Below are positions 1 through 64,000 of a stretch of DNA of 64,000 nucleotides, piece after piece (position 1 is the first letter of the stretch; each line of letters opens with the position of its first letter). The notes under the pieces were generated by a model that worked only from the letters and a program-made list of their open reading frames with translations, was not told where the DNA came from and made no database searches. The DNA is taken from the NCBI RefSeq assembly GCF_002005205.3, contig NZ_CP019702.2, positions 310,001-374,000 on the forward strand. The letters are read 5' to 3'. A program made the position numbers and the translations under genes. Source of the stretch: Rhizobium rhizogenes. Lineage in GTDB: Bacteria > Pseudomonadota > Alphaproteobacteria > Rhizobiales > Rhizobiaceae.

Positions 1-828
1 GATGCGGGATGTCAGCGAATAATAGAGAATGAGGACGGAGACCGCGAAGAGGCTCAGCACCATGCCCATGGCATAGACCTGATTAAAACGGCCCTGATTG
101 AACTCCTGGATCATCAGCACCGAAAGCGGCCGGGCCGTCGGCGGGCCGACGATATCGGGAATGGCATAGGAGCCCATGGAGCCGATGAAGGTCAGAAGAA
201 TGGCGGCGGTGATGCCGGGCATGGCGAGCGGCACTTCCACGAAGAAAAATGTCTTCAGCCGCGACGCTCCAAGCGTGCGCGAGGCATAACGTATATCCTC
301 GGGAATGGCCGCAAAGGCGCTGGTGATGATCAGCGTCATAAAGGGTATCTGTTTCCAGACGCTGGCGAGAATGACGCCGATGCCCCAGTCATCGCGCACG
401 AGCTTGGGCAGTTCCAGCCCGAGCGGCGCGACCAGCCGGTCGAGGAACCCGCCCCTTTCGAAAACGACGATCACCATCAGGCCGACGATGATGCCCGGCA
501 CCGCCATCGGCAGCTTGTAAAGGCCGCTGAACAGTTTTCGACCGAGAAAGCTCTTGCGGATCAGAAGCGCCAGCGGCACCGAGGCCGCAAGCGAGACGAT
601 GACAGGCATGACGCCGTAATAGATGGAGGTCGTAAGCCCCCGGATCATTGACGCGCGGGTGAAAATCCGCTGGTAGAACATCAGCGTGAAGCCGCCATCC
701 TCCTGCCTGAAACTACCGATCAGCGCCGACAGCAGCGGCCCGCCGAAGAAGACCAGAAGATACCCGACACCCGGCAAAAGCAGGAATAGAAGCTGGGCGC
801 GCCTGTTTCGAAGGAGCCCGGCCATCAT
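1..828 (-). CDS. ABC transporter inner-membrane permease, 3' part cut by window edge
   Basis: 276 codons are visible, running from the ATG at 828 off the left edge, so the C-terminus is missing. The protein begins MMAGLLRNRRAQ, followed by a hydrophobic segment, and has further membrane segments. A typical EAA-loop (EDIRYASRTLGAS) lies at about residues 175-187; this loop contacts the ATPase in BPD-type permeases. The ATG overlaps the stop of the ATPase gene by four bases (ATGA), which supports this start and translational coupling. Family placement (PotB/PotC or Fe3+-type) is from general composition, and the substrate is unknown. A second permease probably follows outside the window. Confidence 0.85.
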   Translation of the reverse strand, partial: MMAGLLRNRRAQLLFLLLPGVGYLLVFFGGPLLSALIGSFRQEDGGFTLMFYQRIFTRASMIRGLTTSIYYGVMPVIVSLAASVPLALLIRKSFLGRKLFSGLYKLPMAVPGIIVGLMVIVVFERGGFLDRLVAPLGLELPKLVRDDWGIGVILASVWKQIPFMTLIITSAFAAIPEDIRYASRTLGASRLKTFFFVEVPLAMPGITAAILLTFIGSMGSYAIPDIVGPPTARPLSVLMIQEFNQGRFNQVYAMGMVLSLFAVSVLILYYSLTSRI

Positions 829-1865
829 GCCGCCTCCCCCGCCATCCTGTCATCGAGAAGATGGACCGAACCGGGAAATTGCAGGGCGACCCTTTGCCCG
901 GCATCGATCAGAGTTTCCGCACCGGACTGGCTGATCCGGATCTGGCGGCCGCCGATCTCGACCGTATAGAGCGCATTGGCGCCCATGAAAGAAACGGCGG
1001 AAACCGTGCCCTCACCGGCCTGATCGGCGCGGATGTGGATATTTTCCGGACGAACGGAAATCTGGACGTTGCCGGCGGCAACCCGGTCAAGCGTCACGGA
1101 CTGCCCCCAGGGCAATTGCGCCTGCTGGCCTTCAGCGGATACGGGCAGCAGATTGGTCTGGCCGAGAAAGCCGGCGGTAAAGGCGTGTTTCGGCGCGCGG
1201 TAAAGCTCGAGCGGCGTGCCGATCTCGACCACCCGGCCGGCATTCATGACGACGATCCGGTCCGACATCGCCATCGCCTCGGCCTGATCATGCGTCACGT
1301 AAAGGCTGGTGGCGCCGATACGACGGTGAAGCTCGGTCAGCTCATGGCGCAGCGTATCACGGAGTTTGGCATCGAGATTGGAAAGCGGCTCGTCGAACAG
1401 AAGCAGGCTCGGCTGCATGACAATGGCCCGCGCCAGCGCCACACGCTGCTGCTGGCCGCCGGACAATTGCCGGGGCATGCGATCCACCAGCCCGGTGAGA
1501 TTGCAAATCTCCAGCGCATGGGCGATGCGCCGCGCCCGCTCGTCCTTCGCGACCTTCTTCATCTTCAGCCCGAAGCCGAGATTTTTGGCGACCGACATAT
1601 GCGGGAAAAGCGCATAGGACTGGAACACCATGGCGATGTCGCGCGCCTCCGGCGGCGCCTGATCGATGCGTTTGCCACCAAGGTGGATTTCACCGCCCGA
1701 AGGCTGGCTGATACCGGTGAGGATGCGCAAAAGCGTGGACTTGCCACAACCGGAAGGGCCGAGAATAGTGACGAATTCGCCCCGCTCCACGGTGATCGAC
1801 ACGGGATGAAGCGCCCGGCTTGCGCCGTAATCCTTGCTGATATTGCTGATCTCGAGTTCACTCAT
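825..1865 (-). CDS. ABC transporter ATP-binding protein, PotA/FbpC type
   Basis: 346 residues, a normal length for the PotA/UgpC class. Walker [10 protein letters not shown] is at residues 36-44. The signature LSGGQQQR is at about 134-141, followed by Walker B LLLFDEP and the H-loop YVTHDQ. The last 100 residues form a TOBE-like domain. It powers the importer whose permease starts inside its stop codon and whose binding protein lies upstream at 1949-3178. GGGAGG six bases before the ATG supports the start. The substrate cannot be told; polyamine, iron and sugar-phosphate importers share this architecture. Confidence 0.9.
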   Translation of the reverse strand: MSELEISNISKDYGASRALHPVSITVERGEFVTILGPSGCGKSTLLRILTGISQPSGGEIHLGGKRIDQAPPEARDIAMVFQSYALFPHMSVAKNLGFGLKMKKVAKDERARRIAHALEICNLTGLVDRMPRQLSGGQQQRVALARAIVMQPSLLLFDEPLSNLDAKLRDTLRHELTELHRRIGATSLYVTHDQAEAMAMSDRIVVMNAGRVVEIGTPLELYRAPKHAFTAGFLGQTNLLPVSAEGQQAQLPWGQSVTLDRVAAGNVQISVRPENIHIRADQAGEGTVSAVSFMGANALYTVEIGGRQIRISQSGAETLIDAGQRVALQFPGSVHLLDDRMAGEAA

Positions 1866-1948
1866 GGCGAGCCTCCCTCATATTTTTGACCAAGGCTATC
1901 CGGACCGTGCAGCCACTTGCGGCACACGATCCGGCAATCCTTGTCGCG

Positions 1949-3178
1949 TTACTGGTTGAGGACTTTTTCATCGAGCGCTTCGGCAAGCGCTGTCGACATG
2001 TCCCAGAAAGCCGGCAGCGACAGGCGCGGATAGACACTCTGCGGCAGCACATGCTCCTGTACGGCCTTCGGCATCAGATCATTGGTGACATCGGCGCGCG
2101 GAGAGCGGGAGGCCTTGTTTTCCAGCTTCCAGAGCTGGAATTCCTTGCTCATCGCCATGTCGATCAGCAGCAGCGCCGAGGCGACATTCTTGGCGTTGGC
2201 CGGCACGAACATGGCATCGCCAGAGCCGACCTGGCCTTTTTCCAGAAGCGTGATGCGGAAACTGTCAGGCAATTGTTTGGTGCCGAGGAAACTCATGACC
2301 TGATCTTCCCAGACGGTGCCCATGTGAAGCTGCTGGTTGTTGATGAGGTTGAGCGTATCGGCATTGCCATTGGTCAGTTCAGCGACGGCCAGAAGACGGC
2401 GGTAATAGTCCCAGACAGGCGTAAGGCACTCGGACTCCATGGCCCAGTCCTCGGCCTGCTGCAGCGTCTGGTTATAGTCGGTGAGCTTTGCACGGCAGTC
2501 GCCGGTGAGATAATTGAGCGCCACCGAATAGATGAAACCGCCACCGGAACCGCCTTTGGCCGGCAGGGTGACGCCAAGCCGCTTGGGGTTCTTTTCGGCC
2601 CAGACCAGCAGGTCCTCGAAGCTCTTCGGCACATCCTCGGCTTTCACGAAGGCAGAGTCATAACCGATAGCCGTCTGGTTGAGATGCACCAGCGGGAAGC
2701 TGCCACCATGCGGCTTGCCGAAGACGGTCTCGGCCATTTCCGGATTATAGTTGGCCATGTTCGGCAGAATTTTCGTCAGCGCAATATTGCCGACAACACC
2801 CTTGGCGGAAAGAAGCGGATAGCTGCCGCCACCCGCGAAATAGGCATCGACGGGTGAATCCTGCCCTGCCGCCTGTACCGCGATCAGCTGCTGGTTCGCC
2901 TGATCGCCCTTCACGTCGCTATAGGCGACCTTGATACCATACTTGGCTTCGAAACGGCTGATCAGCTCCTTCCACGTATCGGCGAAACTACCGGCGAAAT
3001 TATACATCGTCACCGCGCCCTCGGCTTTGGCAGCGGGAACGACGATCTCATAGAAATTGTCGCGCGTGACCTTCGACAGATCGAAGTCGAGGTTTTTCAT
3101 ATTGCTGTCAGCCGAAAGGCACGGCGCTGCCGTCGTCGCCAGCGCAAGCGCGGCGATCGCAAGAAATTTCATGCGCAT
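1949..3178 (-). CDS. ABC transporter periplasmic solute-binding protein (PotD/AfuA-like)
   Basis: 409 residues with an N-terminal secretion signal (MRMKFLAIAALALATTAA, cleaved near residue 23) and a bilobed binding-protein body. Phrases such as VTMYNFAGSFADTWKEL and DAYFAGGGSYPLL recall the family 1 extracellular binding proteins of spermidine, iron and phosphonate importers. AGGAGG nine bases before the ATG at 3178 favours that start over the internal ATG at 3172. It is the first gene of a minus-strand operon with the ATPase and permease, divergent from the ROK regulator at 3324. The ligand is not predictable by eye. Confidence 0.85.
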   Translation of the reverse strand: MRMKFLAIAALALATTAAPCLSADSNMKNLDFDLSKVTRDNFYEIVVPAAKAEGAVTMYNFAGSFADTWKELISRFEAKYGIKVAYSDVKGDQANQQLIAVQAAGQDSPVDAYFAGGGSYPLLSAKGVVGNIALTKILPNMANYNPEMAETVFGKPHGGSFPLVHLNQTAIGYDSAFVKAEDVPKSFEDLLVWAEKNPKRLGVTLPAKGGSGGGFIYSVALNYLTGDCRAKLTDYNQTLQQAEDWAMESECLTPVWDYYRRLLAVAELTNGNADTLNLINNQQLHMGTVWEDQVMSFLGTKQLPDSFRITLLEKGQVGSGDAMFVPANAKNVASALLLIDMAMSKEFQLWKLENKASRSPRADVTNDLMPKAVQEHVLPQSVYPRLSLPAFWDMSTALAEALDEKVLNQ

Positions 3179-3224
3179 TGAATGGTTCCTCCTGAGGACC
3201 CGTTGTTGACCGGCCCCTTATTAA

Positions 3225-3239
3225 TACACTCTAAGTGTA
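3225..3239. promoter_or_regulatory. Inverted repeat in divergent promoter, candidate ROK operator
   Basis: TACACT-CTA-AGTGTA is a perfect 6-bp inverted repeat inside the 145-bp interval between the binding-protein gene and the ROK regulator gene. TTAATACACT could also serve as a -10 region. The position suits a repressor acting on both directions. That the ROK protein binds it is inference. Confidence 0.5.
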
Positions 3240-3323
3240 ATATTTGTGACAGTCCAGTGAAAAATGCTGTCGCAAACCAATGCCCCATGTTGCCGCCGCT
3301 CCGCGCAGCCGTTATCCAAGGCC

Positions 3324-4472
3324 ATGACAACAGATCAGACGCCGCACCAGACCTTTGACCGCCAGCCGCTTGCCAGCGAAAACGAGCGTCTCATTCTGGA
3401 TATCGTGCGCCGCCACGGCCCCATTGCCCGTGCATCGATCACCGGCCACACCAACCTGACGCAGCAATCCGTGCACCGGCTGATCGAAGGCCTGCTGGAG
3501 CGCGGGCTTCTGCAAACCGGCGCGCCGCTCAAGGGCACGCGCGGCCAGCCTAGCCCCACCATCGAGCTGGTGCCGGAGGCGGCTTATTCGCTCGGCATTT
3601 CCATCAACACCGACTCCGTGGTGATCTGCATCGCCGATTTCCGCTGCGACGTCGTCGTCGAGGAAAAGCTGAAGATGCTTCCGGAGGACCGGGAGGAGAC
3701 GCTGGCGGCCTTGTCACAGGCCCTCGAAAGACAGCTCTTGGAACACGGCATCCCGCGCGAGCGCCTGCTTGGCCTCGGTTTTTCCATGTCCGGCTTCTTC
3801 GTGTCTGAGGACCGCGCCTTCAATGCGCCGGAGCCCCTGCGCGACTGGTCGCTGATGGACCTGAAGCCGATCCTTGAGAAACGGTTCCACCTGCCGGTCT
3901 GGCTGGAGAACAACGCCACCACGGGGGCGATCGGCGAAAGCCTTCGCGGTGTCGGCTCCTGGTGCCAGACTTTCGCCTATCTGTCGTTCAACTACGGTTT
4001 CGGTGGCGGGCTGATCCTCGGCGGCCAGCCGTTTCACGGCTTTCATGGCAATGCCGGGGAATTCAGCGGCATATACAGCCCGGACGAATCGCCCAAACGA
4101 CCGGCGCTGCAATATCTCATCGCCACGCTCCAGAAAAACGGCGTCGACATCCACTCGATCGAACCGCTTTATCAGCAGTTCGACCCCGCATGGCCGGGCG
4201 TCGAGGAATGGCTGACCGAAACCATGCCGCAGGTGGACAGGCTGGTGGCGAGCCTGATCGCGGTCCTCGATCCGCAGGCCATCGTCTTCGGCGGGCAATT
4301 GCCGCGCGCGCTCGGCCAGATGATGATCGAACGCACGCACATGCCCTCCCAGCGCGAACATCGTTATGGTGTCGGGCCAAAGGAGGCGAAGCTGGTTCTC
4401 AGTGAAACCAAGGGCGATCCATCCGCCATCGGTGCTGCGCTGCTGCCGCTCAGGGTGCGCTACTTCCTTTAA
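3324..4472 (+). CDS. ROK-family transcriptional regulator (NagC/XylR type)
   Basis: 382 residues from the preferred ATG at 3324; an in-frame ATG at 3264 would add 20 residues that look non-conserved. An N-terminal winged helix (about residues 12-75, with ITGHTNLTQQSVHRLIEGLL) is followed by a sugar-kinase-like ROK domain. The glycine-rich ROK segment GGGLILGGQPFHGFHGNAGE is present. The cysteine cluster that binds zinc in many ROK repressors is missing; SPDESPKRPALQ stands in that region. It is divergent from the ABC operon at 1-3178 and probably controls it in response to a sugar-like ligand. Confidence 0.85.
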   Translation: MTTDQTPHQTFDRQPLASENERLILDIVRRHGPIARASITGHTNLTQQSVHRLIEGLLERGLLQTGAPLKGTRGQPSPTIELVPEAAYSLGISINTDSVVICIADFRCDVVVEEKLKMLPEDREETLAALSQALERQLLEHGIPRERLLGLGFSMSGFFVSEDRAFNAPEPLRDWSLMDLKPILEKRFHLPVWLENNATTGAIGESLRGVGSWCQTFAYLSFNYGFGGGLILGGQPFHGFHGNAGEFSGIYSPDESPKRPALQYLIATLQKNGVDIHSIEPLYQQFDPAWPGVEEWLTETMPQVDRLVASLIAVLDPQAIVFGGQLPRALGQMMIERTHMPSQREHRYGVGPKEAKLVLSETKGDPSAIGAALLPLRVRYFL

Positions 4473-4585
4473 GGGGCGGGCCAGACAAGCTGATGTAATC
4501 CCGCAACAATCATCACGGAAACGTGAGCCTGATCCGCCCCCCGGTTTTTTACCGGTTGGCAGCCGGCGCCGGAAGGCAGTAAATA

Positions 4586-4600
4586 TGACAACAATAATCA
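4586..4600 (+). promoter_or_regulatory. Iron-responsive operator (RirA-type, TGA-N9-TCA)
   Basis: TGACAACAATAATCA fits the TGA-N9-TCA pattern of RirA-controlled iron genes in Rhizobiales. It lies in an AT-rich patch 78 bp upstream of the preferred sigma-factor start. Iron-regulated repression of the sigma gene is expected from the iron-uptake genes downstream. Binding is not demonstrated. Confidence 0.6.
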
Positions 4601-4678
4601 TGTTTATTGCGACATGATGCGGTGCGCCTGTCCCTCGCCCGCCTCATGCGCCAGGCCAATACGCCACCGGGTCGATTG

Positions 4679-5185
4679 ATGAGCAAAGCCCTGTTTGAGG
4701 TTCTTGATGCCAAGGAAGAAAACCGCCTGATGCGGTTTTTCCGCCGGCGCCTGCAGAACCGGGAAGACGCCGCCGACGCCATGCAGGAAACCCTGCTGCG
4801 GGCGCTGGAGGTTTCTCATGCGACGCTGATCGACAATCCGCAGGCCTATCTCTTCCAGATCGCCCGGTCGGTCGCCCGCCTGACGGTCATCCGCCAGTCG
4901 CGCGAGCGGCCGTTATTTGCCCCTTACGAGACGGGTCTTGCCGTTGCCTGCGAGGAACCCGGGCAGGAACGGATTGTCGCCGGCCGGCAGCATCTCGTCC
5001 TGATGGCAGGCGCCATCGAGGCCCTGCCGACGCGGTGCCAGCAGGTTTTCGTACTGAGCCGTCTGCATGGCCATTCCAATGGCGAGATCGCCGCCCGTCT
5101 CGGCATTTCCCGCAACATGGTGGAAAAACACATCATCAAGGCGCTGCTGCACTGCCGTCGGATCCGCGCGGAAATAAAAATGTAA
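4679..5185 (+). CDS. ECF-type RNA polymerase sigma factor (FecI-like)
   Basis: 168 residues from ATG 4679 (MSKALFEVLDAKEENR), the usual FecI size. An ATG at 4646 is possible but gives an unusual extension, and neither start has a strong ribosome-binding site. Region 2 is recognisable (MRFFRRRLQNREDAADAMQE), as is region 4 (GEIAARLGISRNMVEKHI, a helix-turn-helix). It is followed by a FecR anti-sigma gene and a TonB receptor with a signalling domain, the standard cell-surface signalling order. It should direct transcription of those genes when the ferric ligand is sensed. Confidence 0.9.
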   Translation: MSKALFEVLDAKEENRLMRFFRRRLQNREDAADAMQETLLRALEVSHATLIDNPQAYLFQIARSVARLTVIRQSRERPLFAPYETGLAVACEEPGQERIVAGRQHLVLMAGAIEALPTRCQQVFVLSRLHGHSNGEIAARLGISRNMVEKHIIKALLHCRRIRAEIKM

Positions 5186-5190
5186 ACCGG

Positions 5191-5220
5191 CATCAGGTGT
5201 TCGCATCCTTTTTCACTCTA
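5191..5220 (+). promoter_or_regulatory. Putative ECF-sigma promoter upstream of fecR-like gene
   Basis: CATCAGG (5191-5197) and TTTCACTCTA (5211-5220) recur with identical spacing upstream of the TonB receptor gene at 6279-6308. Sixteen bases separate CAGG from CACTCTA, compatible with -35 and -10 elements. This copy ends 50 bp before the fecR-like ATG. Recognition by the adjacent sigma factor is inferred. Confidence 0.55.
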
Positions 5221-5270
5221 TAAGGGAAAAGGAATAAACATCGGCACGCAACAAAACGGCAGATCAGGAC

Positions 5271-6254
5271 ATGAACGAACGCCCGTACGGCCTGGAGGAT
5301 GGCGGCCTAACCGATGATGGCCTGACCGATGACGGTCTGGCCGAAGAGGCGGCGCTGTGGGTGGCGCGCATGCAATCCGCAGATGCGACGGAAGCGGAGC
5401 GCGAGGCGTTTCATGTCTGGCTGCGGGCCGATGCCGCCCATGCTAGCGCCTATGAGGACATGCAGAGCCTCTGGGGCGAGCTTGGCGATATCGAGCTTGC
5501 ACCGGCTGAACAGCCAAAAAGGCGCGGGCCACGCCGGGCGGCGCTGGCGGGTGTGGCCGGTCTCTGCATGATCGGGCTTGCGGCGCTGTTTGCGGAGAAC
5601 AGCGGGCTTAAGGACCGCTGGCAGGCGGATTATTACACCGAAATCGGTGAGACGCGGGTGCTGGCGCTGGAAGACGGCAGCCGCATCAGCCTGAATACCG
5701 ACACGGCGATTGCCGTGCACTATTCGCAAGACGAGCGGCGCATCACCCTTCTTCGCGGCGAAGCCTATTTCGATGTCACGAAGAACCCGGAGCGCCCCTT
5801 CATCGTCACGGATGGATCGTTGACGGCCAAGGCGCTCGGCACCCATTATTCGGTGCGCGCCGGCAGCGGCGCGCTGCCGCAGGAAGTGCAGGTGGAGGAA
5901 GGCCGCGTCGAGGTGACGACGGATACCGATGTCGCCGTTCTCACGCCCGGCGAAACCGTCACGCTTGACGACAATGGCAGGCTGGTGCGCGCCCGCAAGG
6001 ATGTTGCCAACAGCATGGCCTGGCGGGAAGGCAAGCTCGTCTTTTCCGGCCAGCCGCTGCGCGAGGTTCTCGATACCCTCTCCCAATATCGCCGGGGCCG
6101 CATCGTCATTCTGGATGAGGCGGCGGCAAGGCAGCACGTATCCGGCATATTCGACCTGAAGGATACCGATCAGGCCCTGACCATTCTCGAAGAAAGCCTT
6201 CCCGTTTCGGTGTCACGGCTTTCAAACATGCTGGTTTTTGTCCGCTCGCGATAA
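5271..6254 (+). CDS. FecR-family anti-sigma regulator
   Basis: 327 residues. The N-terminal cytoplasmic domain (about 22-75, EEAALWVARMQSADATEAER) is the DUF4880/FecR-N type that binds the sigma factor. One membrane helix follows (AALAGVAGLCMIGLAALF, about 90-108), then a periplasmic FecR domain (RVLALEDGSRISLNTDT and ITLLRGEAYFDV). The C-terminal region should contact the signalling domain of the receptor at 6374. An odd feature is a 15-bp tandem repeat at 5304-5343 encoding GLTDDGLTDDGLAEE near the N-terminus. Membership of the FecI-FecR-receptor cascade is well supported by gene order. Confidence 0.9.
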   Translation: MNERPYGLEDGGLTDDGLTDDGLAEEAALWVARMQSADATEAEREAFHVWLRADAAHASAYEDMQSLWGELGDIELAPAEQPKRRGPRRAALAGVAGLCMIGLAALFAENSGLKDRWQADYYTEIGETRVLALEDGSRISLNTDTAIAVHYSQDERRITLLRGEAYFDVTKNPERPFIVTDGSLTAKALGTHYSVRAGSGALPQEVQVEEGRVEVTTDTDVAVLTPGETVTLDDNGRLVRARKDVANSMAWREGKLVFSGQPLREVLDTLSQYRRGRIVILDEAAARQHVSGIFDLKDTDQALTILEESLPVSVSRLSNMLVFVRSR

Positions 6255-6278
6255 AAAGTAACTTTTTTACGGCTCCGA

Positions 6279-6308
6279 CGTCAGGAGGCAGCCCGCCTTT
6301 TCACTCTA
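6279..6308 (+). promoter_or_regulatory. Putative ECF-sigma promoter upstream of TonB receptor
   Basis: CGTCAGG (6279-6285) and TTTCACTCTA (6299-6308) match the element at 5191-5220 in sequence and in 30-bp overall length, while most bases between them differ. It ends 65 bp before the receptor ATG. The pair suggests that the sigma factor drives both its anti-sigma gene and the receptor. Confidence 0.55.
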
Positions 6309-6373
6309 GGCAATCAGTACCCGTTTCGGCTTTCGCCGGGACGGCTTGAGATCATGAGTTGAGAGGGAAAGAC

Positions 6374-8803
6374 ATGAATTTGGGCAAGCAGGCACGCGGC
6401 TGGTTCTGGCTGACGACGACGGCGATCATCGGGGGCATCGTCGCGGCAGGTCCCGGCGCCACCGGCGCCAGAGCGCAGACACCGCCCGCCGCAAGCGGTG
6501 CACCCGCAACGGTCACGGTCTCCATTCCCGCCGGCCCGCTGGAAAACGCCATCCTGACCTTCGGCCGTCAGGCCAATCTGCGTATGGTCTATCCCTCCGC
6601 CATCACCAGGGGCCGCAGCACGGCGGGCGTCAAGGGCACGCTCAGCGTCTCGGCCGCCGTCAGCGGGCTTCTGGCCGGATCGGGACTGAACTATAGTCTG
6701 GCCGGCGGCAACACGGTCCGCATTTTCGATCCCGCAAATCAGGCCGGAGAGAGCGGCGGATCGGCCGCCGCCGGCACCACCCTGCTCGCCCCCATCACCG
6801 TGCAGGGCAACGGTCTGGAAGGCGCCAGGGGCGTTCTGGAGAGCAAGGGCTATGTCGGCAAATCCGGCCGCACCGCCACCAAGACCGACACGCCGATTGC
6901 CGAAACCGCCCAGTCGATCACCACCGTCAGCCGCAAGCAGCTCGATGACCTGAAACCGCAGAACCTCTCGGAAGCGTTGAACTACACGCCCGGCGCACGC
7001 ATCGGCCAATATGGCGCCGAACCGCGTTTCGACGCCTTCAAGGTGCGCGGCACCGATCTCAGCACCACCGGCATTTTCCGCGACGGGCTGCGGCAGGTCA
7101 GCAGCCAGAACGGCAGCGCCCGGCTGGAACCCTATGGCGTGGAAGCCGTCTCCATCCTGCGTGGACCTGCCGCTTCCATCTATGGCGCAAGCAGCTCCGG
7201 CGGCATTGTCGACATCATCTCGAAGCGCCCGACGGAAGAGACGCTGCGCGAGGTGGAACTGCAATATGGTTCCTTCGGCCGCGTGCAGGGCGCCTTCGAT
7301 CTTTCCGGCGCCGTCGACGATGAAAAAACCATGCTTTACCGCCTGACAGGCCTTGCCCGCGACGGCCGCAACGAAATCAGCGCCATCAAGGACGACCGGC
7401 TGTTCATCGCGCCCGCCTTCACCTTCCAGCCGGATGCCGGCACCAAACTGACGCTGCTCGGCGAATATATGGACAGCACCACCGGCGGCACCTGGGGCTA
7501 CATCAACAAATATGGCGCCAGCGGCACCTCCATCGGTGCGACATCGGTCTATGGCGGCGATTCCCGCTTTAATGATTTCGAACAAAAACAATGGCGTATC
7601 AGCTATGAGTTCGAGCACGAAATCAACGATAACGTCACCTTCTACAGCAAGGCGCGCTATTCCGCCCTTTCGGCCGACCAGCAATGGGTATTCGACAGCT
7701 GGCCCGGCATCACCATCGAGGAAAATGAGGGCGTTTCCGCCGACAATTACCTGAAGACCGAATTCGACACCGGCCCGGCAAAACACACGCTGCTGACCGG
7801 CATCGACTTCAGCCACATGTCCTACACCTCGAAACAGGGCGGCGGTCCGGACCTGTTCACCGACACCTACACCTATACGCCCGACGTATCGCTGATCCTG
7901 ACGCAGCGCATGAACACGCTGGGCATCTATGCGCAGGACCAGATCGAGCTTGACCGCTGGCGCCTGACGGCGGGCATCCGACACGACTGGCTGGACACCG
8001 AATATCAAGCCCAGACCGTCGGCGCGGCGACGGCTCCCACCTATGATGGCGATGAAACCAAAACGACGGGCCGCGCCAGCCTCGGTTATGTCTTCGATAG
8101 CGGCGTGATGCCCTATGTCAGCTACGGCACCTCCTTCGTCGCCAATCCGGGCGTCATCATCACCTCGGGAACGGTGACGGGGCAGGCGCAGCCGACGGTC
8201 GGAAAGCAATATGAACTCGGCGTCAAATACGCCCTGCCGCAATATAATGCCCTGCTGAGCGCCGCCTTCTTCAATCTCGATCAGGACAACGCCACGGTCT
8301 ACGAGACCTCCTCCGGCATCAACCTGCTGCGCCAACTCGATCTGCGCTCACGCGGGGTGGAACTGGAAGCCACGGCCTCGCTCGACAATGGCTGGAGCGT
8401 CATCGCCTCCTATTCCTATAACGACGTTGAAATCACCAAGCTGACATCGGAAACGGTGGGCAAGCAGCTCAATTCCTCACCCTATCACACCTTCTCGCTC
8501 TGGGCCGATTACGAGTTCCAGGATGGCGCGTTTGAAGGCCTCGGCATCGGCGCGGGCCTGCGTTATGTCGGATCGAGCTTCGGCGACAACCAGCACACGC
8601 CCATTCTCGACAATGAGGCCCGCACCTTCGTTGATGCTTCGCTGCGCTACGATCTCGGCAAGGCCCTGCCCTCGCTGGAAGGCGTGAAGCTGCAGATCAA
8701 TGCCACCAACCTTCTCGACGAGGTGAAACAGGTCTGCACCACGGGCTTCTGCTATTATGACGAAGGCCGCAAGGTCGTCGGCAGCATCCGGTATCGTTTC
8801 TGA
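6374..8803 (+). CDS. TonB-dependent siderophore receptor with N-terminal signalling (STN) domain
   Basis: 809 residues from ATG 6374, which follows GAGAGGGAAAGAC; an upstream in-frame ATG at 6359 lacks such a site. A signal peptide ends near GARAQ. An STN domain follows (VTVSIPAGPLENAILTFGRQ to about residue 120), then a TonB box/plug region (TDTPIAETAQSITTVSR) and plug motifs (RGPAASIYGASSSGG). A 22-strand barrel ends in the aromatic terminus SIRYRF. It imports a ferric siderophore across the outer membrane and signals to FecR. The ligand is unknown. The stop overlaps the start of the next gene (TGATG). Confidence 0.93.
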   Translation: MNLGKQARGWFWLTTTAIIGGIVAAGPGATGARAQTPPAASGAPATVTVSIPAGPLENAILTFGRQANLRMVYPSAITRGRSTAGVKGTLSVSAAVSGLLAGSGLNYSLAGGNTVRIFDPANQAGESGGSAAAGTTLLAPITVQGNGLEGARGVLESKGYVGKSGRTATKTDTPIAETAQSITTVSRKQLDDLKPQNLSEALNYTPGARIGQYGAEPRFDAFKVRGTDLSTTGIFRDGLRQVSSQNGSARLEPYGVEAVSILRGPAASIYGASSSGGIVDIISKRPTEETLREVELQYGSFGRVQGAFDLSGAVDDEKTMLYRLTGLARDGRNEISAIKDDRLFIAPAFTFQPDAGTKLTLLGEYMDSTTGGTWGYINKYGASGTSIGATSVYGGDSRFNDFEQKQWRISYEFEHEINDNVTFYSKARYSALSADQQWVFDSWPGITIEENEGVSADNYLKTEFDTGPAKHTLLTGIDFSHMSYTSKQGGGPDLFTDTYTYTPDVSLILTQRMNTLGIYAQDQIELDRWRLTAGIRHDWLDTEYQAQTVGAATAPTYDGDETKTTGRASLGYVFDSGVMPYVSYGTSFVANPGVIITSGTVTGQAQPTVGKQYELGVKYALPQYNALLSAAFFNLDQDNATVYETSSGINLLRQLDLRSRGVELEATASLDNGWSVIASYSYNDVEITKLTSETVGKQLNSSPYHTFSLWADYEFQDGAFEGLGIGAGLRYVGSSFGDNQHTPILDNEARTFVDASLRYDLGKALPSLEGVKLQINATNLLDEVKQVCTTGFCYYDEGRKVVGSIRYRF

Positions 8804-10026
8804 TGCTGCAGCAGAACCCCGTCGCAACAAAGCCCTCGCCGGCCGCCGTCTTCGTGGCGGTCGGCGGGCTTTATGTCGGCCAGAGCGTGATTGGCGGGCT
8901 GACCTTTCTCGGCCTGCCCGCCGTGCTCAGAACCGCCGGCCTGCCGCTGGACCAGATCGGCCTGCTCTATCTCACCGTTCTGCCCTGGGCGCTGAAATTC
9001 CTGTGGTCGCCGCATGTGGAGCGTTACCGGCTGCCGCCGGTCGGCAGGAACCGCTCGCGGGTGATCGTCGGCGCCGGCATCATCACCTGCGCCTGCGGCC
9101 TCGCGCTGCTCGCCTTCACCGGCCCTTCGCCGGTTTCCGTTGCCATCGCCATCCTGTCGGTGATCGCGCTGGTGACGGCGACCGTCGACATCGCCTGCGA
9201 CGGTTATGCAGTCGAAACGCTGGCGGCCGAACATCACGGCTGGGGCAATGCCGCGCAGGTGGGCGGCTCCTATCTCGGGTCGGCTATCGGCGCGGGCCTG
9301 TTTCTGGTGCTGGTGGAACGCGCCGGCTGGATGAGCGCCACGCTGGTCATGGCCGGACTGGTCATCCTGCTTGCCCTGCCCTTCCTGTTCGGCCCGGCGG
9401 CAAGAACGGTGGCGCAGACCCGGAATCACCTGCCCTCCATCGGAAATGCCCTGCGGCGGCGTGAGGTGCACACCGGCCTCCTGGTTGCGGCCGTTTATGT
9501 CGCCGCGCAGAAATGGGGGCTGGCCATGCTCGGCCCGTTTCTGGTCGATTACGGCTTTGATCTCGCCACCATCGGCGCGCTGAACGGTGTCGGCAGCATG
9601 ATCATCGGTTTTGCCGGTGCACTGCTCGGCGGCACGCTGGTCAGGCTTTACGGCGCGTCGCGGGTTCTGCTCGTCGCCATCTTCGTGCAGACGGCGCTGC
9701 TTTGCGTCTTCGCTTATTTCAGCGTCCACCGCGATGTCTCGCAATGGGTGGTCATGGCGGTGGCGGTGGCAAGCTCGTCGGGCATCATGTCCATCGGCTT
9801 CGTCGCACTTTATGCCTGTTTCATGGGCTGGTCCGATCCACGGCAGGCCGGGGTCGATTTTACCCTGTTCCAGTGCATGGATGGCATCGTCAGCATGGCC
9901 GGCGGTCTGGGGGCCGGCGCTATCGCCGAAAAATTCGGCTATCAGGCCTCCTTCGCACTGGCCGCCATCGTCTCCCTGCTCGCCGCACCCGTCATCTTTC
10001 TGCTGATGCGGCGGCAGCACGCCTGA
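8803..10026 (+). CDS. MFS permease, probable siderophore importer (RhtX/FptX-like)
   Basis: 407 residues with about 12 membrane segments and typical MFS glycine-rich loops. The start overlaps the receptor stop (TGATG), so the two are translationally coupled. In rhizobia and pseudomonads, single-component permeases of the RhtX/FptX type carry siderophores over the inner membrane next to their TonB receptors; that role is inferred here from position. No siderophore ABC genes are nearby, which fits. Drug efflux is the alternative for an MFS protein, but the coupling argues against it. Confidence 0.8.
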   Translation: MLQQNPVATKPSPAAVFVAVGGLYVGQSVIGGLTFLGLPAVLRTAGLPLDQIGLLYLTVLPWALKFLWSPHVERYRLPPVGRNRSRVIVGAGIITCACGLALLAFTGPSPVSVAIAILSVIALVTATVDIACDGYAVETLAAEHHGWGNAAQVGGSYLGSAIGAGLFLVLVERAGWMSATLVMAGLVILLALPFLFGPAARTVAQTRNHLPSIGNALRRREVHTGLLVAAVYVAAQKWGLAMLGPFLVDYGFDLATIGALNGVGSMIIGFAGALLGGTLVRLYGASRVLLVAIFVQTALLCVFAYFSVHRDVSQWVVMAVAVASSSGIMSIGFVALYACFMGWSDPRQAGVDFTLFQCMDGIVSMAGGLGAGAIAEKFGYQASFALAAIVSLLAAPVIFLLMRRQHA

Positions 10027-10037
10027 ATAAAACCCCA

Positions 10038-10066
10038 CCGGGCGCGGTGTCTTCAACCGCGCCCGG
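10038..10066. terminator. Bidirectional hairpin terminator
   Basis: CCGGGCGCGGT (10038-10048) pairs perfectly with ACCGCGCCCGG (10056-10066) around a 7-base loop. It lies between the convergent MFS and phosphatase genes. The tails are only weakly T-rich. Confidence 0.7.
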
Positions 10067-10083
10067 CAGGACTTTGCATCGGC

Positions 10084-12066
10084 CTATTCGACCACCACCG
10101 ACAGTGCCGAGCCGGTATAGACCGGCCGCACCTTCACATTGCCCGCATCTATCGTGGCGAATGTCCCGGTCAGGCCGTTGGCGGAGATCACGTCGAACCG
10201 CGTGCCGGCTGCGGGTGCGCCGCCGTCAAAAACGAGCTTCAGCGCCGCGCCGTCCAGCACCGCATTGCCCTTGATCCGCAACGCAGCCTTCTGCGGATCG
10301 ACCGCCAGCGTGCCGCCCGACTGCGCATAATCACCGCCGATGACGGCATCCTGTTCTCCCGCAAGCGAGAGCGTGCCGCCGCTGACCAGCACGCCGCCGG
10401 TTCCCAGCGCATCGGCAGACGATGCCACCAGCGCTCCGTCCCTGACAATCGTGCCGCCGCCATAGCTGTTGTGGCCGCTGAGCGTCAGCGCGCCGCTACC
10501 GGATTTGACGAGGCGTCCCGCCCCGGCAATATCGTTCGTCCAGCTGTCTGCTGCATTAAAGCCGCCGGCTGCGGCATCCATGGTCACCTCGACATCGCCG
10601 TCAAACGCGCCGTAGCCACCGGCGGCGGCCACCAGATTGATACGGCCCCAGCCGTTGCTGTCATCCAGCAGCGGATAACCGGCCTCGATGCCGGTGGAAA
10701 ACAGCACGGCGCGCCGCTCTGCGGCATCGAGATAAGGCAGGCGCGTTTCCAGCAGGACCTCCGCCCCCTTCGGCACCACCATCGCCGCATCGCCCGCGGC
10801 CTTGTCGCGGCTGAAGGAATAGGTCATGCGCCTGCGATAATCCGCACCGTTCTTCGCCGCATCGGCAAATTGGTCGACATCCGGCTTCGCGCCATGGGCG
10901 AAATCGATGAGCGACTGGCCCTGCGGCAGACGTTTGGCGAAATAGGCCTGCAAGGCCTCATGCGCGGCCTTCTTCACCTCCGCATTTTTCGGGTCCTGCA
11001 ACATGGCGGCAGCCATGGCGGTCGCGGTGATGCGGCCGCCGATCACGTCGAGCGGCGAATGCATGCCGGCGACGATGCGGCTTTCACCGAGTTCGGAGGC
11101 CGCCGTCAGCAGTTCGGAAAAACGCTCCGGCACGGCATAGGCATAGGCGATGGCGGCAAGATAGGCGGCATTGGTGTGCCCGCTCGGAAAACCGCCATCC
11201 TTGGCGCGGCCGCGATTTTCACGGGCATATTTCAGCGCCGGCACGATGATATCAGGGTCGCTGTCGTGACTTTCGAAGCTGCGGTCGCCAATCGTTTCCT
11301 TGCCGGTCTCGATCACCTCGCCCTTGGCGTTCATGCGCCAGGGCCGCGGTGTGGAATAGAAATATTTCGCCGGCGATGTCGTGCCTTCCGGGCCACGGAT
11401 CACCTTCATGAAGGCGACGAAATCCTTCAGCTCGCTATCGGCCGCACCCGCCTCGGTGCCCTTGTCGTCCTCCTTGCGGGTGATGACCTCGTTCGGATCG
11501 AAATCCGAAAGCGTATGATTGATCGTCGTCGTCGCGCCCGCGCCTTCGCGATACCAGTCGGCAAGCGGGCCCATGCCGTCGATGACGCTGTAACCCTGTG
11601 AGCGGCGATCATTCATATAGGCTTCGAAAGCGGCAGCGCGCGTGCGGTTTTCACCGGTCACGGACAGCACGTAACGCATGTTTTCCTGCCAGACGGCGGG
11701 ATCGACGATCTTCACATGGCTGAAATCCGAGGGGCCGTCGCCATTGGCGCCGCCATCCGCCCATTTCTCATCGCCGAGCGTCCAGATACGGTTGAAACCC
11801 GAGAGGATTTCGATGATCGGATTATCCCGGTCGTCATAGGCGCGGACGTCCTCGCCCTTCTCATTCTTGCCGGTCTGGTTGCGATAATTGTCGGCAAGCG
11901 GCAGCGGATAGGTCGCGGCAGGTTCCGGCACCGTGATGGCGTAGCCCTGACCTGCCGGTCCGGTGCGATCGAATGCTTGCGCGCTCGGGACAAGAACCAG
12001 CAATGCGACGGAGGCAAGCAGGGTCGGGCGTGCGGACGGAAAAGACGACATCTTCAGTTTGGCCAT
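10084..12066 (-). CDS. Secreted PAP2 acid phosphatase-like protein with autotransporter-type repeat tail
   Basis: 660 residues from ATG 12066; an in-frame ATG at 12117 lies before the signal sequence. The signal peptide ends near PSAQA. The full class A acid phosphatase/PAP2 signature is present in order: K-X6-RP (KYFYSTPRP), PSGH (PSGHTNAAY) and SR-X5-H-X3-D (SRIVAGMHSPLD). The C-terminal part has autotransporter-associated strand repeats (GSGALTLSGHNSYGGGT, DGALVASSADALGTGG) but ends without a recognisable beta-barrel. It should hydrolyse phosphomonoesters in the periplasm or outside the cell. It is a single gene between hairpin terminators. Confidence 0.85.
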   Translation of the reverse strand: MAKLKMSSFPSARPTLLASVALLVLVPSAQAFDRTGPAGQGYAITVPEPAATYPLPLADNYRNQTGKNEKGEDVRAYDDRDNPIIEILSGFNRIWTLGDEKWADGGANGDGPSDFSHVKIVDPAVWQENMRYVLSVTGENRTRAAAFEAYMNDRRSQGYSVIDGMGPLADWYREGAGATTTINHTLSDFDPNEVITRKEDDKGTEAGAADSELKDFVAFMKVIRGPEGTTSPAKYFYSTPRPWRMNAKGEVIETGKETIGDRSFESHDSDPDIIVPALKYARENRGRAKDGGFPSGHTNAAYLAAIAYAYAVPERFSELLTAASELGESRIVAGMHSPLDVIGGRITATAMAAAMLQDPKNAEVKKAAHEALQAYFAKRLPQGQSLIDFAHGAKPDVDQFADAAKNGADYRRRMTYSFSRDKAAGDAAMVVPKGAEVLLETRLPYLDAAERRAVLFSTGIEAGYPLLDDSNGWGRINLVAAAGGYGAFDGDVEVTMDAAAGGFNAADSWTNDIAGAGRLVKSGSGALTLSGHNSYGGGTIVRDGALVASSADALGTGGVLVSGGTLSLAGEQDAVIGGDYAQSGGTLAVDPQKAALRIKGNAVLDGAALKLVFDGGAPAAGTRFDVISANGLTGTFATIDAGNVKVRPVYTGSALSVVVE

Positions 12067-12225
12067 GACGAATCCTATGATTTGCAGCGATTGACGCGTG
12101 ACGAAAACAGGCGGCACGGTCTCCCGCGCGCCTCGTCATCAGGTTTAAACGGAGCGTATTTCAGTTTTTCGATGGTGCTGATCGAGACAGCATATGCGGC
12201 ACTATCCGCCCGGAAAAAGCGGTAA

Positions 12226-12256
12226 GATATGCCCGGAGACCGGCTCCGGGCATATC
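12226..12256. terminator. Strong hairpin downstream of sugar-binding protein gene
   Basis: GATATGCCCGGAG (12226-12238) pairs perfectly with CTCCGGGCATATC (12244-12256) around a 5-base loop. A second hairpin, TTCCGGC-AAA-GCCGGAA, lies at 12273-12289. Both follow the stop of the minus-strand binding-protein gene and separate it from the phosphatase gene. No long U-run is present. Confidence 0.6.
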
Positions 12257-12299
12257 GTTCGATGCTTGGCTCTTCCGGCAAAGCCGGAATGGCAACCCC

Positions 12300-13580
12300 T
12301 TATTTCTTGACCGCGACAGCCTCGTTGATCTTGGCGACGTCATCTTCCAGAACCTTGTAGGTCTGGTCGAGCGTCAACTCGCCGACGATCAGCTGGCTCA
12401 TGCGCTGCACGATCTGCTGATACATGGCGCTGCCGCCCTTGGCGCGTTCGAAATCGCGGGCCGCCTGCGGCACGTTCTTCTTGTTGTCGAGGAAGACCTT
12501 CATCGCCGCCTTGGCGTCTTCGCTTTTCAGCTTGTATTGCGGATCGACGATCTCGGCACCCGTCAGGATGACGTAATTTTCAGCGATTTCCCGCTGCACC
12601 TTCTCGGAGCCGAGGAATTCGACGAAATGAGCGACATCTTCCGGGTATTTGGTGCGCTTGAAGCCGACAATCGCGGTGCCGCCGGGCATGGCGTAGCATC
12701 CGGCATCGCCGCAGGGCGCATTGATCGCCGTCCATTCGAAACTGTCGCCGATCTTGTTCTGGAACGGATTGACCATCCAGTTGCCGGCCAGATAGGTCAC
12801 GACATTGCCGTTGACGAACTCGTCACCCATGTTCTTGTACTGCGAACCGCCGGCCGCACCCCACATTTCCTTGGGGAAGCTGCCATTCTGCGTCCATGAA
12901 TAGATATCGGCGATGTATTTCTTCGCCGCATCGTCCGGGAAGCTGAACTTGCCGTCCTTCACATAGCTCGAACCGTAAGCAAAGGCGCCGCCGGAAAAGC
13001 GGTGGCCGGAACGGTCCATGGTAAAGGGGATCTGCACGCCGGTCGCCTTGGCGACACGGGCGGAAACCTCGACGATCTCGCTGAATTTCGCGGTCGGGCC
13101 GGGCAAGGGCTCACCCGCCTGCTCGAACAGGGTCTTGTTGACGAAGGGCAGGTTCAGCGTCTGCGACGCCATGTAACCGTTGATCGACTGCGGGTCGTTG
13201 ACGTTGGGCAGACGAAGCTGGTTGAGGCTCGAACCATGCAGTTTCGCGAAGGCTTCCGCATCTTTCATGTAAGGCCGCATGTCGAGATAATAGGGCGCAA
13301 GCTGCCAGTCGGTGATCTTGGCAATGTCAGGACCTTCGCCGACCGCCAGCTGCACCGGCAGCTGCTTGGAAACGGCGTCATACCCCGAGGACACGAAGTT
13401 GATCTTCACGCCCGGATTGGCCGTTTCAAACTCTTTGCTGAGATCGGCCATGCGCTGCACGTAACCCTGGTCGTCATCCGTAAAAAGGAAAGTGATCGTG
13501 CGGGTTTCGGCCTGCGCGGCCGCAAGACCGGCGACGGAGGCAATTACCAGGGCGCTGACGCCCGAAAACAATTTCATCAT
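12300..13580 (-). CDS. ABC sugar transporter periplasmic binding protein (family 1)
   Basis: 426 residues from ATG 13580. The ATG at 13586 directly abuts the Shine-Dalgarno GGGAGG and so is unlikely; 13580 or 13577 has correct spacing. A signal peptide (VSALVIASVAGLAAAQA) precedes a MalE/UgpB-type body with GEGPDIAKITDWQLAPYY and MPGGTAIVGFKRTKYPEDV. It is divergent from the pectin-degradation operon at 13775-21910, which encodes the matching ATPase and two permeases but no binding protein. It probably binds oligogalacturonides or related unsaturated oligosaccharides. The ligand is inferred from neighbours. Confidence 0.85.
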   Translation of the reverse strand: MMKLFSGVSALVIASVAGLAAAQAETRTITFLFTDDDQGYVQRMADLSKEFETANPGVKINFVSSGYDAVSKQLPVQLAVGEGPDIAKITDWQLAPYYLDMRPYMKDAEAFAKLHGSSLNQLRLPNVNDPQSINGYMASQTLNLPFVNKTLFEQAGEPLPGPTAKFSEIVEVSARVAKATGVQIPFTMDRSGHRFSGGAFAYGSSYVKDGKFSFPDDAAKKYIADIYSWTQNGSFPKEMWGAAGGSQYKNMGDEFVNGNVVTYLAGNWMVNPFQNKIGDSFEWTAINAPCGDAGCYAMPGGTAIVGFKRTKYPEDVAHFVEFLGSEKVQREIAENYVILTGAEIVDPQYKLKSEDAKAAMKVFLDNKKNVPQAARDFERAKGGSAMYQQIVQRMSQLIVGELTLDQTYKVLEDDVAKINEAVAVKK

Positions 13581-13593
13581 GCTCATCCTCCCA

Positions 13594-13616
13594 ATGAAAA
13601 TATTTTCACAAATCGA
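13594..13616. promoter_or_regulatory. Operator copy 1 of pectin divergent promoter
   Basis: A 23-bp sequence beginning ATGAAA, with the core TATTTTCACAA and ending TCGA, matches the reverse complement of 13727-13749 at 21 of 23 positions. It contains the palindrome GAAAATATTTTC. It lies just upstream of the binding-protein start on the minus strand. Confidence 0.6.
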
Positions 13617-13726
13617 ACGGAAGCTCCTCTGCTTAATTCGATTTATCCTGTTTTGCGGCTTGACAGAATAAACGTCAAGCTGTTTGTTTTACATAAATCG
13701 CACAAATCGACGCGAAAAAGCGAAAA

Positions 13727-13749
13727 TCGAATTGTGAAAATAATTTCAT
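13727..13749. promoter_or_regulatory. Operator copy 2 of pectin divergent promoter
   Basis: This is the inverted partner of 13594-13616 (core TTGTGAAAATA), placed 26 bp before the first gene of the plus-strand operon. The LacI regulator at 22160-23206 is the nearest candidate binder. That assignment is inference. Confidence 0.6.
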
Positions 13750-13774
13750 AAAGATCGAAGGGAGGCGATCCATT

Positions 13775-16297
13775 ATGACGGATGGACCTTTGGCGACGGA
13801 TGCGTCGCAGCCCACATATACCGTCGCCGACGGCGAGACGGTGACCGCGTGGATCGTTTCGGATCTGGTGGAGACGTCGTTTCCGGGAATACCCGCGCCG
13901 GCGGAAGACCGGGTCAATTACCGTTTCATCAATGGTTTCGTCGATGTCGGCGACCTTCCCTGCCGTAAGGCTTTCCAGCAGACCATGATCGGCCGCGACA
14001 TCGCGCCCGAGACTGGCTTTGCGGTGTCTCACCTCAACCTGCCGGGTTCCAACCGCCGCGTCGAATTCACCGGTTTCTGGCATGTTCCCACCCATGTGCA
14101 GCGCTGGCTGAAGGGGACGTTCCGCAGCGATGCCGCCAGAAAGGCGCATTTCCGGCTGCGCACCTGCGGCGGCGTCCGCATCTGGGTGAACGGCGCTGAA
14201 CAGGTGCGTTTCGAACCCTTCATCCGCAATGTCGAAACCAACAGCGACGTGACGCTCGACCTTGCAGCCGGCGACAACGAGGTGCTGCTGCTCTGCGAGG
14301 ATCTGGCGGAACGCGACATCATCTGGTTCTTCGAGCTTGAGGTTATCGATCCGACGCCGCTGACAGTCGTGTTGCCCGTGCCGCTCGACCGCGAGGAAAC
14401 GAAGCGCCTTGCCGCGCTGGTGCGCGATGTTCGCCCGGCACGCGACGTGTTTTGCGGCACCGCTCTCGAACTGGTCTTCGGAGCAGCCCCTGCAAGCGAC
14501 CTGCCCGTGCACATCGCGGTGAAAAGCCATGGGCACGAGCGCGCGGCGCTGGCGGAAGTGGATGCCGTGCTGAAGGCCGGGCAATCCACGCTGACAATCC
14601 CCGGGACGACAGGCATTTCGGACGGATATCACGGCGTCAGGATCACCATGGGCTCGGGTGCGGGAACGGTCACCCGCGTCATCGACGCCGCCTTCATGCA
14701 TGATATCGCGCCGGAAGCCTCCAATGCCGATATCAACGGGCGAAAAAAGGCCGCCCTCTCCTTCAGCGCCCGTTTCGGCGCATGGCGCATCGGCCGGGCG
14801 CTGGCGATGGTCGCCACCGGCAGCGATGACTTCAAGACCATCGGCGGCATCGTCGATGCGACGCTGCGTTCCATCGACCGGCGCGAGGACTGCTCCGATT
14901 TCATCATGATCCCGCTGCTCTGGCTGGTGCGCGCCCATAGTGACCGCCTGCCGGCCGAAATGCGGGCGCGGATCGACGCTTCGATCCTTGGCTATCGCTA
15001 CTGGGTGGACGAACCCGGCAATGACGTCATGTGGTTCTGGAGCGAGAACCATGTTCTCTGCTTCCACACCAGCCAGCTGCTCGCCGGACACTATCTGCCC
15101 GACGCAATCTTCACCGCCTCCGGCCGCACCGGCAGAGAGCAGGCCGCGCTCGCCACTGAGCGGCTGGAGCGCTGGTTCGACAGCGTCGAGGCGCATGGCC
15201 TCGCCGAATGGAATTCGGCCGCCTATTATCCCGTGGATTTCATCGGCCTTCTCGCCATCGAACATTGGGCCGGACCGGAGCTTGCCGCCCGCGCCCGCCA
15301 CCAGCTCGATCTCATTTTCGAAATGATCGCGTTGCATACGCTCGGCGGCGTTCCCTCCGGCTCTCAAGGCAGAGCCTATGACAAGGAGTTGCGCGCCGGG
15401 CCGCTGACGGAATTGGCACCCTTCGCCGAGGTCGCCTTCGGTCAGGGCTGGCTCAACAACGGTGTCGCTTCGCTGCCGATGTTCTGCTGCGGCGATTACC
15501 TGCCGCCGGCGCATCTTGCCGCCCTTTCGCAGCTGGAAAGCGGTCGCATGGTCGAGGCGCGTTACGCGCAGGGGCTGGAGCCCGGCAAGCTCGTGCTGTT
15601 CAAGAACGAGGCCGCCCAGCTTTCCACCGTTGTCGACCACAAGACCGGCCGCAAGGGCCACCAACAGCACGTCATGGATATCAAACTCGCCGGCCATCCC
15701 ATGGCGCGGCTCTGGGTCAATCATCCCGGCGAAGACGATCCGTGGGGCACGCAACGCCCCTCCTATTGGGCGGGAAGCGGCATCCTGCCACGCGTGGCGC
15801 AACATCGCGATCTGGCGATGATGATCTTCGATACGCACGATCACCGCAACGACTGGACCCATGCCTATCTCGGCCGCGACGGACTGGACGAAGTTCTGGT
15901 GGAAGGCAACTGGCTCATCACCCGCTCGGGTCGCGGCTTTGCCGCGCTTTATGCGACGAACGGGCTTCAGCCCATCACCGCAGGCGCCACCGCCAATCGC
16001 GAAATCAGATCGCCCGGCCGCCGCGCCGGCTGGGTCGGCATCATCGGCTGCGGGGATGTCGCGGAATTTGCCCGTTTTCGGGAAAAAATCCTCGCCACGC
16101 GGGTCGCCTTCGATGCCGAAAGCCGGCTGCTCTCCGTCATGACGCCGGGCGGGCCTGAGCTTACCCTCACCTGGGACGGCGTATTCACCATCGGCGGGCA
16201 GGCCATGGCCTTCGACCATGACCAGCCCCAGCCCGAAATCACCTTCGACAGTGCCGCCCCCGCATCGGGCGGCGCGGCACGACCATTCTACTCCTAA
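13775..16297 (+). CDS. Uncharacterised 840-residue protein of the pectin cluster
   Basis: I do not recognise the family. GGGAGG at 13760-13765 supports the ATG. There is no signal peptide, so it is probably cytoplasmic. Residues 1-200 look like beta-sandwich material (RAKF-type strands, FRLRTCGGVRIWVNGAEQV resembles carbohydrate-binding jelly rolls). The middle (about 320-600) is helical and rich in W, H and E (VMWFWSENHVLCFHTSQLLA, GLAEWNSAAYYPVDFIGLLA), as in alpha/alpha-toroid glycosidases and lyases. The end is beta-rich, as in heparinase II/III-like proteins. As first gene of an operon with GH88/105 and GH28 enzymes, a role in cleaving or trimming a plant oligosaccharide is likely but unproven. 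Confidence 0.75.
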   Translation: MTDGPLATDASQPTYTVADGETVTAWIVSDLVETSFPGIPAPAEDRVNYRFINGFVDVGDLPCRKAFQQTMIGRDIAPETGFAVSHLNLPGSNRRVEFTGFWHVPTHVQRWLKGTFRSDAARKAHFRLRTCGGVRIWVNGAEQVRFEPFIRNVETNSDVTLDLAAGDNEVLLLCEDLAERDIIWFFELEVIDPTPLTVVLPVPLDREETKRLAALVRDVRPARDVFCGTALELVFGAAPASDLPVHIAVKSHGHERAALAEVDAVLKAGQSTLTIPGTTGISDGYHGVRITMGSGAGTVTRVIDAAFMHDIAPEASNADINGRKKAALSFSARFGAWRIGRALAMVATGSDDFKTIGGIVDATLRSIDRREDCSDFIMIPLLWLVRAHSDRLPAEMRARIDASILGYRYWVDEPGNDVMWFWSENHVLCFHTSQLLAGHYLPDAIFTASGRTGREQAALATERLERWFDSVEAHGLAEWNSAAYYPVDFIGLLAIEHWAGPELAARARHQLDLIFEMIALHTLGGVPSGSQGRAYDKELRAGPLTELAPFAEVAFGQGWLNNGVASLPMFCCGDYLPPAHLAALSQLESGRMVEARYAQGLEPGKLVLFKNEAAQLSTVVDHKTGRKGHQQHVMDIKLAGHPMARLWVNHPGEDDPWGTQRPSYWAGSGILPRVAQHRDLAMMIFDTHDHRNDWTHAYLGRDGLDEVLVEGNWLITRSGRGFAALYATNGLQPITAGATANREIRSPGRRAGWVGIIGCGDVAEFARFREKILATRVAFDAESRLLSVMTPGGPELTLTWDGVFTIGGQAMAFDHDQPQPEITFDSAAPASGGAARPFYS

Positions 16298-16311
16298 GCG
16301 GAATTTGACAG

Positions 16312-17406
16312 ATGAACCAGCCAAGCATGGAAAAAGACACTCTCAGGACGACGATCGACAATGTCGCCGCCGCCTTCAGCCGCCTCAAGGGCATTCAGGA
16401 AGGTCTGGTCAGCGGCAGCTCCGATGGCAAGATCCAGTTCGATGAGTGGGACTGGGAAGTGGGTGTGGGCCTTTACGGCTTCCTGCGCCGGGCTCTCGCC
16501 GCCAACGACCGAAAGGCATTGGACGACCTCGTGACATGGTATGGCTGGCAGATCGAGCGCGGCCTGCCGCCGCGCCAGATCAACAGCTCCGCGCCGATGC
16601 TGCCGCTTGTCATCCTCACCGAACATGTCGACCGGCCGGATTTCCGGGCGCTGGTGGAAGACTGGGCCGACTGGCTGGTGCATCAATTGCCGAAAACCGA
16701 AGATGGCGGCTTCCAGCATGTCGTCAAGGAGCGGCTGAACGAGGGTGAACTCTGGGACGACACGCTGTTCATGGCATGTCTGTTCATCGCCCGCGCCGGC
16801 GTCGTCTGCAAACGCCAGGACTGGATCGACGAGGCGGTCTACCAGTTCATGATCCATACGCGTTATCTGTCGGACCCCGTCACCGGGCTCTGGTATCACG
16901 GCTGGACCTTCAACGGGCGTCACAATTTCGCTCATGCCTTCTGGGCGCGCGGCAATTCCTGGATCACGGTTGCCATTCCCGAACTTTTCGAACTGGTGCC
17001 GACGCTCGGCGAAAAGGACAAACGTTTCCTCGCCAATGTGCTGGCAAGCCAGGTGCGGTCGCTCAGGCAATATCAGCGCGAGGACGGCATGTTCCACACG
17101 CTTCTCGACGACCCGACCTCGCCGGTCGAGACATCGGCAACGGCGGGTATAGCCTATGGCATCCTGCGCGGCATCGAGGCCGGCATTCTCGGCGAGGAGA
17201 ACCGCCCACATGCCGACCGCGCGCTGAAGGCAGTGCTTGGCAATATTGACGACGAAGGTGTCGTTCACGGCGTCTCCGACGGCACGCCCATGGGCCATGA
17301 TCTCGAATTTTACCGCCGCATTCCCAATCTGCCGACGCCCTACGGGCAGGCGCTGACGATGCTGCTTTTGATCGACGTATTTCTGAAGAGGCCGCAGGTA
17401 TCATGA
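16312..17406 (+). CDS. Unsaturated uronyl/rhamnogalacturonyl hydrolase, GH88/GH105-like
   Basis: 364 residues, the usual size of the YteR/GH105 group. Recognisable segments of the alpha/alpha-barrel are LWDDTLFMACLFIARAG, GLWYHGWTFNGRHNFAHAFW, WARGNSWITVAIPEL and TSATAGIAYGILRGIEAGIL. The acidic residues in WDD and the RGNSW segment are typical of the hydration-type mechanism. It removes the unsaturated uronic acid left at the non-reducing end by pectate or rhamnogalacturonan lyases, and acts in the cytoplasm (no signal peptide). It overlaps the GH28 gene by four bases (ATGA). Confidence 0.85.
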   Translation: MNQPSMEKDTLRTTIDNVAAAFSRLKGIQEGLVSGSSDGKIQFDEWDWEVGVGLYGFLRRALAANDRKALDDLVTWYGWQIERGLPPRQINSSAPMLPLVILTEHVDRPDFRALVEDWADWLVHQLPKTEDGGFQHVVKERLNEGELWDDTLFMACLFIARAGVVCKRQDWIDEAVYQFMIHTRYLSDPVTGLWYHGWTFNGRHNFAHAFWARGNSWITVAIPELFELVPTLGEKDKRFLANVLASQVRSLRQYQREDGMFHTLLDDPTSPVETSATAGIAYGILRGIEAGILGEENRPHADRALKAVLGNIDDEGVVHGVSDGTPMGHDLEFYRRIPNLPTPYGQALTMLLLIDVFLKRPQVS

Positions 17407-18754
17407 GTGTTCAGCCTGACATCACCATCACGGCCGGCGGCCATGACGCCACGGCTGACATCCAGCGGGCGATCGATACGGTTTCGGCAGCGGGCGGCGG
17501 TCGCGTGTCGCTTCTGGCCGGTCGCCATGTCAGCGGCGGCCTCCAGCTCAAGAGCGGCGTGGAACTGCACCTTGCCGAAGATGCGGTGCTTGCCCCCATT
17601 TCAGACTATGAGGCCTATGCCCATACAACGGTTTCGGTGATCGCCGAGGAATCCAATCGCGGCATGATCATTGCCCGGGGCGCAAGCAACATCGCCGTCA
17701 CCGGTCCCGGCCGCATCGAGGCCGGCGGCGAGCACTTCATCACCGGCGATGACGAGGCGATGGGAACCTATATCCCGGCGGCACGGCGTCCACGCGTGAT
17801 GGTGCTGGAAGCCTGCCGCAACGTGCGCCTTGAAAACCTTTTCGTCAGTGGCTCGCCCATGTGGACGCTGCATATGGTCGATTGCGACGATCTCAATTTC
17901 CGCAATCTCCGCATCGAAAACGACCGCCGCCTGCCCAATACGGATGGCATCGTGCTGGATGCCTGCCGGCGCGCGCTGATCGAGGATTGCTTTATCTCGA
18001 CTGCCGATGACGGCATCTGCCTGAAGACCAGCGCCGGGCCGGACGGCGAGGCGGTCGGCGTCTGCGATGATATCACGGTTCGCCGCTGCACCGTCTCCAG
18101 CGTCAGCTGCGCCCTGAAGCTTGGCACGGAATCCTTCGGCGATTTCACCAATGTGGTGTTCGAGGATTGCAAAATCGTCGAGTCCAATCGCGGCATCGGC
18201 CTTTTCTCCCGGGATGGCGGCGCCATGCGCAATATCCGCTTTTCACGGATCGAGGCCGAGTGCCACGAAACGCCGGGCGGCTTCTGGGGCTCCGGCGAGG
18301 CCGTGACCGTCACCGTCGTCGACCGCCGCCCCGAGCGTCAGGCCGGCAGCGTCGACAATCTGGTCGTGGAAGATCTGAGTGGCTCGATGGAAGGCGCAAT
18401 CAATCTCGTCGCCACGTCGAAAGCCGGTATCCACAATGTCAGGCTGGAGCGCATCACGCTGGCGCAGCGGCCCGGCAAGCTCGGCACCGGCCTGCAATAT
18501 GATCTGCGCCCCACCAATGCCGATATTGCCCCAAGCCCCGATGCCGCCGGCCGCGCCAATGCCTGGACGCGGGATGCCGAAGGCAGGATCGTCGGTCTTC
18601 AGGATTACCCCGGCGGAATGCCGGCGGTCTATCTTGCCGGCGTGGAAGGATTTGCGGCACACGATGTCGCCATTAAAAGAACGATGCCCTTGCCCGAGGG
18701 CTGGAACAGCCAAGAGATCGTCGCGACGACGAACTTGTCCGAAGGGAGCAGGTA

Positions 18755-18755
<1 letters not shown>
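17403..18755 (+). CDS. Polygalacturonase-type glycoside hydrolase, GH28
   Basis: 450 residues forming a right-handed parallel beta-helix. The GH28 acids are visible: NTDG at residues 179-182 (Asp181) and ADDG with Asp202-Asp203. The usual GHG motif is replaced by a KLGTESFG segment, as in exo-acting or rhamnogalacturonan-type members. There is no signal peptide, so it probably trims imported oligogalacturonides in the cytoplasm. The start overlaps the previous stop (ATGA) and the end overlaps the ATPase start (TAATG), so the operon is tightly coupled. Confidence 0.88.
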
Positions 18756-19861
<1,106 letters not shown>

Positions 19862-19862
19862 C

Positions 19863-20858
19863 ATGGCCAATCCGACGCTTGCGAGACTGTCCGACCGTGC
19901 GCTCGATGCCGTGATGGCAATTGCCGAAGTGCCGCTCAACTTCATCGAGCGGCTGATCGGCAAAAGGCGCATGCCCTATATTTTCCTGATGCCGAACCTC
20001 GTTCTCTTCGGCATCTTCACCTTCCTGCCGATTGCCATTGCCGTCGGTTACGCCTTTACCGGCGGCACCGAACTTCTCATCACCGACCGCCCCTTCGTCG
20101 GGCTGGAAAACTTCGGCAAGCTGCTGGATTGCCAGAGTTACATGGACCCCGGAAGCTGCCGGGAATCGCTGTTCTGGACGGCAATCTGGAACACGCTGTG
20201 GTTCGTCGGCTTCAATGTCGTCGCCACGCTGCTGGTTGCGCTCATCACCGCCCTCATCCTCAACCGGGCGATAGCCGCACGCGGCTTCTTCCGCGCCATG
20301 TTCTTTTATCCCGTCCTGCTGTCGCCCGTCGTCATCGGCCTCATCTGGAAATGGTTCCTCGACCGCAACGGCCTGCTCAACGCCTTTTTCCAGATGCTCG
20401 GCGTGCCGCCGGAAATCTTCCTGCTGGATGTCGGCTGGTCGCGTTTCTTCGTCGTGGTGGTCTCGGTCTGGTTCCATATGGGCTTTTATACGCTGATCCT
20501 GCTGGCCGGCCTTCAGGCCATCCCGAAGGACCTTTATGAAGCCGCCGCCATCGACGCCGCCTCACCCCGGCGCACGCTTTTCCGCATCACCCTGCCGCTT
20601 CTCGGCCCCAACCTGCTCGTCGTGCTCATCCTTCTGATGATCAGATCGGTGCAAATCTTTGATGAGGCTTGGGTTCTTACCAACGGCGGCGGACCGGGCA
20701 CAGCCAATACATTCGTCGTGCAATATATCTACCAGATGGCCTTCGGCAGCGATCTGAGGCTGTTCGGCCTGGCTTCCGCCGCATCGGTTCTGATGGGCCT
20801 TGTGCTTCTCGCACTCACCCTCGTGCAGCTGCGCCTCGGCAAAAAGATGGAGTCCTGA
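19863..20858 (+). CDS. Sugar ABC transporter permease (MalF type)
   Basis: 331 residues with about six membrane helices. The EAA-loop (EAAAIDAASPRRTLFRITLPLLGPN) near residue 225 docks the ATPase. The N-terminal 35 residues are an unusual charged extension before the first helix. It sits one base after the ATPase stop and two bases before the next permease. It forms the inner-membrane channel for the pectin-derived oligosaccharide importer. Confidence 0.92.
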   Translation: MANPTLARLSDRALDAVMAIAEVPLNFIERLIGKRRMPYIFLMPNLVLFGIFTFLPIAIAVGYAFTGGTELLITDRPFVGLENFGKLLDCQSYMDPGSCRESLFWTAIWNTLWFVGFNVVATLLVALITALILNRAIAARGFFRAMFFYPVLLSPVVIGLIWKWFLDRNGLLNAFFQMLGVPPEIFLLDVGWSRFFVVVVSVWFHMGFYTLILLAGLQAIPKDLYEAAAIDAASPRRTLFRITLPLLGPNLLVVLILLMIRSVQIFDEAWVLTNGGGPGTANTFVVQYIYQMAFGSDLRLFGLASAASVLMGLVLLALTLVQLRLGKKMES

Positions 20859-20860
20859 CC

Positions 20861-21910
20861 ATGTCCAACGCCGTCTCCTTCCTCACGCGCACCCGCCGCC
20901 CCGGCCGGATCGGCCTTACCGATATCCTGTCGTGGGTCTGGCTCATCGGCGGCACGCTCGCCGTCCTCATCCCGGTCGTCTGGGCCGCCATGTCTTCGCT
21001 GAAACCGGAAGCCGAAATCACCCGGTTTCCGCCGAGCCTTCTGCCGCGCGCCGCCGTACAGGTGGAGGTGCCAGGTTACGACAAACAGCTCAGCCTGTGG
21101 AAAGCCACCATCGATGGTGTGGAGCGGGAAATGGCCATGGTCCGCCGCGTTGGCCTGAAAGCCCAGATGGTCGATCCCGCCAATCCCGGCCCGCCGGTCA
21201 GCGTCGACACACGGGAAATAACGCCCGTCCAGAAGCTGACCGTCGCGACGGAGAACTTCACCGATCCGCTGACCCGCTTCAGCTTCCTGACCTTCCTCAA
21301 GAACTCGGTCTTCGTCACCTTTGTCGCGACCATCCTGACGCTGATCGTCAATGCCATGGCAGCCTTCGCGCTGTCGAAATACCGCTTCCGCGGCGAGAAG
21401 GCGATCTTCGTGCTGATCATCTCCACCCTGATGATCCCGCTCACCGTCGTCATGGTGCCGGCCTATCTCGTCATCGTCGGTGTCGGCCTCGTCGACAATC
21501 TCTGGGGCGTCATCATCCCAACGGTCGCGACGCCAACCGGCGTATTCCTGCTGCGGCAATATATGCTGACCATACCCGACGAGCTGATCGAGGCCGCCCG
21601 CGTCGATGCGGCAAGCGAATTCCGCATCTTCTGGCGCATCATCCTGCCGTTGACGGCGCCGGCGCTCGCGGTTCTCGCCATCTTCTCGGTGCTCTGGCGC
21701 TGGAACGACTTCCTCTGGCCGCTGATCGTTCTCAGCAGTCGCGAGAACTTCACACTGCAGGTGGGGTTGAACGCCTTCCAGGGCGAGTTCTCGGTGCAAT
21801 GGCACTATATTCTCGCCATGACCTTCCTCAGCCTGGCACCTGTTACCGTCGTCTTCCTGTTCCTGCAGCGCTACATCACGACAGGCATTGCCGGCACGGG
21901 GATGAAGTAA
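20861..21910 (+). CDS. Sugar ABC transporter permease (MalG type) with enlarged periplasmic loop
   Basis: 349 residues from ATG 20861; the frame is open further upstream, but that part is out of register with the preceding gene. A loop of about 90 residues separates the first and second membrane helices (from KPEAEITRFPP to FTDPLTRFSFLTFLKNS), longer than in ordinary MalG proteins of about 280 residues. The EAA-loop EAARVDAASEFRIFWRIILP is intact. It partners the MalF-type permease. The extra loop may contact the binding protein or substrate. Confidence 0.9.
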   Translation: MSNAVSFLTRTRRPGRIGLTDILSWVWLIGGTLAVLIPVVWAAMSSLKPEAEITRFPPSLLPRAAVQVEVPGYDKQLSLWKATIDGVEREMAMVRRVGLKAQMVDPANPGPPVSVDTREITPVQKLTVATENFTDPLTRFSFLTFLKNSVFVTFVATILTLIVNAMAAFALSKYRFRGEKAIFVLIISTLMIPLTVVMVPAYLVIVGVGLVDNLWGVIIPTVATPTGVFLLRQYMLTIPDELIEAARVDAASEFRIFWRIILPLTAPALAVLAIFSVLWRWNDFLWPLIVLSSRENFTLQVGLNAFQGEFSVQWHYILAMTFLSLAPVTVVFLFLQRYITTGIAGTGMK

Positions 21911-21984
21911 AGGGGATTATGGACACTCGCGTTGAAACCCTAACTTCACCGTTGGCTTGGTGACGTCACAGGTGCTCCTTTCAC

Positions 21985-22101
21985 CCCGTCATCCCGGCCT
22001 TGAGCCGGGATCCAGCCAGCCCAAGTCTTTGGGCTGAAAGGAGTCTTCCCGTCGCGCGGACGCGCGTCAGCTGGATTCCGGCTCAAGGCCGGAATGACGG
22101 G
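21985..22101. repeat. 117-bp palindromic intergenic repeat, copy A
   Basis: The outer arms (21985-22016 and 22070-22101, about 32 bp) are complementary at 30 of 32 positions. Each arm also folds on itself (CCCGGC-CTTGA-GCCGGG on the left). An inner hairpin AGCCCAAG-TCTTT-GGGCT follows. Copies of the same length are at 29675, 35854 and 63507. Confidence 0.85.
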
Positions 22102-22159
22102 AGGAAAGCTAATCGCCCTAAAGACATATGGCCACGAGCGCCGGAGGCGTTGGATCACC

Positions 22160-23206
22160 CTACTTCGGTGGCGGCGCGATGCTGCCCCTTAAAACCAGCC
22201 GACAGCCGAGTTCCAGCCGGTGCGCCGGACGCGTCGGATCGGCCGCCACAAGCCGCTGCTCCAGCAGCGAAAGCGCCGCGCCGCCCAGCCGGTCGGCCGG
22301 CAGCTGGATGGTGCTGAGCGGCGGCGCGCTGAAGGCGGCCGGCATGATATCGTCAAAACCCAGCACCGAGACATCATCGGGAACCCGGATACCGGCTTCC
22401 GTCAGCGCCTTCAGACAGCCAAGCGCCAGATTGTCGGCAGCGCAGAAGATGGCGGTGGCGTTTCTGAGCGGGTATTCCTCGGCCAGCAGGCGGCGAATGG
22501 CGATCTCGCCCCATTCCGGCTCATAACTCTCCACCTCGATGACCATATCGGCCGGAACAGTCAGGCCGGCCGCCAGAAAGGCGTCGCTATAACCGTCATA
22601 ACGGCGGCGGATCGTCGTGCGCCCCTTCCAGGTGATATGCAGGATATTGCGGTGCCCGAGGGAAAGCAGATGCTCGATACCGAGCCGCGCGCCAAAACGG
22701 TTTTCGGCCGTCACCGTATCGACGATCATGGCCGGGTCTTCGCCATTGATCAGAACCACCGGCCTGGAAAGCGCGGACAGCGCCTCGACCAGCTGCGACC
22801 TGTCATCATTCAAGACCACGATACCATCGACATTGTCGGCATCGGCAGCCTCCGCCACAGCGACCGGATCAAGCCGGCTCGTCGCGCTGACATAGGGAAC
22901 GATACGAATGCCGCGCCGCTCGCATTCGCGACGGAAGCCGTTCAGCATCGTCCAGCTGACCATGTTCAGATCGCTCTGCGGCGCGGCGTCATTGGTCATG
23001 GCGAGCAGCACGACGCGCAGGGTGGCGATGGTCGCCTTCTGCCGGCGGTTTTCGAGATAACCAAGCGTGCGAGCCGCCTCCAGCACCCGCTCGCGAACCT
23101 GTGCGGTCAAGGGTGCGGTGCCGTTGAGGGCATGCGAAGCGGTACTCAGCGAAACATTCGCCTCCCGCGCCACGTCCTTAAGCGTCGTTTTCCTGTCTAT
23201 TTTCAT
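22160..23206 (-). CDS. LacI-family transcriptional regulator of the pectin cluster
   Basis: 348 residues from ATG 23206; a TTG at 23221 would add five residues. The N-terminal LacI helix-turn-helix is clear (TTLKDVAREANVSLSTASHALNG), followed by a periplasmic-binding-protein-like sugar-sensing domain (VDGIVVLNDDRSQLVEAL, VSVLGFDDIMPAAF). It lies convergent to the pectin operon, at its far end. It is the likely binder of the paired operators at 13594-13749 with an oligouronide or uronate effector. The effector is inferred. Confidence 0.88.
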   Translation of the reverse strand: MKIDRKTTLKDVAREANVSLSTASHALNGTAPLTAQVRERVLEAARTLGYLENRRQKATIATLRVVLLAMTNDAAPQSDLNMVSWTMLNGFRRECERRGIRIVPYVSATSRLDPVAVAEAADADNVDGIVVLNDDRSQLVEALSALSRPVVLINGEDPAMIVDTVTAENRFGARLGIEHLLSLGHRNILHITWKGRTTIRRRYDGYSDAFLAAGLTVPADMVIEVESYEPEWGEIAIRRLLAEEYPLRNATAIFCAADNLALGCLKALTEAGIRVPDDVSVLGFDDIMPAAFSAPPLSTIQLPADRLGGAALSLLEQRLVAADPTRPAHRLELGCRLVLRGSIAPPPK

Positions 23207-23379
23207 AAAGGGGAAATTCAACCACTCTTCTTCGGACGGTGCGGGCAGAAAGCCTGCCTCACGCAGTCGATCTGAAGAATACCCGTGCCCGTTTGCTGCT
23301 CTCTAATCTGCGGAAGACTACAGCATCATCCGTAAATGCGGAATTGATTTCTTTGGGTTTTTAATCCCCTGCAAGAAAC

Positions 23380-23405
23380 GCCGCCCGCGGCGAACCGCGG
23401 GCGGC
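23380..23405 (-). terminator. Hairpin terminator of the inositol-like operon
   Basis: GCCGCCCGCGG (23380-23390) and CCGCGGGCGGC (23395-23405) form a perfect 11-bp stem with a CGAA loop. It begins eight bases after the last stop of the minus-strand operon and is followed on that strand by GTTTCTTGC. Confidence 0.75.
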
Positions 23406-23412
23406 AAGGCGG

Positions 23413-24198
23413 TCAGAGCGCCTGGGAGATATGGTCGATGCTGCTCTTTACGGCAGCGGCGGGGTCTTTCAGGTCGTGCACTTCCGTCGCGAAGGGTTCG
23501 AAGCTGTAAGGTCCCCTGTAACCGGCCGCCTCGAGCGTCCTGATCTGGGCGATATTTTCCAGCCGGTCGCCGCCATCCACCAGAACGCGGTGGGCGTCGA
23601 GCATGTCGGCGACGGAGACGGCGGGATCGATCACGCCGGAAATGTGGACCAGTCCCGTTCGCTCCGGGAAGAACTCGGTCTCGCCTGCAAGGTGATGATG
23701 GAAGGTGTCGTGCACCAGCCTGTAGACATCGCCGCCACCGGCCGCATCGATGGCCCTGATCGCTTCGGCCTTGGTGCGCAGCGAAGAGATCGGGAAACCG
23801 AGCGGCTCAACGAAACCGATCAGGCCGCGTTCCCTAAGGATCGGCTTCATGGCCTTCAGCGCCGTGACGAGATCGTCAAAGGACACCGCCGTACCGTCGT
23901 TGAGCGGGCACATGACCAGCGCTTTCGCGCCGCTTGCCGCCGCATAATCGGCCATCGCAACGGCCCACGCAGGCAGGTCGCCCGACCAGACGTTGAAGGG
24001 GTAAAGCGCATTGATCGAGATGATCGTCACACCCGCCTTTTCGGCCGCCGCCTTTACCGCGGCCGGCTCCACCGTGCCGACGATATCAGGCAGGTCGTTG
24101 CGGATTTCGACTTCGGTAAGGCCGAGTTCGCGGGCGGTTGCGAAGAATGCCTCAAGGGAAAGCTTCGGCGCGGTGATGTGGTTGATGGCAAAACGCAT
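23413..24198 (-). CDS. Sugar phosphate isomerase/epimerase, IolI-like TIM barrel
   Basis: 261 residues from ATG 24198, with GAGG six bases upstream (AGTGAGGTCTTTC). The xylose-isomerase-like TIM barrel shows EIRNDL, SINALYPFN, GFVEPLGFP, LVHDTFHHHL, HISGV and YSFEPF, which contribute the metal-binding Glu, Asp, His and Glu expected for IolI/IolE enzymes. In inositol catabolism IolI interconverts keto-inositols. Here it is the last gene of an operon with an IolG-like dehydrogenase and a second TIM-barrel enzyme. The exact substrate is not certain. Confidence 0.82.
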   Translation of the reverse strand: MRFAINHITAPKLSLEAFFATARELGLTEVEIRNDLPDIVGTVEPAAVKAAAEKAGVTIISINALYPFNVWSGDLPAWAVAMADYAAASGAKALVMCPLNDGTAVSFDDLVTALKAMKPILRERGLIGFVEPLGFPISSLRTKAEAIRAIDAAGGGDVYRLVHDTFHHHLAGETEFFPERTGLVHISGVIDPAVSVADMLDAHRVLVDGGDRLENIAQIRTLEAAGYRGPYSFEPFATEVHDLKDPAAAVKSSIDHISQAL

Positions 24199-24206
24199 GA
24201 AAGACC

Positions 24207-25217
24207 TCACTGATAAAGGGCGGGACGGGTGGGAAGCTCAATGGCGACGGCCGCCCCGTCCTTCTCCTGCGCGGCCACGCAGGCGTCGGAGGTGATGGCG
24301 GCCACGTAGCCGTCCCAGGAATTCGGTCCCGAAGCCGTGCCCTTTGCCGCCGCGTGGATGAAATCCTGCAATTCGACATCGTAGCTGGCGATGAAGCGAT
24401 CCTTCCAGTCGGTGAGGATATCGTTCTGCAGCTTGGCGCCGAGGCGGGTCTGCACCGACATCGGCTCCGGCAGGCTGGCAATACCGTCTTCGCCCACCAC
24501 CTGGCACTGGATATCGTAGCCATAGTGGCAATTGACGAAGATTTCGACGTCGATGATCGTGCCCTTGGCGGTTTCCAGAATGACGATCTGCGGGTCCTTC
24601 AGTTTGGCATGGCTGCGGGCGGCGGAGCGGGGAAAGAGAACGCGGGCCGAAACATAGTCATCGTCAAGCAGCCAGCGCAGCACGTCGATCTCATGAATCA
24701 TCGTGTCATGGATCGCCATGGGCGTGACATATTGCTCCGGGACCGTCGGGTTGCGGTGGGCGGCATGCACCATGATCGGCGCGCCGATCTTGCTATCGAC
24801 GGCCTGTTTCAGCGCCACGTAACCGGCGTCGTAACGGCGCATGAAGCCCACCTGAACCAGCCGTTTGCCATGCGCCACCTCGGCGTCGACGATGCGTCTT
24901 GCGCCTTCGGCCGTTGTCGCCAGCGGTTTTTCGCAGAAGCACGGCTTGCCGGCGGCAATGGCCGCCAGCACATATTGCTCATGGGTTGCGCCCCATGACG
25001 TGACGAGCACGGCATCCACATCGGGCGATGCGATCAGCTCTTCGCCGGTGGCGAACACGACGGCATCCGGGGCGATGTCGTTTTTGACCGCCTCGGCCGA
25101 GGCGCGGTTGACGTCGCTGAGCGCAACGATCTTCGCGCCGCCCAGAACCTTGTTGATACGGCGGGCGTGATCACGCCCGATTGCGCCGGTGCCGACGACA
25201 CCAATTCTCACAGTCAT
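24207..25217 (-). CDS. Inositol 2-dehydrogenase-like oxidoreductase (Gfo/Idh/MocA family)
   Basis: 336 residues from ATG 25217 ([17 protein letters not shown]), where the Rossmann nucleotide-binding motif GVVGTGAIG begins at residue 6. The EKPLATT motif supplies the conserved lysine. [19 protein letters not shown] followed by [10 protein letters not shown] is characteristic of IolG-type inositol dehydrogenases, with catalytic Asp and His. It probably oxidises a myo- or scyllo-inositol-type polyol with NAD+. It is flanked by TIM-barrel isomerases in an operon with two binding proteins. Confidence 0.85.
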
Positions 25218-25227
25218 CTGAAAAACC

Positions 25228-26124
25228 TCATTTCCAGTATTTGGCGACGTATCGCCGGGTTTCGCTGAGCATGAACCGCGCGCTTTCATCGACGCGGTCT
25301 TCCCAGGCAAAGACGCAGTTCGACAGCACGCCATCGAATTTCATGTCGGCGAGCGTCGCAAAGAAGGTCTCCCAGTCGATCTCGCCCTGGCCGAAATCGG
25401 TGTGCTGATGCACCCTCACCTTCGAGCCGGGCGGATTGACGATGTAACGCAGCTGCGACGACTTGTTGTGGTCATAGGTATCGGCAAGACGCACATGCAC
25501 CAGATGGCCCTCGGTCGCGCGCAGGTTCGCCACCATGTCCGGCCCGTAAAAGAACGTGTGCGGCGCGATGAAGGAGGCCTTCACCGCCTTGGAATTGATG
25601 GTCTTGATGATGTCGATGGCCGGGGCGATTTCCTCGAGCCAGTCTTCGGGATGCGCCTCCAGCGACAGCACCAGCCCTTCCCGCTCGAGGATCGGCACCA
25701 GAATATCCATAGCGCGGAAGAACTGCGCCTCGCAGGTTTCCGGGCGGTGCAGGCCGGAACGGTCGTTAAGGCTGCGCTCCGGCGAGCCGCCACGGCCGAA
25801 TTCCGAAACGAACATCGGGCATTCCATCTCGACGGCGATCTCGATGGCGCGTTTCCAGTTGTCGATCGCCACCTCCCATTCGTCGGGATAGGGGCTTGCC
25901 CAGCGATACATCGGCTGCAGCGTGGCGAGGCCGACACCATGGTCCTTCAACGCCTTTTTGAATTCGGCGACCCGTTCGGGATAGACCTTCGGCCGTGTCC
26001 ACCACGAGAGAAAATCCGGGCGCGGCGAAAGTTCGACGTATTCATAACCGAGGTCTGCGACCTTGCGGCAGGTTTCGGCCAGGGAGAGGTGCCGGAACAT
26101 GTGGGGATCGAGCGTATGTTTCAT
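25228..26124 (-). CDS. Sugar phosphate isomerase/epimerase, IolE/MocC-like TIM barrel
   Basis: 298 residues beginning [19 protein letters not shown]. It has the AP-endonuclease-2/xylose-isomerase-like barrel with segments [56 protein letters not shown] and [13 protein letters not shown]. The last is typical of a C-terminal metal-binding strand. The shoulder-to-shoulder position with an IolG-like dehydrogenase and binding proteins suggests an inosose dehydratase-like or keto-polyol isomerase role. The reaction is inferred. Confidence 0.8.
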
Positions 26125-26170
26125 GGCTGTTTCCAGTGGAGTGATAGATAGACCGGGGCCGAAGCCCCGT

Positions 26171-27094
26171 CTATTTCGCGTAAGCGGTCATGTTTTCCGG
26201 GGTGACGAGTTCGAACGGCACCCAAAGCGTCTTCTCAGTGCTTTGCCCGGCAGCGGCCTTCACCGCCGTCTGGACGGAGACCTCGCCCTGCTTCGTCGCA
26301 TTCTGGTAAACGGTGATATCGAGGTCTCCGGCCTGCATGGCGGCAAGACCGTCCGGCGTGGCGTCGATGCCGGCGATGACGACATCCTTCATGGAAACGC
26401 CCGCTGCCTTGAGGGCCTGCGCGGCGCCGATCGCCATTTCATCATTATTGGCGATGACGGCATCGAACTGGATGCCCGCCGTCAGCCAGGAGGAGACAAG
26501 GTCCTGCGCCTGCGTGCGGCTCCAGTTCGCTGTCTGCTTTTCGAGGATTTCGATCTTGCATTCCGGTTTGGAAAATACCGTTTCGACATCCTTGGTGCGC
26601 ACCAGCGCCGCGTGATTTTCTAATGGTCCCATCAGGATGACGGCCTTGCCCTTGCCGCCCATCAGCTTGCAGGCTGCTTCAGCTTCCATGGTGCCGGAAT
26701 CGAGTTCGTTGGAACCGACGAAGGCCGTTCCGTCAGGCAGGCCGGTTTCCAGTTCGGCCGGCGGATGGTTGACATACACCAGCGGAATTTTTGCGGCTGA
26801 TGCGGCCTTGGTGATTGCGGCGGTGGCGTCGCCATCCACGGCATTGACGATGATCGCGTCAACACCATTGGCGATGAAATTCTGCACCTGATTAAGCTGC
26901 TTCGACGGATCAAGCTGGGCATCCTCAACCAGAAGCTCGATGTTTTTATCGCGCCCGGCCTCGGCCCTGATACCATTGAGCAGGATCGTCAGAAACGGAT
27001 TGTCGAAAGACGTCATGGACACAGCGATACGGGTCTCGGCAAGGGCCGGTGTCGCGAAGATGCAGAGTGCCGTCGCCATCAATAGTTTCTTCAA
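26171..27094 (-). CDS. Periplasmic sugar/polyol-binding protein (RbsB/IbpA-like), paralogue 1
   Basis: 307 residues. The start is a TTG at 27094, supported by GGGAGG five bases upstream and by the signal peptide it completes (MKKLLMATALCIFATPALA). The type I periplasmic-binding fold shows DAIIVNAVDGDATAAI, FDAVIANNDEMAIGAAQAL and VVIAGIDATPDGLAAM. It closely resembles the product of the next gene upstream (27232-28173) along its entire length. No permease or ATPase gene is adjacent. Inositol or a related cyclitol is the likely ligand, from the neighbouring IolG-, IolE- and IolI-like enzymes. Confidence 0.85.
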   Translation of the reverse strand: MKKLLMATALCIFATPALAETRIAVSMTSFDNPFLTILLNGIRAEAGRDKNIELLVEDAQLDPSKQLNQVQNFIANGVDAIIVNAVDGDATAAITKAASAAKIPLVYVNHPPAELETGLPDGTAFVGSNELDSGTMEAEAACKLMGGKGKAVILMGPLENHAALVRTKDVETVFSKPECKIEILEKQTANWSRTQAQDLVSSWLTAGIQFDAVIANNDEMAIGAAQALKAAGVSMKDVVIAGIDATPDGLAAMQAGDLDITVYQNATKQGEVSVQTAVKAAAGQSTEKTLWVPFELVTPENMTAYAK

Positions 27095-27231
27095 GGTTTC
27101 CTCCCACGGAAATCGCTGCTGGTTGCTTCATGTCGTGTCGCCGGAGCCGGCCATCCTGCCGGCTCCGGCGCGTTCGGCCTGCCCGGCGGCACTCCCCGGG
27201 AGCGGAGAAGCCGCCTGGGCAAGACCATGGC

Positions 27232-28173
27232 TCAGTTCTTGGCCTGATAGTTCTTGAGGTTGTCAGGCGTGACGAGTTCGAAGGGCACGAAGACCTTCTT
27301 GTCCACCGCATCGCCCTTGGCGAGTTTCAGCGCCGCATCCAGCGCACCCTTGCCCTGGCCTGCGGCGTTCTGGAAAACGCTCACATCCAGATCGCCCGCC
27401 GCCATGGCGGCCAGCGCATCCTGCGTGGCGTCGATGCCGGCGATGATGACGCTGTCCATCGACCGGCCTGCCGCCTTCAGCGACTGGATGGCGCCAATGG
27501 CCATCTCGTCATTGTTGGAAATGACCGCATCGAACTCGACGCCGGCTGAAAGCCAGTTGGTCATCAGGTCCGAGCCCTGCGTGCGCGACCAGTTGGCGGA
27601 CTGTTCCTCGACTAGCTTGATGAAGCTGCATTCGGGCGTAGCGACCACATCCTTGATATCCTGGGTGCGCATGCGCGCCGCCTGGTTGGAAAGCTCGCCC
27701 ATCATCACTACGGCCCTGGCTTCCGTCTTGCCCGCTTCCTTCAACAGCCGGCAGACTTCCTGCGTCTGCAGCGTGCCCGACTGTTTTTCATCCGAGGCGA
27801 CAAAGGCCTGTTTGTCCGGCAGGCTGTCGAGATTGACCGGCTGGCGGTTGACGTAAACGAGCGGAATGCCGGCGGCGGCAGCGGCCTGCGAAAGCGCCAC
27901 GGTCGCGTCCGTATCGACAGGATTGACGATGATGGCGTCCACGCCGGCGGCGACGAAATTCTGCACCTGGCTCAGCTGCTTGCCGACATCGTTCTGCGCA
28001 TCCTCGACCTGCAGCGACACGCCGCTCATGCCCTTGGAATAATCGATCATGCCGTTGCGCAGCACGGTCAGGAAATTATCGTCGAACAGGGCCATCGAAA
28101 CCCCGACGGTCTGCGCCGATGCGCCCGTTGCCAGCATGACGGCGAAAGCTGCAATTGCGAAATGTCTTTTCAT
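27232..28173 (-). CDS. Periplasmic sugar/polyol-binding protein (RbsB/IbpA-like), paralogue 2
   Basis: 313 residues from ATG 28173, preceded by TGGAGGAGAACGAC. A signal peptide (MKRHFAIAAFAVMLATGASAQ) and a type I binding fold are present, with DAIIVNPVDTDATVAL, FDAVISNNDEMAIGAIQSL and VIIAGIDATQDALAAM. It shares most motif positions with paralogue 1, so the pair is a tandem duplication. As the first gene of the operon, its promoter contains the candidate LacI operator at 28435-28449. The translocator must be encoded elsewhere or shared. Confidence 0.85.
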   Translation of the reverse strand: MKRHFAIAAFAVMLATGASAQTVGVSMALFDDNFLTVLRNGMIDYSKGMSGVSLQVEDAQNDVGKQLSQVQNFVAAGVDAIIVNPVDTDATVALSQAAAAAGIPLVYVNRQPVNLDSLPDKQAFVASDEKQSGTLQTQEVCRLLKEAGKTEARAVVMMGELSNQAARMRTQDIKDVVATPECSFIKLVEEQSANWSRTQGSDLMTNWLSAGVEFDAVISNNDEMAIGAIQSLKAAGRSMDSVIIAGIDATQDALAAMAAGDLDVSVFQNAAGQGKGALDAALKLAKGDAVDKKVFVPFELVTPDNLKNYQAKN

Positions 28174-28434
28174 GTCGTTCTCCTCCAAACCCCTTTGAAA
28201 AGAACCGGTCGAGCCGGCCTGAGCGCATCGCGCCGCCACCGCCTTCCGGCAAAAGCTGGCCTTCGCCGCGAAGGAAACCCGCAGCGCAAACAGCCTTGAA
28301 ATAATCTAATGTCGTGTGGGTCCGGCCTCCTGCCCGTTCCGCACGCAGGCCAAGATTTCCTAGTCCGGCCCCGGCGTCAACGCGTCAGGGACCGCCGAAA
28401 CCATCAAGCCTGATAGAAACGGGCACCGGATTTA

Positions 28435-28449
28435 TGATGGAATCCATCA
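28435..28449. promoter_or_regulatory. Candidate LacI operator for the inositol-like operon
   Basis: TGATGGAATCCATCA is a perfect 7-bp inverted repeat around a single central base. It lies in the 281-bp interval between the LacI stop and the first binding-protein gene. The first 12 bases recur at 29542-29553 upstream of the LacI gene. Additional CCATCA half-sites lie next to it. Binding is inferred. Confidence 0.6.
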
Positions 28450-28454
28450 AACCA

Positions 28455-29483
28455 TCAAAGGCTCTCAGGAACCCACAGATGCGCAGGCACAAAACGCTGT
28501 CCCGGCGTTTCCGCCATGCCGTGTTCGATGGTGTGAACCATGGTGGCCAGAAGGTCGGCGCACAGCTCGCGTAACGGTGTCTGGAAAACGCCGCTGATGC
28601 GCCTTTCCAGCAGCGCCTGGCGGGATTCGGGCGTCAGTTCATTCACGAGGCAGACGATGTTTTCGTGCCGGTTTTCCTGCTGCAGCGCCTCAATCACCCC
28701 TTCCATGCCACCGCCGATGCAATAGATGCCGACGAGATCGCGGTGCTTGGCGATGGTGTCCATCACAAGCTCATAGGTCAGGCGACGCGTTTCCAGCGTG
28801 ATGAGGGCATCCATCACCTCAAATTCCGGCGCATATTCCCGCATGTAGCTGCGAAAGCCGGTTTCGCGCAGCGAATGGCCGTGGAAACGGTGCCCGCCCA
28901 GCAGCAGAAGCACCTTGCCCCTGCTGCGCGCCAGCTGCGAGATCATCCAGGCTGCCGTGCGCCCGACCTTCATATTGTTGGCGCCGAGATAGGCTTCTCG
29001 CACGCCCTGAGCAAAATCGGACAGCAGCGAAAAAGTGGGAATGCCCTTGGCCTTCAGCGCCTCGACAGCGGCCGTGACATCGTGATGGTCCGGCCCCGTG
29101 GCGGCAACCGCCTGCACACGGCCCTTCATGCCGGTCAGCAGCGCCGCAAGTTCTCCCGGCTCGCCGGACTGCGCGAATTCGATGCGCAGGTTGAGGTGGC
29201 GATCGCGGATGTTGCGCGCCGCAAGCTCCAGCTCATCGGCGAAGGTCTGGTAAAAGGCGTGCCGTTCCTTGCGCAATATGATGCCGAGACTGTAGGACGG
29301 CATATCGGCCAGCATGCGCTGGCGAATGATGTTGGTGGCGTGGAAACCGATCTTCTCCGCCGCCTCGAACACCCGCCGCGCGGTCTCCTCCCGCACCGGC
29401 AGGCGACCGTTCAGCACCCGGTCGACGGTGGCGACGCTGACGCCGGCGGCTTTTGCGACATCGGTGATGGTTGGACGCTTCAT
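28455..29483 (-). CDS. LacI-family transcriptional regulator of the inositol-like operon
   Basis: 342 residues from ATG 29483 (MKRPTITDVAKAAGVSVATVDRVL), preceded by GGGAG. The helix-turn-helix matches the LacI class, including the VATVDRVLNG hinge-side segment. The C-terminal domain is a periplasmic-binding-like sensor (VQAVAATGPDHHDVTAAV, VGIYCIGGGMEGVIEAL). It is transcribed toward the binding-protein operon. Repeated TGATGGAATCCA motifs on both sides suggest control of that operon and of itself. Confidence 0.88.
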   Translation of the reverse strand: MKRPTITDVAKAAGVSVATVDRVLNGRLPVREETARRVFEAAEKIGFHATNIIRQRMLADMPSYSLGIILRKERHAFYQTFADELELAARNIRDRHLNLRIEFAQSGEPGELAALLTGMKGRVQAVAATGPDHHDVTAAVEALKAKGIPTFSLLSDFAQGVREAYLGANNMKVGRTAAWMISQLARSRGKVLLLLGGHRFHGHSLRETGFRSYMREYAPEFEVMDALITLETRRLTYELVMDTIAKHRDLVGIYCIGGGMEGVIEALQQENRHENIVCLVNELTPESRQALLERRISGVFQTPLRELCADLLATMVHTIEHGMAETPGQRFVPAHLWVPESL

Positions 29484-29541
29484 GCTGGCTCCCGCAGGCG
29501 GAAAGATTTCCGTCATATCTCGCAAAACATGTCACGGATGA

Positions 29542-29553
29542 TGATGGAATCCA
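29542..29553. promoter_or_regulatory. Second copy of the LacI operator motif
   Basis: TGATGGAATCCA matches the first 12 bases of the perfect palindrome at 28435-28449. It lies 59 bp upstream of the LacI start and could mediate autoregulation. The right half-site is degenerate. Confidence 0.5.
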
Positions 29554-29674
29554 ATATGGCGAAGGGATATGGCTGGGAGCGTCATGGGAAAAATTCCGAC
29601 CCGCCGCCGCTTGAACAGTTCCAGCTTTGCCAGTCCATCACGACTGCCACTGCGACTAGTCCACCACGCCTCCT

Positions 29675-29791
29675 CCCTCATCCCTGTGCTTGTCACAGGG
29701 ATCCAGCCAGCCCAAGTCCTTGGGCTGAAGGAGTTTCTCCGCCGCGCAGACCGCGTCGGCTGGATTCCTGTGACAAGCACAGAAATGAGGG
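29675..29791. repeat. 117-bp palindromic intergenic repeat, copy B
   Basis: Same length and organisation as 21985-22101. The left arm hairpin here is CCCTGTG-CTTGT-CACAGGG and the inner hairpin is AGCCCAAG-TCC-TTGGGCT. The arms differ in sequence from copy A yet still pair with each other. Confidence 0.85.
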
Positions 29792-29902
29792 GAATGGGTG
29801 GGCTGGGTGGTATGGGCCAACGCAAGCAAATCGTCGGCCAGCGGCCTGAACGGCCCAACCATCGTCATGAAACCGCGGCAGCGACATTCATACCCATTTA
29901 AA

Positions 29903-29944
29903 TGAGCATTCGCACCGTTTCACATCAGCATTCGCACCGTATCA
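29903..29944. repeat. Tandem direct repeat, two 20-bp units
   Basis: AGCATTCGCACCGT occurs at 29905-29918 and again 22 bp later at 29927-29940, each followed by TTCA or ATCA. The two-helical-turn period is compatible with a protein-binding site. The function is unknown. Confidence 0.45.
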
Positions 29945-29987
29945 TAACGGCACTCGCCTGATCCCTATACGGAAGCCGCTTGTCCCG

Positions 29988-31193
29988 TCAGACCCGCTCC
30001 AGTGCCACGGCAATACCCTGCCCGACGCCGATGCACATGGTGGCGAGCGCAAGCCGCTTGCCGGTCAGCGAGAGTTCGAGCGCCGCCGTGCCGGCAATGC
30101 GCGCACCGGACATGCCGAGCGGATGGCCGAGTGCAATTGCGCCGCCGTTTGCGTTGACCCGCGCATCGTCATCGGCAATGCCGAGCTGGCGAAGGGTCGC
30201 GAGGCCCTGGCTGGCAAAGGCCTCGTTCAGCTCGATCACGTCAAGCTGTTCCTGCTTCAACCCGAGCCGCGCCAAGAGCTTGGCCGAGGCCGGAGCCGGG
30301 CCGATGCCCATGACGCGCGGCGGCACGCCCGCGGCGGCACCGCCGAGAATGCGGGCAATCGGCGTCAGACCGTATTTCTTCGCCGCTTCCGCCGAGGCTA
30401 TGATGAGCGCGGCGGCACCGTCATTGACACCGGACGCATTGCCCGCCGTCACCGTCGCGCCATCGCGCCTGTTCACCGGCTTCAGCTTTGCCAGTGCTTC
30501 GAGACTGGTCGCACGCGGATGTTCGTCTCTGGAGACGACAAGCGGATCGCCCTTGCGCTGCGGGATCGTCACCGAGACGATTTCCTTGTCGAGACGGCCA
30601 TTGGCCTGCGCATCCGCCGCCTTCTGCTGGCTGCGAACGGCGAAAGCGTCCTGATCCTCGCGGGAAACCTGATAATCAATCGCGACGTTATCACCGGTTT
30701 CCGGCATGGAATCGACGCCATATTGCGCCTTCATCAGCGGGTTGACGAAACGCCAGCCGATGGTGGTGTCATAGATTTCGGCATTGCGCGAAAAGGCGCT
30801 CTCCGCCTTCGGCAGAACGAAGGGCGCGCGGCTCATGCTTTCCACGCCGCCGGCGATCATCAGTTCCGCCTCGCCCGATTTGACGGCACGGGCGGCCGCA
30901 ATGACGGCATCCATGCCCGAGCCGCAAAGCCGGTTGATCGTCGTTCCGGTCACGGAAACCGGCAGGCCGGCGAGCAGCAGCGACATGCGCGCCACATTGC
31001 GGTTATCCTCGCCCGCCTGGTTGGCGCAGCCGAAGATCACATCCTCGATGGCCTCCCAATCGACGGAGGCATTGCGTTCCATCAGCGCCTTCAGCGGCAC
31101 CGCGCCGAGATCGTCAGCGCGAACCGAGGAGAGCGCGCCGCCGAAGCGGCCGATGGGCGTGCGGATATAATCGCAGATATAGGCTTCGGTCAT
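29988..31193 (-). CDS. pcaF: 3-oxoadipyl-CoA thiolase (beta-ketoadipyl-CoA thiolase)
   Basis: 401 residues from ATG 31193 (MTEAYICDYIRTPIGRFGG), with AAGGAAAG upstream. The thiolase catalytic residues are present: Cys in NRLCGSGMDA near residue 90, His in GGAIALGHPLGMSGAR and Cys in TMCIGVGQG near the C-terminus. It cleaves 3-oxoadipyl-CoA with CoA into succinyl-CoA and acetyl-CoA, the last step of the beta-ketoadipate pathway. It lies downstream of pcaIJ on the same strand, with an intergenic repeat between. A general acetyl-CoA acetyltransferase is the only alternative; context decides. Confidence 0.92.
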   Translation of the reverse strand: MTEAYICDYIRTPIGRFGGALSSVRADDLGAVPLKALMERNASVDWEAIEDVIFGCANQAGEDNRNVARMSLLLAGLPVSVTGTTINRLCGSGMDAVIAAARAVKSGEAELMIAGGVESMSRAPFVLPKAESAFSRNAEIYDTTIGWRFVNPLMKAQYGVDSMPETGDNVAIDYQVSREDQDAFAVRSQQKAADAQANGRLDKEIVSVTIPQRKGDPLVVSRDEHPRATSLEALAKLKPVNRRDGATVTAGNASGVNDGAAALIIASAEAAKKYGLTPIARILGGAAAGVPPRVMGIGPAPASAKLLARLGLKQEQLDVIELNEAFASQGLATLRQLGIADDDARVNANGGAIALGHPLGMSGARIAGTAALELSLTGKRLALATMCIGVGQGIAVALERV

Positions 31194-31205
31194 CGGTCTT
31201 TCCTT

Positions 31206-31307
31206 AGAGCGTTTCAAGTCAAAAGCGGTAACGCTTTTACGTCCGGACAACGCGTAAAATCAAAGAGATAGATCGGTTTGGCGATTCGAAGAAAAACCAA
31301 AACGATC
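31206..31307. repeat. Structured intergenic repeat-like element between pcaJ and pcaF
   Basis: Three inverted repeats are packed in 100 bp: AAAAGCG-GTAA-CGCTTTT (31221-31238), TTTTACG/CGTAAAA (31235-31259) and GATCGGTTTGG/CCAAAACGATC (31271-31307). From memory it resembles a short intergenic element common in rhizobia; only one copy is in this window. It may attenuate transcription from pcaIJ into pcaF. Confidence 0.5.
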
Positions 31308-31320
31308 TGGAGTTCTGGCC

Positions 31321-32016
31321 TTAAAGTTCCGGCGCGACGAGATCGGTTACCTCGCCATCCACACTGAGCGGCGCACCGGTCATGGCCTGCAACTCCTCAA
31401 ACGTCATCGCCGGCAGCTTCTCGCGCAGCACGAAACGGCCATCCACCACGTCGATGACAGCGTGGCTGGTATAGATGCGGGTGATGCAGCCAACGCCGGT
31501 CAACGGAAAGCTGCATTTTTCCACCAGCTTCGGTTCGCCCTTCTTGGTCACATGTTCGGTGATGACGAAGACCTGCTTGGCGCCATGCACCAGATCCATG
31601 GCGCCACCCACTGCCGGCACGCCCTTGGAGCCGACGCGCCAATTGGCGAGATCGCCATTCTGCGCCACCTGATAGGCCCCGAGGATCGCCACATCCAGAT
31701 GCCCGCCGCGCACCATGGCGAAGCTGTCGGCATGGTGGAAAAAGGCGGCACCGGGTTTCAGCGTCACGGCCTTCTTGCCGGCATTGATGAGGTTCCAGTC
31801 CTCTTCGCCTTCCGGCGGCGCTTCGCCAAAATTGAGAATACCGTTTTCGGTATGGAAAATCGCCTGTCGACCGGGCGGCTGGTAACGCGCCACCATTTCA
31901 GGAAAGCCGATGCCAAGGTTGACGTAAGCACCGTCTTCGATGTCCTGCGCCGCGCGCCATGCGATCTGGGCGTTGGAAAGCTTGATGTCTTCGCGGGTGT
32001 CGATGGTCTGGGTCAT
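31321..32016 (-). CDS. pcaJ: 3-oxoadipate CoA-transferase subunit B
   Basis: 231 residues from ATG 32016, which overlaps the pcaI stop by four bases (ATGA). The conserved ENGILNFG segment carries the active-site glutamate that forms the CoA thioester in family I CoA-transferases. Further motifs are GGHLDVAILGAYQV and LTGVGCITRIYTSHAV. With PcaI it transfers CoA from succinyl-CoA to 3-oxoadipate. The in-frame extension up to 32181 is inside pcaI and is discounted. Confidence 0.94.
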   Translation of the reverse strand: MTQTIDTREDIKLSNAQIAWRAAQDIEDGAYVNLGIGFPEMVARYQPPGRQAIFHTENGILNFGEAPPEGEEDWNLINAGKKAVTLKPGAAFFHHADSFAMVRGGHLDVAILGAYQVAQNGDLANWRVGSKGVPAVGGAMDLVHGAKQVFVITEHVTKKGEPKLVEKCSFPLTGVGCITRIYTSHAVIDVVDGRFVLREKLPAMTFEELQAMTGAPLSVDGEVTDLVAPEL

Positions 32017-32720
32017 GCGTAGGCTACTCCCGCACGAATGAGGACTTCTTCCTGTTGCGGATCGGGAATTTCCACGACGCCGTTCACGAAAATGCCGGGC
32101 GTCACGACATGCTCCGGGTCGATCTCGCCGGCGGCGACGATCTTCGTGACCTGCGCGATGGTGGTCTTCGCGGCCATGCACATCAGCGGGTTAAAATTGC
32201 GCCCCGCCTTGTTGTAGGTGAGGTTGCCATAGGTATCACCAAGCTCGGCCTTGACGATGGCGAAATCCGCCTTCAGCCAGCGTTCCTGAACGTAAGAGCG
32301 GCCGTCGAATTCCGCGATCACCCCGCCTTCAGCCAGTTCCGTGCCGAAGCCGGTCGGGGTGTAGAAGGCCGGAATACCGGCGCCACCAGCGCGGATGCGC
32401 TCGGCCAGCGTGCCCTGCGGCACCAGTTCCAGCTCGATTTCACCGGCCAGATAGCGGTCTGTAAAGGCGCGCGGATCGGAAGAGCGCGGGAAGGAGCAGA
32501 TCATCTTCCTGACCATGCCGGCATCGATCATCGCGGCGATGCCGATGCGGCCGTTGCCGGCATTGTTGTTGATGACGGTCAGGTTCTTCGGTCCCCTGTC
32601 GATCAGCGCATGAATCAGCTCGATGGGCGCGCCGGAGCCGCCGAAACCGCCGATCATGATCGTCGCACCGTCACCGATGCCGGCAAGCGCCTCTTCCGCG
32701 CTCTTGATTGTCTTGTCCAT
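32013..32720 (-). CDS. pcaI: 3-oxoadipate CoA-transferase subunit A
   Basis: 235 residues from ATG 32720 (MDKTIKSAEEALAGIGDG), with GGAGG eight bases upstream. The glycine-rich GGFGGSGAPIELIHALID and NNNAGNGRIGIAAMID segments are typical of subunit A. It is the first gene of the pcaIJF transcript and diverges from pcaR, sharing with it the PcaR-type operator at 32808-32848. It acts in the cytoplasm as a heteromer with PcaJ. Confidence 0.94.
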   Translation of the reverse strand: MDKTIKSAEEALAGIGDGATIMIGGFGGSGAPIELIHALIDRGPKNLTVINNNAGNGRIGIAAMIDAGMVRKMICSFPRSSDPRAFTDRYLAGEIELELVPQGTLAERIRAGGAGIPAFYTPTGFGTELAEGGVIAEFDGRSYVQERWLKADFAIVKAELGDTYGNLTYNKAGRNFNPLMCMAAKTTIAQVTKIVAAGEIDPEHVVTPGIFVNGVVEIPDPQQEEVLIRAGVAYA

Positions 32721-32807
32721 TCTCAAAACCTCCATCCAGCCAGGCGGATGGAACCGGCAAGGCTGCTTGGCCATGAGGTAAGGCCGAAATTGCCTCGACG
32801 GCAAGGG

Positions 32808-32848
32808 TTTTGTGCGTTATATGATTTTTGTTCGTATATCGCACAAAT
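32808..32848. promoter_or_regulatory. PcaR-type operator between pcaI and pcaR
   Basis: GTTCGTATATCGCAC at 32830-32844 differs at two positions from the 15-bp PcaR site I recall from Pseudomonas (GTTCGATAATCGCAC). TTTGTGCG (32809-32816) and CGCACAAA (32840-32847) form perfect 8-bp outer arms. The site lies 12-52 bp before the pcaR start and 88 bp before pcaI. Confidence 0.7.
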
Positions 32849-33590
32849 GGAGCTTGGGCATGGCCGTCAGCGAAAGAGACATGATGGGCGGTCTCGCCAA
32901 GGGATTGCGGGTGATCGAAGCTTTCAGCGCCGAGCGGCCGCGCCTGTCCATCTCCGACGCCGCCGAGATCGCCGGGCTGGACCGCGCCACCACACGCCGC
33001 TGTCTGCTGACCCTTTCGGAGCTTGGTTATGCCGCCTATGACGGCAAGTTCTTCACCGTCACGCCGAAAGTGCTGCGGCTTGGCACCGGCTGCCTCGCCA
33101 CCATGCCGCTGCCGAAGATCGTCCAGCCGCTCATCGACCGTCTCTCAGAGGAAATCGGCCAGAGCACCTCGGTTTCCATTCTGGACGAGACCGAAATCGT
33201 TTATGTCGCCCGCGCCGCGCAACAGCGGGTCATGTCCATTGCGCTGATGCCGGGGTCACGCCTGCCCGCCTATTGCACCTCCATGGGTCGCGTTCTGCTT
33301 TCCGCACAAACACCCGAGCGGCAGCGCGACATCCTCGGAGCTTCCCGGCTGGTTGCCCGCACGGAAAATACGATCACCGACATGCAAGCCCTGCTCACCG
33401 AAATCGAGGTGACCGGCCATCGCGGTTATGCGCTGATCGATCAGGAAGTGGAGATCGGCCTTCGCTCCATCGCCGTGCCGCTGAAAAGCGTGCGTGGCCA
33501 GACGGTTGCCGCGCTCAATGTCGGGCTTGCCGCTTCAGTCGCCTCAATGGAATATCTGGTGGAGCGTTATCTGCCGGCGCTTCTTTCCGT

Positions 33591-35810
<2,220 letters not shown>

Positions 35811-35853
35811 GGGCTGCCCCAGACACGCGGCTTTTATCTCTACCGTTTCCACA

Positions 35854-35970
35854 CCCGTCACCCCGGACCCGATCCGGGGTCCAGCGCGATCAAGTCCTTG
35901 ATCGCAAAAGACTCTTTTCACGGCGCAGACGCGCCGTGGCTGGATTCCGGCTCAAGGCAGGAATGACGGA
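35854..35970. repeat. 117-bp palindromic intergenic repeat, copy C
   Basis: Same length as the other three copies. The left arm hairpin is CCCCGGA-CCCGA-TCCGGGG and the inner hairpin GCGATCAA-GTCC-TTGATCGC, both unlike copy A but still perfectly paired. The right arm follows the copy A type, so the outer arms pair poorly in this copy. Confidence 0.82.
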
Positions 35971-36008
35971 GGAGAGCTTCTCCGACTTTTCCGACCCTCA
36001 CCCTCATC

Positions 36009-36950
36009 TCAAGAGCCAGCCTCCGCCCTCCCATCCAGCAGCTCACCCGCCGCCTCACGAATAGCCTGCATCAGCAGCGACAGCGGCAGCGAGGGCTGCG
36101 TATCGGCCCTCACCGTCAGCCCCACCGGGCCGCTGGTATCGCCGGTTTCAACCGGCAGGATCGCCAGAATGCCGTCCGTCACATCCGCCGCCACCACGCC
36201 TTCGGAGATGATCCAGATCGCATCGCTGGTGCGCAGGAAGGCGCGGCCGAAGGCGTCGGACACGGTTTCGATACGGATCGGCAGGGCCGGCACGCCGTTG
36301 GCGATCAGGAACTGCTCGACGACAGGGCCAATCACCGATTGCCGCGTCGGCATCAGTACCGGATATTCATGCAGGTGATCGAACACCGAAAGGCCGGGTG
36401 ACAGCAGCGGGTGGCCGGCGCGCACCACGAAGCGCACCTTTTCAGAATAGAGATGCTCGAAGGAAAAGCCCGCCATTTTCTGCGGCGCGGCAAGACGCCC
36501 AACGACAAGATCGAGATCGCCGACACGCAGCTGCTCCAGAAGCACGGCATTTTCGCCCGTCACGATCTTCACCGGGCTGCCGGTCTTTTCCGCCAGAAAA
36601 CCGGCCATCGCCTGCGGCATGATCCGCACCGAAACCGTGGGCAGAGCGCCGACCCGCACCGGCGGACCGGCCCGCGCCGCCTCCTGCGAAACCGAATCGA
36701 CCGCCTGTCGCAGCGCCGTCATCGTCGCGCCGGCATGACGCAGAAAGACCTCGCCATAACGGCTGATGCGGATGCCGCGCCCTTCCCGGTCGAACAGCGA
36801 GACGCCAAGAATCTCTTCCAGCTCGCGGATGGTCTTCGTCACCGCCGGCTGGCTGACATGCAGGATTTCGGCGGCGCGGATGACGCTTTTCTGCCGCGCC
36901 ACCTCCACGAAAGTCTGCAGGTGGCGGAACTTGATACGCTGGTCGACCAT
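36009..36950 (-). CDS. pcaQ: LysR-family regulator PcaQ
   Basis: 313 residues. The LysR helix-turn-helix (IKFRHLQTFVEVARQKSVIR, AAEILHVSQPAVTKTIRELE) is at residues 5-50, followed by a standard effector domain. It diverges from pcaDCHGB, and a PcaQ-type operator is centred 15 bp from its start. In Agrobacterium and Sinorhizobium, PcaQ activates pcaDCHGB with beta-carboxy-cis,cis-muconate or carboxymuconolactone. A second matching operator at 58761 suggests a wider regulon here. Confidence 0.93.
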   Translation of the reverse strand: MVDQRIKFRHLQTFVEVARQKSVIRAAEILHVSQPAVTKTIRELEEILGVSLFDREGRGIRISRYGEVFLRHAGATMTALRQAVDSVSQEAARAGPPVRVGALPTVSVRIMPQAMAGFLAEKTGSPVKIVTGENAVLLEQLRVGDLDLVVGRLAAPQKMAGFSFEHLYSEKVRFVVRAGHPLLSPGLSVFDHLHEYPVLMPTRQSVIGPVVEQFLIANGVPALPIRIETVSDAFGRAFLRTSDAIWIISEGVVAADVTDGILAILPVETGDTSGPVGLTVRADTQPSLPLSLLMQAIREAAGELLDGRAEAGS

Positions 36951-36957
36951 CGCTTGT

Positions 36958-36973
36958 ATAATCCACAGGTTAT
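36958..36973. promoter_or_regulatory. PcaQ operator upstream of pcaDCHGB
   Basis: ATAATCCACAGGTTAT is an imperfect dyad that fits the ATAACC-N4-GGTTA(A/T) pattern recalled for PcaQ sites of rhizobia, with one mismatch in the left half. It lies in the 94-bp pcaQ-pcaD interval. Confidence 0.7.
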
Positions 36974-37044
36974 GATTTTCATCGATAATGTCATTTTACT
37001 TAACCGGAACCGGCTTGCAATATCCCGGGCAGGAGGAGCACATC

Positions 37045-37842
37045 ATGCATTTTCTGCGCTGCGGCGAGACCGTGATCCATTATCGCGTCAAGGGATTGGA
37101 CAGCGGCAAGCCGGTCATCGCCTTCATCAATTCGCTCGGCAGCGATTTCCGCATCTGGGATGCGGTCACCGAAGCGCTTGGCGATGATTATGCCTATGTC
37201 CTGCACGACAAGCGGGGCCACGGGCTTTCGGATGTCGGAGGCGCTCCCTATTCCATCGACGATCATGCCGGTGACCTGATCGCGCTTCTCGATCATCTCG
37301 GCGTCAAAGGCGCGATCATCTGGGGCCTGTCGGTCGGCGGACTGATTGCGCAGGGGCTTTATGCCTGCCGTCCCGATCTGGTGCGCGCACTCGTGCTCAG
37401 CAACACCGCCCACAGGATCGGCACGGCCGAAATGTGGAACGCCCGCATCGACAAGATCGCCGCAGACGGCCTCGTCTCGCTGGTCGATCCCGTCATGGAG
37501 CGCTGGTTCACGCCAGCGTTTCGCCAGCCTGACAATGCCGCCTATGCCGGTGCGCGCAACATGCTTTCGCAGCAGCCGGAGGCCGGCTACAGCGGCACCT
37601 GCGCCGCCATCCGCGATGCCGACTTTACCGATGAAGCGGGCCGCATCGCCGTGCCCACACTCTGCGTCGCGGGTGATCAGGACGGCTCGACACCGCCGGA
37701 ACTGGTGCGGTCGCTAGCCGATCTTATCCCGGCAAGCCGTTTCGTCACCATTGCCGGCTGCGGACACATCCCCTGCCTTGAACAGCCGCTTGCCTACACA
37801 CAGGCGGCCTCCATTTTTCTGAAGACCTTGCCGGAGCATTGA
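37045..37842 (+). CDS. pcaD: 3-oxoadipate enol-lactone hydrolase
   Basis: 265 residues from ATG 37045 (MHFLRCGETVIHYRVKG), preceded by AGGAGGAGCACATC. It is an alpha/beta-hydrolase with nucleophile elbow GLSVGG, an aspartate after strand 6 (CVAGDQDGSTP) and catalytic His in GCGHIPCLEQ. It converts 3-oxoadipate enol-lactone to 3-oxoadipate. It is the first gene of pcaDCHGB and pcaC starts three bases after its stop region. In some actinobacteria it is fused to PcaC; here the two are separate. Confidence 0.94.
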   Translation: MHFLRCGETVIHYRVKGLDSGKPVIAFINSLGSDFRIWDAVTEALGDDYAYVLHDKRGHGLSDVGGAPYSIDDHAGDLIALLDHLGVKGAIIWGLSVGGLIAQGLYACRPDLVRALVLSNTAHRIGTAEMWNARIDKIAADGLVSLVDPVMERWFTPAFRQPDNAAYAGARNMLSQQPEAGYSGTCAAIRDADFTDEAGRIAVPTLCVAGDQDGSTPPELVRSLADLIPASRFVTIAGCGHIPCLEQPLAYTQAASIFLKTLPEH

Positions 37843-37845
37843 CCG

Positions 37846-39017
<1,172 letters not shown>

Positions 39018-39019
39018 CC

Positions 39020-39640
39020 ATGGTTCAGCCGCTCAACTATTTCAAGGAAACCGCCTCGCAGACGGCCGGCCCCTATGTGCATATCGGCTGCACGCCCAAT
39101 TTCGTCGGCATCGAAGGGGTGTTCGAAAAGGATCTGGGTTCCGGTCCGCTTTATAACGACAAGGCGCGCGGTGAGCGCATCAGCGTGCGCGGCACGGTCT
39201 ATGACGGCGCGGGAATGCCGCTGAAGGACGCCCTGATCGAAATCTGGCAGGCGGATACGGACGGCTATTACAACAGCCCGAGCGAAACACGCGGCAAGGC
39301 CGATCCGAATTTCATCGGATGGGGCCGTTCCCCGGGCGACATGGATACGGGTGAATTCATCTTCGAAACCATCAAGCCGGGCACCGTGCCGTTCCGCGAT
39401 GGCCGGCCGATGGCGCCGCACATCACCTTCTGGATCGTGGCGCGCGGCATCAATATCGGCCTGCAGACCCGCATGTATTTCCCGGAAGAACAGGAGGCCA
39501 ATGCGGCCGACCCGGTTCTTGCCCGCGTCGAACAGAAGAGCCGCATCGCCACGCTTGTCGCTAAAAAAGAGGAAGGCAACGTCTATCGTTTCGATATCCG
39601 CCTTCAGGGCGAAGGCGAAACCGTGTTTTTCGATATCTGA
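39020..39640 (+). CDS. pcaG: Protocatechuate 3,4-dioxygenase alpha subunit
   Basis: 206 residues, beginning MVQPLNYFKETASQTAGPYVH. The intradiol dioxygenase core is present (IEIWQADTDGYYNSP, GEFIFETIKPGTVPFRDG, MAPHITFWIVARGIN), but the iron-ligand positions are degenerate (APHITFW where PcaH has AHIHFS), as expected for the non-iron alpha subunit. It shapes the active site in the heteromeric enzyme. Confidence 0.95.
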   Translation: MVQPLNYFKETASQTAGPYVHIGCTPNFVGIEGVFEKDLGSGPLYNDKARGERISVRGTVYDGAGMPLKDALIEIWQADTDGYYNSPSETRGKADPNFIGWGRSPGDMDTGEFIFETIKPGTVPFRDGRPMAPHITFWIVARGINIGLQTRMYFPEEQEANAADPVLARVEQKSRIATLVAKKEEGNVYRFDIRLQGEGETVFFDI

Positions 39641-39653
39641 GCGAGACGGAAGA

Positions 39654-40715
39654 ATGAGCCTTTCCCCTTTCGAACATCCGTTCCTGTCCGGCCTGTTCGG
39701 CGACAGCGAGATTGTCGAGCTGTTTTCAGCGAGAGCGGATATCGACGCCATGGTCCGTTTCGAGCGGGCATTGGCCGAGGCGGAAGCAGGGACAGGCCTC
39801 ATCCCGGAAGATGTGGCGGAAACGATCGTTTCGGGGCTTGCCGACTTCGCCGCCGATATGACGGCGCTTCGCCACGGCGTCGCAAAGGATGGCGTGGTGG
39901 TGCCGGAACTGGTGCGGCAGATGCGGGCGGCGGTCACCTCTCCAGCGGCGGAGAAGGTGCACTTCGGCGCCACCAGCCAGGATGTCATCGATACCAGCCT
40001 GATGCTGCGGTTGAAGGCGGCGGCGGAAATCATTGCCACCCGCCTCGGCCACCTCATTGATACGCTAGGAGACATCTCCTCTCGCGATGGCCATAATCCG
40101 TTGACGGGCTATACCCGCATGCAGGCCGCCATCGACATCACCGTCGCCGACCGGGCGGCGAGCTGGATCGCGCCGCTGGAGCGCCACCTGCTGCGGCTTG
40201 AAACCTTTTCCCGGAACGGCTTTGCCCTGCAATTCGGCGGCGCGGCCGGCACGCTGGAAAAGCTTGGCGACCATGCCGCTGCCGTGCGCACCGATCTTGC
40301 AAAGCGCCTTGGCCTTGCCGACAGGCCGCAATGGCAGAGCCAGCGCGACGGCATTGCCGAATTCGGCAATATTCTCTCCCTCATCACCGGCACGCTCGGC
40401 AAGTTCGGCCAGGATATCGCGCTGATGGCGGAACTCGGCGCCGAAATCCGTCTCTCCGGCGGCGGCGGCTCCTCGGCCATGCCGCACAAGCAGAATCCGG
40501 TGAATGCCGAAACGCTGGTGACACTGGCACGCTTCAATGCGGTGCAGATCTCCGCGCTGCACCAGTCGCTTGTCCATGAACAGGAAAGGTCGGGCGCGGG
40601 CTGGATGCTGGAATGGATGACGCTGCCGCAAATGGTGACGGCGACGGGCGCTTGCCTGCTGATCGCCGAACGCCTCGCCGGACAGATGGACAGGCTGGGC
40701 ACGGGCGAAGACTAG
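39654..40715 (+). CDS. pcaB: 3-carboxy-cis,cis-muconate cycloisomerase
   Basis: 353 residues from ATG 39654 (MSLSPFEHPFLSGLFGD); the open frame upstream lies within pcaG. It belongs to the fumarase/aspartase superfamily, with HFGATSQDVIDTSLML, the TRMQAAIDITVADRA region and the signature GGGGSSAMPHKQNPVNAE. It lactonises 3-carboxymuconate to gamma-carboxymuconolactone. The length is shorter than the roughly 450 residues of Pseudomonas PcaB but typical of rhizobial enzymes. It is the last gene of pcaDCHGB. Confidence 0.93.
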   Translation: MSLSPFEHPFLSGLFGDSEIVELFSARADIDAMVRFERALAEAEAGTGLIPEDVAETIVSGLADFAADMTALRHGVAKDGVVVPELVRQMRAAVTSPAAEKVHFGATSQDVIDTSLMLRLKAAAEIIATRLGHLIDTLGDISSRDGHNPLTGYTRMQAAIDITVADRAASWIAPLERHLLRLETFSRNGFALQFGGAAGTLEKLGDHAAAVRTDLAKRLGLADRPQWQSQRDGIAEFGNILSLITGTLGKFGQDIALMAELGAEIRLSGGGGSSAMPHKQNPVNAETLVTLARFNAVQISALHQSLVHEQERSGAGWMLEWMTLPQMVTATGACLLIAERLAGQMDRLGTGED

Positions 40716-41085
40716 CCGGCAAACCTGACGGTTTTCGCTTTGGAATCGGCATCCCGAACGCCTCCCGCCACCTCTTCGGCGGCGGCGTCGCCGTGCCTTG
40801 AAAACGCTTGCGCATCCGCGCATTAGCCATTGATAACACAAGACTTTCTCAAAAATGACAGATGCATAAAAAACAGCTTTTCAGCTGCTTTTTAACCGGC
40901 TGAAGCGCTTGACACAAAAATGAACTAACTGGTACAAACAATCTTGTCGACGCCATGCCGCGAGCGAGGAGAAAGAACCCTCGGGGCAAGGCCAGACGAA
41001 TGGAGGGCTTTGGCGCCGAAAGGTTTCCAGGGCGATGCGGACAAGGCGGAACGCCTGTCCGGACCCGCACGGGTTGGGAGGAAGA
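40716..41085. other. 370-bp intergenic region with hairpin and candidate promoter
   Basis: No gene is seen. An A/T-flanked hairpin at 40867-40893 follows pcaB. TTGACA at 40909-40914, with TACAAA 18 bases further, could be the promoter of the ABC importer operon. The GC-rich remainder up to the start at 41086 looks like untranslated leader. Confidence 0.5.
40867..40893. terminator. Bidirectional rho-independent-like terminator after pcaB
   Basis: AAAAAACAGCT-TTTC-AGCTGCTTTTT forms a stem with one bulged G, with A-run and T-run flanks on either side, so it can stop transcription in either direction. It lies 150 bp after pcaB. Confidence 0.6.
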
Positions 41086-41754
41086 ATGTCTTACAGTCTC
41101 GATTTTTCAGCGGTCCTCGACCAGCTGCCGGAGCTGCTTTTGGCCTGTCTGGCGACGATCGGCCTTGCCATTGCCGGCATGTCGCTGGCAACCGTCATCG
41201 GGGTATTCGGTGTCATCGCCCGCCGTTCACGGTTCCGGCTGCTGCGCGGTCTCGTCATCGGTTTTGTGGAAGTCATCCGCAACACGCCGTTTCTGGTGCA
41301 GATATTCTTCATCTTCTTCGCCCTGCCGCAGATCGGCATAAGGCTCAACCCCACGGTTACCGCCATCATCGCGCTGGCCCTCAACGGCGGCGCCTATGCC
41401 ATTGAAATCATTCGCGGCGGCGTCGATTCCATTCCAAAAGGCCAGGTGGAGGCGGGACTGGCGCTCGGCCTGCACCGCGCGCAGATCTTCCGCCACATCA
41501 TTCTGAAGCCGGCGCTGCGGGCGGTCTATCCCTCGCTCACCAGCCAGTTCATCATGCTGACGCTGACCACTTCCGTCTGCACCTCCATCGCCGCTTACGA
41601 GCTTACCTCGGTGGCGCAGAAGATCGAGGCGGACACCTTCCGGTCGTTCGAGGTCTATTTCTCGATCACCCTGCTCTATCTCATCATCTCCTCGCTGATG
41701 ATGGGCGTCTTCTCGCTCATCTCCCGCGCATCGTTCAGCTATCCGGTCAAGTGA
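41086..41754 (+). CDS. Polar-amino-acid-type ABC transporter permease, probable quinate/shikimate importer
   Basis: 222 residues from ATG 41086, with GGGAGGAAGA upstream. It has about five membrane helices in the HisM/GlnP arrangement, including VEVIRNTPFLVQIFF and the EAA-like GLALGLHRAQIFRHIILKPALR. It is the first gene of a run with a second permease, two binding proteins, an ATPase, aroE and aroQ. The genes downstream suggest a hydroaromatic acid substrate rather than an amino acid; this is inference from linkage and from the binding proteins. Confidence 0.88.
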   Translation: MSYSLDFSAVLDQLPELLLACLATIGLAIAGMSLATVIGVFGVIARRSRFRLLRGLVIGFVEVIRNTPFLVQIFFIFFALPQIGIRLNPTVTAIIALALNGGAYAIEIIRGGVDSIPKGQVEAGLALGLHRAQIFRHIILKPALRAVYPSLTSQFIMLTLTTSVCTSIAAYELTSVAQKIEADTFRSFEVYFSITLLYLIISSLMMGVFSLISRASFSYPVK

Positions 41755-41764
41755 GGAAAAGACA

Positions 41765-42415
41765 ATGGCTTCCATCGGTCCCAACGAACTCTTCTTCCTG
41801 CTGCAAGGCCTGAAATGGACGCTTGCCCTGACCCTGATCGGTTTCATCGGCGGCGGCGTCTTCGGCCTGTGCGTGGCGCTTGCCCGCGTCGCCGATAACG
41901 TGGCGATCCAGCGGGCCAGCACCGGATACATCGCCGTCTTTCAGGGCACGCCGCTCCTGATGCAGCTTTTCGTGGTCTATTACGGCGTGGCGCTCGCCGG
42001 CCTCAATGTCGATGCCTGGATTGCGGTCGCCATCGCCTTTACCCTGCACGCCAGCGCCTTCCTCGGCGAAATCTGGCGCGGCGGCATCCAGGCGGTGCCG
42101 AAGGGCCAGACGGAGGCCGCCAACGCCCTCGGCCTGCATTACCTGTCGCGTATGAAGGACGTGGTCCTGCCGCAGGCCTTCAAGATTTCGCTGCCGGCCA
42201 CCATCGGCTTCCTCGTGCAGCTCATCAAGGGCACCTCGCTTGCGGCAATCGTCGGTTTCGTCGAGCTGTCGCGGGCGGGCCAGATCGTCTCCAACCAGAC
42301 GTTCCGCCCGCTCACCGTCTTTGCCCTCGTCGGCATCATCTATTTCCTGATCTGCTGGCCGCTCTCCCTGTGGGGCGCCGGCGTCGAAAAGCGGCTGCAG
42401 GCCGCGTCCCGCTAG
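41765..42415 (+). CDS. Polar-amino-acid-type ABC transporter permease, second subunit
   Basis: 216 residues. It has the HisQ/GlnP-type fold with YIAVFQGTPLLMQLFVVYYG and the ATPase-docking loop EAANALGLHYLSRMKDVVLPQ. It begins ten bases after the first permease and forms the heterodimeric channel with it. A short spacer leads to the first binding protein at 42455. Confidence 0.9.
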   Translation: MASIGPNELFFLLQGLKWTLALTLIGFIGGGVFGLCVALARVADNVAIQRASTGYIAVFQGTPLLMQLFVVYYGVALAGLNVDAWIAVAIAFTLHASAFLGEIWRGGIQAVPKGQTEAANALGLHYLSRMKDVVLPQAFKISLPATIGFLVQLIKGTSLAAIVGFVELSRAGQIVSNQTFRPLTVFALVGIIYFLICWPLSLWGAGVEKRLQAASR

Positions 42416-42454
42416 TCAAAATCATCTCATCAGCTTTGTAAGGAGGAGCAAAAG

Positions 42455-43294
42455 ATGAAAACCACCAGCATGAAATTTTCACGTCGCACCCTCATGGCGC
42501 TTGCCGCGGCAGCGGTTGCGCTGCCCTTCGTCGCACCGGCAGACGCTTTCGCCGGCACGGTGGAGGAAGCCAAGGCCAAGGGCAAGGTCGTCATCGGCAT
42601 TCAGGGCGATAACTCGCCCTGGGGCTTCGTCAATTCGAGCGGCGTGCAGGACGGTCTCGATGCCGATATCGGCAAGGCCTTTGCCGACTATCTCGGCGTC
42701 AAGGTCGAGTTCGTGCCGCTCGCCGTGGCAAACCGTATCCCGGCGCTTTTGACCGGCAAGGTCGACGTGCTTTTTGCCACCATGGGCATGACGGCCGAAC
42801 GCGCCAAGACAATCCAGTATTCCAAGCCCTATGCCGGCAACGTCCTTTCCGTTTATGGCCCCAAGGACAAGAAGATCGCCGGCTATGACGATCTGACCGG
42901 CATCGCCGTCGGCGTGCCGAAGTCCAGCGCCATGGATACGGCGATCACCGCCGGCGCCGGTTCCAAGGCCAACATCCTGCGTTTCGATGATGACGCCGCC
43001 AATATTCAGGCGCTGATTTCCGGCCAGGTCGAAGTGGTCGGCGGCAACCAGTTTTATGGCGACCGCCTGAACACGGCGGCCGAAGGCAAATATGAGCCGA
43101 AATTCGATCTGACGACGCTTTATAACGGCGCCGGCACCCGTCCGGGTGAAAAGGACTGGAACGAGACCATCAACACCTTCCTCGACAAGATCAACTCGGA
43201 CGGCCAGCTGGCCAAAATCTATGACAAGTGGATGAAGCGCGAAGTGCCGGCCTTCCCGGACAGCCTGCCCGACATTCCGTTCACCGTGAAGTGA
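42455..43294 (+). CDS. Periplasmic binding protein, family 3, paralogue 1 (probable quinate/shikimate binding)
   Basis: 279 residues with a Tat-like signal (SRRTLMALAAAAVALPF) and AAGGAGGAGCAAAAG before the ATG. It has the family 3 fold with GKVVIGIQGDNSPWGF and the carboxylate-binding TAERAK. The aspartate that normally binds the alpha-amino group of amino acids (pattern VDAVVAD) appears as Asn198 in VEVVGGNQFYG. That fits a ligand with a carboxylate but no amino group. The gene is followed 35 bp later by a close paralogue. Confidence 0.85.
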   Translation: MKTTSMKFSRRTLMALAAAAVALPFVAPADAFAGTVEEAKAKGKVVIGIQGDNSPWGFVNSSGVQDGLDADIGKAFADYLGVKVEFVPLAVANRIPALLTGKVDVLFATMGMTAERAKTIQYSKPYAGNVLSVYGPKDKKIAGYDDLTGIAVGVPKSSAMDTAITAGAGSKANILRFDDDAANIQALISGQVEVVGGNQFYGDRLNTAAEGKYEPKFDLTTLYNGAGTRPGEKDWNETINTFLDKINSDGQLAKIYDKWMKREVPAFPDSLPDIPFTVK

Positions 43295-43329
43295 GCACTA
43301 GGCGAGGCTGATATCGGGAGGAGTAACCG

Positions 43330-44166
43330 ATGGGAATTTTCAACAACCGGACAGGTTGGCGGGCAGCCCTTGCAGTCGGATTGGCAGCGCTGCTGCCAAT
43401 CCTGACACCCGCAGGCGCGGATGCCAGAACGCTGGAAGAGGCAAAATCCAGCGGCAAGGTGATTATCGGCATCCAGGGCGACAATGCGCCCTGGGGCTTC
43501 ATAAACTCCACCGGTGTCCAGGAGGGCTACGATGCCGATCTGGCAAGGGGGTTTGCGGATTATCTCGGAGTGAAGGTGGAGTTCGTGCCGCTTGCGGTCG
43601 CCAACCGCATTCCTTCGCTTCGCACCGGCAAGGTCGACGCCCTGTTCGCATCGATGGGAATGACGCCGGAACGCGCGAAAAATGTCCAGTATGCGCAGCC
43701 TTACGCGCATAATGTCATGTCGGTCTATGCCACCAGGGACAGGAAGATCGCCAATTTCGACGACCTGACGGGGATGACCGTCGGCGCGCCGAAATCCAGC
43801 CCGATGGATACGGCCCTGACCGCCGGTGCGGGCAGCAAGGCGAATATCCTTCGCTTCGATGACGACGCCGCCACCATTCAGGCGATCCTATCGGGCCAGA
43901 TCGAGGCGATCGGCGGCAACCAGTTCTACGGCGATCGTCTCGCGGCGGCCGGCGGCAAGGACTACGAGGTGAAGTTCGATCTCGTGACCCTTTACAACAG
44001 CGCCGCCACGCGTCCCGGCGAAAAGGACTGGAACGAAGCGCTGAACGCCTATCTGGACAAGATCAAGGCCAATGGCGACCTCGAAAAAGTCTATGCCAAA
44101 TGGATGAAACGCCCGGTGCCGCAATTCCCGGCCTCGCTTCCTGACATCCCCTACACCGTCAACTGA
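43330..44166 (+). CDS. Periplasmic binding protein, family 3, paralogue 2
   Basis: 278 residues, preceded by GGGAGGAGTAACCG. It follows the preceding gene almost codon by codon in the mature region ([38 protein letters not shown]), so it is a tandem duplicate. Asn197 replaces the usual ammonium-binding aspartate here too. The signal region differs ([24 protein letters not shown]). Two binding proteins sharing one translocator may divide related ligands such as quinate and shikimate. Confidence 0.85.
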
Positions 44167-44195
44167 AACTGCTGCCAAGCATGAAGGAAAGTTCC

Positions 44196-44954
44196 ATGCC
44201 GCAATCCGCCGCTCAGGCTCCGCTGATCGCCCTTGAAGGGGTTGGAAAGTGGTATGGAGCCTTCCATGCGCTCAAAAACGTCAACATGACCGTTCGCAAG
44301 GGCGAGAAGATCGTTCTTTGCGGGCCGTCGGGTTCGGGAAAATCCACCCTCATCCGCTGCATCAACCATCTGGAGGAAATCCAGGAGGGCAAGATCACGG
44401 TCGAGGGAACCACGCTTTCGGATTCCAGCCGCGCCATCGATGCGGTGCGCCGCGAGGTGGGCATGGTGTTCCAGAGCTTCAATCTCTTTCCGCACAAGAC
44501 CATCATGGAAAACTGCACGCTCGCCCCCATGCGAGTGAAGGGTGTCTCCAAAGCCGATGCGGAGGCGACGGCGCGCAAATATCTGGAGCGCGTGCGCATT
44601 CTCAATCAGGCGGACAAGTACCCCGCCCAGCTTTCCGGCGGCCAGCAGCAACGCGCGGCGATTGCCCGGGCGCTGTGCATGGAGCCGAAAGCCATGCTCT
44701 TCGACGAACCGACCTCGGCGCTCGATCCGGAAATGGTGAAGGAAGTGCTCGACACCATGATCGGCCTTGCCCGCGACGGCATGACAATGATCTGCGTGAC
44801 CCATGAAATGGGTTTTGCCCGGCAGGTGGCCGACCGCGTGGTCTTCATGTCGGAAGGCGAGATCATCGAGGAAGGCCCGCCGGAGGAATTCTTCCGCGAC
44901 CCCAAGCACCAGCGTACCCGCACGTTCCTCGGCGAAATCCTTGCCCACCATTGA
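44196..44954 (+). CDS. Polar-amino-acid-type ABC transporter ATP-binding protein
   Basis: 252 residues from ATG 44196, supported by AAGGAAAGTTCC; an ATG at 44181 is possible. Walker [10 protein letters not shown], the signature LSGGQQQR, Walker [12 protein letters not shown] and the H-loop [10 protein letters not shown] are intact. The class is GlnQ/HisP. It energises the two permeases at 41086-42415 and precedes aroE by 70 bp. Confidence 0.92.
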
Positions 44955-45024
44955 GGTTCGCGTGCTCGCAGACAGGCGGGATTGTCCCGCCTCTCCCACC
45001 CCGTCCGATGAGCGACCCGTGATC

Positions 45025-45894
45025 ATGACAGAGAAAACCGCATTCAAGGTCGGCCTGATTGGCGCCGATATCCAGCTTTCCAAATCGCCGGCGCTGCATA
45101 TGCGCGAGGGCGCCGCCCACGGCCTCGACTATTCCTACGAACTGGTGGATGTCTCCGCCCGCAGGCTGCCGCCGAGCGCCCTTCCCGAGCTGCTCGACGA
45201 GCTGGAGGGGCGCGGTTTTGCCGGCACCAACATCACCCATCCGTTCAAGCAGGCGGTTATCGCCCACCTCGATGAGCTGTCCGACGATGCCCGTATGCTG
45301 GGCGCCGTCAACACCGTGGTCTTCAGGCATGGCCGCCGCATCGGCCACAATACCGACTGGTACGGTTTTTACGAAAGCTTCGTGCGCGGCCTGCCGGATG
45401 CCAGGCGTGACCGGGCGCTGCTGGTCGGCGCAGGCGGGGCTGGCGTGGCCGTGGCCCATGCGGCGCTGAAGCTCGATATAGCCCATCTCGATATTTTCGA
45501 CCGTGACCTTGCGCGTGCGCGGCAGCTGGCCGGCGAACTGAACGCCCGTTTCGGCAAGGGCCGCGCCTTTGCCGTAACAGATCCGGCGGCCTCCCTGCCC
45601 TTCGCCGATGGTCTGATCCATGCAACGCCCATGGGCATGCCCGCCCATCCCGGCATGCCGGTTGCGGCCGCTCTCATCGAGCAGCGGCATTGGGTGGCGG
45701 ATATCGTCTATATGCCGCTCGTCACCGAATTGCTGGCGGCGGCGGCGAAAAAGGGCTGTCGCACCCTGCCCGGCGGCGGCATGACCGTGTTTCAGGCCGT
45801 TGGCGCATTCCGCCTCTTCTGCGGCCGCGAGCCGGATGCTGAGCGCATGACGGCGCATTTCACCGAACTTTGCATGGCGGAGGGCGTGGCATGA
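45025..45894 (+). CDS. aroE: Shikimate/quinate dehydrogenase (AroE family)
   Basis: 289 residues from ATG 45025; a GTG at 45019 is also possible. Motifs are [27 protein letters not shown] (catalytic Lys), GAVNTVVF and [10 protein letters not shown], and the nucleotide-binding loop is [13 protein letters not shown]. It is embedded between a transporter and a type II dehydroquinase and near quiC, so it is a catabolic enzyme that oxidises shikimate or quinate with NAD(P)+. The biosynthetic AroE is expected elsewhere in the genome. The stop overlaps the aroQ start by four bases. Confidence 0.9.
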
Positions 45895-46334
45895 GCCTTT
45901 TCACCGTTTTGAACGGACCCAATCTCAACCTGCTCGGCCAGCGCCAGCCGGAAATCTATGGCTATGAGACCTTGGCCGATATCGAGACCAACTGCCGCAC
46001 CGTCACGGAAGCCGCCGGTCATGCGCTGTTTTTCGCCCAGAGCAACCGCGAATATGAGCTGATCGACTGGATTCACGAGGCGCGCGGCAAATCATCGGGC
46101 ATCGTCATCAATCCCGGCGCCTTCACCCATACGTCGGTGGCGATCCTCGATGCGCTGAACGCCTTCGAAGCACCTGTCATCGAAGTGCATATTTCCAACA
46201 TCCACAAACGCGAGGTTTTCCGGCACCATTCCTATGTCTCGACCCGCGCCGAAGGCGTCATCGCCGGCCTTGGCATCGAAGGTTATGAGGTGGCGCTGCG
46301 CCACCTCATCAATCGCCTTTCCCGATCCGCGTAA
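45891..46334 (+). CDS. aroQ: Type II 3-dehydroquinate dehydratase
   Basis: 147 residues from ATG 45891 ([24 protein letters not shown] is the start region). The type II signature is complete: NGPNLNLLG, the active-site Tyr in [16 protein letters not shown] with the catalytic His region, and [17 protein letters not shown]. It dehydrates 3-dehydroquinate to 3-dehydroshikimate, the substrate of QuiC. The start overlaps aroE and the 3' end overlaps the convergent TetR gene by 26 bp. Confidence 0.95.
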
Positions 46335-47013
46335 TATGCTCGGGCCTCAAGACATAACGCAGCAACATCTCCGCCACATGCGCGGACAGCGCTTCCTGGC
46401 CGGCCTCGCTAAAAAGCGTGTTGCCAAAATTGAACGAAAAGGTCTCGGTATTCGAGACGTTATAAAAAGACAGGGCGCTGATCTGCCAATGCAGTTCAAG
46501 AGCGTCCAGTCCGGGCCGGAACAGGCCGGCATCCTGCCCGCGCTTCAATATTCGGCGCATGATTTCAATGGCTGGTCGGTTGACGTCGCGGATCGCTTCG
46601 GAAACCCTGATATGCCTGCCGTGGTGAATGTTTTCCGTCATCACCATCCGCACGAAAGCGGGGTTGCGGCGATGGTGCTCGAAGGTAAACCGACAGAGCT
46701 TCTCAAGCGCGGCGACCGGCTCGAGATCATCCAGCTCAAGACTGCCCTCACCGCCGCGCACCTGCGCATAGGCCTCCTCCAGAACGCGTTTGTAAAGGCC
46801 TTCCTTGTCGCCGAAATAATAATAGATCATGCGCTTGGACGTGCGGGTGCGCGCCGCGATTTCATCGATGCGGGCGCCGGAAAGGCCGTTCTGCGAAAAC
46901 TCCTCCATGGCCACCGAAAGAATGTCGCGGCGAACCCCTTCCGGATCGCGCTTCGCCTGCCGGCTGCCTCGGGTTCCGTTCGAAGTCGCGCTTTTGGTCA
47001 TCATCCATTCCAT
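46309..47013 (-). CDS. TetR-family transcriptional regulator, probable repressor of quinate/shikimate genes
   Basis: 234 residues; ATG 47013 is used, but 47004 or 47001 is equally possible and no start has a strong ribosome-binding site. The N-terminal helix-turn-helix is clear ([36 protein letters not shown]). The C-terminal TetR domain contains [23 protein letters not shown]. It is divergent from quiC, and an inverted repeat at 47043-47061 lies between. It convergently overlaps aroQ. The effector is presumably a hydroaromatic or protocatechuate-type acid. Confidence 0.88.
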
Positions 47014-47042
47014 CGGTGGGGCGGCCGGCTTCCGGTCACGCC

Positions 47043-47061
47043 CTGATTATTAACCAATCAG
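47043..47061. promoter_or_regulatory. Candidate TetR operator upstream of quiC
   Basis: CTGATT-ATTAACC-AATCAG is a perfect 6-bp inverted repeat with 7-base spacer in the 74-bp interval between the TetR gene and quiC. It lies 27 bp before the quiC start, where it would block transcription. Confidence 0.6.
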
Positions 47062-47087
47062 TACATAAGGCTGAAAAGGAAGGCAAT

Positions 47088-49025
47088 ATGGCGAGCTATG
47101 ACACGATAAGACACGGCATGCCAATGCGCACATCCATTGCAACCGTATCGATCAGCGGCGAATTCCCCGAAAAACTGGCGGCCATCGCCAAGGCGGGCTT
47201 TTCCGGCGTGGAGATTTTCGAAAACGATTTCCTGACCTATGACGCCTCGCCGCGCGAGGTGAAGGCACTGGCCGCCGATCACGGTCTGGATATCACCCTG
47301 TTCCAGCCGTTCCGCGATTTCGAGGGCATGCCGGAACCGCACCGTACCCGCGCCTTTGAGCGCGCGCAGCGAAAATTCGACATCATGGGCGAACTCGGCA
47401 CCGACCTGATGCTGATCTGCTCCAATGTCTCGCCGGTCTCGCTTGGCGGCATCGACCGCGCGGCGGCCGATTTCCATCAACTGGGCGAGCTTGCGGCCAG
47501 ACATGGCGTGCGCGTCGGTTACGAGGCGCTGGCCTGGGGCCGCCATATCAGCGATCACCGCGATGCCTGGGAGGTGGTGCGCCGCGCCGACCACGCCAAT
47601 GTCGGAATCATTCTCGACAGTTTCCACACGCTGTCGCGCAAGATCGATCCCAATTCGATCCGCTCCATTCCCGGCGACAAGATCTTCATCGTGCAGCTGG
47701 CCGATGCGCCACTGATCGATATGGATTTGCTCTACTGGAGCCGCCATTTCCGCAATATGCCGGGCGAAGGCGATCTGCCTGTCGTGGATTTCATGCGCGC
47801 CGTCGCCGCCACCGGCTATAGCGGCCCGCTGTCGCTGGAAATCTTCAACGACCAGTTCCGTGGCGGCTCGGCCCGGCTGCTCGCAGAAGACGGGCACCGT
47901 TCGCTCGTCAACCTCATGGATCAGGTGCGCCGCCTCGAACCCGATATTCGCATCGACGTGCCCGCCATGCCGGAACGGGTTGAGACGCAAGGGGTGGAAT
48001 TCGTCGAATTCACCACCGCGCCGGAGGAAAAGGCCCATCTGGAGACCCTGCTCGCCACGCTCGGCTTTGAAAAAACCGCAAGGCATCGCAATCGCAATGT
48101 CGATCTTTATACGCAGGGCGATATCCGCATTGTCATCAATACCAGCGATGACGGCGACAGTTTCGCCGGTGCGTCCTATTCCATCCACGGCACCAATGCC
48201 TATGCCTTCGGCCTGAAGGTCGATGATGCCGGGGCAGCCCTTGCCCGGGCGGAAGCGCTCGGCGCACCGACCTTTGCCGAACCGCGCAAATCAGGCGAAG
48301 TCGCCGTTCCCGCCATTCAGGGCGTGGGCAACGGCGTCATCTATTTCCTCGATGCCTCGCCGGCGCTCGCCTCCATCTGGGACAAGGAATTCGTCTCCAC
48401 AGGCAGCCCGAAGGCACAGGGCGATGCCGGGTTGACGCGGATCGATCATCTTGCGCAAACAACGCATTACGATGAAATGCTGACCTGGCTTCTGTTTTAC
48501 ACCTCGCTGTTTTTCACCCGCCGCACGCCGATGGTGGACGTCGTCGATCCCGGCGGGCTGGTGCGCAGTCAGGCGATCGAAAGCGCGCCGGCACCGCATT
48601 TCCGCCTGACCATGAACGGTGCCGACAATCGCAAGACCTTCGCCGGCAAATTTCTGGCCGAGGGTTTCGGCACCAGCATCCAGCACATCGCCTTTGCCAC
48701 CGACGATATCTTCGCCACCGCAAAAGCCTTGCAGGCGCGCGGTTTTCACGCCCTGCCGATCTCGCGCAATTATTACGACGATCTGGAAGCCCGTTTCGGG
48801 CTGGAGCCAGAATTTTCCGATGCGCTGAGGGCCGCCAGCATTCTTTATGACCGCGACGATAATGGCGAATATTTCCAGATTTACAGCCGCACCTTCGGGG
48901 AAGGTTTCTTTTTCGAGATCATCGAAAGGCGCGGCGCTTACGGTGGTTATGGCGCGATGAACGCACCCTTCCGAATTGCCGCGCAGCGACGCCTTGCCCC
49001 GCCGGTCGGCATGCCGAGGGAATAG
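47088..49025 (+). CDS. quiC: 3-dehydroshikimate dehydratase fused to a 4-hydroxyphenylpyruvate dioxygenase-like domain
   Basis: 645 residues from ATG 47088, with AAGGAAGGCAAT upstream. The N-terminal TIM barrel (about 10-285) has the metal-site segments VGYEALAW, LDSFHTL, VQLADAP and SLEIFNDQF of AsbF/QuiC dehydratases. The C-terminal half (about 310-645) has two VOC modules. It keeps the HPPD iron triad in RIDHLAQ, IQHIAFATDDI and FFFEIIERRG. The first domain converts 3-dehydroshikimate to protocatechuate; the role of the second is uncertain. This fused form is known in Pseudomonas and related bacteria. Confidence 0.92.
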   Translation: MASYDTIRHGMPMRTSIATVSISGEFPEKLAAIAKAGFSGVEIFENDFLTYDASPREVKALAADHGLDITLFQPFRDFEGMPEPHRTRAFERAQRKFDIMGELGTDLMLICSNVSPVSLGGIDRAAADFHQLGELAARHGVRVGYEALAWGRHISDHRDAWEVVRRADHANVGIILDSFHTLSRKIDPNSIRSIPGDKIFIVQLADAPLIDMDLLYWSRHFRNMPGEGDLPVVDFMRAVAATGYSGPLSLEIFNDQFRGGSARLLAEDGHRSLVNLMDQVRRLEPDIRIDVPAMPERVETQGVEFVEFTTAPEEKAHLETLLATLGFEKTARHRNRNVDLYTQGDIRIVINTSDDGDSFAGASYSIHGTNAYAFGLKVDDAGAALARAEALGAPTFAEPRKSGEVAVPAIQGVGNGVIYFLDASPALASIWDKEFVSTGSPKAQGDAGLTRIDHLAQTTHYDEMLTWLLFYTSLFFTRRTPMVDVVDPGGLVRSQAIESAPAPHFRLTMNGADNRKTFAGKFLAEGFGTSIQHIAFATDDIFATAKALQARGFHALPISRNYYDDLEARFGLEPEFSDALRAASILYDRDDNGEYFQIYSRTFGEGFFFEIIERRGAYGGYGAMNAPFRIAAQRRLAPPVGMPRE

Positions 49026-49085
49026 GTATCGCCACGATAGGATCAGGCCGCAGCCGGCAGGAATGTCGCTGCGGCCAACGCGTAT

Positions 49086-49379
49086 TCAAGCCAGTGTCGT
49101 TATCTCATAATCGCGTGGAATGGCGGCGGTGGCCGTGAACCACTCCGATGCCCGCGTCCGCTGCTGATGGAAATCAAAGGCGGCGCGATCGGCAAAAAGC
49201 TCCTCCACCCGCCAGACCAGAGGATCGTCGGTCCGGGTGACGTCGAAGGAAATGCAGCCGGGTTCCGCTCTTGTCAGACGAAGATGTTCGGGAAGATGGG
49301 TTTCCACAAGCTGGATATCCTCCACCGATGCGCAGCGCAGGAAGCCGGACAGTCTGACCGCACCCGTTCCATTCGTCAT
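49086..49379 (-). CDS. Antibiotic-biosynthesis-monooxygenase (ABM/YgiN) fold protein
   Basis: 97 residues from ATG 49379 (MTNGTGAVRLSGFLRCAS). The ferredoxin-like ABM fold shows PEHLRLTRAEPGCISFDVTRTDDPLVWRVEELFADRAAFDFHQQR, with the usual E-x-F-x-D motif and a terminal histidine. Family members act as quinol monooxygenases or scavenge reactive aromatic compounds. It is convergent with quiC, 60 bp downstream, so a link to protocatechuate-derived quinones is conceivable. The function is not established. Confidence 0.8.
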   Translation of the reverse strand: MTNGTGAVRLSGFLRCASVEDIQLVETHLPEHLRLTRAEPGCISFDVTRTDDPLVWRVEELFADRAAFDFHQQRTRASEWFTATAAIPRDYEITTLA

Positions 49380-50060
49380 ATTCTCTATCCTTTTCAGTGA
49401 TCCATATCCGCCTTCTACGACGAGAAGCAGCACAATCATCTACGCTTGCGGACATCAAGACAAAATTCGCCCGCCAATCCCTCCGCAGTCCGCTCGGGGG
49501 CCTCATCCGGGGGGATTTGCAACCGTTGAAATCAATGGAGTTTCGAGAAAAACACGAGGATGATTTCGTGTATGGCGAGATTGCGTACATCCATATGCCC
49601 GGTGGGCCAACCGGCGGCGCCCGCCCGGAAACACGCTGACGTTCATCTCGCCCTCGCCCCGCGCCCAAAATAAATGCACCTGCGCATTTGTAGAGCAGTA
49701 CACAAAAATTGTTCAACACTCTGGACATGATTGTCCGGTTTTGTTAGCTTTTTTTGTAAAACAAGGGTGGGGAATACAGTTTCATGCACATCATCGATTC
49801 CGGGGCCGATGCCGCGCGTTTTGCCGGCACCGACGCGGTTGCTTTCAGGGCCGGAAAAAGATCGCAATATCCGCGTCCGCCAGCCGCATCCGATGTGTAT
49901 CGCACCCTCAAGGCGGCGTGAGACACCATGCGCTTTTCCGCGACATTCACCGCCTCCCGCACATCCCTGCATACCGAGCCCTTATTCCACGCCCTTTGCC
50001 CTTCCATAATTCAGATGGCCGCGCCAGAATTGCCGCGCACGCCAAGCCGGAGACGCTGAC
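49380..50060. other. 681-bp intergenic region, promoter of peptide-type ABC operon
   Basis: No convincing gene is present; short open frames have poor starts and irregular composition. The AT-rich part at about 49690-49770 contains ACAAAAATTGT and GGACA-TGAT-TGTCC (49723-49736). These are the likely promoter and operator region of the operon beginning at 50061. Confidence 0.5.
49723..49736. promoter_or_regulatory. Inverted repeat in promoter region of peptide-type ABC operon
   Basis: GGACATGATTGTCC has perfect 5-bp arms and a 4-base spacer. It lies in an AT-rich stretch 325 bp upstream of the first gene. The AraC regulator at 57255 and unknown regulators are possible binders. Confidence 0.35.
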
Positions 50061-51881
50061 ATGACTGCCGCAAACCGCAACGCCCTCCTCTCGGTCGAAG
50101 GCCTGAGCGTCGAGTTCGGTAATAGCCGCGTCGTGGACGATATCTCTTTCAGCGTGGAGCCCGGCCGGACCATGGCGATTGTCGGCGAGTCCGGATCGGG
50201 AAAATCGGTCACCTCGCTGTCCACCATGCGCCTTGCCGATATGATGGGCGCCACCTACCCCACCGGCAAGATCCTGTTTGAAGGCAGGGACCTGCTGAAG
50301 ACGTCGCAGAAGGAGATGCGCGCGATCCGCGGCAAGGAGATCGCCATGATCTTCCAGGAGCCGATGACCTCGCTCAACCCCGTCTTCACCATCGGCGACC
50401 AGATCTGCGAAGTGCTTGTGCTGCATGAAAAGATGGGCAAGCAGGCGGCGCTGGCGCAAGCACAGACGCTGCTCGAAATGGTGCGCCTGCCCGATGCGGC
50501 CGAGCTTCTGAAGCGTTATCCGCACCAGCTTTCCGGCGGTATGCGCCAGCGCGTCATGATCGCCATGGCGCTCGCCTGCCGGCCGAAGCTTCTGATCGCC
50601 GACGAGCCGACGACGGCGCTTGACGTGACCATTCAGGCGCAGATCCTCAACATCATGCGCGACCTGCAGAAGAAGCTCGGCATGGGCATGGTCTTCATCA
50701 CCCATGATATGGGCGTGGTGGCGGAAATGGCCGATGACGTCGTTGTCATGTGGAAGGGCAAGAAGGTTGAGGAAGGCCCGGTGAAGGATATCTTCGCCAA
50801 CCCGCAGCACCCTTACACGCGCGCCCTGCTTTCCGCCGTGCCGCGCCTCGGCAGCATGGAAGGCGAAGAATTTCCCAAGCGCCTGCCGCTTACCGTGCTG
50901 CAGGACGGCCAGCCGGTGGTGATCGGCGAGGAGCGCGTGCAGAACACCGCGAAATATGACGCCAAGCCGCTTTTGTCGGTCAAGGACCTGTTCGTGCGTT
51001 TCGATATTCGCAAGAACCTGTTCGGCAAGGCGACGCACCGTTGCAGCGCCGTGCAGAAGGTGAGCTTCGATATTCACGCCGGCGAGACGCTGGCGCTGGT
51101 GGGCGAGTCCGGTTCCGGCAAATCCACCATCGGCCGCACCATTCAGCAATTGCAGACCGCAATATCAGGCGAGATCGCCTTCAACGGACGCAGCTATTCT
51201 GAAATGTCGGCGGCGGAGCGCTTCCGCATGCGCCAGGAAGTGCAATATATCTTCCAGGACCCCTTCGCCTCGCTCGATCCGCGCAAGACGGTCGGTTTTT
51301 CGATTGCCGAACCGATCAACACCCACGGTTTGATCAATGATCAGAAGGCGGTACGCCGGCGGGTGGATGAATTGCTGGAGCGTGTGGGCCTCAACTCCGA
51401 ACATGCCGCGCGTTATCCGCACGAGTTTTCCGGCGGCCAGCGCCAGCGCGTCTGCATTGCCCGCGCGCTGGCTTCCGATCCGAAGCTGATCATCGCCGAC
51501 GAGGCGCTCTCGGCGCTCGATGTCTCCATTCAGGCGCAGATCATCAATCTGTTCATGGATCTGCAGGCGGAGCGTGGCCTCGCCTATCTCTTCATCAGCC
51601 ATGACATGGCTGTCGTGGAAAAGATGAGCCACCGCGTTGCCGTGCTTTATCTTGGCCAGATCATGGAAATGGGCAGCCGTCGGCAGGTGTTCGAAACGCC
51701 GACGCATGATTATACCCGCCGCCTGCTTTCGGCCGTGCCGGTTGCCGATCCAACCATCGAGCGCCGCATCGCCATGATCGAGGGCGAAATACCCAATCCC
51801 GTGCGCCGTGTCGGCGATGAGCCGGCCATTCTCGCCCATGAGGAAATCAATCCGGGCCACTTCATCGCGAAGAGCGCCTGA
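50061..51881 (+). CDS. Peptide-type ABC transporter, fused two-domain ATP-binding protein
   Basis: 606 residues with two complete ATPase domains. The first (about 8-260) has Walker A GESGSGKS and LSGGMRQR; the second (about 310-560) has Walker [10 protein letters not shown] and FSGGQRQR. Each has a [11 protein letters not shown] Walker B region. The linker has the peptide-importer segment with Pro-rich [10 protein letters not shown]. This arrangement replaces separate DppD and DppF, as in GsiA. GGAG eight bases before the ATG supports the start. It is followed by a binding protein and two permeases. Confidence 0.92.
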
Positions 51882-51922
51882 ATAACAACCCGAACCGCAA
51901 CCATCTGAAGAGGAACAGGTAG

Positions 51923-53458
51923 ATGACAATGATAAAGAAGGGGATGACGACAACGTTCGTCGCGCTTGCCATGGCCGCCACGGCCTTCACCGCCGCACCG
52001 GCTCTTGCCGCCGGCAAGATGACCATTTCCAGCCCGCAGGACCCGGGCAGCTGGGATCCGATCGACACCTTCCTCGTGCAGTGGGCTGCCGTCGCCACCA
52101 ACATCTTCGATGGCCTGACCTATCGCGGCCCGGACCTGAAGGTTGTGCCCGGCCTTGCCGAATCCTGGGAAGAGCTGGATGAGGGCAAGCGCATCCGCTT
52201 CAAGCTGCGCCAGAACGTCAAGTTCCACAATGGCGAACCCTTCAACGCCGCCGCCGTCAAGTTCACCTTCGAGCGCCTTCTCGGCGAACAGGGTGCCAAG
52301 GGCCCGCAGCGCTCCAACTATGTCGCCATCGAAAGCGTCGATGTCATCGACGATTACACCGTCGACATGAAGCTGAAGGCGCCGGATCCCGTGCTGCTGA
52401 CCAAGCTTGCCGGTTATGGCGGCATGATCGTTCCGCCGAAGTACATTCAGGAAAAGGGCGAGGACAATTTCAACCTCAACCCCGTCGGCACCGGCGCATT
52501 CAAATTCGTTTCCTACGCGCCGAAGACCAATATCAAGCTGGAAGCCAACCCCGATTACTGGGGCGGTGCGCCAAAACTTTCCGAGCTTGAATATCGCTTC
52601 ATCGCCGAGCCGGCGACCGCCGTTGCCGAATTGCAGGCCGGCCGCGTCGATCTCGTCATTCCGCCCACCATCCCGATCGGCATGATCCCGGTCATCCAAG
52701 GCGATTCCAAGCTTGAGATCGTCAGCGTTCCCGGCCCGACCGTCGATGCGCTGCGTTTCAACACTCGTGACGGCATTACCGCCGATCCGAAGGTGCGCAA
52801 GGCGATCATCATGGCCGTCGATCGCGGCACCATCGTCAAGTCGATCCTCGCCGGCCAGGCATCGGAAATCGCAAGCTTCCAGAGCGCGCTGTCCTTCGGT
52901 TACGATCCGGAACTGAAGCCGCTGCCTTACGATCCGGAAGGCGCGAAAAAGCTGCTCGCGGAAGCCGGCGTCAAGGCAGGTGCGGCGCTGCAGATCGATA
53001 TCCGCGGCAATGACGCGACGATGAACGAAGTGGCGCAGGTTATTTCCAGCTACCTCTCCATGGTCGGCATCACCGCCACCATCAAGCCCTATGAAACCAA
53101 CGTTCTCTTGAACGACATCATCCCGCAGGGCAAGACCGGCGCGATGTTCCAGCAGAAATGGGGTGGCTGGACCTTCGATTACGACAACACGGCCTATTCC
53201 ATGTACCACTCGGGTGAAAAGTGGAACCCTTACGACAAGGACGAAAAGCTGGACAAGCTGCTTGAATCCCAGCGTCCGCTGACCGACCGTGCCGAGCGCG
53301 AAAAGATCCTCAAGGAAATCGGCAGCTATACCGCCGAACGCGCGCTGGAAATCCCGCTTTACAACACCAATGCCATTTACGGCATCAACAAGCGGGTCAA
53401 GGGTTTCATCGCACCGCCGGATAACCGCCTGAAGCTGACCGACGTCACCGTCGAATAA
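51923..53458 (+). CDS. Peptide-type ABC transporter substrate-binding protein (family 5)
   Basis: 511 residues. A signal peptide ends near AAPALA, then the DppA/OppA family body starts (MTISSPQDPGSWDPIDTFLVQ, VVPGLAESWEELDEGKRIRFKLRQNVKFHNGEPF). The latter is the characteristic family 5 signature. GAAGAGGAACAGGTAG precedes the ATG. It delivers its ligand to the permeases at 53534 and 54464. A peptide or acylated amino compound is plausible, given the M14 peptidase gene at the end of the operon. Confidence 0.92.
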   Translation: MTMIKKGMTTTFVALAMAATAFTAAPALAAGKMTISSPQDPGSWDPIDTFLVQWAAVATNIFDGLTYRGPDLKVVPGLAESWEELDEGKRIRFKLRQNVKFHNGEPFNAAAVKFTFERLLGEQGAKGPQRSNYVAIESVDVIDDYTVDMKLKAPDPVLLTKLAGYGGMIVPPKYIQEKGEDNFNLNPVGTGAFKFVSYAPKTNIKLEANPDYWGGAPKLSELEYRFIAEPATAVAELQAGRVDLVIPPTIPIGMIPVIQGDSKLEIVSVPGPTVDALRFNTRDGITADPKVRKAIIMAVDRGTIVKSILAGQASEIASFQSALSFGYDPELKPLPYDPEGAKKLLAEAGVKAGAALQIDIRGNDATMNEVAQVISSYLSMVGITATIKPYETNVLLNDIIPQGKTGAMFQQKWGGWTFDYDNTAYSMYHSGEKWNPYDKDEKLDKLLESQRPLTDRAEREKILKEIGSYTAERALEIPLYNTNAIYGINKRVKGFIAPPDNRLKLTDVTVE

Positions 53459-53533
53459 GCTGGTTGATCCTCTCATAAGTCGCCTTGCCCGCCACGCGCG
53501 GGCAAGGCAGAACTTCTCTTCAAGGTAAAAAAC

Positions 53534-54457
53534 GTGGCCGGTTTCCTCATCAAGCGATTGCTGCAGGCGATTTTTGTCGTCATCGCCATCACCCTTCTCG
53601 TTTCTTTCGCCATTCGCCTCACCGGCGATCCGGCTGTCACCATGTTCCAGGGCGGCGGCAGCATGACGGAAGACGATCTGGCGCGCATCCGCGCGGCGCT
53701 CGGTACCGACCGGCCGTTCTTCGTGCAATATTTCAGTTTCCTGAAGGGCCTCGTGACACTCGATTTCGGCCGCAGCTTCACCGGCAGCACGCCGGTTTCG
53801 CGCCTCATCGCCGATGCCCTGCCCGCCACGCTTTTGCTCGCCTTCATCTCCATGGCGGTGTCGATCGCGCTTTCCATCCCGCTCGGCATCAAGGCGGCGA
53901 CCTCGCGCGGCAAGACGGCCGATCAGGTGATCCGCATCTTCTCGCTCATCGGCCTTTCCTTCCCGAACTTCTGGCTCGCCACCATGCTGGTGCTCTTGTT
54001 CTCCATCACGCTCGGCTGGCTGCCGCCCAGCGGCATGGGCGGTTTTGCAAGCTACATCATGCCCGCCGTCACCATGGGCGTCATCCTGACGGCCACCAAT
54101 GTCCGCCTCGTGCGCACGGCCATGCTCGATACGCTGCGCTCGCAATATGTCATGGTGGCGCGCGCCAAGGGTCTCAGCGAAAGCAAGGTTCTCTACAAAC
54201 ACGCGCTGCGCAACTGCGCCATTCCGCTCATCACCTATTTCGGCCTGCAATTTGGCGGGCTGCTCGGCGGCATCGTCGTCATCGAGCGTGTCTTCAACTG
54301 GCCGGGCCTCGGCACGCTGGCTTTCGACGCGGTCGGCGCGCGTGATTATCCCGTGCTTCAGGCCGTCATCACCGTGCTGTCGCTGATGATCGTCGGCATC
54401 AACCTTCTGGTCGATATCGCCTACGGGCTTGTCGATCCGCGCATCCGCACGGAGTAA
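53534..54457 (+). CDS. Peptide-type ABC transporter permease (DppB type)
   Basis: 307 residues with a GTG start at 53534, which gives the typical N-terminus AGFLIKRLLQAIFVVIAITLLVSF. It has six membrane helices and the periplasmic segment SFLKGLVTLDFGRSFTGSTPV typical of DppB. The ATPase-docking loop is YVMVARAKGLSESKVLYKHALRN. It is followed immediately by the second permease. Confidence 0.92.
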   Translation: MAGFLIKRLLQAIFVVIAITLLVSFAIRLTGDPAVTMFQGGGSMTEDDLARIRAALGTDRPFFVQYFSFLKGLVTLDFGRSFTGSTPVSRLIADALPATLLLAFISMAVSIALSIPLGIKAATSRGKTADQVIRIFSLIGLSFPNFWLATMLVLLFSITLGWLPPSGMGGFASYIMPAVTMGVILTATNVRLVRTAMLDTLRSQYVMVARAKGLSESKVLYKHALRNCAIPLITYFGLQFGGLLGGIVVIERVFNWPGLGTLAFDAVGARDYPVLQAVITVLSLMIVGINLLVDIAYGLVDPRIRTE

Positions 54458-54463
54458 GTGACG

Positions 54464-55312
54464 ATGGCTGCCAAAACCTCGCGTCTCGCGCGCTTCACCA
54501 ATCTCGAATTCGTCCTCGGCGCGTTCCTCACGACAGTCATCTGCCTTGCCGTCGTCTTTTCCGACGTGCTGTTTCCAGGCGGGGCTGACAAGATCGACCT
54601 GATGGCCCGCCTTGCCAAGCCCTTCGCCAATGCCGCCCATCCGCTCGGCACCGATCCGCTCGGCCGTGACGTGCTCGCCCGTGTCGTCGCCGGCGGCAAG
54701 ATTTCGCTGCTGGTCGGTTTCACCTCGGTCATCGGCGCGGTCATCTTCGGCGTCGCGGTCGGCCTGGTCGCCGGTTATTATCGCGGCTTCTGGGATATGC
54801 TGGTCATGCGCTTTGCCGATATCCAGCTCGCCATGCCCTTCATTCTCTTGGCCATCACCTTCATCGCCATTGTCGGCGGCAGCCTCACCAACACCATCAT
54901 CCTGCTGATCGTGTCTCAATGGGTGCAATATGCCCGCCTCGTGCGCGGCTCGGTGCTGACGCTTCGGGAACGGGAATTCATCCTTTCCGCCCGCGCCATC
55001 GGCGTGAAGGACTGGCGCATCATTCTCCAGCACCTGCTGCCGAACCTTATCGGCCCTGTCATCGTGCTGATGACGCTGAATGTCGCCAACAACATCCTCT
55101 TGGAAAGCAGCCTCACCTTCCTCGGCCTCGGCGTTGATCCGACCATCCCGAGCTGGGGCGGCATGCTGGCGGATGGCCGCACCTATCTGCAGACCGCATG
55201 GTGGGTCAGCGTTTTCCCCGGCCTTGCCATCCTGCTGACTGTGCTTGGCCTCAACCTTCTCGGCGACTGGCTGCGCGACAGCCTTGACCCAACAGGCAGA
55301 ACCTCGAGGTAA
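54464..55312 (+). CDS. Peptide-type ABC transporter permease (DppC type)
   Basis: 282 residues from ATG 54464, preferred because GGAG at 54451-54454 is nine bases away; a GTG at 54458 would be too close. The DppC family shows HPLGTDPLGRDVLARVVAGGKISL after the first helix and the docking loop EFILSARAIGVKDWRIILQHLLPN. It pairs with DppB-type 53534-54457. The M14 gene follows after five bases. Confidence 0.92.
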   Translation: MAAKTSRLARFTNLEFVLGAFLTTVICLAVVFSDVLFPGGADKIDLMARLAKPFANAAHPLGTDPLGRDVLARVVAGGKISLLVGFTSVIGAVIFGVAVGLVAGYYRGFWDMLVMRFADIQLAMPFILLAITFIAIVGGSLTNTIILLIVSQWVQYARLVRGSVLTLREREFILSARAIGVKDWRIILQHLLPNLIGPVIVLMTLNVANNILLESSLTFLGLGVDPTIPSWGGMLADGRTYLQTAWWVSVFPGLAILLTVLGLNLLGDWLRDSLDPTGRTSR

Positions 55313-55317
55313 TCCAG

Positions 55318-57051
55318 ATGAGCCAGATTTTCGACCAGACCTTCGAGCGCATTCTGGATGCCCTCGTCAGCCGCGCCACACCCGGCCAGTCCTTCGAGGC
55401 ATGGACCTTCGATGACGCCAAAAGCCGCCGCGAGGCCGAAGAGAGGCTGAAGAAAAAGGGCGTCAGCGCCCGCATCCGCAGCGCCTACAAACCGCTTCTC
55501 TTCACCTTTCTGGAAGAGATCAATCTGGATGGCGTCGACACCATCGAGGTGCGTTACCCCGTGCACGCCAACGCCCCCGCCAACCGTTTCCGGCTGGAGG
55601 CCTACCCGCTGGCGGCTCTGGTGGGCGATGCGAAGATCGATTTTATCGCCCGCGACGACGACGCCTTCCATTATGACGTTACGCTGAGCCGCAACGGCAG
55701 GAAGGAAACCCTGAAGGTTCTGGCCCCAAACCGGGTTCATACCGATATCGTCGGCGAAACCAATGTTTCGCCGACCGGCTGGTTCCGGCCCGCCGGCGAA
55801 GCTGCGGGCGAGCGGCTGGAGACGGATTACGAGCGGCTTTTCGAAGCGGCGATCCATGCCGTCGCCAACCACGGCTGGGGCGATGAGGAGCCCTATTTCG
55901 AAGAACTGAACATCCGCGTCGCGCACCCGGCCGAAGATTTGGCCCTCTCCGTCGGCGATGAGGTCGTCAGCCTGCGCGAGGCGCTGCACGAGGATTTCTA
56001 TTTCTCGCTCCTGGAATTCTTCCAGAAGAAATCCGGCCGCCCGCTGGGTGACCGGGGCCTGAAACCCGGCCAGATCGTGCCGGAGATTGTCAAGAGCGCC
56101 GGCGAAATCTCGCTGCGCATCGAGACCCGCAAGCTCAGCACCACCTTCCTCGATGGCGGCGAGCAGCCGATCGATACGGCCCGCGAACCGGTCGCGGCAG
56201 GCCAGCTCGTAAAGCTGCTTGAAGAGATCGGCGGCGAGACCTTCGAGGCCCGCTCGCGCTCCGGCCGCGTCCTTTCCGCCCGTTACGTGGCCGGCAGCGA
56301 TGCCGCGGTGATGATCAGCGGCGGCCAGCACCCCAACGAGACGACAGGCATCGTCGGCGCCATCCGCGCCGCCCGCAAACTCGCGGAGCGCAAGGGCGCG
56401 CATTTCACCATCTCGCCGCTGGAAAACCCCGACGGCTACGCCCTGCACCAGCGCCTGCGCGTCGGCAATCCGCGCCACATGCACCATGCCGCGCGTTACA
56501 CCGCTCTTGGCGACGATCTCGAATATCGCACCCCGGAAAATTCGGGCGCGCATCTCAACGAGAAGGAAATCCGCTTCAAGGCGCAGGAGATGAGCGGCGC
56601 GCGCCTGCATGTGAACCTGCACGGTTATCCCTCACACGAGTGGACCCGGCCTCTATCCGGTTATGTGCCGCGCAATTTCGCCATGTGGACGCTGCCGAAA
56701 GGCTTCTTCCTCATCATCCGCCACCACGCGGACTGGGAAAGTCAGGCGGAAGCCCTGCTCGACAAGGTAACCCGCCATCTGGGCGCCATTCCCGGCCTTC
56801 TGGATTACAACAACCGCCAGATCGCGCTTTATGAAATCCACGCCGGCGAAACCGGTTTCCGCATCATCAACGGCTTCCCGTGCCTGTCCTCCATCGACGA
56901 CCGCCACACCGTGCCGATGACGCTGATCACCGAATATCCCGATGAAACCATCTATGGCGATGATTTCATCACCGGCCATACCGCGCAGATGGAAACGGTC
57001 CTCTCCGCCTATGAGGCATGGCAGGAGATTGTGTCGCCGCAAATCGCCTGA
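55318..57051 (+). CDS. M14-family zinc metallocarboxypeptidase-like protein
   Basis: 577 residues, much longer than a bare carboxypeptidase domain, with no signal peptide. The C-terminal M14 domain has HxxE zinc ligands His338 and Glu341 (GGQHPNETTG), the third ligand His435 (LHVNLHGYPSHEW) and catalytic Glu539 (LITEYPDE). The N-terminal 300 residues are of unknown function. The start with GAGG eight bases upstream is solid. It is the last gene of the importer operon, so it probably hydrolyses the imported compound in the cytoplasm. A peptide, acylated amino acid or muropeptide is possible. Confidence 0.85.
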   Translation: MSQIFDQTFERILDALVSRATPGQSFEAWTFDDAKSRREAEERLKKKGVSARIRSAYKPLLFTFLEEINLDGVDTIEVRYPVHANAPANRFRLEAYPLAALVGDAKIDFIARDDDAFHYDVTLSRNGRKETLKVLAPNRVHTDIVGETNVSPTGWFRPAGEAAGERLETDYERLFEAAIHAVANHGWGDEEPYFEELNIRVAHPAEDLALSVGDEVVSLREALHEDFYFSLLEFFQKKSGRPLGDRGLKPGQIVPEIVKSAGEISLRIETRKLSTTFLDGGEQPIDTAREPVAAGQLVKLLEEIGGETFEARSRSGRVLSARYVAGSDAAVMISGGQHPNETTGIVGAIRAARKLAERKGAHFTISPLENPDGYALHQRLRVGNPRHMHHAARYTALGDDLEYRTPENSGAHLNEKEIRFKAQEMSGARLHVNLHGYPSHEWTRPLSGYVPRNFAMWTLPKGFFLIIRHHADWESQAEALLDKVTRHLGAIPGLLDYNNRQIALYEIHAGETGFRIINGFPCLSSIDDRHTVPMTLITEYPDETIYGDDFITGHTAQMETVLSAYEAWQEIVSPQIA

Positions 57052-57064
57052 CGCCGCCAGACGG

Positions 57065-57112
57065 AACGGCCATGCCAGCGTGTTCACCTTCGGGCGCGCT
57101 GGCATGGCCGTT
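57065..57112 (+). terminator. Terminator of the peptide-type ABC/M14 operon
   Basis: AACGGCCATGCCAGCG (57065-57080) pairs perfectly with CGCTGGCATGGCCGTT (57097-57112), followed by AATTT. It lies 14 bases after the M14 stop. Confidence 0.75.
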
Positions 57113-57254
57113 AATTTGCGAGAGGCGGCGCAACAGCCGACAATGTTCGGGTATCTCCTGTATTGTCGGCCTTATGCGCGACAACAAGTCAAACCCGATC
57201 AAGCATGAAGCGGAACGGTTTTGCATGGTGTGGGTGTGAACCACAGGAGACCCC

Positions 57255-58079
57255 ATGCCCGCTCTGGACAAGCTCATCTGGCAGATCGAAACCGATCTGC
57301 ATAAAAACCTGACATTGACGGTCCTGTCCGACCGCTGCGCCATCAGCACGCATCATATGTGCCGGTTGTTTCAGCTTTCCACCGGTCTGTCGATCATGTC
57401 CTATGTCCGCGCGCGCCGATTATCCGAGGCGGCCAGAACCATCGCAGGGTGCGATGCTGACATCCTCACCGTCGCGCTCGGTGCGGGATACGGGTCCCAT
57501 GAGGCGTTCACACGAGCCTTTGCGAATTATTTCAACACATTACCGAGCATTGTTCGCAAGGCCCGATCAACCTCGTCCCTTGATCTCATGGAGCCATTCA
57601 AAATGAAGAAAGACATGTTCGTCGACGTCCAGCCGCCGGAAATACGCCGGCGCGACGCCTTTATGGTGGTCGGCCTCAGCGCCACCTGCTCGCTGGAGAA
57701 CAACGGCGCCATTCCGGCACTGTGGCAGGCCTTCAACATGCGCGAAAGCGACGTCGAGGAGGCGGTGGCCGGGGCCGCTTACGGCGTCTGCAGCGTTGCC
57801 GATGAAGCCGGAAACTGCACATATCTCGCCGGCGTCAGGGCGCTGAAGAAAACGCCGGGCATGGATCATGTCGAGTTACCCGCGCAATCCTATGCGGTTT
57901 TTGTCCATAACGGCCACGTCTCGGATCTTCCCGGAACGGTCTATACGATCTGGAACAAGGCACTGCCCGATGCCGGATTGAAGACCGCTCCCTCTCCCGA
58001 TTTCGAGCTTTATGACCGGCGCTTCGATCCACAAACAGGGCGTGGAACCGTGGAGATCTGGGTTCCGATCATAACCTGA
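57255..58079 (+). CDS. AraC-family regulator with GyrI-like effector-binding domain
   Basis: 274 residues. Unusually for AraC proteins the DNA-binding part is N-terminal (residues 5-105, LDKLIWQIETDLHKNLTLTV, RCAISTHHMCRLFQLSTGLS, GYGSHEAFTRAFANYFN). A GyrI/Rob-like ligand-binding domain follows (about 115-274, with YAVFVHNGHVSDLPGTVYTIWNKALPDAG and FELYDRRFDP). AGGAGA five bases upstream supports the start. It may sense small amphiphilic molecules. A link to the upstream operon is possible but unproven. Confidence 0.88.
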   Translation: MPALDKLIWQIETDLHKNLTLTVLSDRCAISTHHMCRLFQLSTGLSIMSYVRARRLSEAARTIAGCDADILTVALGAGYGSHEAFTRAFANYFNTLPSIVRKARSTSSLDLMEPFKMKKDMFVDVQPPEIRRRDAFMVVGLSATCSLENNGAIPALWQAFNMRESDVEEAVAGAAYGVCSVADEAGNCTYLAGVRALKKTPGMDHVELPAQSYAVFVHNGHVSDLPGTVYTIWNKALPDAGLKTAPSPDFELYDRRFDPQTGRGTVEIWVPIIT

Positions 58080-58097
58080 GGCACAAGCTTGTGACCA

Positions 58098-58128
58098 TGC
58101 ATGCTCCAGCCTCGCCTTGGAGCATGCA
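58098..58128. terminator. Bidirectional hairpin terminator
   Basis: TGCATGCTCCA (58098-58108) pairs perfectly with TGGAGCATGCA (58118-58128) around a 9-base loop, between the convergent AraC and hypothetical genes. Confidence 0.65.
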
Positions 58129-58158
58129 CTGCAACCCCGCTGCAAAAATGCGGTGAGC

Positions 58159-58533
58159 CTATTTCGTCGTCGTGGCGGCGGCGAGCTTCTGATCCCGCTG
58201 CTTCTGCAGCAGCTTCTTTCCCTTGCTGAGAATATGCAGATTGGCTGCGTCGAGCTTGTTGTAACCCGCCTGAATGATATCGATATCGGCAACGTGGCCG
58301 ATCGCCGCGAGCTTGTACATGACGTCGCCGACGGCCAGATCGATGGCTGGAGCCGGTGTGGATGCGGCATCCTTCAACGCCGCCTGAATATCTTCCGCCG
58401 TTCCGCCCATGGCATGATAGAGCGTGAGCGCCTTGCGCAGGAATGCCTCACGACGCTCGATCCTGTTGTTGAGCATATTTTCTCCAATGCGATTTCGCAT
58501 CAGCTCAACAGCTTTGTTCTGATATTCACCCAT
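58159..58533 (-). CDS. Hypothetical small helical protein
   Basis: 124 residues from ATG 58533 (MGEYQNKAVELMRNRIGENM). I do not recognise it. It is predominantly helical and charged (IERREAFLRKALTLYHAMG, LDAANLHILSKGKKLLQKQRDQ), lacks a signal or membrane segment, and ends AAATTTK. Codon use is like the neighbours and it sits alone between a terminator hairpin and the promoter of the importer operon. No function is proposed. Confidence 0.6.
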   Translation of the reverse strand: MGEYQNKAVELMRNRIGENMLNNRIERREAFLRKALTLYHAMGGTAEDIQAALKDAASTPAPAIDLAVGDVMYKLAAIGHVADIDIIQAGYNKLDAANLHILSKGKKLLQKQRDQKLAAATTTK

Positions 58534-58875
58534 CAAGACACCAAGTAAAGTTCAAAAATATGCTTCGAGAGACTACGAACAATCCCCTTCGAACTGGTTA
58601 AAGTTCCGGGTTTTCGCCTCCCTGCAAGCACTATTCCGCACCGGGTTTGCCCGAAGCTGTCTTCACCTCACGCCATCGCCGACGGTCGCCGGTTTGAGAA
58701 TCGCCGGGCGGCGCTTAATGTCCGATCCGGTATGGGGCAGATCGGAATGGCAGGGTATTGATAACCGTCAGGTTATTTATTACCCCCCTTATTTCATTTT
58801 ACTTTGGCCACGGCACTCATCAATCTGGCAGCCTGGATCGGTGGATGGGAGCCACGGATCAACTGGGAGGAAATC
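58534..58875. other. 342-bp promoter region of the LIV-type importer with PcaQ-type operator
   Basis: No gene is seen. The right third is AT-rich and contains the operator at 58761-58776. TTTCATTTTACTTTGG follows, and GGGAGGAAATC provides the ribosome-binding site of the binding-protein gene. Confidence 0.6.
58761..58776. promoter_or_regulatory. PcaQ operator upstream of LIV-type importer
   Basis: ATAACCGTCAGGTTAT is a perfect 6-bp dyad with 4-base spacer and matches the ATAACC-N4-GGTTA pattern. It is a better match than the site in front of pcaDCHGB. It lies about 100 bp upstream of the binding-protein ATG. Confidence 0.75.
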
Positions 58876-60048
58876 ATGAAACTACGGATCACCGCCGCAA
58901 TCGCGGCCATCTGCTTCAGTACTGCCGCTTATGCCGAGACGATCAAGGTGGGCGTGGTCGGTCCGTTCTCCGGCCCGTTTGCGCTGCAGGGCAAGAATTT
59001 CAAGGCCGGCATAGACGCCTGGTTCGCCCTTCACGGCAACAAGATCGGCGATGACACGGTCGAGGTCGTCTATCGCGATGTGCCGCAGGCCGATCCGGCG
59101 CAGTCCAAGGCGTTGGCGCAGGAGCTGGTGGTGAAGGAAGGCGTGCAATATCTCGCCGGCTTCTATTTCACCCCTGACGCCATGGCCGTCACGCCTTTGC
59201 TGAAGCAGGGCAATGTGCCGATGGTCATCATGAATGCCGCCACCTCGGCCATCGTGACGAAAAGCCCCTATGTGGTGCGCACCTCTTTCACCACCTGGCA
59301 GACCTCCACCCCCATCGCCAAGGTGGCCTTTGACGGCGGCGTGAAGAAGGTCATTTCGCTGGTCAGCGATTACGGCCCGGGCGTCGATGCCGAAAACGCA
59401 TTCAAGGCGGCCTTTACCGCCGCCGGCGGCGAGGTGGTGGAAACCATCCGCATGCCGCTCTCCACCAATGATTTCAGCCCGATCATGCAGCGCGTGAAGG
59501 ATTCCGGCGCGCAGGGCGTCTTCGCCTTCCTGCCGTCGGGCCCCACCACGCTCGGCTTCGTCAAGGCCTTCAATGATAACGGCCTGAAATCCGCAGGCGT
59601 CAAGCTCTTCGCACCGGGTGATCTCACCCAGGAATCCGACCTGCCGGCGCTTGGCGAGGCTGCACTCGGCATGCAGACGACCTTCCATTACGCCGTCTCG
59701 CATGATTCCCCTGAGAACAAGACCTTCGTGGAGGCCGCCGCCAAGGCGATCGGCAATCCCAAGGAACTGTCCTTCCCCGCAGTCGGCGCCTTTGACGGCA
59801 TGTATGTCATCAGCAAGATGATCGAGGCGACCGGCGGCAAACAGGATGCGGAAAAGGCGGTGGACGCGGTGAAGGGTCTTTCCTGGACAAGCCCGCGCGG
59901 CCCTGTCAGCATCGATCCGGAAAGCCGCCACATCACGCAGAACATCTATCTGCGCGAAGTGGCCAAGGCCGATGACGGCAGCTATTACAACAAGGAAGTC
60001 CAGACCTTCGAAAAACAGGGCGATCCGGGCCTCGCCGCCGCGAAATAA
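58876..60048 (+). CDS. pcaM: LIV-type ABC substrate-binding protein, probable protocatechuate-binding PcaM
   Basis: 390 residues from ATG 58876, with GGGAGGAAATC upstream. A signal peptide (MKLRITAAIAAICFSTAAYA) and a type I binding fold are present (VGVVGPFSGPFALQGKNF, ALAQELVVKEGVQYLAGFYFTP). The family usually binds branched-chain amino acids, but aromatic-acid binders also occur in it. The PcaQ operator in front of it and the known PcaQ-controlled PcaMNVWX importer of Sinorhizobium point to protocatechuate. The symbol is inferred from this, not from a search. Confidence 0.8.
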   Translation: MKLRITAAIAAICFSTAAYAETIKVGVVGPFSGPFALQGKNFKAGIDAWFALHGNKIGDDTVEVVYRDVPQADPAQSKALAQELVVKEGVQYLAGFYFTPDAMAVTPLLKQGNVPMVIMNAATSAIVTKSPYVVRTSFTTWQTSTPIAKVAFDGGVKKVISLVSDYGPGVDAENAFKAAFTAAGGEVVETIRMPLSTNDFSPIMQRVKDSGAQGVFAFLPSGPTTLGFVKAFNDNGLKSAGVKLFAPGDLTQESDLPALGEAALGMQTTFHYAVSHDSPENKTFVEAAAKAIGNPKELSFPAVGAFDGMYVISKMIEATGGKQDAEKAVDAVKGLSWTSPRGPVSIDPESRHITQNIYLREVAKADDGSYYNKEVQTFEKQGDPGLAAAK

Positions 60049-60097
60049 CCGGCAACACGGGCCTCGCCGCCACAATGGCGGCCATTCTTGAAACGGT

Positions 60098-60120
60098 CGA
60101 ACCGCCCCTATGGCGGTTCG
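60098..60120 (+). terminator. Intercistronic hairpin between pcaM and pcaN
   Basis: CGAACCGCC (60098-60106) and GGCGGTTCG (60112-60120) form a perfect stem around CCTAT. Such hairpins after a binding-protein gene often allow more binding protein than permease to be made. No U-run follows, so partial readthrough is expected. Confidence 0.55.
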
Positions 60121-60166
60121 GTTCCGGCCCGGACGGGCGTTGCAGCACCGGGAGGAGCTTTTCAAC

Positions 60167-61030
60167 ATGCAAACGGTCTTCAGCATCCTCATCGATGCGC
60201 TTGCCTATGGCATGGTCCTGTTCATCATTTCCATCGGCCTTTCGGTGACGATGGGGCTGATGCGGGTGGTCAATCTGGCGCATGGCGCCTTCGCCATGAT
60301 CGGCGGTTATCTCGCCTCCTATGCCGCGCATGGCCTCGGCCTCGGTTACGCCGTGGCGATCCTCGTCGCCATCGTCGGCACCATCGTCATCGCCATTCCG
60401 CTTGAGCGTTTCCTCTATCGCCGCATCTATGGCGCGCCGGAGCTGACGCAGGTGCTGATGACCATCGGCATTACCTTCTGCATTATCGGCATCGCCAATT
60501 TCGTCTTCGGGCCGACGCTGAAGACCATTCCGCTGCCGCAGCAGCTGGCCGGCCCCACCGATCTCGGCTTCCGCACCATCGCCACCCACCGCATCTTCGC
60601 CATTGCCTGCGGTCTGGCCGTGGCCGGCGCATTGTGGTTCACCTTCGAAAAGACCGCCTTCGGCATCAAGCTGCGCGCTGCTGTCGATAATGCCGCCATG
60701 GCCGCGGCGCTCGGCGTGCGCACCGAAGTCATCTACGCCGTCAGCTTTGCCATCGCCGTTGGCCTTGCCGCCATGGGCGGCGTCATCGGCGCGGAATTGC
60801 TGCCGGTCGAACCCTATTATGCGCTGCGTTACATGGTCACCTTCCTCGTGGTGGTCTCGGTCGGCGGCGCGGGCTCCATTCCGGGCGCGCTGATCGCCTG
60901 CCTGCTGCTCGGCGCCATCGATACGACCGGGCGGTATCTCGCGCCCGAATATGGCGAATTCTTCTTTTATCTAGCGGTCATCGTGATCATCACCTTGTTC
61001 CCGCGCGGCCTTCTTGGAAGGGCGAAATGA
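60167..61030 (+). CDS. pcaN: LIV-type ABC permease, probable PcaN
   Basis: 287 residues from ATG 60167 (MQTVFSILIDALAYGMVLF), with GGGAGGAGCTTTTCAAC upstream. It has about eight membrane helices in the LivH arrangement, including LMRVVNLAHGAFAMIGGYLA and the docking region KTAFGIKLRAAVDNAAMAAAL followed by GVRTEVIYAVSFAIAVG. It is followed by the LivM-type permease after one base. The substrate assignment follows that of the binding protein. Confidence 0.85.
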   Translation: MQTVFSILIDALAYGMVLFIISIGLSVTMGLMRVVNLAHGAFAMIGGYLASYAAHGLGLGYAVAILVAIVGTIVIAIPLERFLYRRIYGAPELTQVLMTIGITFCIIGIANFVFGPTLKTIPLPQQLAGPTDLGFRTIATHRIFAIACGLAVAGALWFTFEKTAFGIKLRAAVDNAAMAAALGVRTEVIYAVSFAIAVGLAAMGGVIGAELLPVEPYYALRYMVTFLVVVSVGGAGSIPGALIACLLLGAIDTTGRYLAPEYGEFFFYLAVIVIITLFPRGLLGRAK

Positions 61031-61031
61031 G

Positions 61032-62039
61032 ATGGCGGTGCTCATGAACGACGTGACTGAAACGGCAGACACCCCGAAGACACGTTCGCCGCTGCGCGCT
61101 GTCGCCGGGCCGCTCATCATCATCGCCGCCGCCATCCTCGGTTACTTTCTGTTTCCAGATAATCTGGCGCTTCTGACCCGCATCATCGCCATTGCGCTGC
61201 TGGTGCTGTCGATTGATCTCGTCACCGGTTATTGCGGCGTCGCCACGCTTGGCCATGCGGCGCTCTTCGGCGCCGGCGCCTATGCCGCCGGCATCGCTGC
61301 CGCCCATTTCGAGATCACCGATCCGCTGCTCATGACCGCCATCGGCGCCGCAGCCGGCGGCGTCGCAGGGCTGCTCTCCGGCACGGTTCTGCTGCGTGCC
61401 CACGGCTTGCCGCAGCTGGTGCTTTCCATCGCCGTCATCCATCTGTTTCACGAGGCGGCCAACAAGGCGTCGAACTGGACGGGCGGCAGCGACGGCCTTG
61501 CCGGCGTCTCGCCGGATGCCCTGTTCGGCACCTTCGAATTCGATCTTTTCGGCCGCACCGCTTATATCTATGGCGTCTGTCTGCTGCTCCTCGTTTTCGT
61601 CGCCCTCAGGGTCATCGTCCATTCACCCTTCGGCATGCTGTGTCGCGGCGTCAAGCAGGACAGCACCCGCATTCAGGCCATGGGCGGCTCCGTCAACGGC
61701 ACGATTTTGAAGATGTTCGTCATATCAGGCGTCGTCGCCGGCATTGGCGGTGCGCTCAACGCCATTTCAACCCAGGTCGTCGGCCTCGACAGCCTCAGCT
61801 TCACGCTTTCGGCCGAAGCGCTGGTCATGCTGGTGCTCGGCGGCGCGGGTTCGCTTTATGGTGCGCTGATCGGCACCGTCACCTTCATGTGGTTCGAAGA
61901 TGTCGTTTCGGCCGCCAATCCGTTCCATTGGCTGACGATCGTCGGCCTGCTGCTGATTGCCGTCGTGCTCTTTGCACCACGCGGGCTTTACGGCGCGGGT
62001 GAGCAGATCATTGCGCGCCTGCGGGGAGATCGCAAATGA
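61032..62039 (+). CDS. pcaV: LIV-type ABC permease, probable PcaV
   Basis: 335 residues from ATG 61032; an ATG at 61044 would be four residues shorter. It has a LivM-type membrane fold with SIDLVTGYCGVATLGHAALF, the docking loop GMLCRGVKQDSTRIQAMGGSVN and LVLGGAGSLYGALIGT. A charged N-terminal leader of about 20 residues precedes the first helix. The stop overlaps the next ATPase start by four bases. Confidence 0.85.
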   Translation: MAVLMNDVTETADTPKTRSPLRAVAGPLIIIAAAILGYFLFPDNLALLTRIIAIALLVLSIDLVTGYCGVATLGHAALFGAGAYAAGIAAAHFEITDPLLMTAIGAAAGGVAGLLSGTVLLRAHGLPQLVLSIAVIHLFHEAANKASNWTGGSDGLAGVSPDALFGTFEFDLFGRTAYIYGVCLLLLVFVALRVIVHSPFGMLCRGVKQDSTRIQAMGGSVNGTILKMFVISGVVAGIGGALNAISTQVVGLDSLSFTLSAEALVMLVLGGAGSLYGALIGTVTFMWFEDVVSAANPFHWLTIVGLLLIAVVLFAPRGLYGAGEQIIARLRGDRK

Positions 62040-62800
62040 GCGCCATTTTTGAAGTATCCGGCCTGCAGAAGAATTTCGGTGGCCTCGTCGTCACCAACAA
62101 TGTCTCGCTGTCGCTATCGCCGGGAGACCGCACGGTGCTGATCGGCCCCAATGGCGCCGGCAAGACGACCTTCGTCAATCTCGTCACCGGCAATATAAAA
62201 CCCTCTTCAGGCACGGTGCGCATCGCCGGCGAGGATGTGACAGGCCTCAGCGCCAGCCAGCGGGTGAAACGCGGCCTCGTCCGCTCGTTTCAGGTCACAC
62301 GGCTGTTTCAGGATATGACGCCCGAGGAACATGTAGCGCTCGCCATTCTCCAGCGGGAGGGAAAGACCGGCCGGATTTTCGGCCGTTACCGCGCCATGCC
62401 CGCGGTGACGAGCGAAGCACGCGACATTCTCGGCACGCTCGGCCTTCTGGCGCTTGCCGAAACAAGGGTGCGTGAAATCGCCTATGGCCAGCAGCGGCTG
62501 ATCGAGATCGCGCTTGCCATGGCGCTTCGCCCGAAAATCCTGCTGCTCGACGAACCGGCCGCCGGCGTGCCTTCAACGGAAACCGCGCGCATCGAACAGG
62601 CGCTCGACCGGCTGCCCGCCGACCTCGCGATTCTGATGATCGAGCACGACATGGATCTGGTTTTCCGCTTCGCCAAACGTGTGGTGGTGCTCGCCGCAGG
62701 TGCGGTCATCTTCGACGGTTCGCCTGAAGACGTCACCAGCAATGCGGAAGTCCGCCAAGCCTATCTGGGAAGTTACGCCGATGCCCGCAGCGCCGCTTGA
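62036..62800 (+). CDS. pcaW: LIV-type ABC ATP-binding protein, LivG class, probable PcaW
   Basis: 254 residues. Walker A GPNGAGKTT is intact, followed by the LivG-type region SASQRVKRGLVRSFQVTRLF. The signature is degenerate (EIAYGQQRLIEIALAMAL), as usual for LivG. Walker B ILLLDEPAAGVPS and the H-loop MIEHDMDLVFRFAKRVVVL follow. The start overlaps the permease stop, and the last 20 bases overlap the start of the LivF-type gene. Confidence 0.88.
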   Translation: MSAIFEVSGLQKNFGGLVVTNNVSLSLSPGDRTVLIGPNGAGKTTFVNLVTGNIKPSSGTVRIAGEDVTGLSASQRVKRGLVRSFQVTRLFQDMTPEEHVALAILQREGKTGRIFGRYRAMPAVTSEARDILGTLGLLALAETRVREIAYGQQRLIEIALAMALRPKILLLDEPAAGVPSTETARIEQALDRLPADLAILMIEHDMDLVFRFAKRVVVLAAGAVIFDGSPEDVTSNAEVRQAYLGSYADARSAA

Positions 62801-63497
62801 AATCGTCAACCTCACCGCCGGTTATGGCCCCACCCGCGTCATCGAGGGCCTGTCGCTTTCGGTGCCATCAGGTTCGCGTTTTGCCGTTCTCGGCCGCAAC
62901 GGCGTCGGCAAGACCAGCCTCTTCGCCACGCTGGCCGGCCAGACGAAACGTTTCGCCGGCGATATCCGCATCGGCGGGCAGGACATCGCCGCCTTGCCGA
63001 GTGCCGCCCGTGCCAAAGCCGGCCTCGGTTACGTGCCGCAGACGCGGGATGTTTTCCCGACGCTGACCGTCGAGGAGAACCTGTTCGTCGGCCTCAAGGG
63101 TCGACCGAAATCCGCGATCGAAGAAGCCTATACGCTGTTTCCGCGCCTGAAGGAGCGCCGCCGCAATCTCGGCTCGCAACTTTCCGGCGGCGAACAGCAG
63201 ATGCTCTCCACCGCCCGCACCATTCTCGGCCAGCCGCGCGTGCTGCTGCTCGACGAACCGCTCGAAGGCCTCGCCCCCGTCATCTGCGAGGAGCTGATGG
63301 CCGCCTTTTCCAAACTCGCCCAATCCGGTGAAATGACCATTCTTCTTGTGGAACAGCGCATCCAGATGGCCATTGACTTCGCCGACCACGCCATCATCAT
63401 GGAACGCGGCCGCATCGTCTGGGAAGGGCCGTCCAGCGAGCTTGCGGAGAACCCGGATATTATCGATACGCATCTTGGGGTTGGCGGACTTCACTGA
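62781..63497 (+). CDS. pcaX: LIV-type ABC ATP-binding protein, LivF class, probable PcaX
   Basis: 238 residues from ATG 62781 (MPAAPLEIVNLTAGYGPTRV), overlapping the LivG-type gene by 20 bp. Walker A GRNGVGKTS, the LivF-type GLGYVPQTRDVFPTLTVEENL, the signature LSGGEQQML, Walker B LLLDEPLEGLAPV and the H-loop LVEQRIQMAIDFAD are present. With the LivG-type subunit it energises the importer. It ends ten bases before the repeat at 63507. Confidence 0.88.
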   Translation: MPAAPLEIVNLTAGYGPTRVIEGLSLSVPSGSRFAVLGRNGVGKTSLFATLAGQTKRFAGDIRIGGQDIAALPSAARAKAGLGYVPQTRDVFPTLTVEENLFVGLKGRPKSAIEEAYTLFPRLKERRRNLGSQLSGGEQQMLSTARTILGQPRVLLLDEPLEGLAPVICEELMAAFSKLAQSGEMTILLVEQRIQMAIDFADHAIIMERGRIVWEGPSSELAENPDIIDTHLGVGGLH

Positions 63498-63506
63498 GTC
63501 CACCCA

Positions 63507-63623
63507 CCCTCATTCCTGTGCCTGTCACAGGAATCCAGCCAGCCCAAGTCCTTGGGCTAGAACGAGTCTCTCGCCGCGCAGACGCGCGTCGGCTGAATCC
63601 CTGTGACAAGCACAGGGATGAGG
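63507..63623. repeat. 117-bp palindromic intergenic repeat, copy D
   Basis: Left arm hairpin TTCCTGTG-CCTGT-CACAGGAA, inner hairpin AGCCCAAG-TCC-TTGGGCT, right arm CCCTGTG-ACAAG-CACAGGG. It is the same length as copies A-C and closest to copy B. It follows the last gene of the importer operon. Confidence 0.85.
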
Positions 63624-63666
63624 TGAGTGTGTGGTGACCGTCGGTGGCTTGGTCATAAGGCGTGGG

Positions 63667-63957
63667 TCACAGGCCATGCAGATGAGCAGATATATCACCC
63701 CAATCCGGATTGGTGCTTTCAATCAGATTGAGCTTCCATTGCCGCGGCCATTTCTTGATCGTTTTTTCGCGCGTAATAGCGCTCGTCAACAGGTCGTATT
63801 CCTCGAACCACACGAGCATCTTCACGCCATATCGCGAAGTAAAGCCGGGTGTTAGTTCATTCTGATGTTCGAAAATCCTGTTCGGCAAATCCTTCGTCAC
63901 ACCAGTATAGAGCGTGCCGTTTCGTTTGGATGCTAAAATATAAACGTAACCCTTCAT
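63667..63957 (-). CDS. GIY-YIG domain protein
   Basis: 96 residues covering the whole small GIY-YIG module: the GIY and YIG strands appear as GYVYILASKR and TLYTGVTKDL. They are followed by the conserved Arg and helix (LPNRIFEHQN), a tyrosine-rich middle and a glutamate (AITREKTIKKW). Small stand-alone members are common in rhizobia and are often single genes in intergenic space. A DNA-processing role is possible, but none has been assigned. It is not linked to the importer. Confidence 0.85.
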   Translation of the reverse strand: MKGYVYILASKRNGTLYTGVTKDLPNRIFEHQNELTPGFTSRYGVKMLVWFEEYDLLTSAITREKTIKKWPRQWKLNLIESTNPDWGDISAHLHGL

Positions 63958-64000
63958 GTAAATGAACGTGCATCTTTCTGGATTACTTCACAAGGGAAAA

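Follow-up and report, generated by a model that had tools for sequence, protein, structure and literature searches.

We are highly confident that the five genes at 58876-63497 are orthologous to pcaMNVWX and encode an ATP-driven importer for the plant aromatic acid protocatechuate and probably for closely related hydroxybenzoates; PcaQ would activate it through elements at 58761-58776 and 58794-58804 of the window (the whole 64,000-nucleotide stretch analysed; G000:C2:310001-374000). This reading draws on orthology and gene order, on a perfect operator within a two-part promoter that the genome holds only here and at pcaD, and on the loss from the binding protein of a glutamate characteristic of LivJ/LivK.

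The importer genes and the binding protein

Pfam searches recovered the complete five-gene importer seen in the initial annotation, with one Peripla_BP_6 protein, two BPD_transp_2 permeases and two ABC_tran ATPases; the identities listed are to the proteins of a Sinorhizobium meliloti pSymB stretch (L082).

58876..60048, plus strand: pcaM, periplasmic binding protein (Peripla_BP_6), 86.0%
60164..61030, plus strand: pcaN, permease (BPD_transp_2), 84.7%
61032..62039, plus strand: pcaV, permease (BPD_transp_2), 71.3%
62036..62800, plus strand: pcaW, ATPase (ABC_tran), 73.6%
62790..63497, plus strand: pcaX, ATPase (ABC_tran), 72.8%

The five proteins align with those of pSymB in the same order over 98-100% of their length, and the succession of binding protein, permease, permease, ATPase and ATPase is that of PcaMNVWX; the comparison with PcaMNVWX thus upholds the proposed kinship (collinear, 71-86% identity). 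Judged by protein sequence and gene order, the segment 58876-63497 is the PcaMNVWX orthologue of Agrobacterium, a kind of system already published; no description of the importer in Agrobacterium was found in the parts of the literature available to us. PcaM is 96-99% identical to nine named Agrobacterium/Rhizobium records (L002-L010), which would assign the window to Agrobacterium, and no second close PcaM was found in the genome (next best match, 28%).

That the operon is an ordinary branched-chain amino acid importer behind an incidental dyad, as its Pfam branched-chain permease domains and the names of the annotated S. meliloti orthologues might suggest, is hardly credible. None of the five proteins exceeded the cut-off of an NCBIfam LIV or urea model: LivK, LivH, LivM, LivG and LivF gave 66.4, 65.8, 60.8, 200.7 and 157.9 bits against cut-offs of 477, 379, 366, 362 and 441, respectively, and the nearest approach was that of the last ATPase to UrtE (234.0 versus 285.8 bits). 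Furthermore, the pcaM promoter is common to pcaD alone in the genome (see below), and the ligand pocket differs. In an alignment with Escherichia coli LivK/LivJ, Glu226, Trp/Tyr18 and Tyr202 are replaced in PcaM by Gly, Gln and Ser, respectively; Thr102 and Tyr150 are conserved, Ser79 is substituted by Thr, and the carboxylate side is mostly retained. The eight relatives aligned all share the Gly of PcaM at the Glu226 position. We take Glu226 of LivJ/LivK to bind the amino group of the ligand, and Trp/Tyr18 and Tyr202 are presumably aromatic wall residues; with all three replaced, an amino-acid ligand of PcaM is unlikely.

The solved structures nearest to PcaM are 4f06, 4evs, 4eyg and 4ey3, and by their entry titles 4evs is RPA0985 with 4-hydroxybenzoate, 4eyg contains vanillic acid and 4ey3 p-hydroxybenzoic acid. 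A predicted model of PcaM (best of five, with a mean pLDDT of 84.9 against 45-80 for the others; built from 12 close sequences) matched 4evs/4f06 at 1.6-1.7 Å over 367 residues with 62-63% identity. RPA0985 is reported to be stabilised by 29.5 °C by 4-hydroxybenzoate (PMC3223731); the measured relative is thus a 4-hydroxybenzoate binder, and a protocatechuate affinity was not found in the literature parts at hand. Since the nearest solved relatives hold 4-hydroxybenzoate, the importer may, by analogy, carry other hydroxybenzoates besides protocatechuate.

The two-part promoter of pcaD and pcaM

The regulatory features and the other target operon lie as follows.

36009..36950, minus strand: pcaQ, LysR-type activator (TIGR02424 above cut-off)
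36958..36973, plus strand: predicted PcaQ operator of pcaQ/pcaD, ATAATCCACAGGTTAT, one mismatch to the dyad
36991..37001, plus strand: TCATTTTACTT box before pcaD, likewise at N17 from its operator
37045..40715, plus strand: pcaDCHGB, the other target operon (tblastn against the L082 pca operon, 61-78%)
58761..58776, plus strand: predicted PcaQ operator of pcaM, the perfect dyad ATAACCGTCAGGTTAT, corresponding to ATAACCGGGGGATTAT at S. meliloti pcaM
58794..58804, plus strand: second promoter element, the TCATTTTACTT box, exactly 17 bases downstream of the dyad
58821..58826, plus strand: possible -10 element, CAATCT, at the same operator offset as CAATAT (37018-37023) before pcaD

PcaQ passes the NCBIfam equivalog TIGR02424 (460.5 bits; cut-off, 303.8), and its gene, starting at 36950, is divergent from pcaD (37045), the operator lying between the two and 7 bases from the pcaQ start codon. 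The perfect dyad described earlier about 100 bp before the importer is present exactly at 58761-58776, 99 bases ahead of the likely ATG at 58876, and the weaker copy placed between pcaQ and pcaD is that at 36958-36973. By sequence, pcaM therefore has a PcaQ operator upstream; its counterpart ATAACCGGGGGATTAT, quoted from mutational work on pcaMNVWX in PMC5002191, was located at L082:13800, upstream of the pSymB pcaM orthologue.

The exact dyad ATAACC-N4-GGTTAT occurs once in the 5,482,241-base genome, at 58761-58776, and with one mismatch or fewer at five places: this site, the pcaQ-pcaD copy, L083, L084 and L086. The L083 and L084 copies fall within coding frames, and that at L086 is flanked by ORFs that appear on inspection to be regulator-like and dehydrogenase-like. 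All three were rejected as PcaQ targets, L083 and L084 being intracoding and without a match to the two-part pattern described below at up to three mismatches, and L086 not being among those matches. Relaxing the dyad to as many as two mismatches gives 82 places in the genome versus 58 for the reversed control, so that a two-mismatch copy alone has little meaning; in the window, strand-wise counting, by which a palindrome scores on both strands, gave 11 matches against 2.81 expected, a number reached by none of 100 shuffles.

An 11-base box, TCATTTTACTT, absent from the initial annotation, stands exactly 17 bases past both dyads. The operator is thus half of a longer signature, operator-N17-TCATTTTAC, common to pcaD and pcaM and new here. 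Searched as operator-N17-TCATTTTACTT with up to three mismatches, it was found at two places in the genome, before pcaD and before pcaM, with none for the reversed control and none before the quinate/shikimate genes of the window; the genome-wide search for PcaQ sites proposed earlier, run here as pattern searches, thus singled out the pcaM dyad as the sole exact one and the two-part pattern at pcaD and pcaM alone. LysR-type activators have an activation subsite around -40 to -30, and the box at 58794-58804 is likely to be such a subsite or the -35 region. The operator centre lies about 133 bases before the start codon in L082, from which the 65.5-base position given in PMC5002191 would be counted from the transcription start; if so, the box spans about -40 to -30. 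The columns of the possible -10 element are conserved in the pcaD set and weak in the pcaM set, and a sigma-70 consensus scan of the plus strand before pcaM returned no promoter-like site. No description of the second box was found in the portions of the literature consulted.

In the mechanism we propose, PcaQ would sit at the operator 58761-58776 and, when holding a pathway intermediate, would contact 58794-58804 and activate transcription, in the layout also seen at pcaD. The PcaQ co-inducers are reported to be ring-cleavage products (PMC12288460). With the import and cleavage operons both under an activator that senses such products, the two would reinforce each other in a single positive feedback loop, set in motion only when ring cleavage is under way.

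Distribution of the signature among relatives

Allowing one mismatch, 36 of 39 Agrobacterium genomes carry the signature, at 61 places (control, 0). PcaM is present in 30 of the 39, and the three signature-less genomes are among the nine without it; 25 of the 30 have the signature before pcaM at this threshold, whereas G002, G017, G018, G020 and G030 do not. Thirty of the 61 places were fetched and examined, comprising 23 between pcaQ and pcaD and 7 before pcaM. The importer had been called a remote part of the regulon, 20 kb from the pathway genes; the separation is real (about 18 kb from pcaB to pcaM), but the word overstates it, linkage being usual in the genus. Two signature places lie on one contig and on the same strand, 11.2-21.8 kb apart, in 23 of the 39 genomes (the pcaM member fits the PcaM coordinates in 23/23 pairs; the pcaQ-pcaD member was examined in 12), and in G028 a single contig carries two places separated by about 167 kb, one on each strand.

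Exact signatures numbered 55 in the family sample, spread over 44 of 247 genomes, and 36 in the order sample, spread over 28 of 397, both being even samples of larger groups, with no control match in either; the exact pattern is insensitive, and the S. meliloti pcaD operator, which ends in TTAA, would fail it. Together these make 83 distinct places, of which 82 were assigned (G156:C21:34314 was left out). The pca operon accounts for 58, with 55 before pcaD (including L173 and L174, whose leaders exceed 300 bases) and 3 before an operon starting with pcaC (L137, L157 and L192). Twelve stand before pcaM, two of them assigned by coordinates, one being this window, and 12 before other transporters (9 TRAP, 2 MFS and 1 other Peripla_BP_6 protein); none of the 82 precedes an unrelated gene. 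Because pcaD and pcaM promoters supplied the pattern, finding it in those two classes is no surprise, unlike the other 12 cases.

These counts bear on whether the dyad could belong to another LysR-type regulator, leaving the operon outside the PcaQ regulon. LysR-type operators resemble one another and the PcaQ operator is called here from its letters, but two elements at an exact spacing, common to the pcaM and pcaQ-pcaD promoters, and the 58 pca-operon and 12 pcaM places make this very unlikely. Taken together, the pSymB collinearity, the PcaQ equivalog and a two-part promoter common to pcaD and conserved in relatives support the membership of the PcaQ regulon claimed at the outset, and we consider it very probable that one regulator switches on both the importer and the degradation genes.

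The 12 other-transporter cases come from genomes without a close PcaM: matches in G264, G129 and G057 were remote (best E-values 7e-12 to 3e-26; 26-28% identity; G115 positive, 81%), the other nine genomes had none at 1e-30, and all 12 had a PcaQ relative at 1e-60 or better. The signature precedes DctP in L158 and L199 and DctQ in L182, L185, L186, L188, L204, L205 and L208; in L204 Pfam confirmed DctM behind DctQ. In L152 and L162 the best NCBIfam match is an aromatic acid/H+ symport MFS model at 266.9 and 283.4 bits, short of the 418.55-bit cut-off, and in L193 the gene behind the signature codes for another Peripla_BP_6 protein and is divergent from pcaQ. These TRAP, MFS and other ABC importers are predicted by promoter alone, and a single genus (g114) contributes seven of the nine TRAP cases, so that they represent few independent events. 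A Roseobacter TRAP importer adjoining the pca cluster is reported to be up-regulated on 4-hydroxybenzoate (PMC12442348), in agreement with TRAP importers behind the signature; the accessible part of that paper describes no PcaQ promoter, and no report of TRAP importers under PcaQ was found in the literature parts available. On balance we favour the view that operator-N17-TCATTTTAC is a promoter specific to PcaQ and follows function, not protein, serving protocatechuate cleavage and import across the order, with import carried out by transporters that are unrelated or only distantly related to one another (PcaM-type ABC, TRAP, aromatic-acid MFS and another ABC binding protein). If this is true, the signature names the protocatechuate importer in those genomes of the order that carry it.

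A set of 81 pcaM loci (the best 80 of 300 relatives plus L082) revealed a second arrangement. At least 16 of 21 informative positions matched in 62/81 pcaM upstreams, versus 1/2430 simple shuffles, and 19-20 of 21 in 19/19 pcaD upstreams, counts that are descriptive and not an independent test because the consensus was composed after the upstreams had been viewed. Of the remaining 19 pcaM loci, 5 have the signature at an 18-base gap and 14 lack it, and these are exactly the 14 in which a co-directional pobA ends 68-136 bp upstream; here pcaM probably shares the pobA transcript. Where a co-directional pobA precedes pcaM (49 loci), no PcaQ promoter was detected upstream of pobA (best scores 8-14 of 21, the shuffled range). 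Given the 14/81 loci and the 5/30 Agrobacterium genomes without the signature at pcaM, PcaQ control of the importer is not universal.

The 14 pobA-linked loci, the 4-hydroxybenzoate or vanillate held by the nearest solved relatives and the thermal shift of RPA0985 would fit an importer that is broad or mainly for 4-hydroxybenzoate, with protocatechuate secondary and PcaQ merely coupling it to a shared downstream pathway. We regard this as doubtful, since the mutant of RL3906 in Rhizobium leguminosarum, a gene 88% identical to SMb20568 (pcaM), preceded by a predicted PcaQ-like site and induced by protocatechuate, grew less on protocatechuate and no differently on 4-hydroxybenzoate (PMC4495286).

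Significance and comparison with known systems

Assignment as a PcaQ-activated protocatechuate importer puts right a misleading family-level annotation (amino-acid importer) in a much-studied genus of plant-associated bacteria and brings import into the Agrobacterium protocatechuate regulon, with relevance to the uptake of lignin aromatics and to rhizosphere fitness; a 2025 paper describes an A. fabrum pca cluster without pcaK (PMC12288460). New here are the two-part promoter, the sharp division of pcaM loci into a PcaQ-type and a pobA-linked class, and the predicted TRAP and MFS importers under the same promoter, which provides a specific, though not sensitive, finder of protocatechuate importers (TRAP, MFS) where PcaM homology fails.

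The closest known system is PcaMNVWX of S. meliloti 1021 (SMb20568 and SMb20787-20784; pSymB), which shares five collinear orthologues (71-86%), a PcaQ operator upstream with a TCATTTT box at the same N17 spacing, and the placement of pcaM on the same replicon as pcaQ-pcaDCHGB. The two differ in the operator, a perfect dyad in the window versus one mismatch in S. meliloti, and in the distance from pcaB to pcaM, about 18 kb versus about 7.7 kb. Of the window genes in this interval, only QuiC has a match in the fetched pSymB stretch, besides ATPase matches of 32-34%, and it lies beyond pcaQ in S. meliloti. In R. leguminosarum 3841, according to PMC4495286, RL3906-RL3910 form an orthologous importer with a predicted PcaQ site, but there importer and pobA are chromosomal neighbours, and the pca genes are plasmid-borne. 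Rhodopseudomonas palustris RPA0985 and RPB_2270 (4evs and 4f06) offer the structural parallel, 4evs having been solved with 4-hydroxybenzoate. E. coli LivJ/LivK-LivHMGF has the same importer class and gene complement, from which PcaM of the window departs by its Gly, Gln and Ser at Glu226, Trp/Tyr18 and Tyr202.

Importer contexts of the PcaQ signature in related genomes

The two-part PcaQ signature common to the pcaD and pcaM promoters was found, among sampled family and order genomes, before importers of other families as listed below, and the genomes concerned are without a close PcaM.

MFS importer: L152, L162
TRAP importer: L158, L199, L182, L185, L186, L188, L204, L205, L208
Other ABC SBP: L193

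Among the relatives' pcaM loci (best 80 of 300 plus S. meliloti), 14 have pcaM located 68-136 bp downstream of pobA (L015, L016, L021, L023, L024, L026, L032, L044, L046, L051, L060, L065, L080, L081); the signature was not found at pcaM in these 14 loci, whose importer genes appear to have been relocated to the pobA unit.

Region between pcaB and pcaM

A pattern search of the window revealed a further dyad copy, and a candidate quinate/shikimate gene group follows.

40721-40735, - strand: two-mismatch dyad copy, AAAACCGTCAGGTTT
41080-49025: polar-amino-acid-type ABC importer and the genes downstream of it
42455-43294 and 43330-44166: its two tandem binding proteins

The dyad copy lies directly downstream of the pcaB stop and its core is identical to that of the pcaM dyad; the set of two-part signature matches from the genome pattern search neither includes this copy nor has any member within 41080-49025. 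The importer is followed by genes for shikimate dehydrogenase and type II dehydroquinate dehydratase, by an ORF that looks TetR-like on inspection (NCBIfam gave no match) and by a QuiC/HPPD-like fusion scoring under both cut-offs, making the group a candidate for quinate/shikimate uptake and funnelling into protocatechuate.

Predicted RNA folds and a repeat around the importer genes

The pcaM-pcaN gap (60049-60163) is predicted to form strong hairpins (60046-60166: -53.8 kcal/mol, z -2.26; 5 of 200 shuffles equally good), which possibly limit expression of the genes downstream of the binding protein. Downstream of pcaX, a long inverted repeat read by eye (63512-63640) resembles an interspersed palindromic element.
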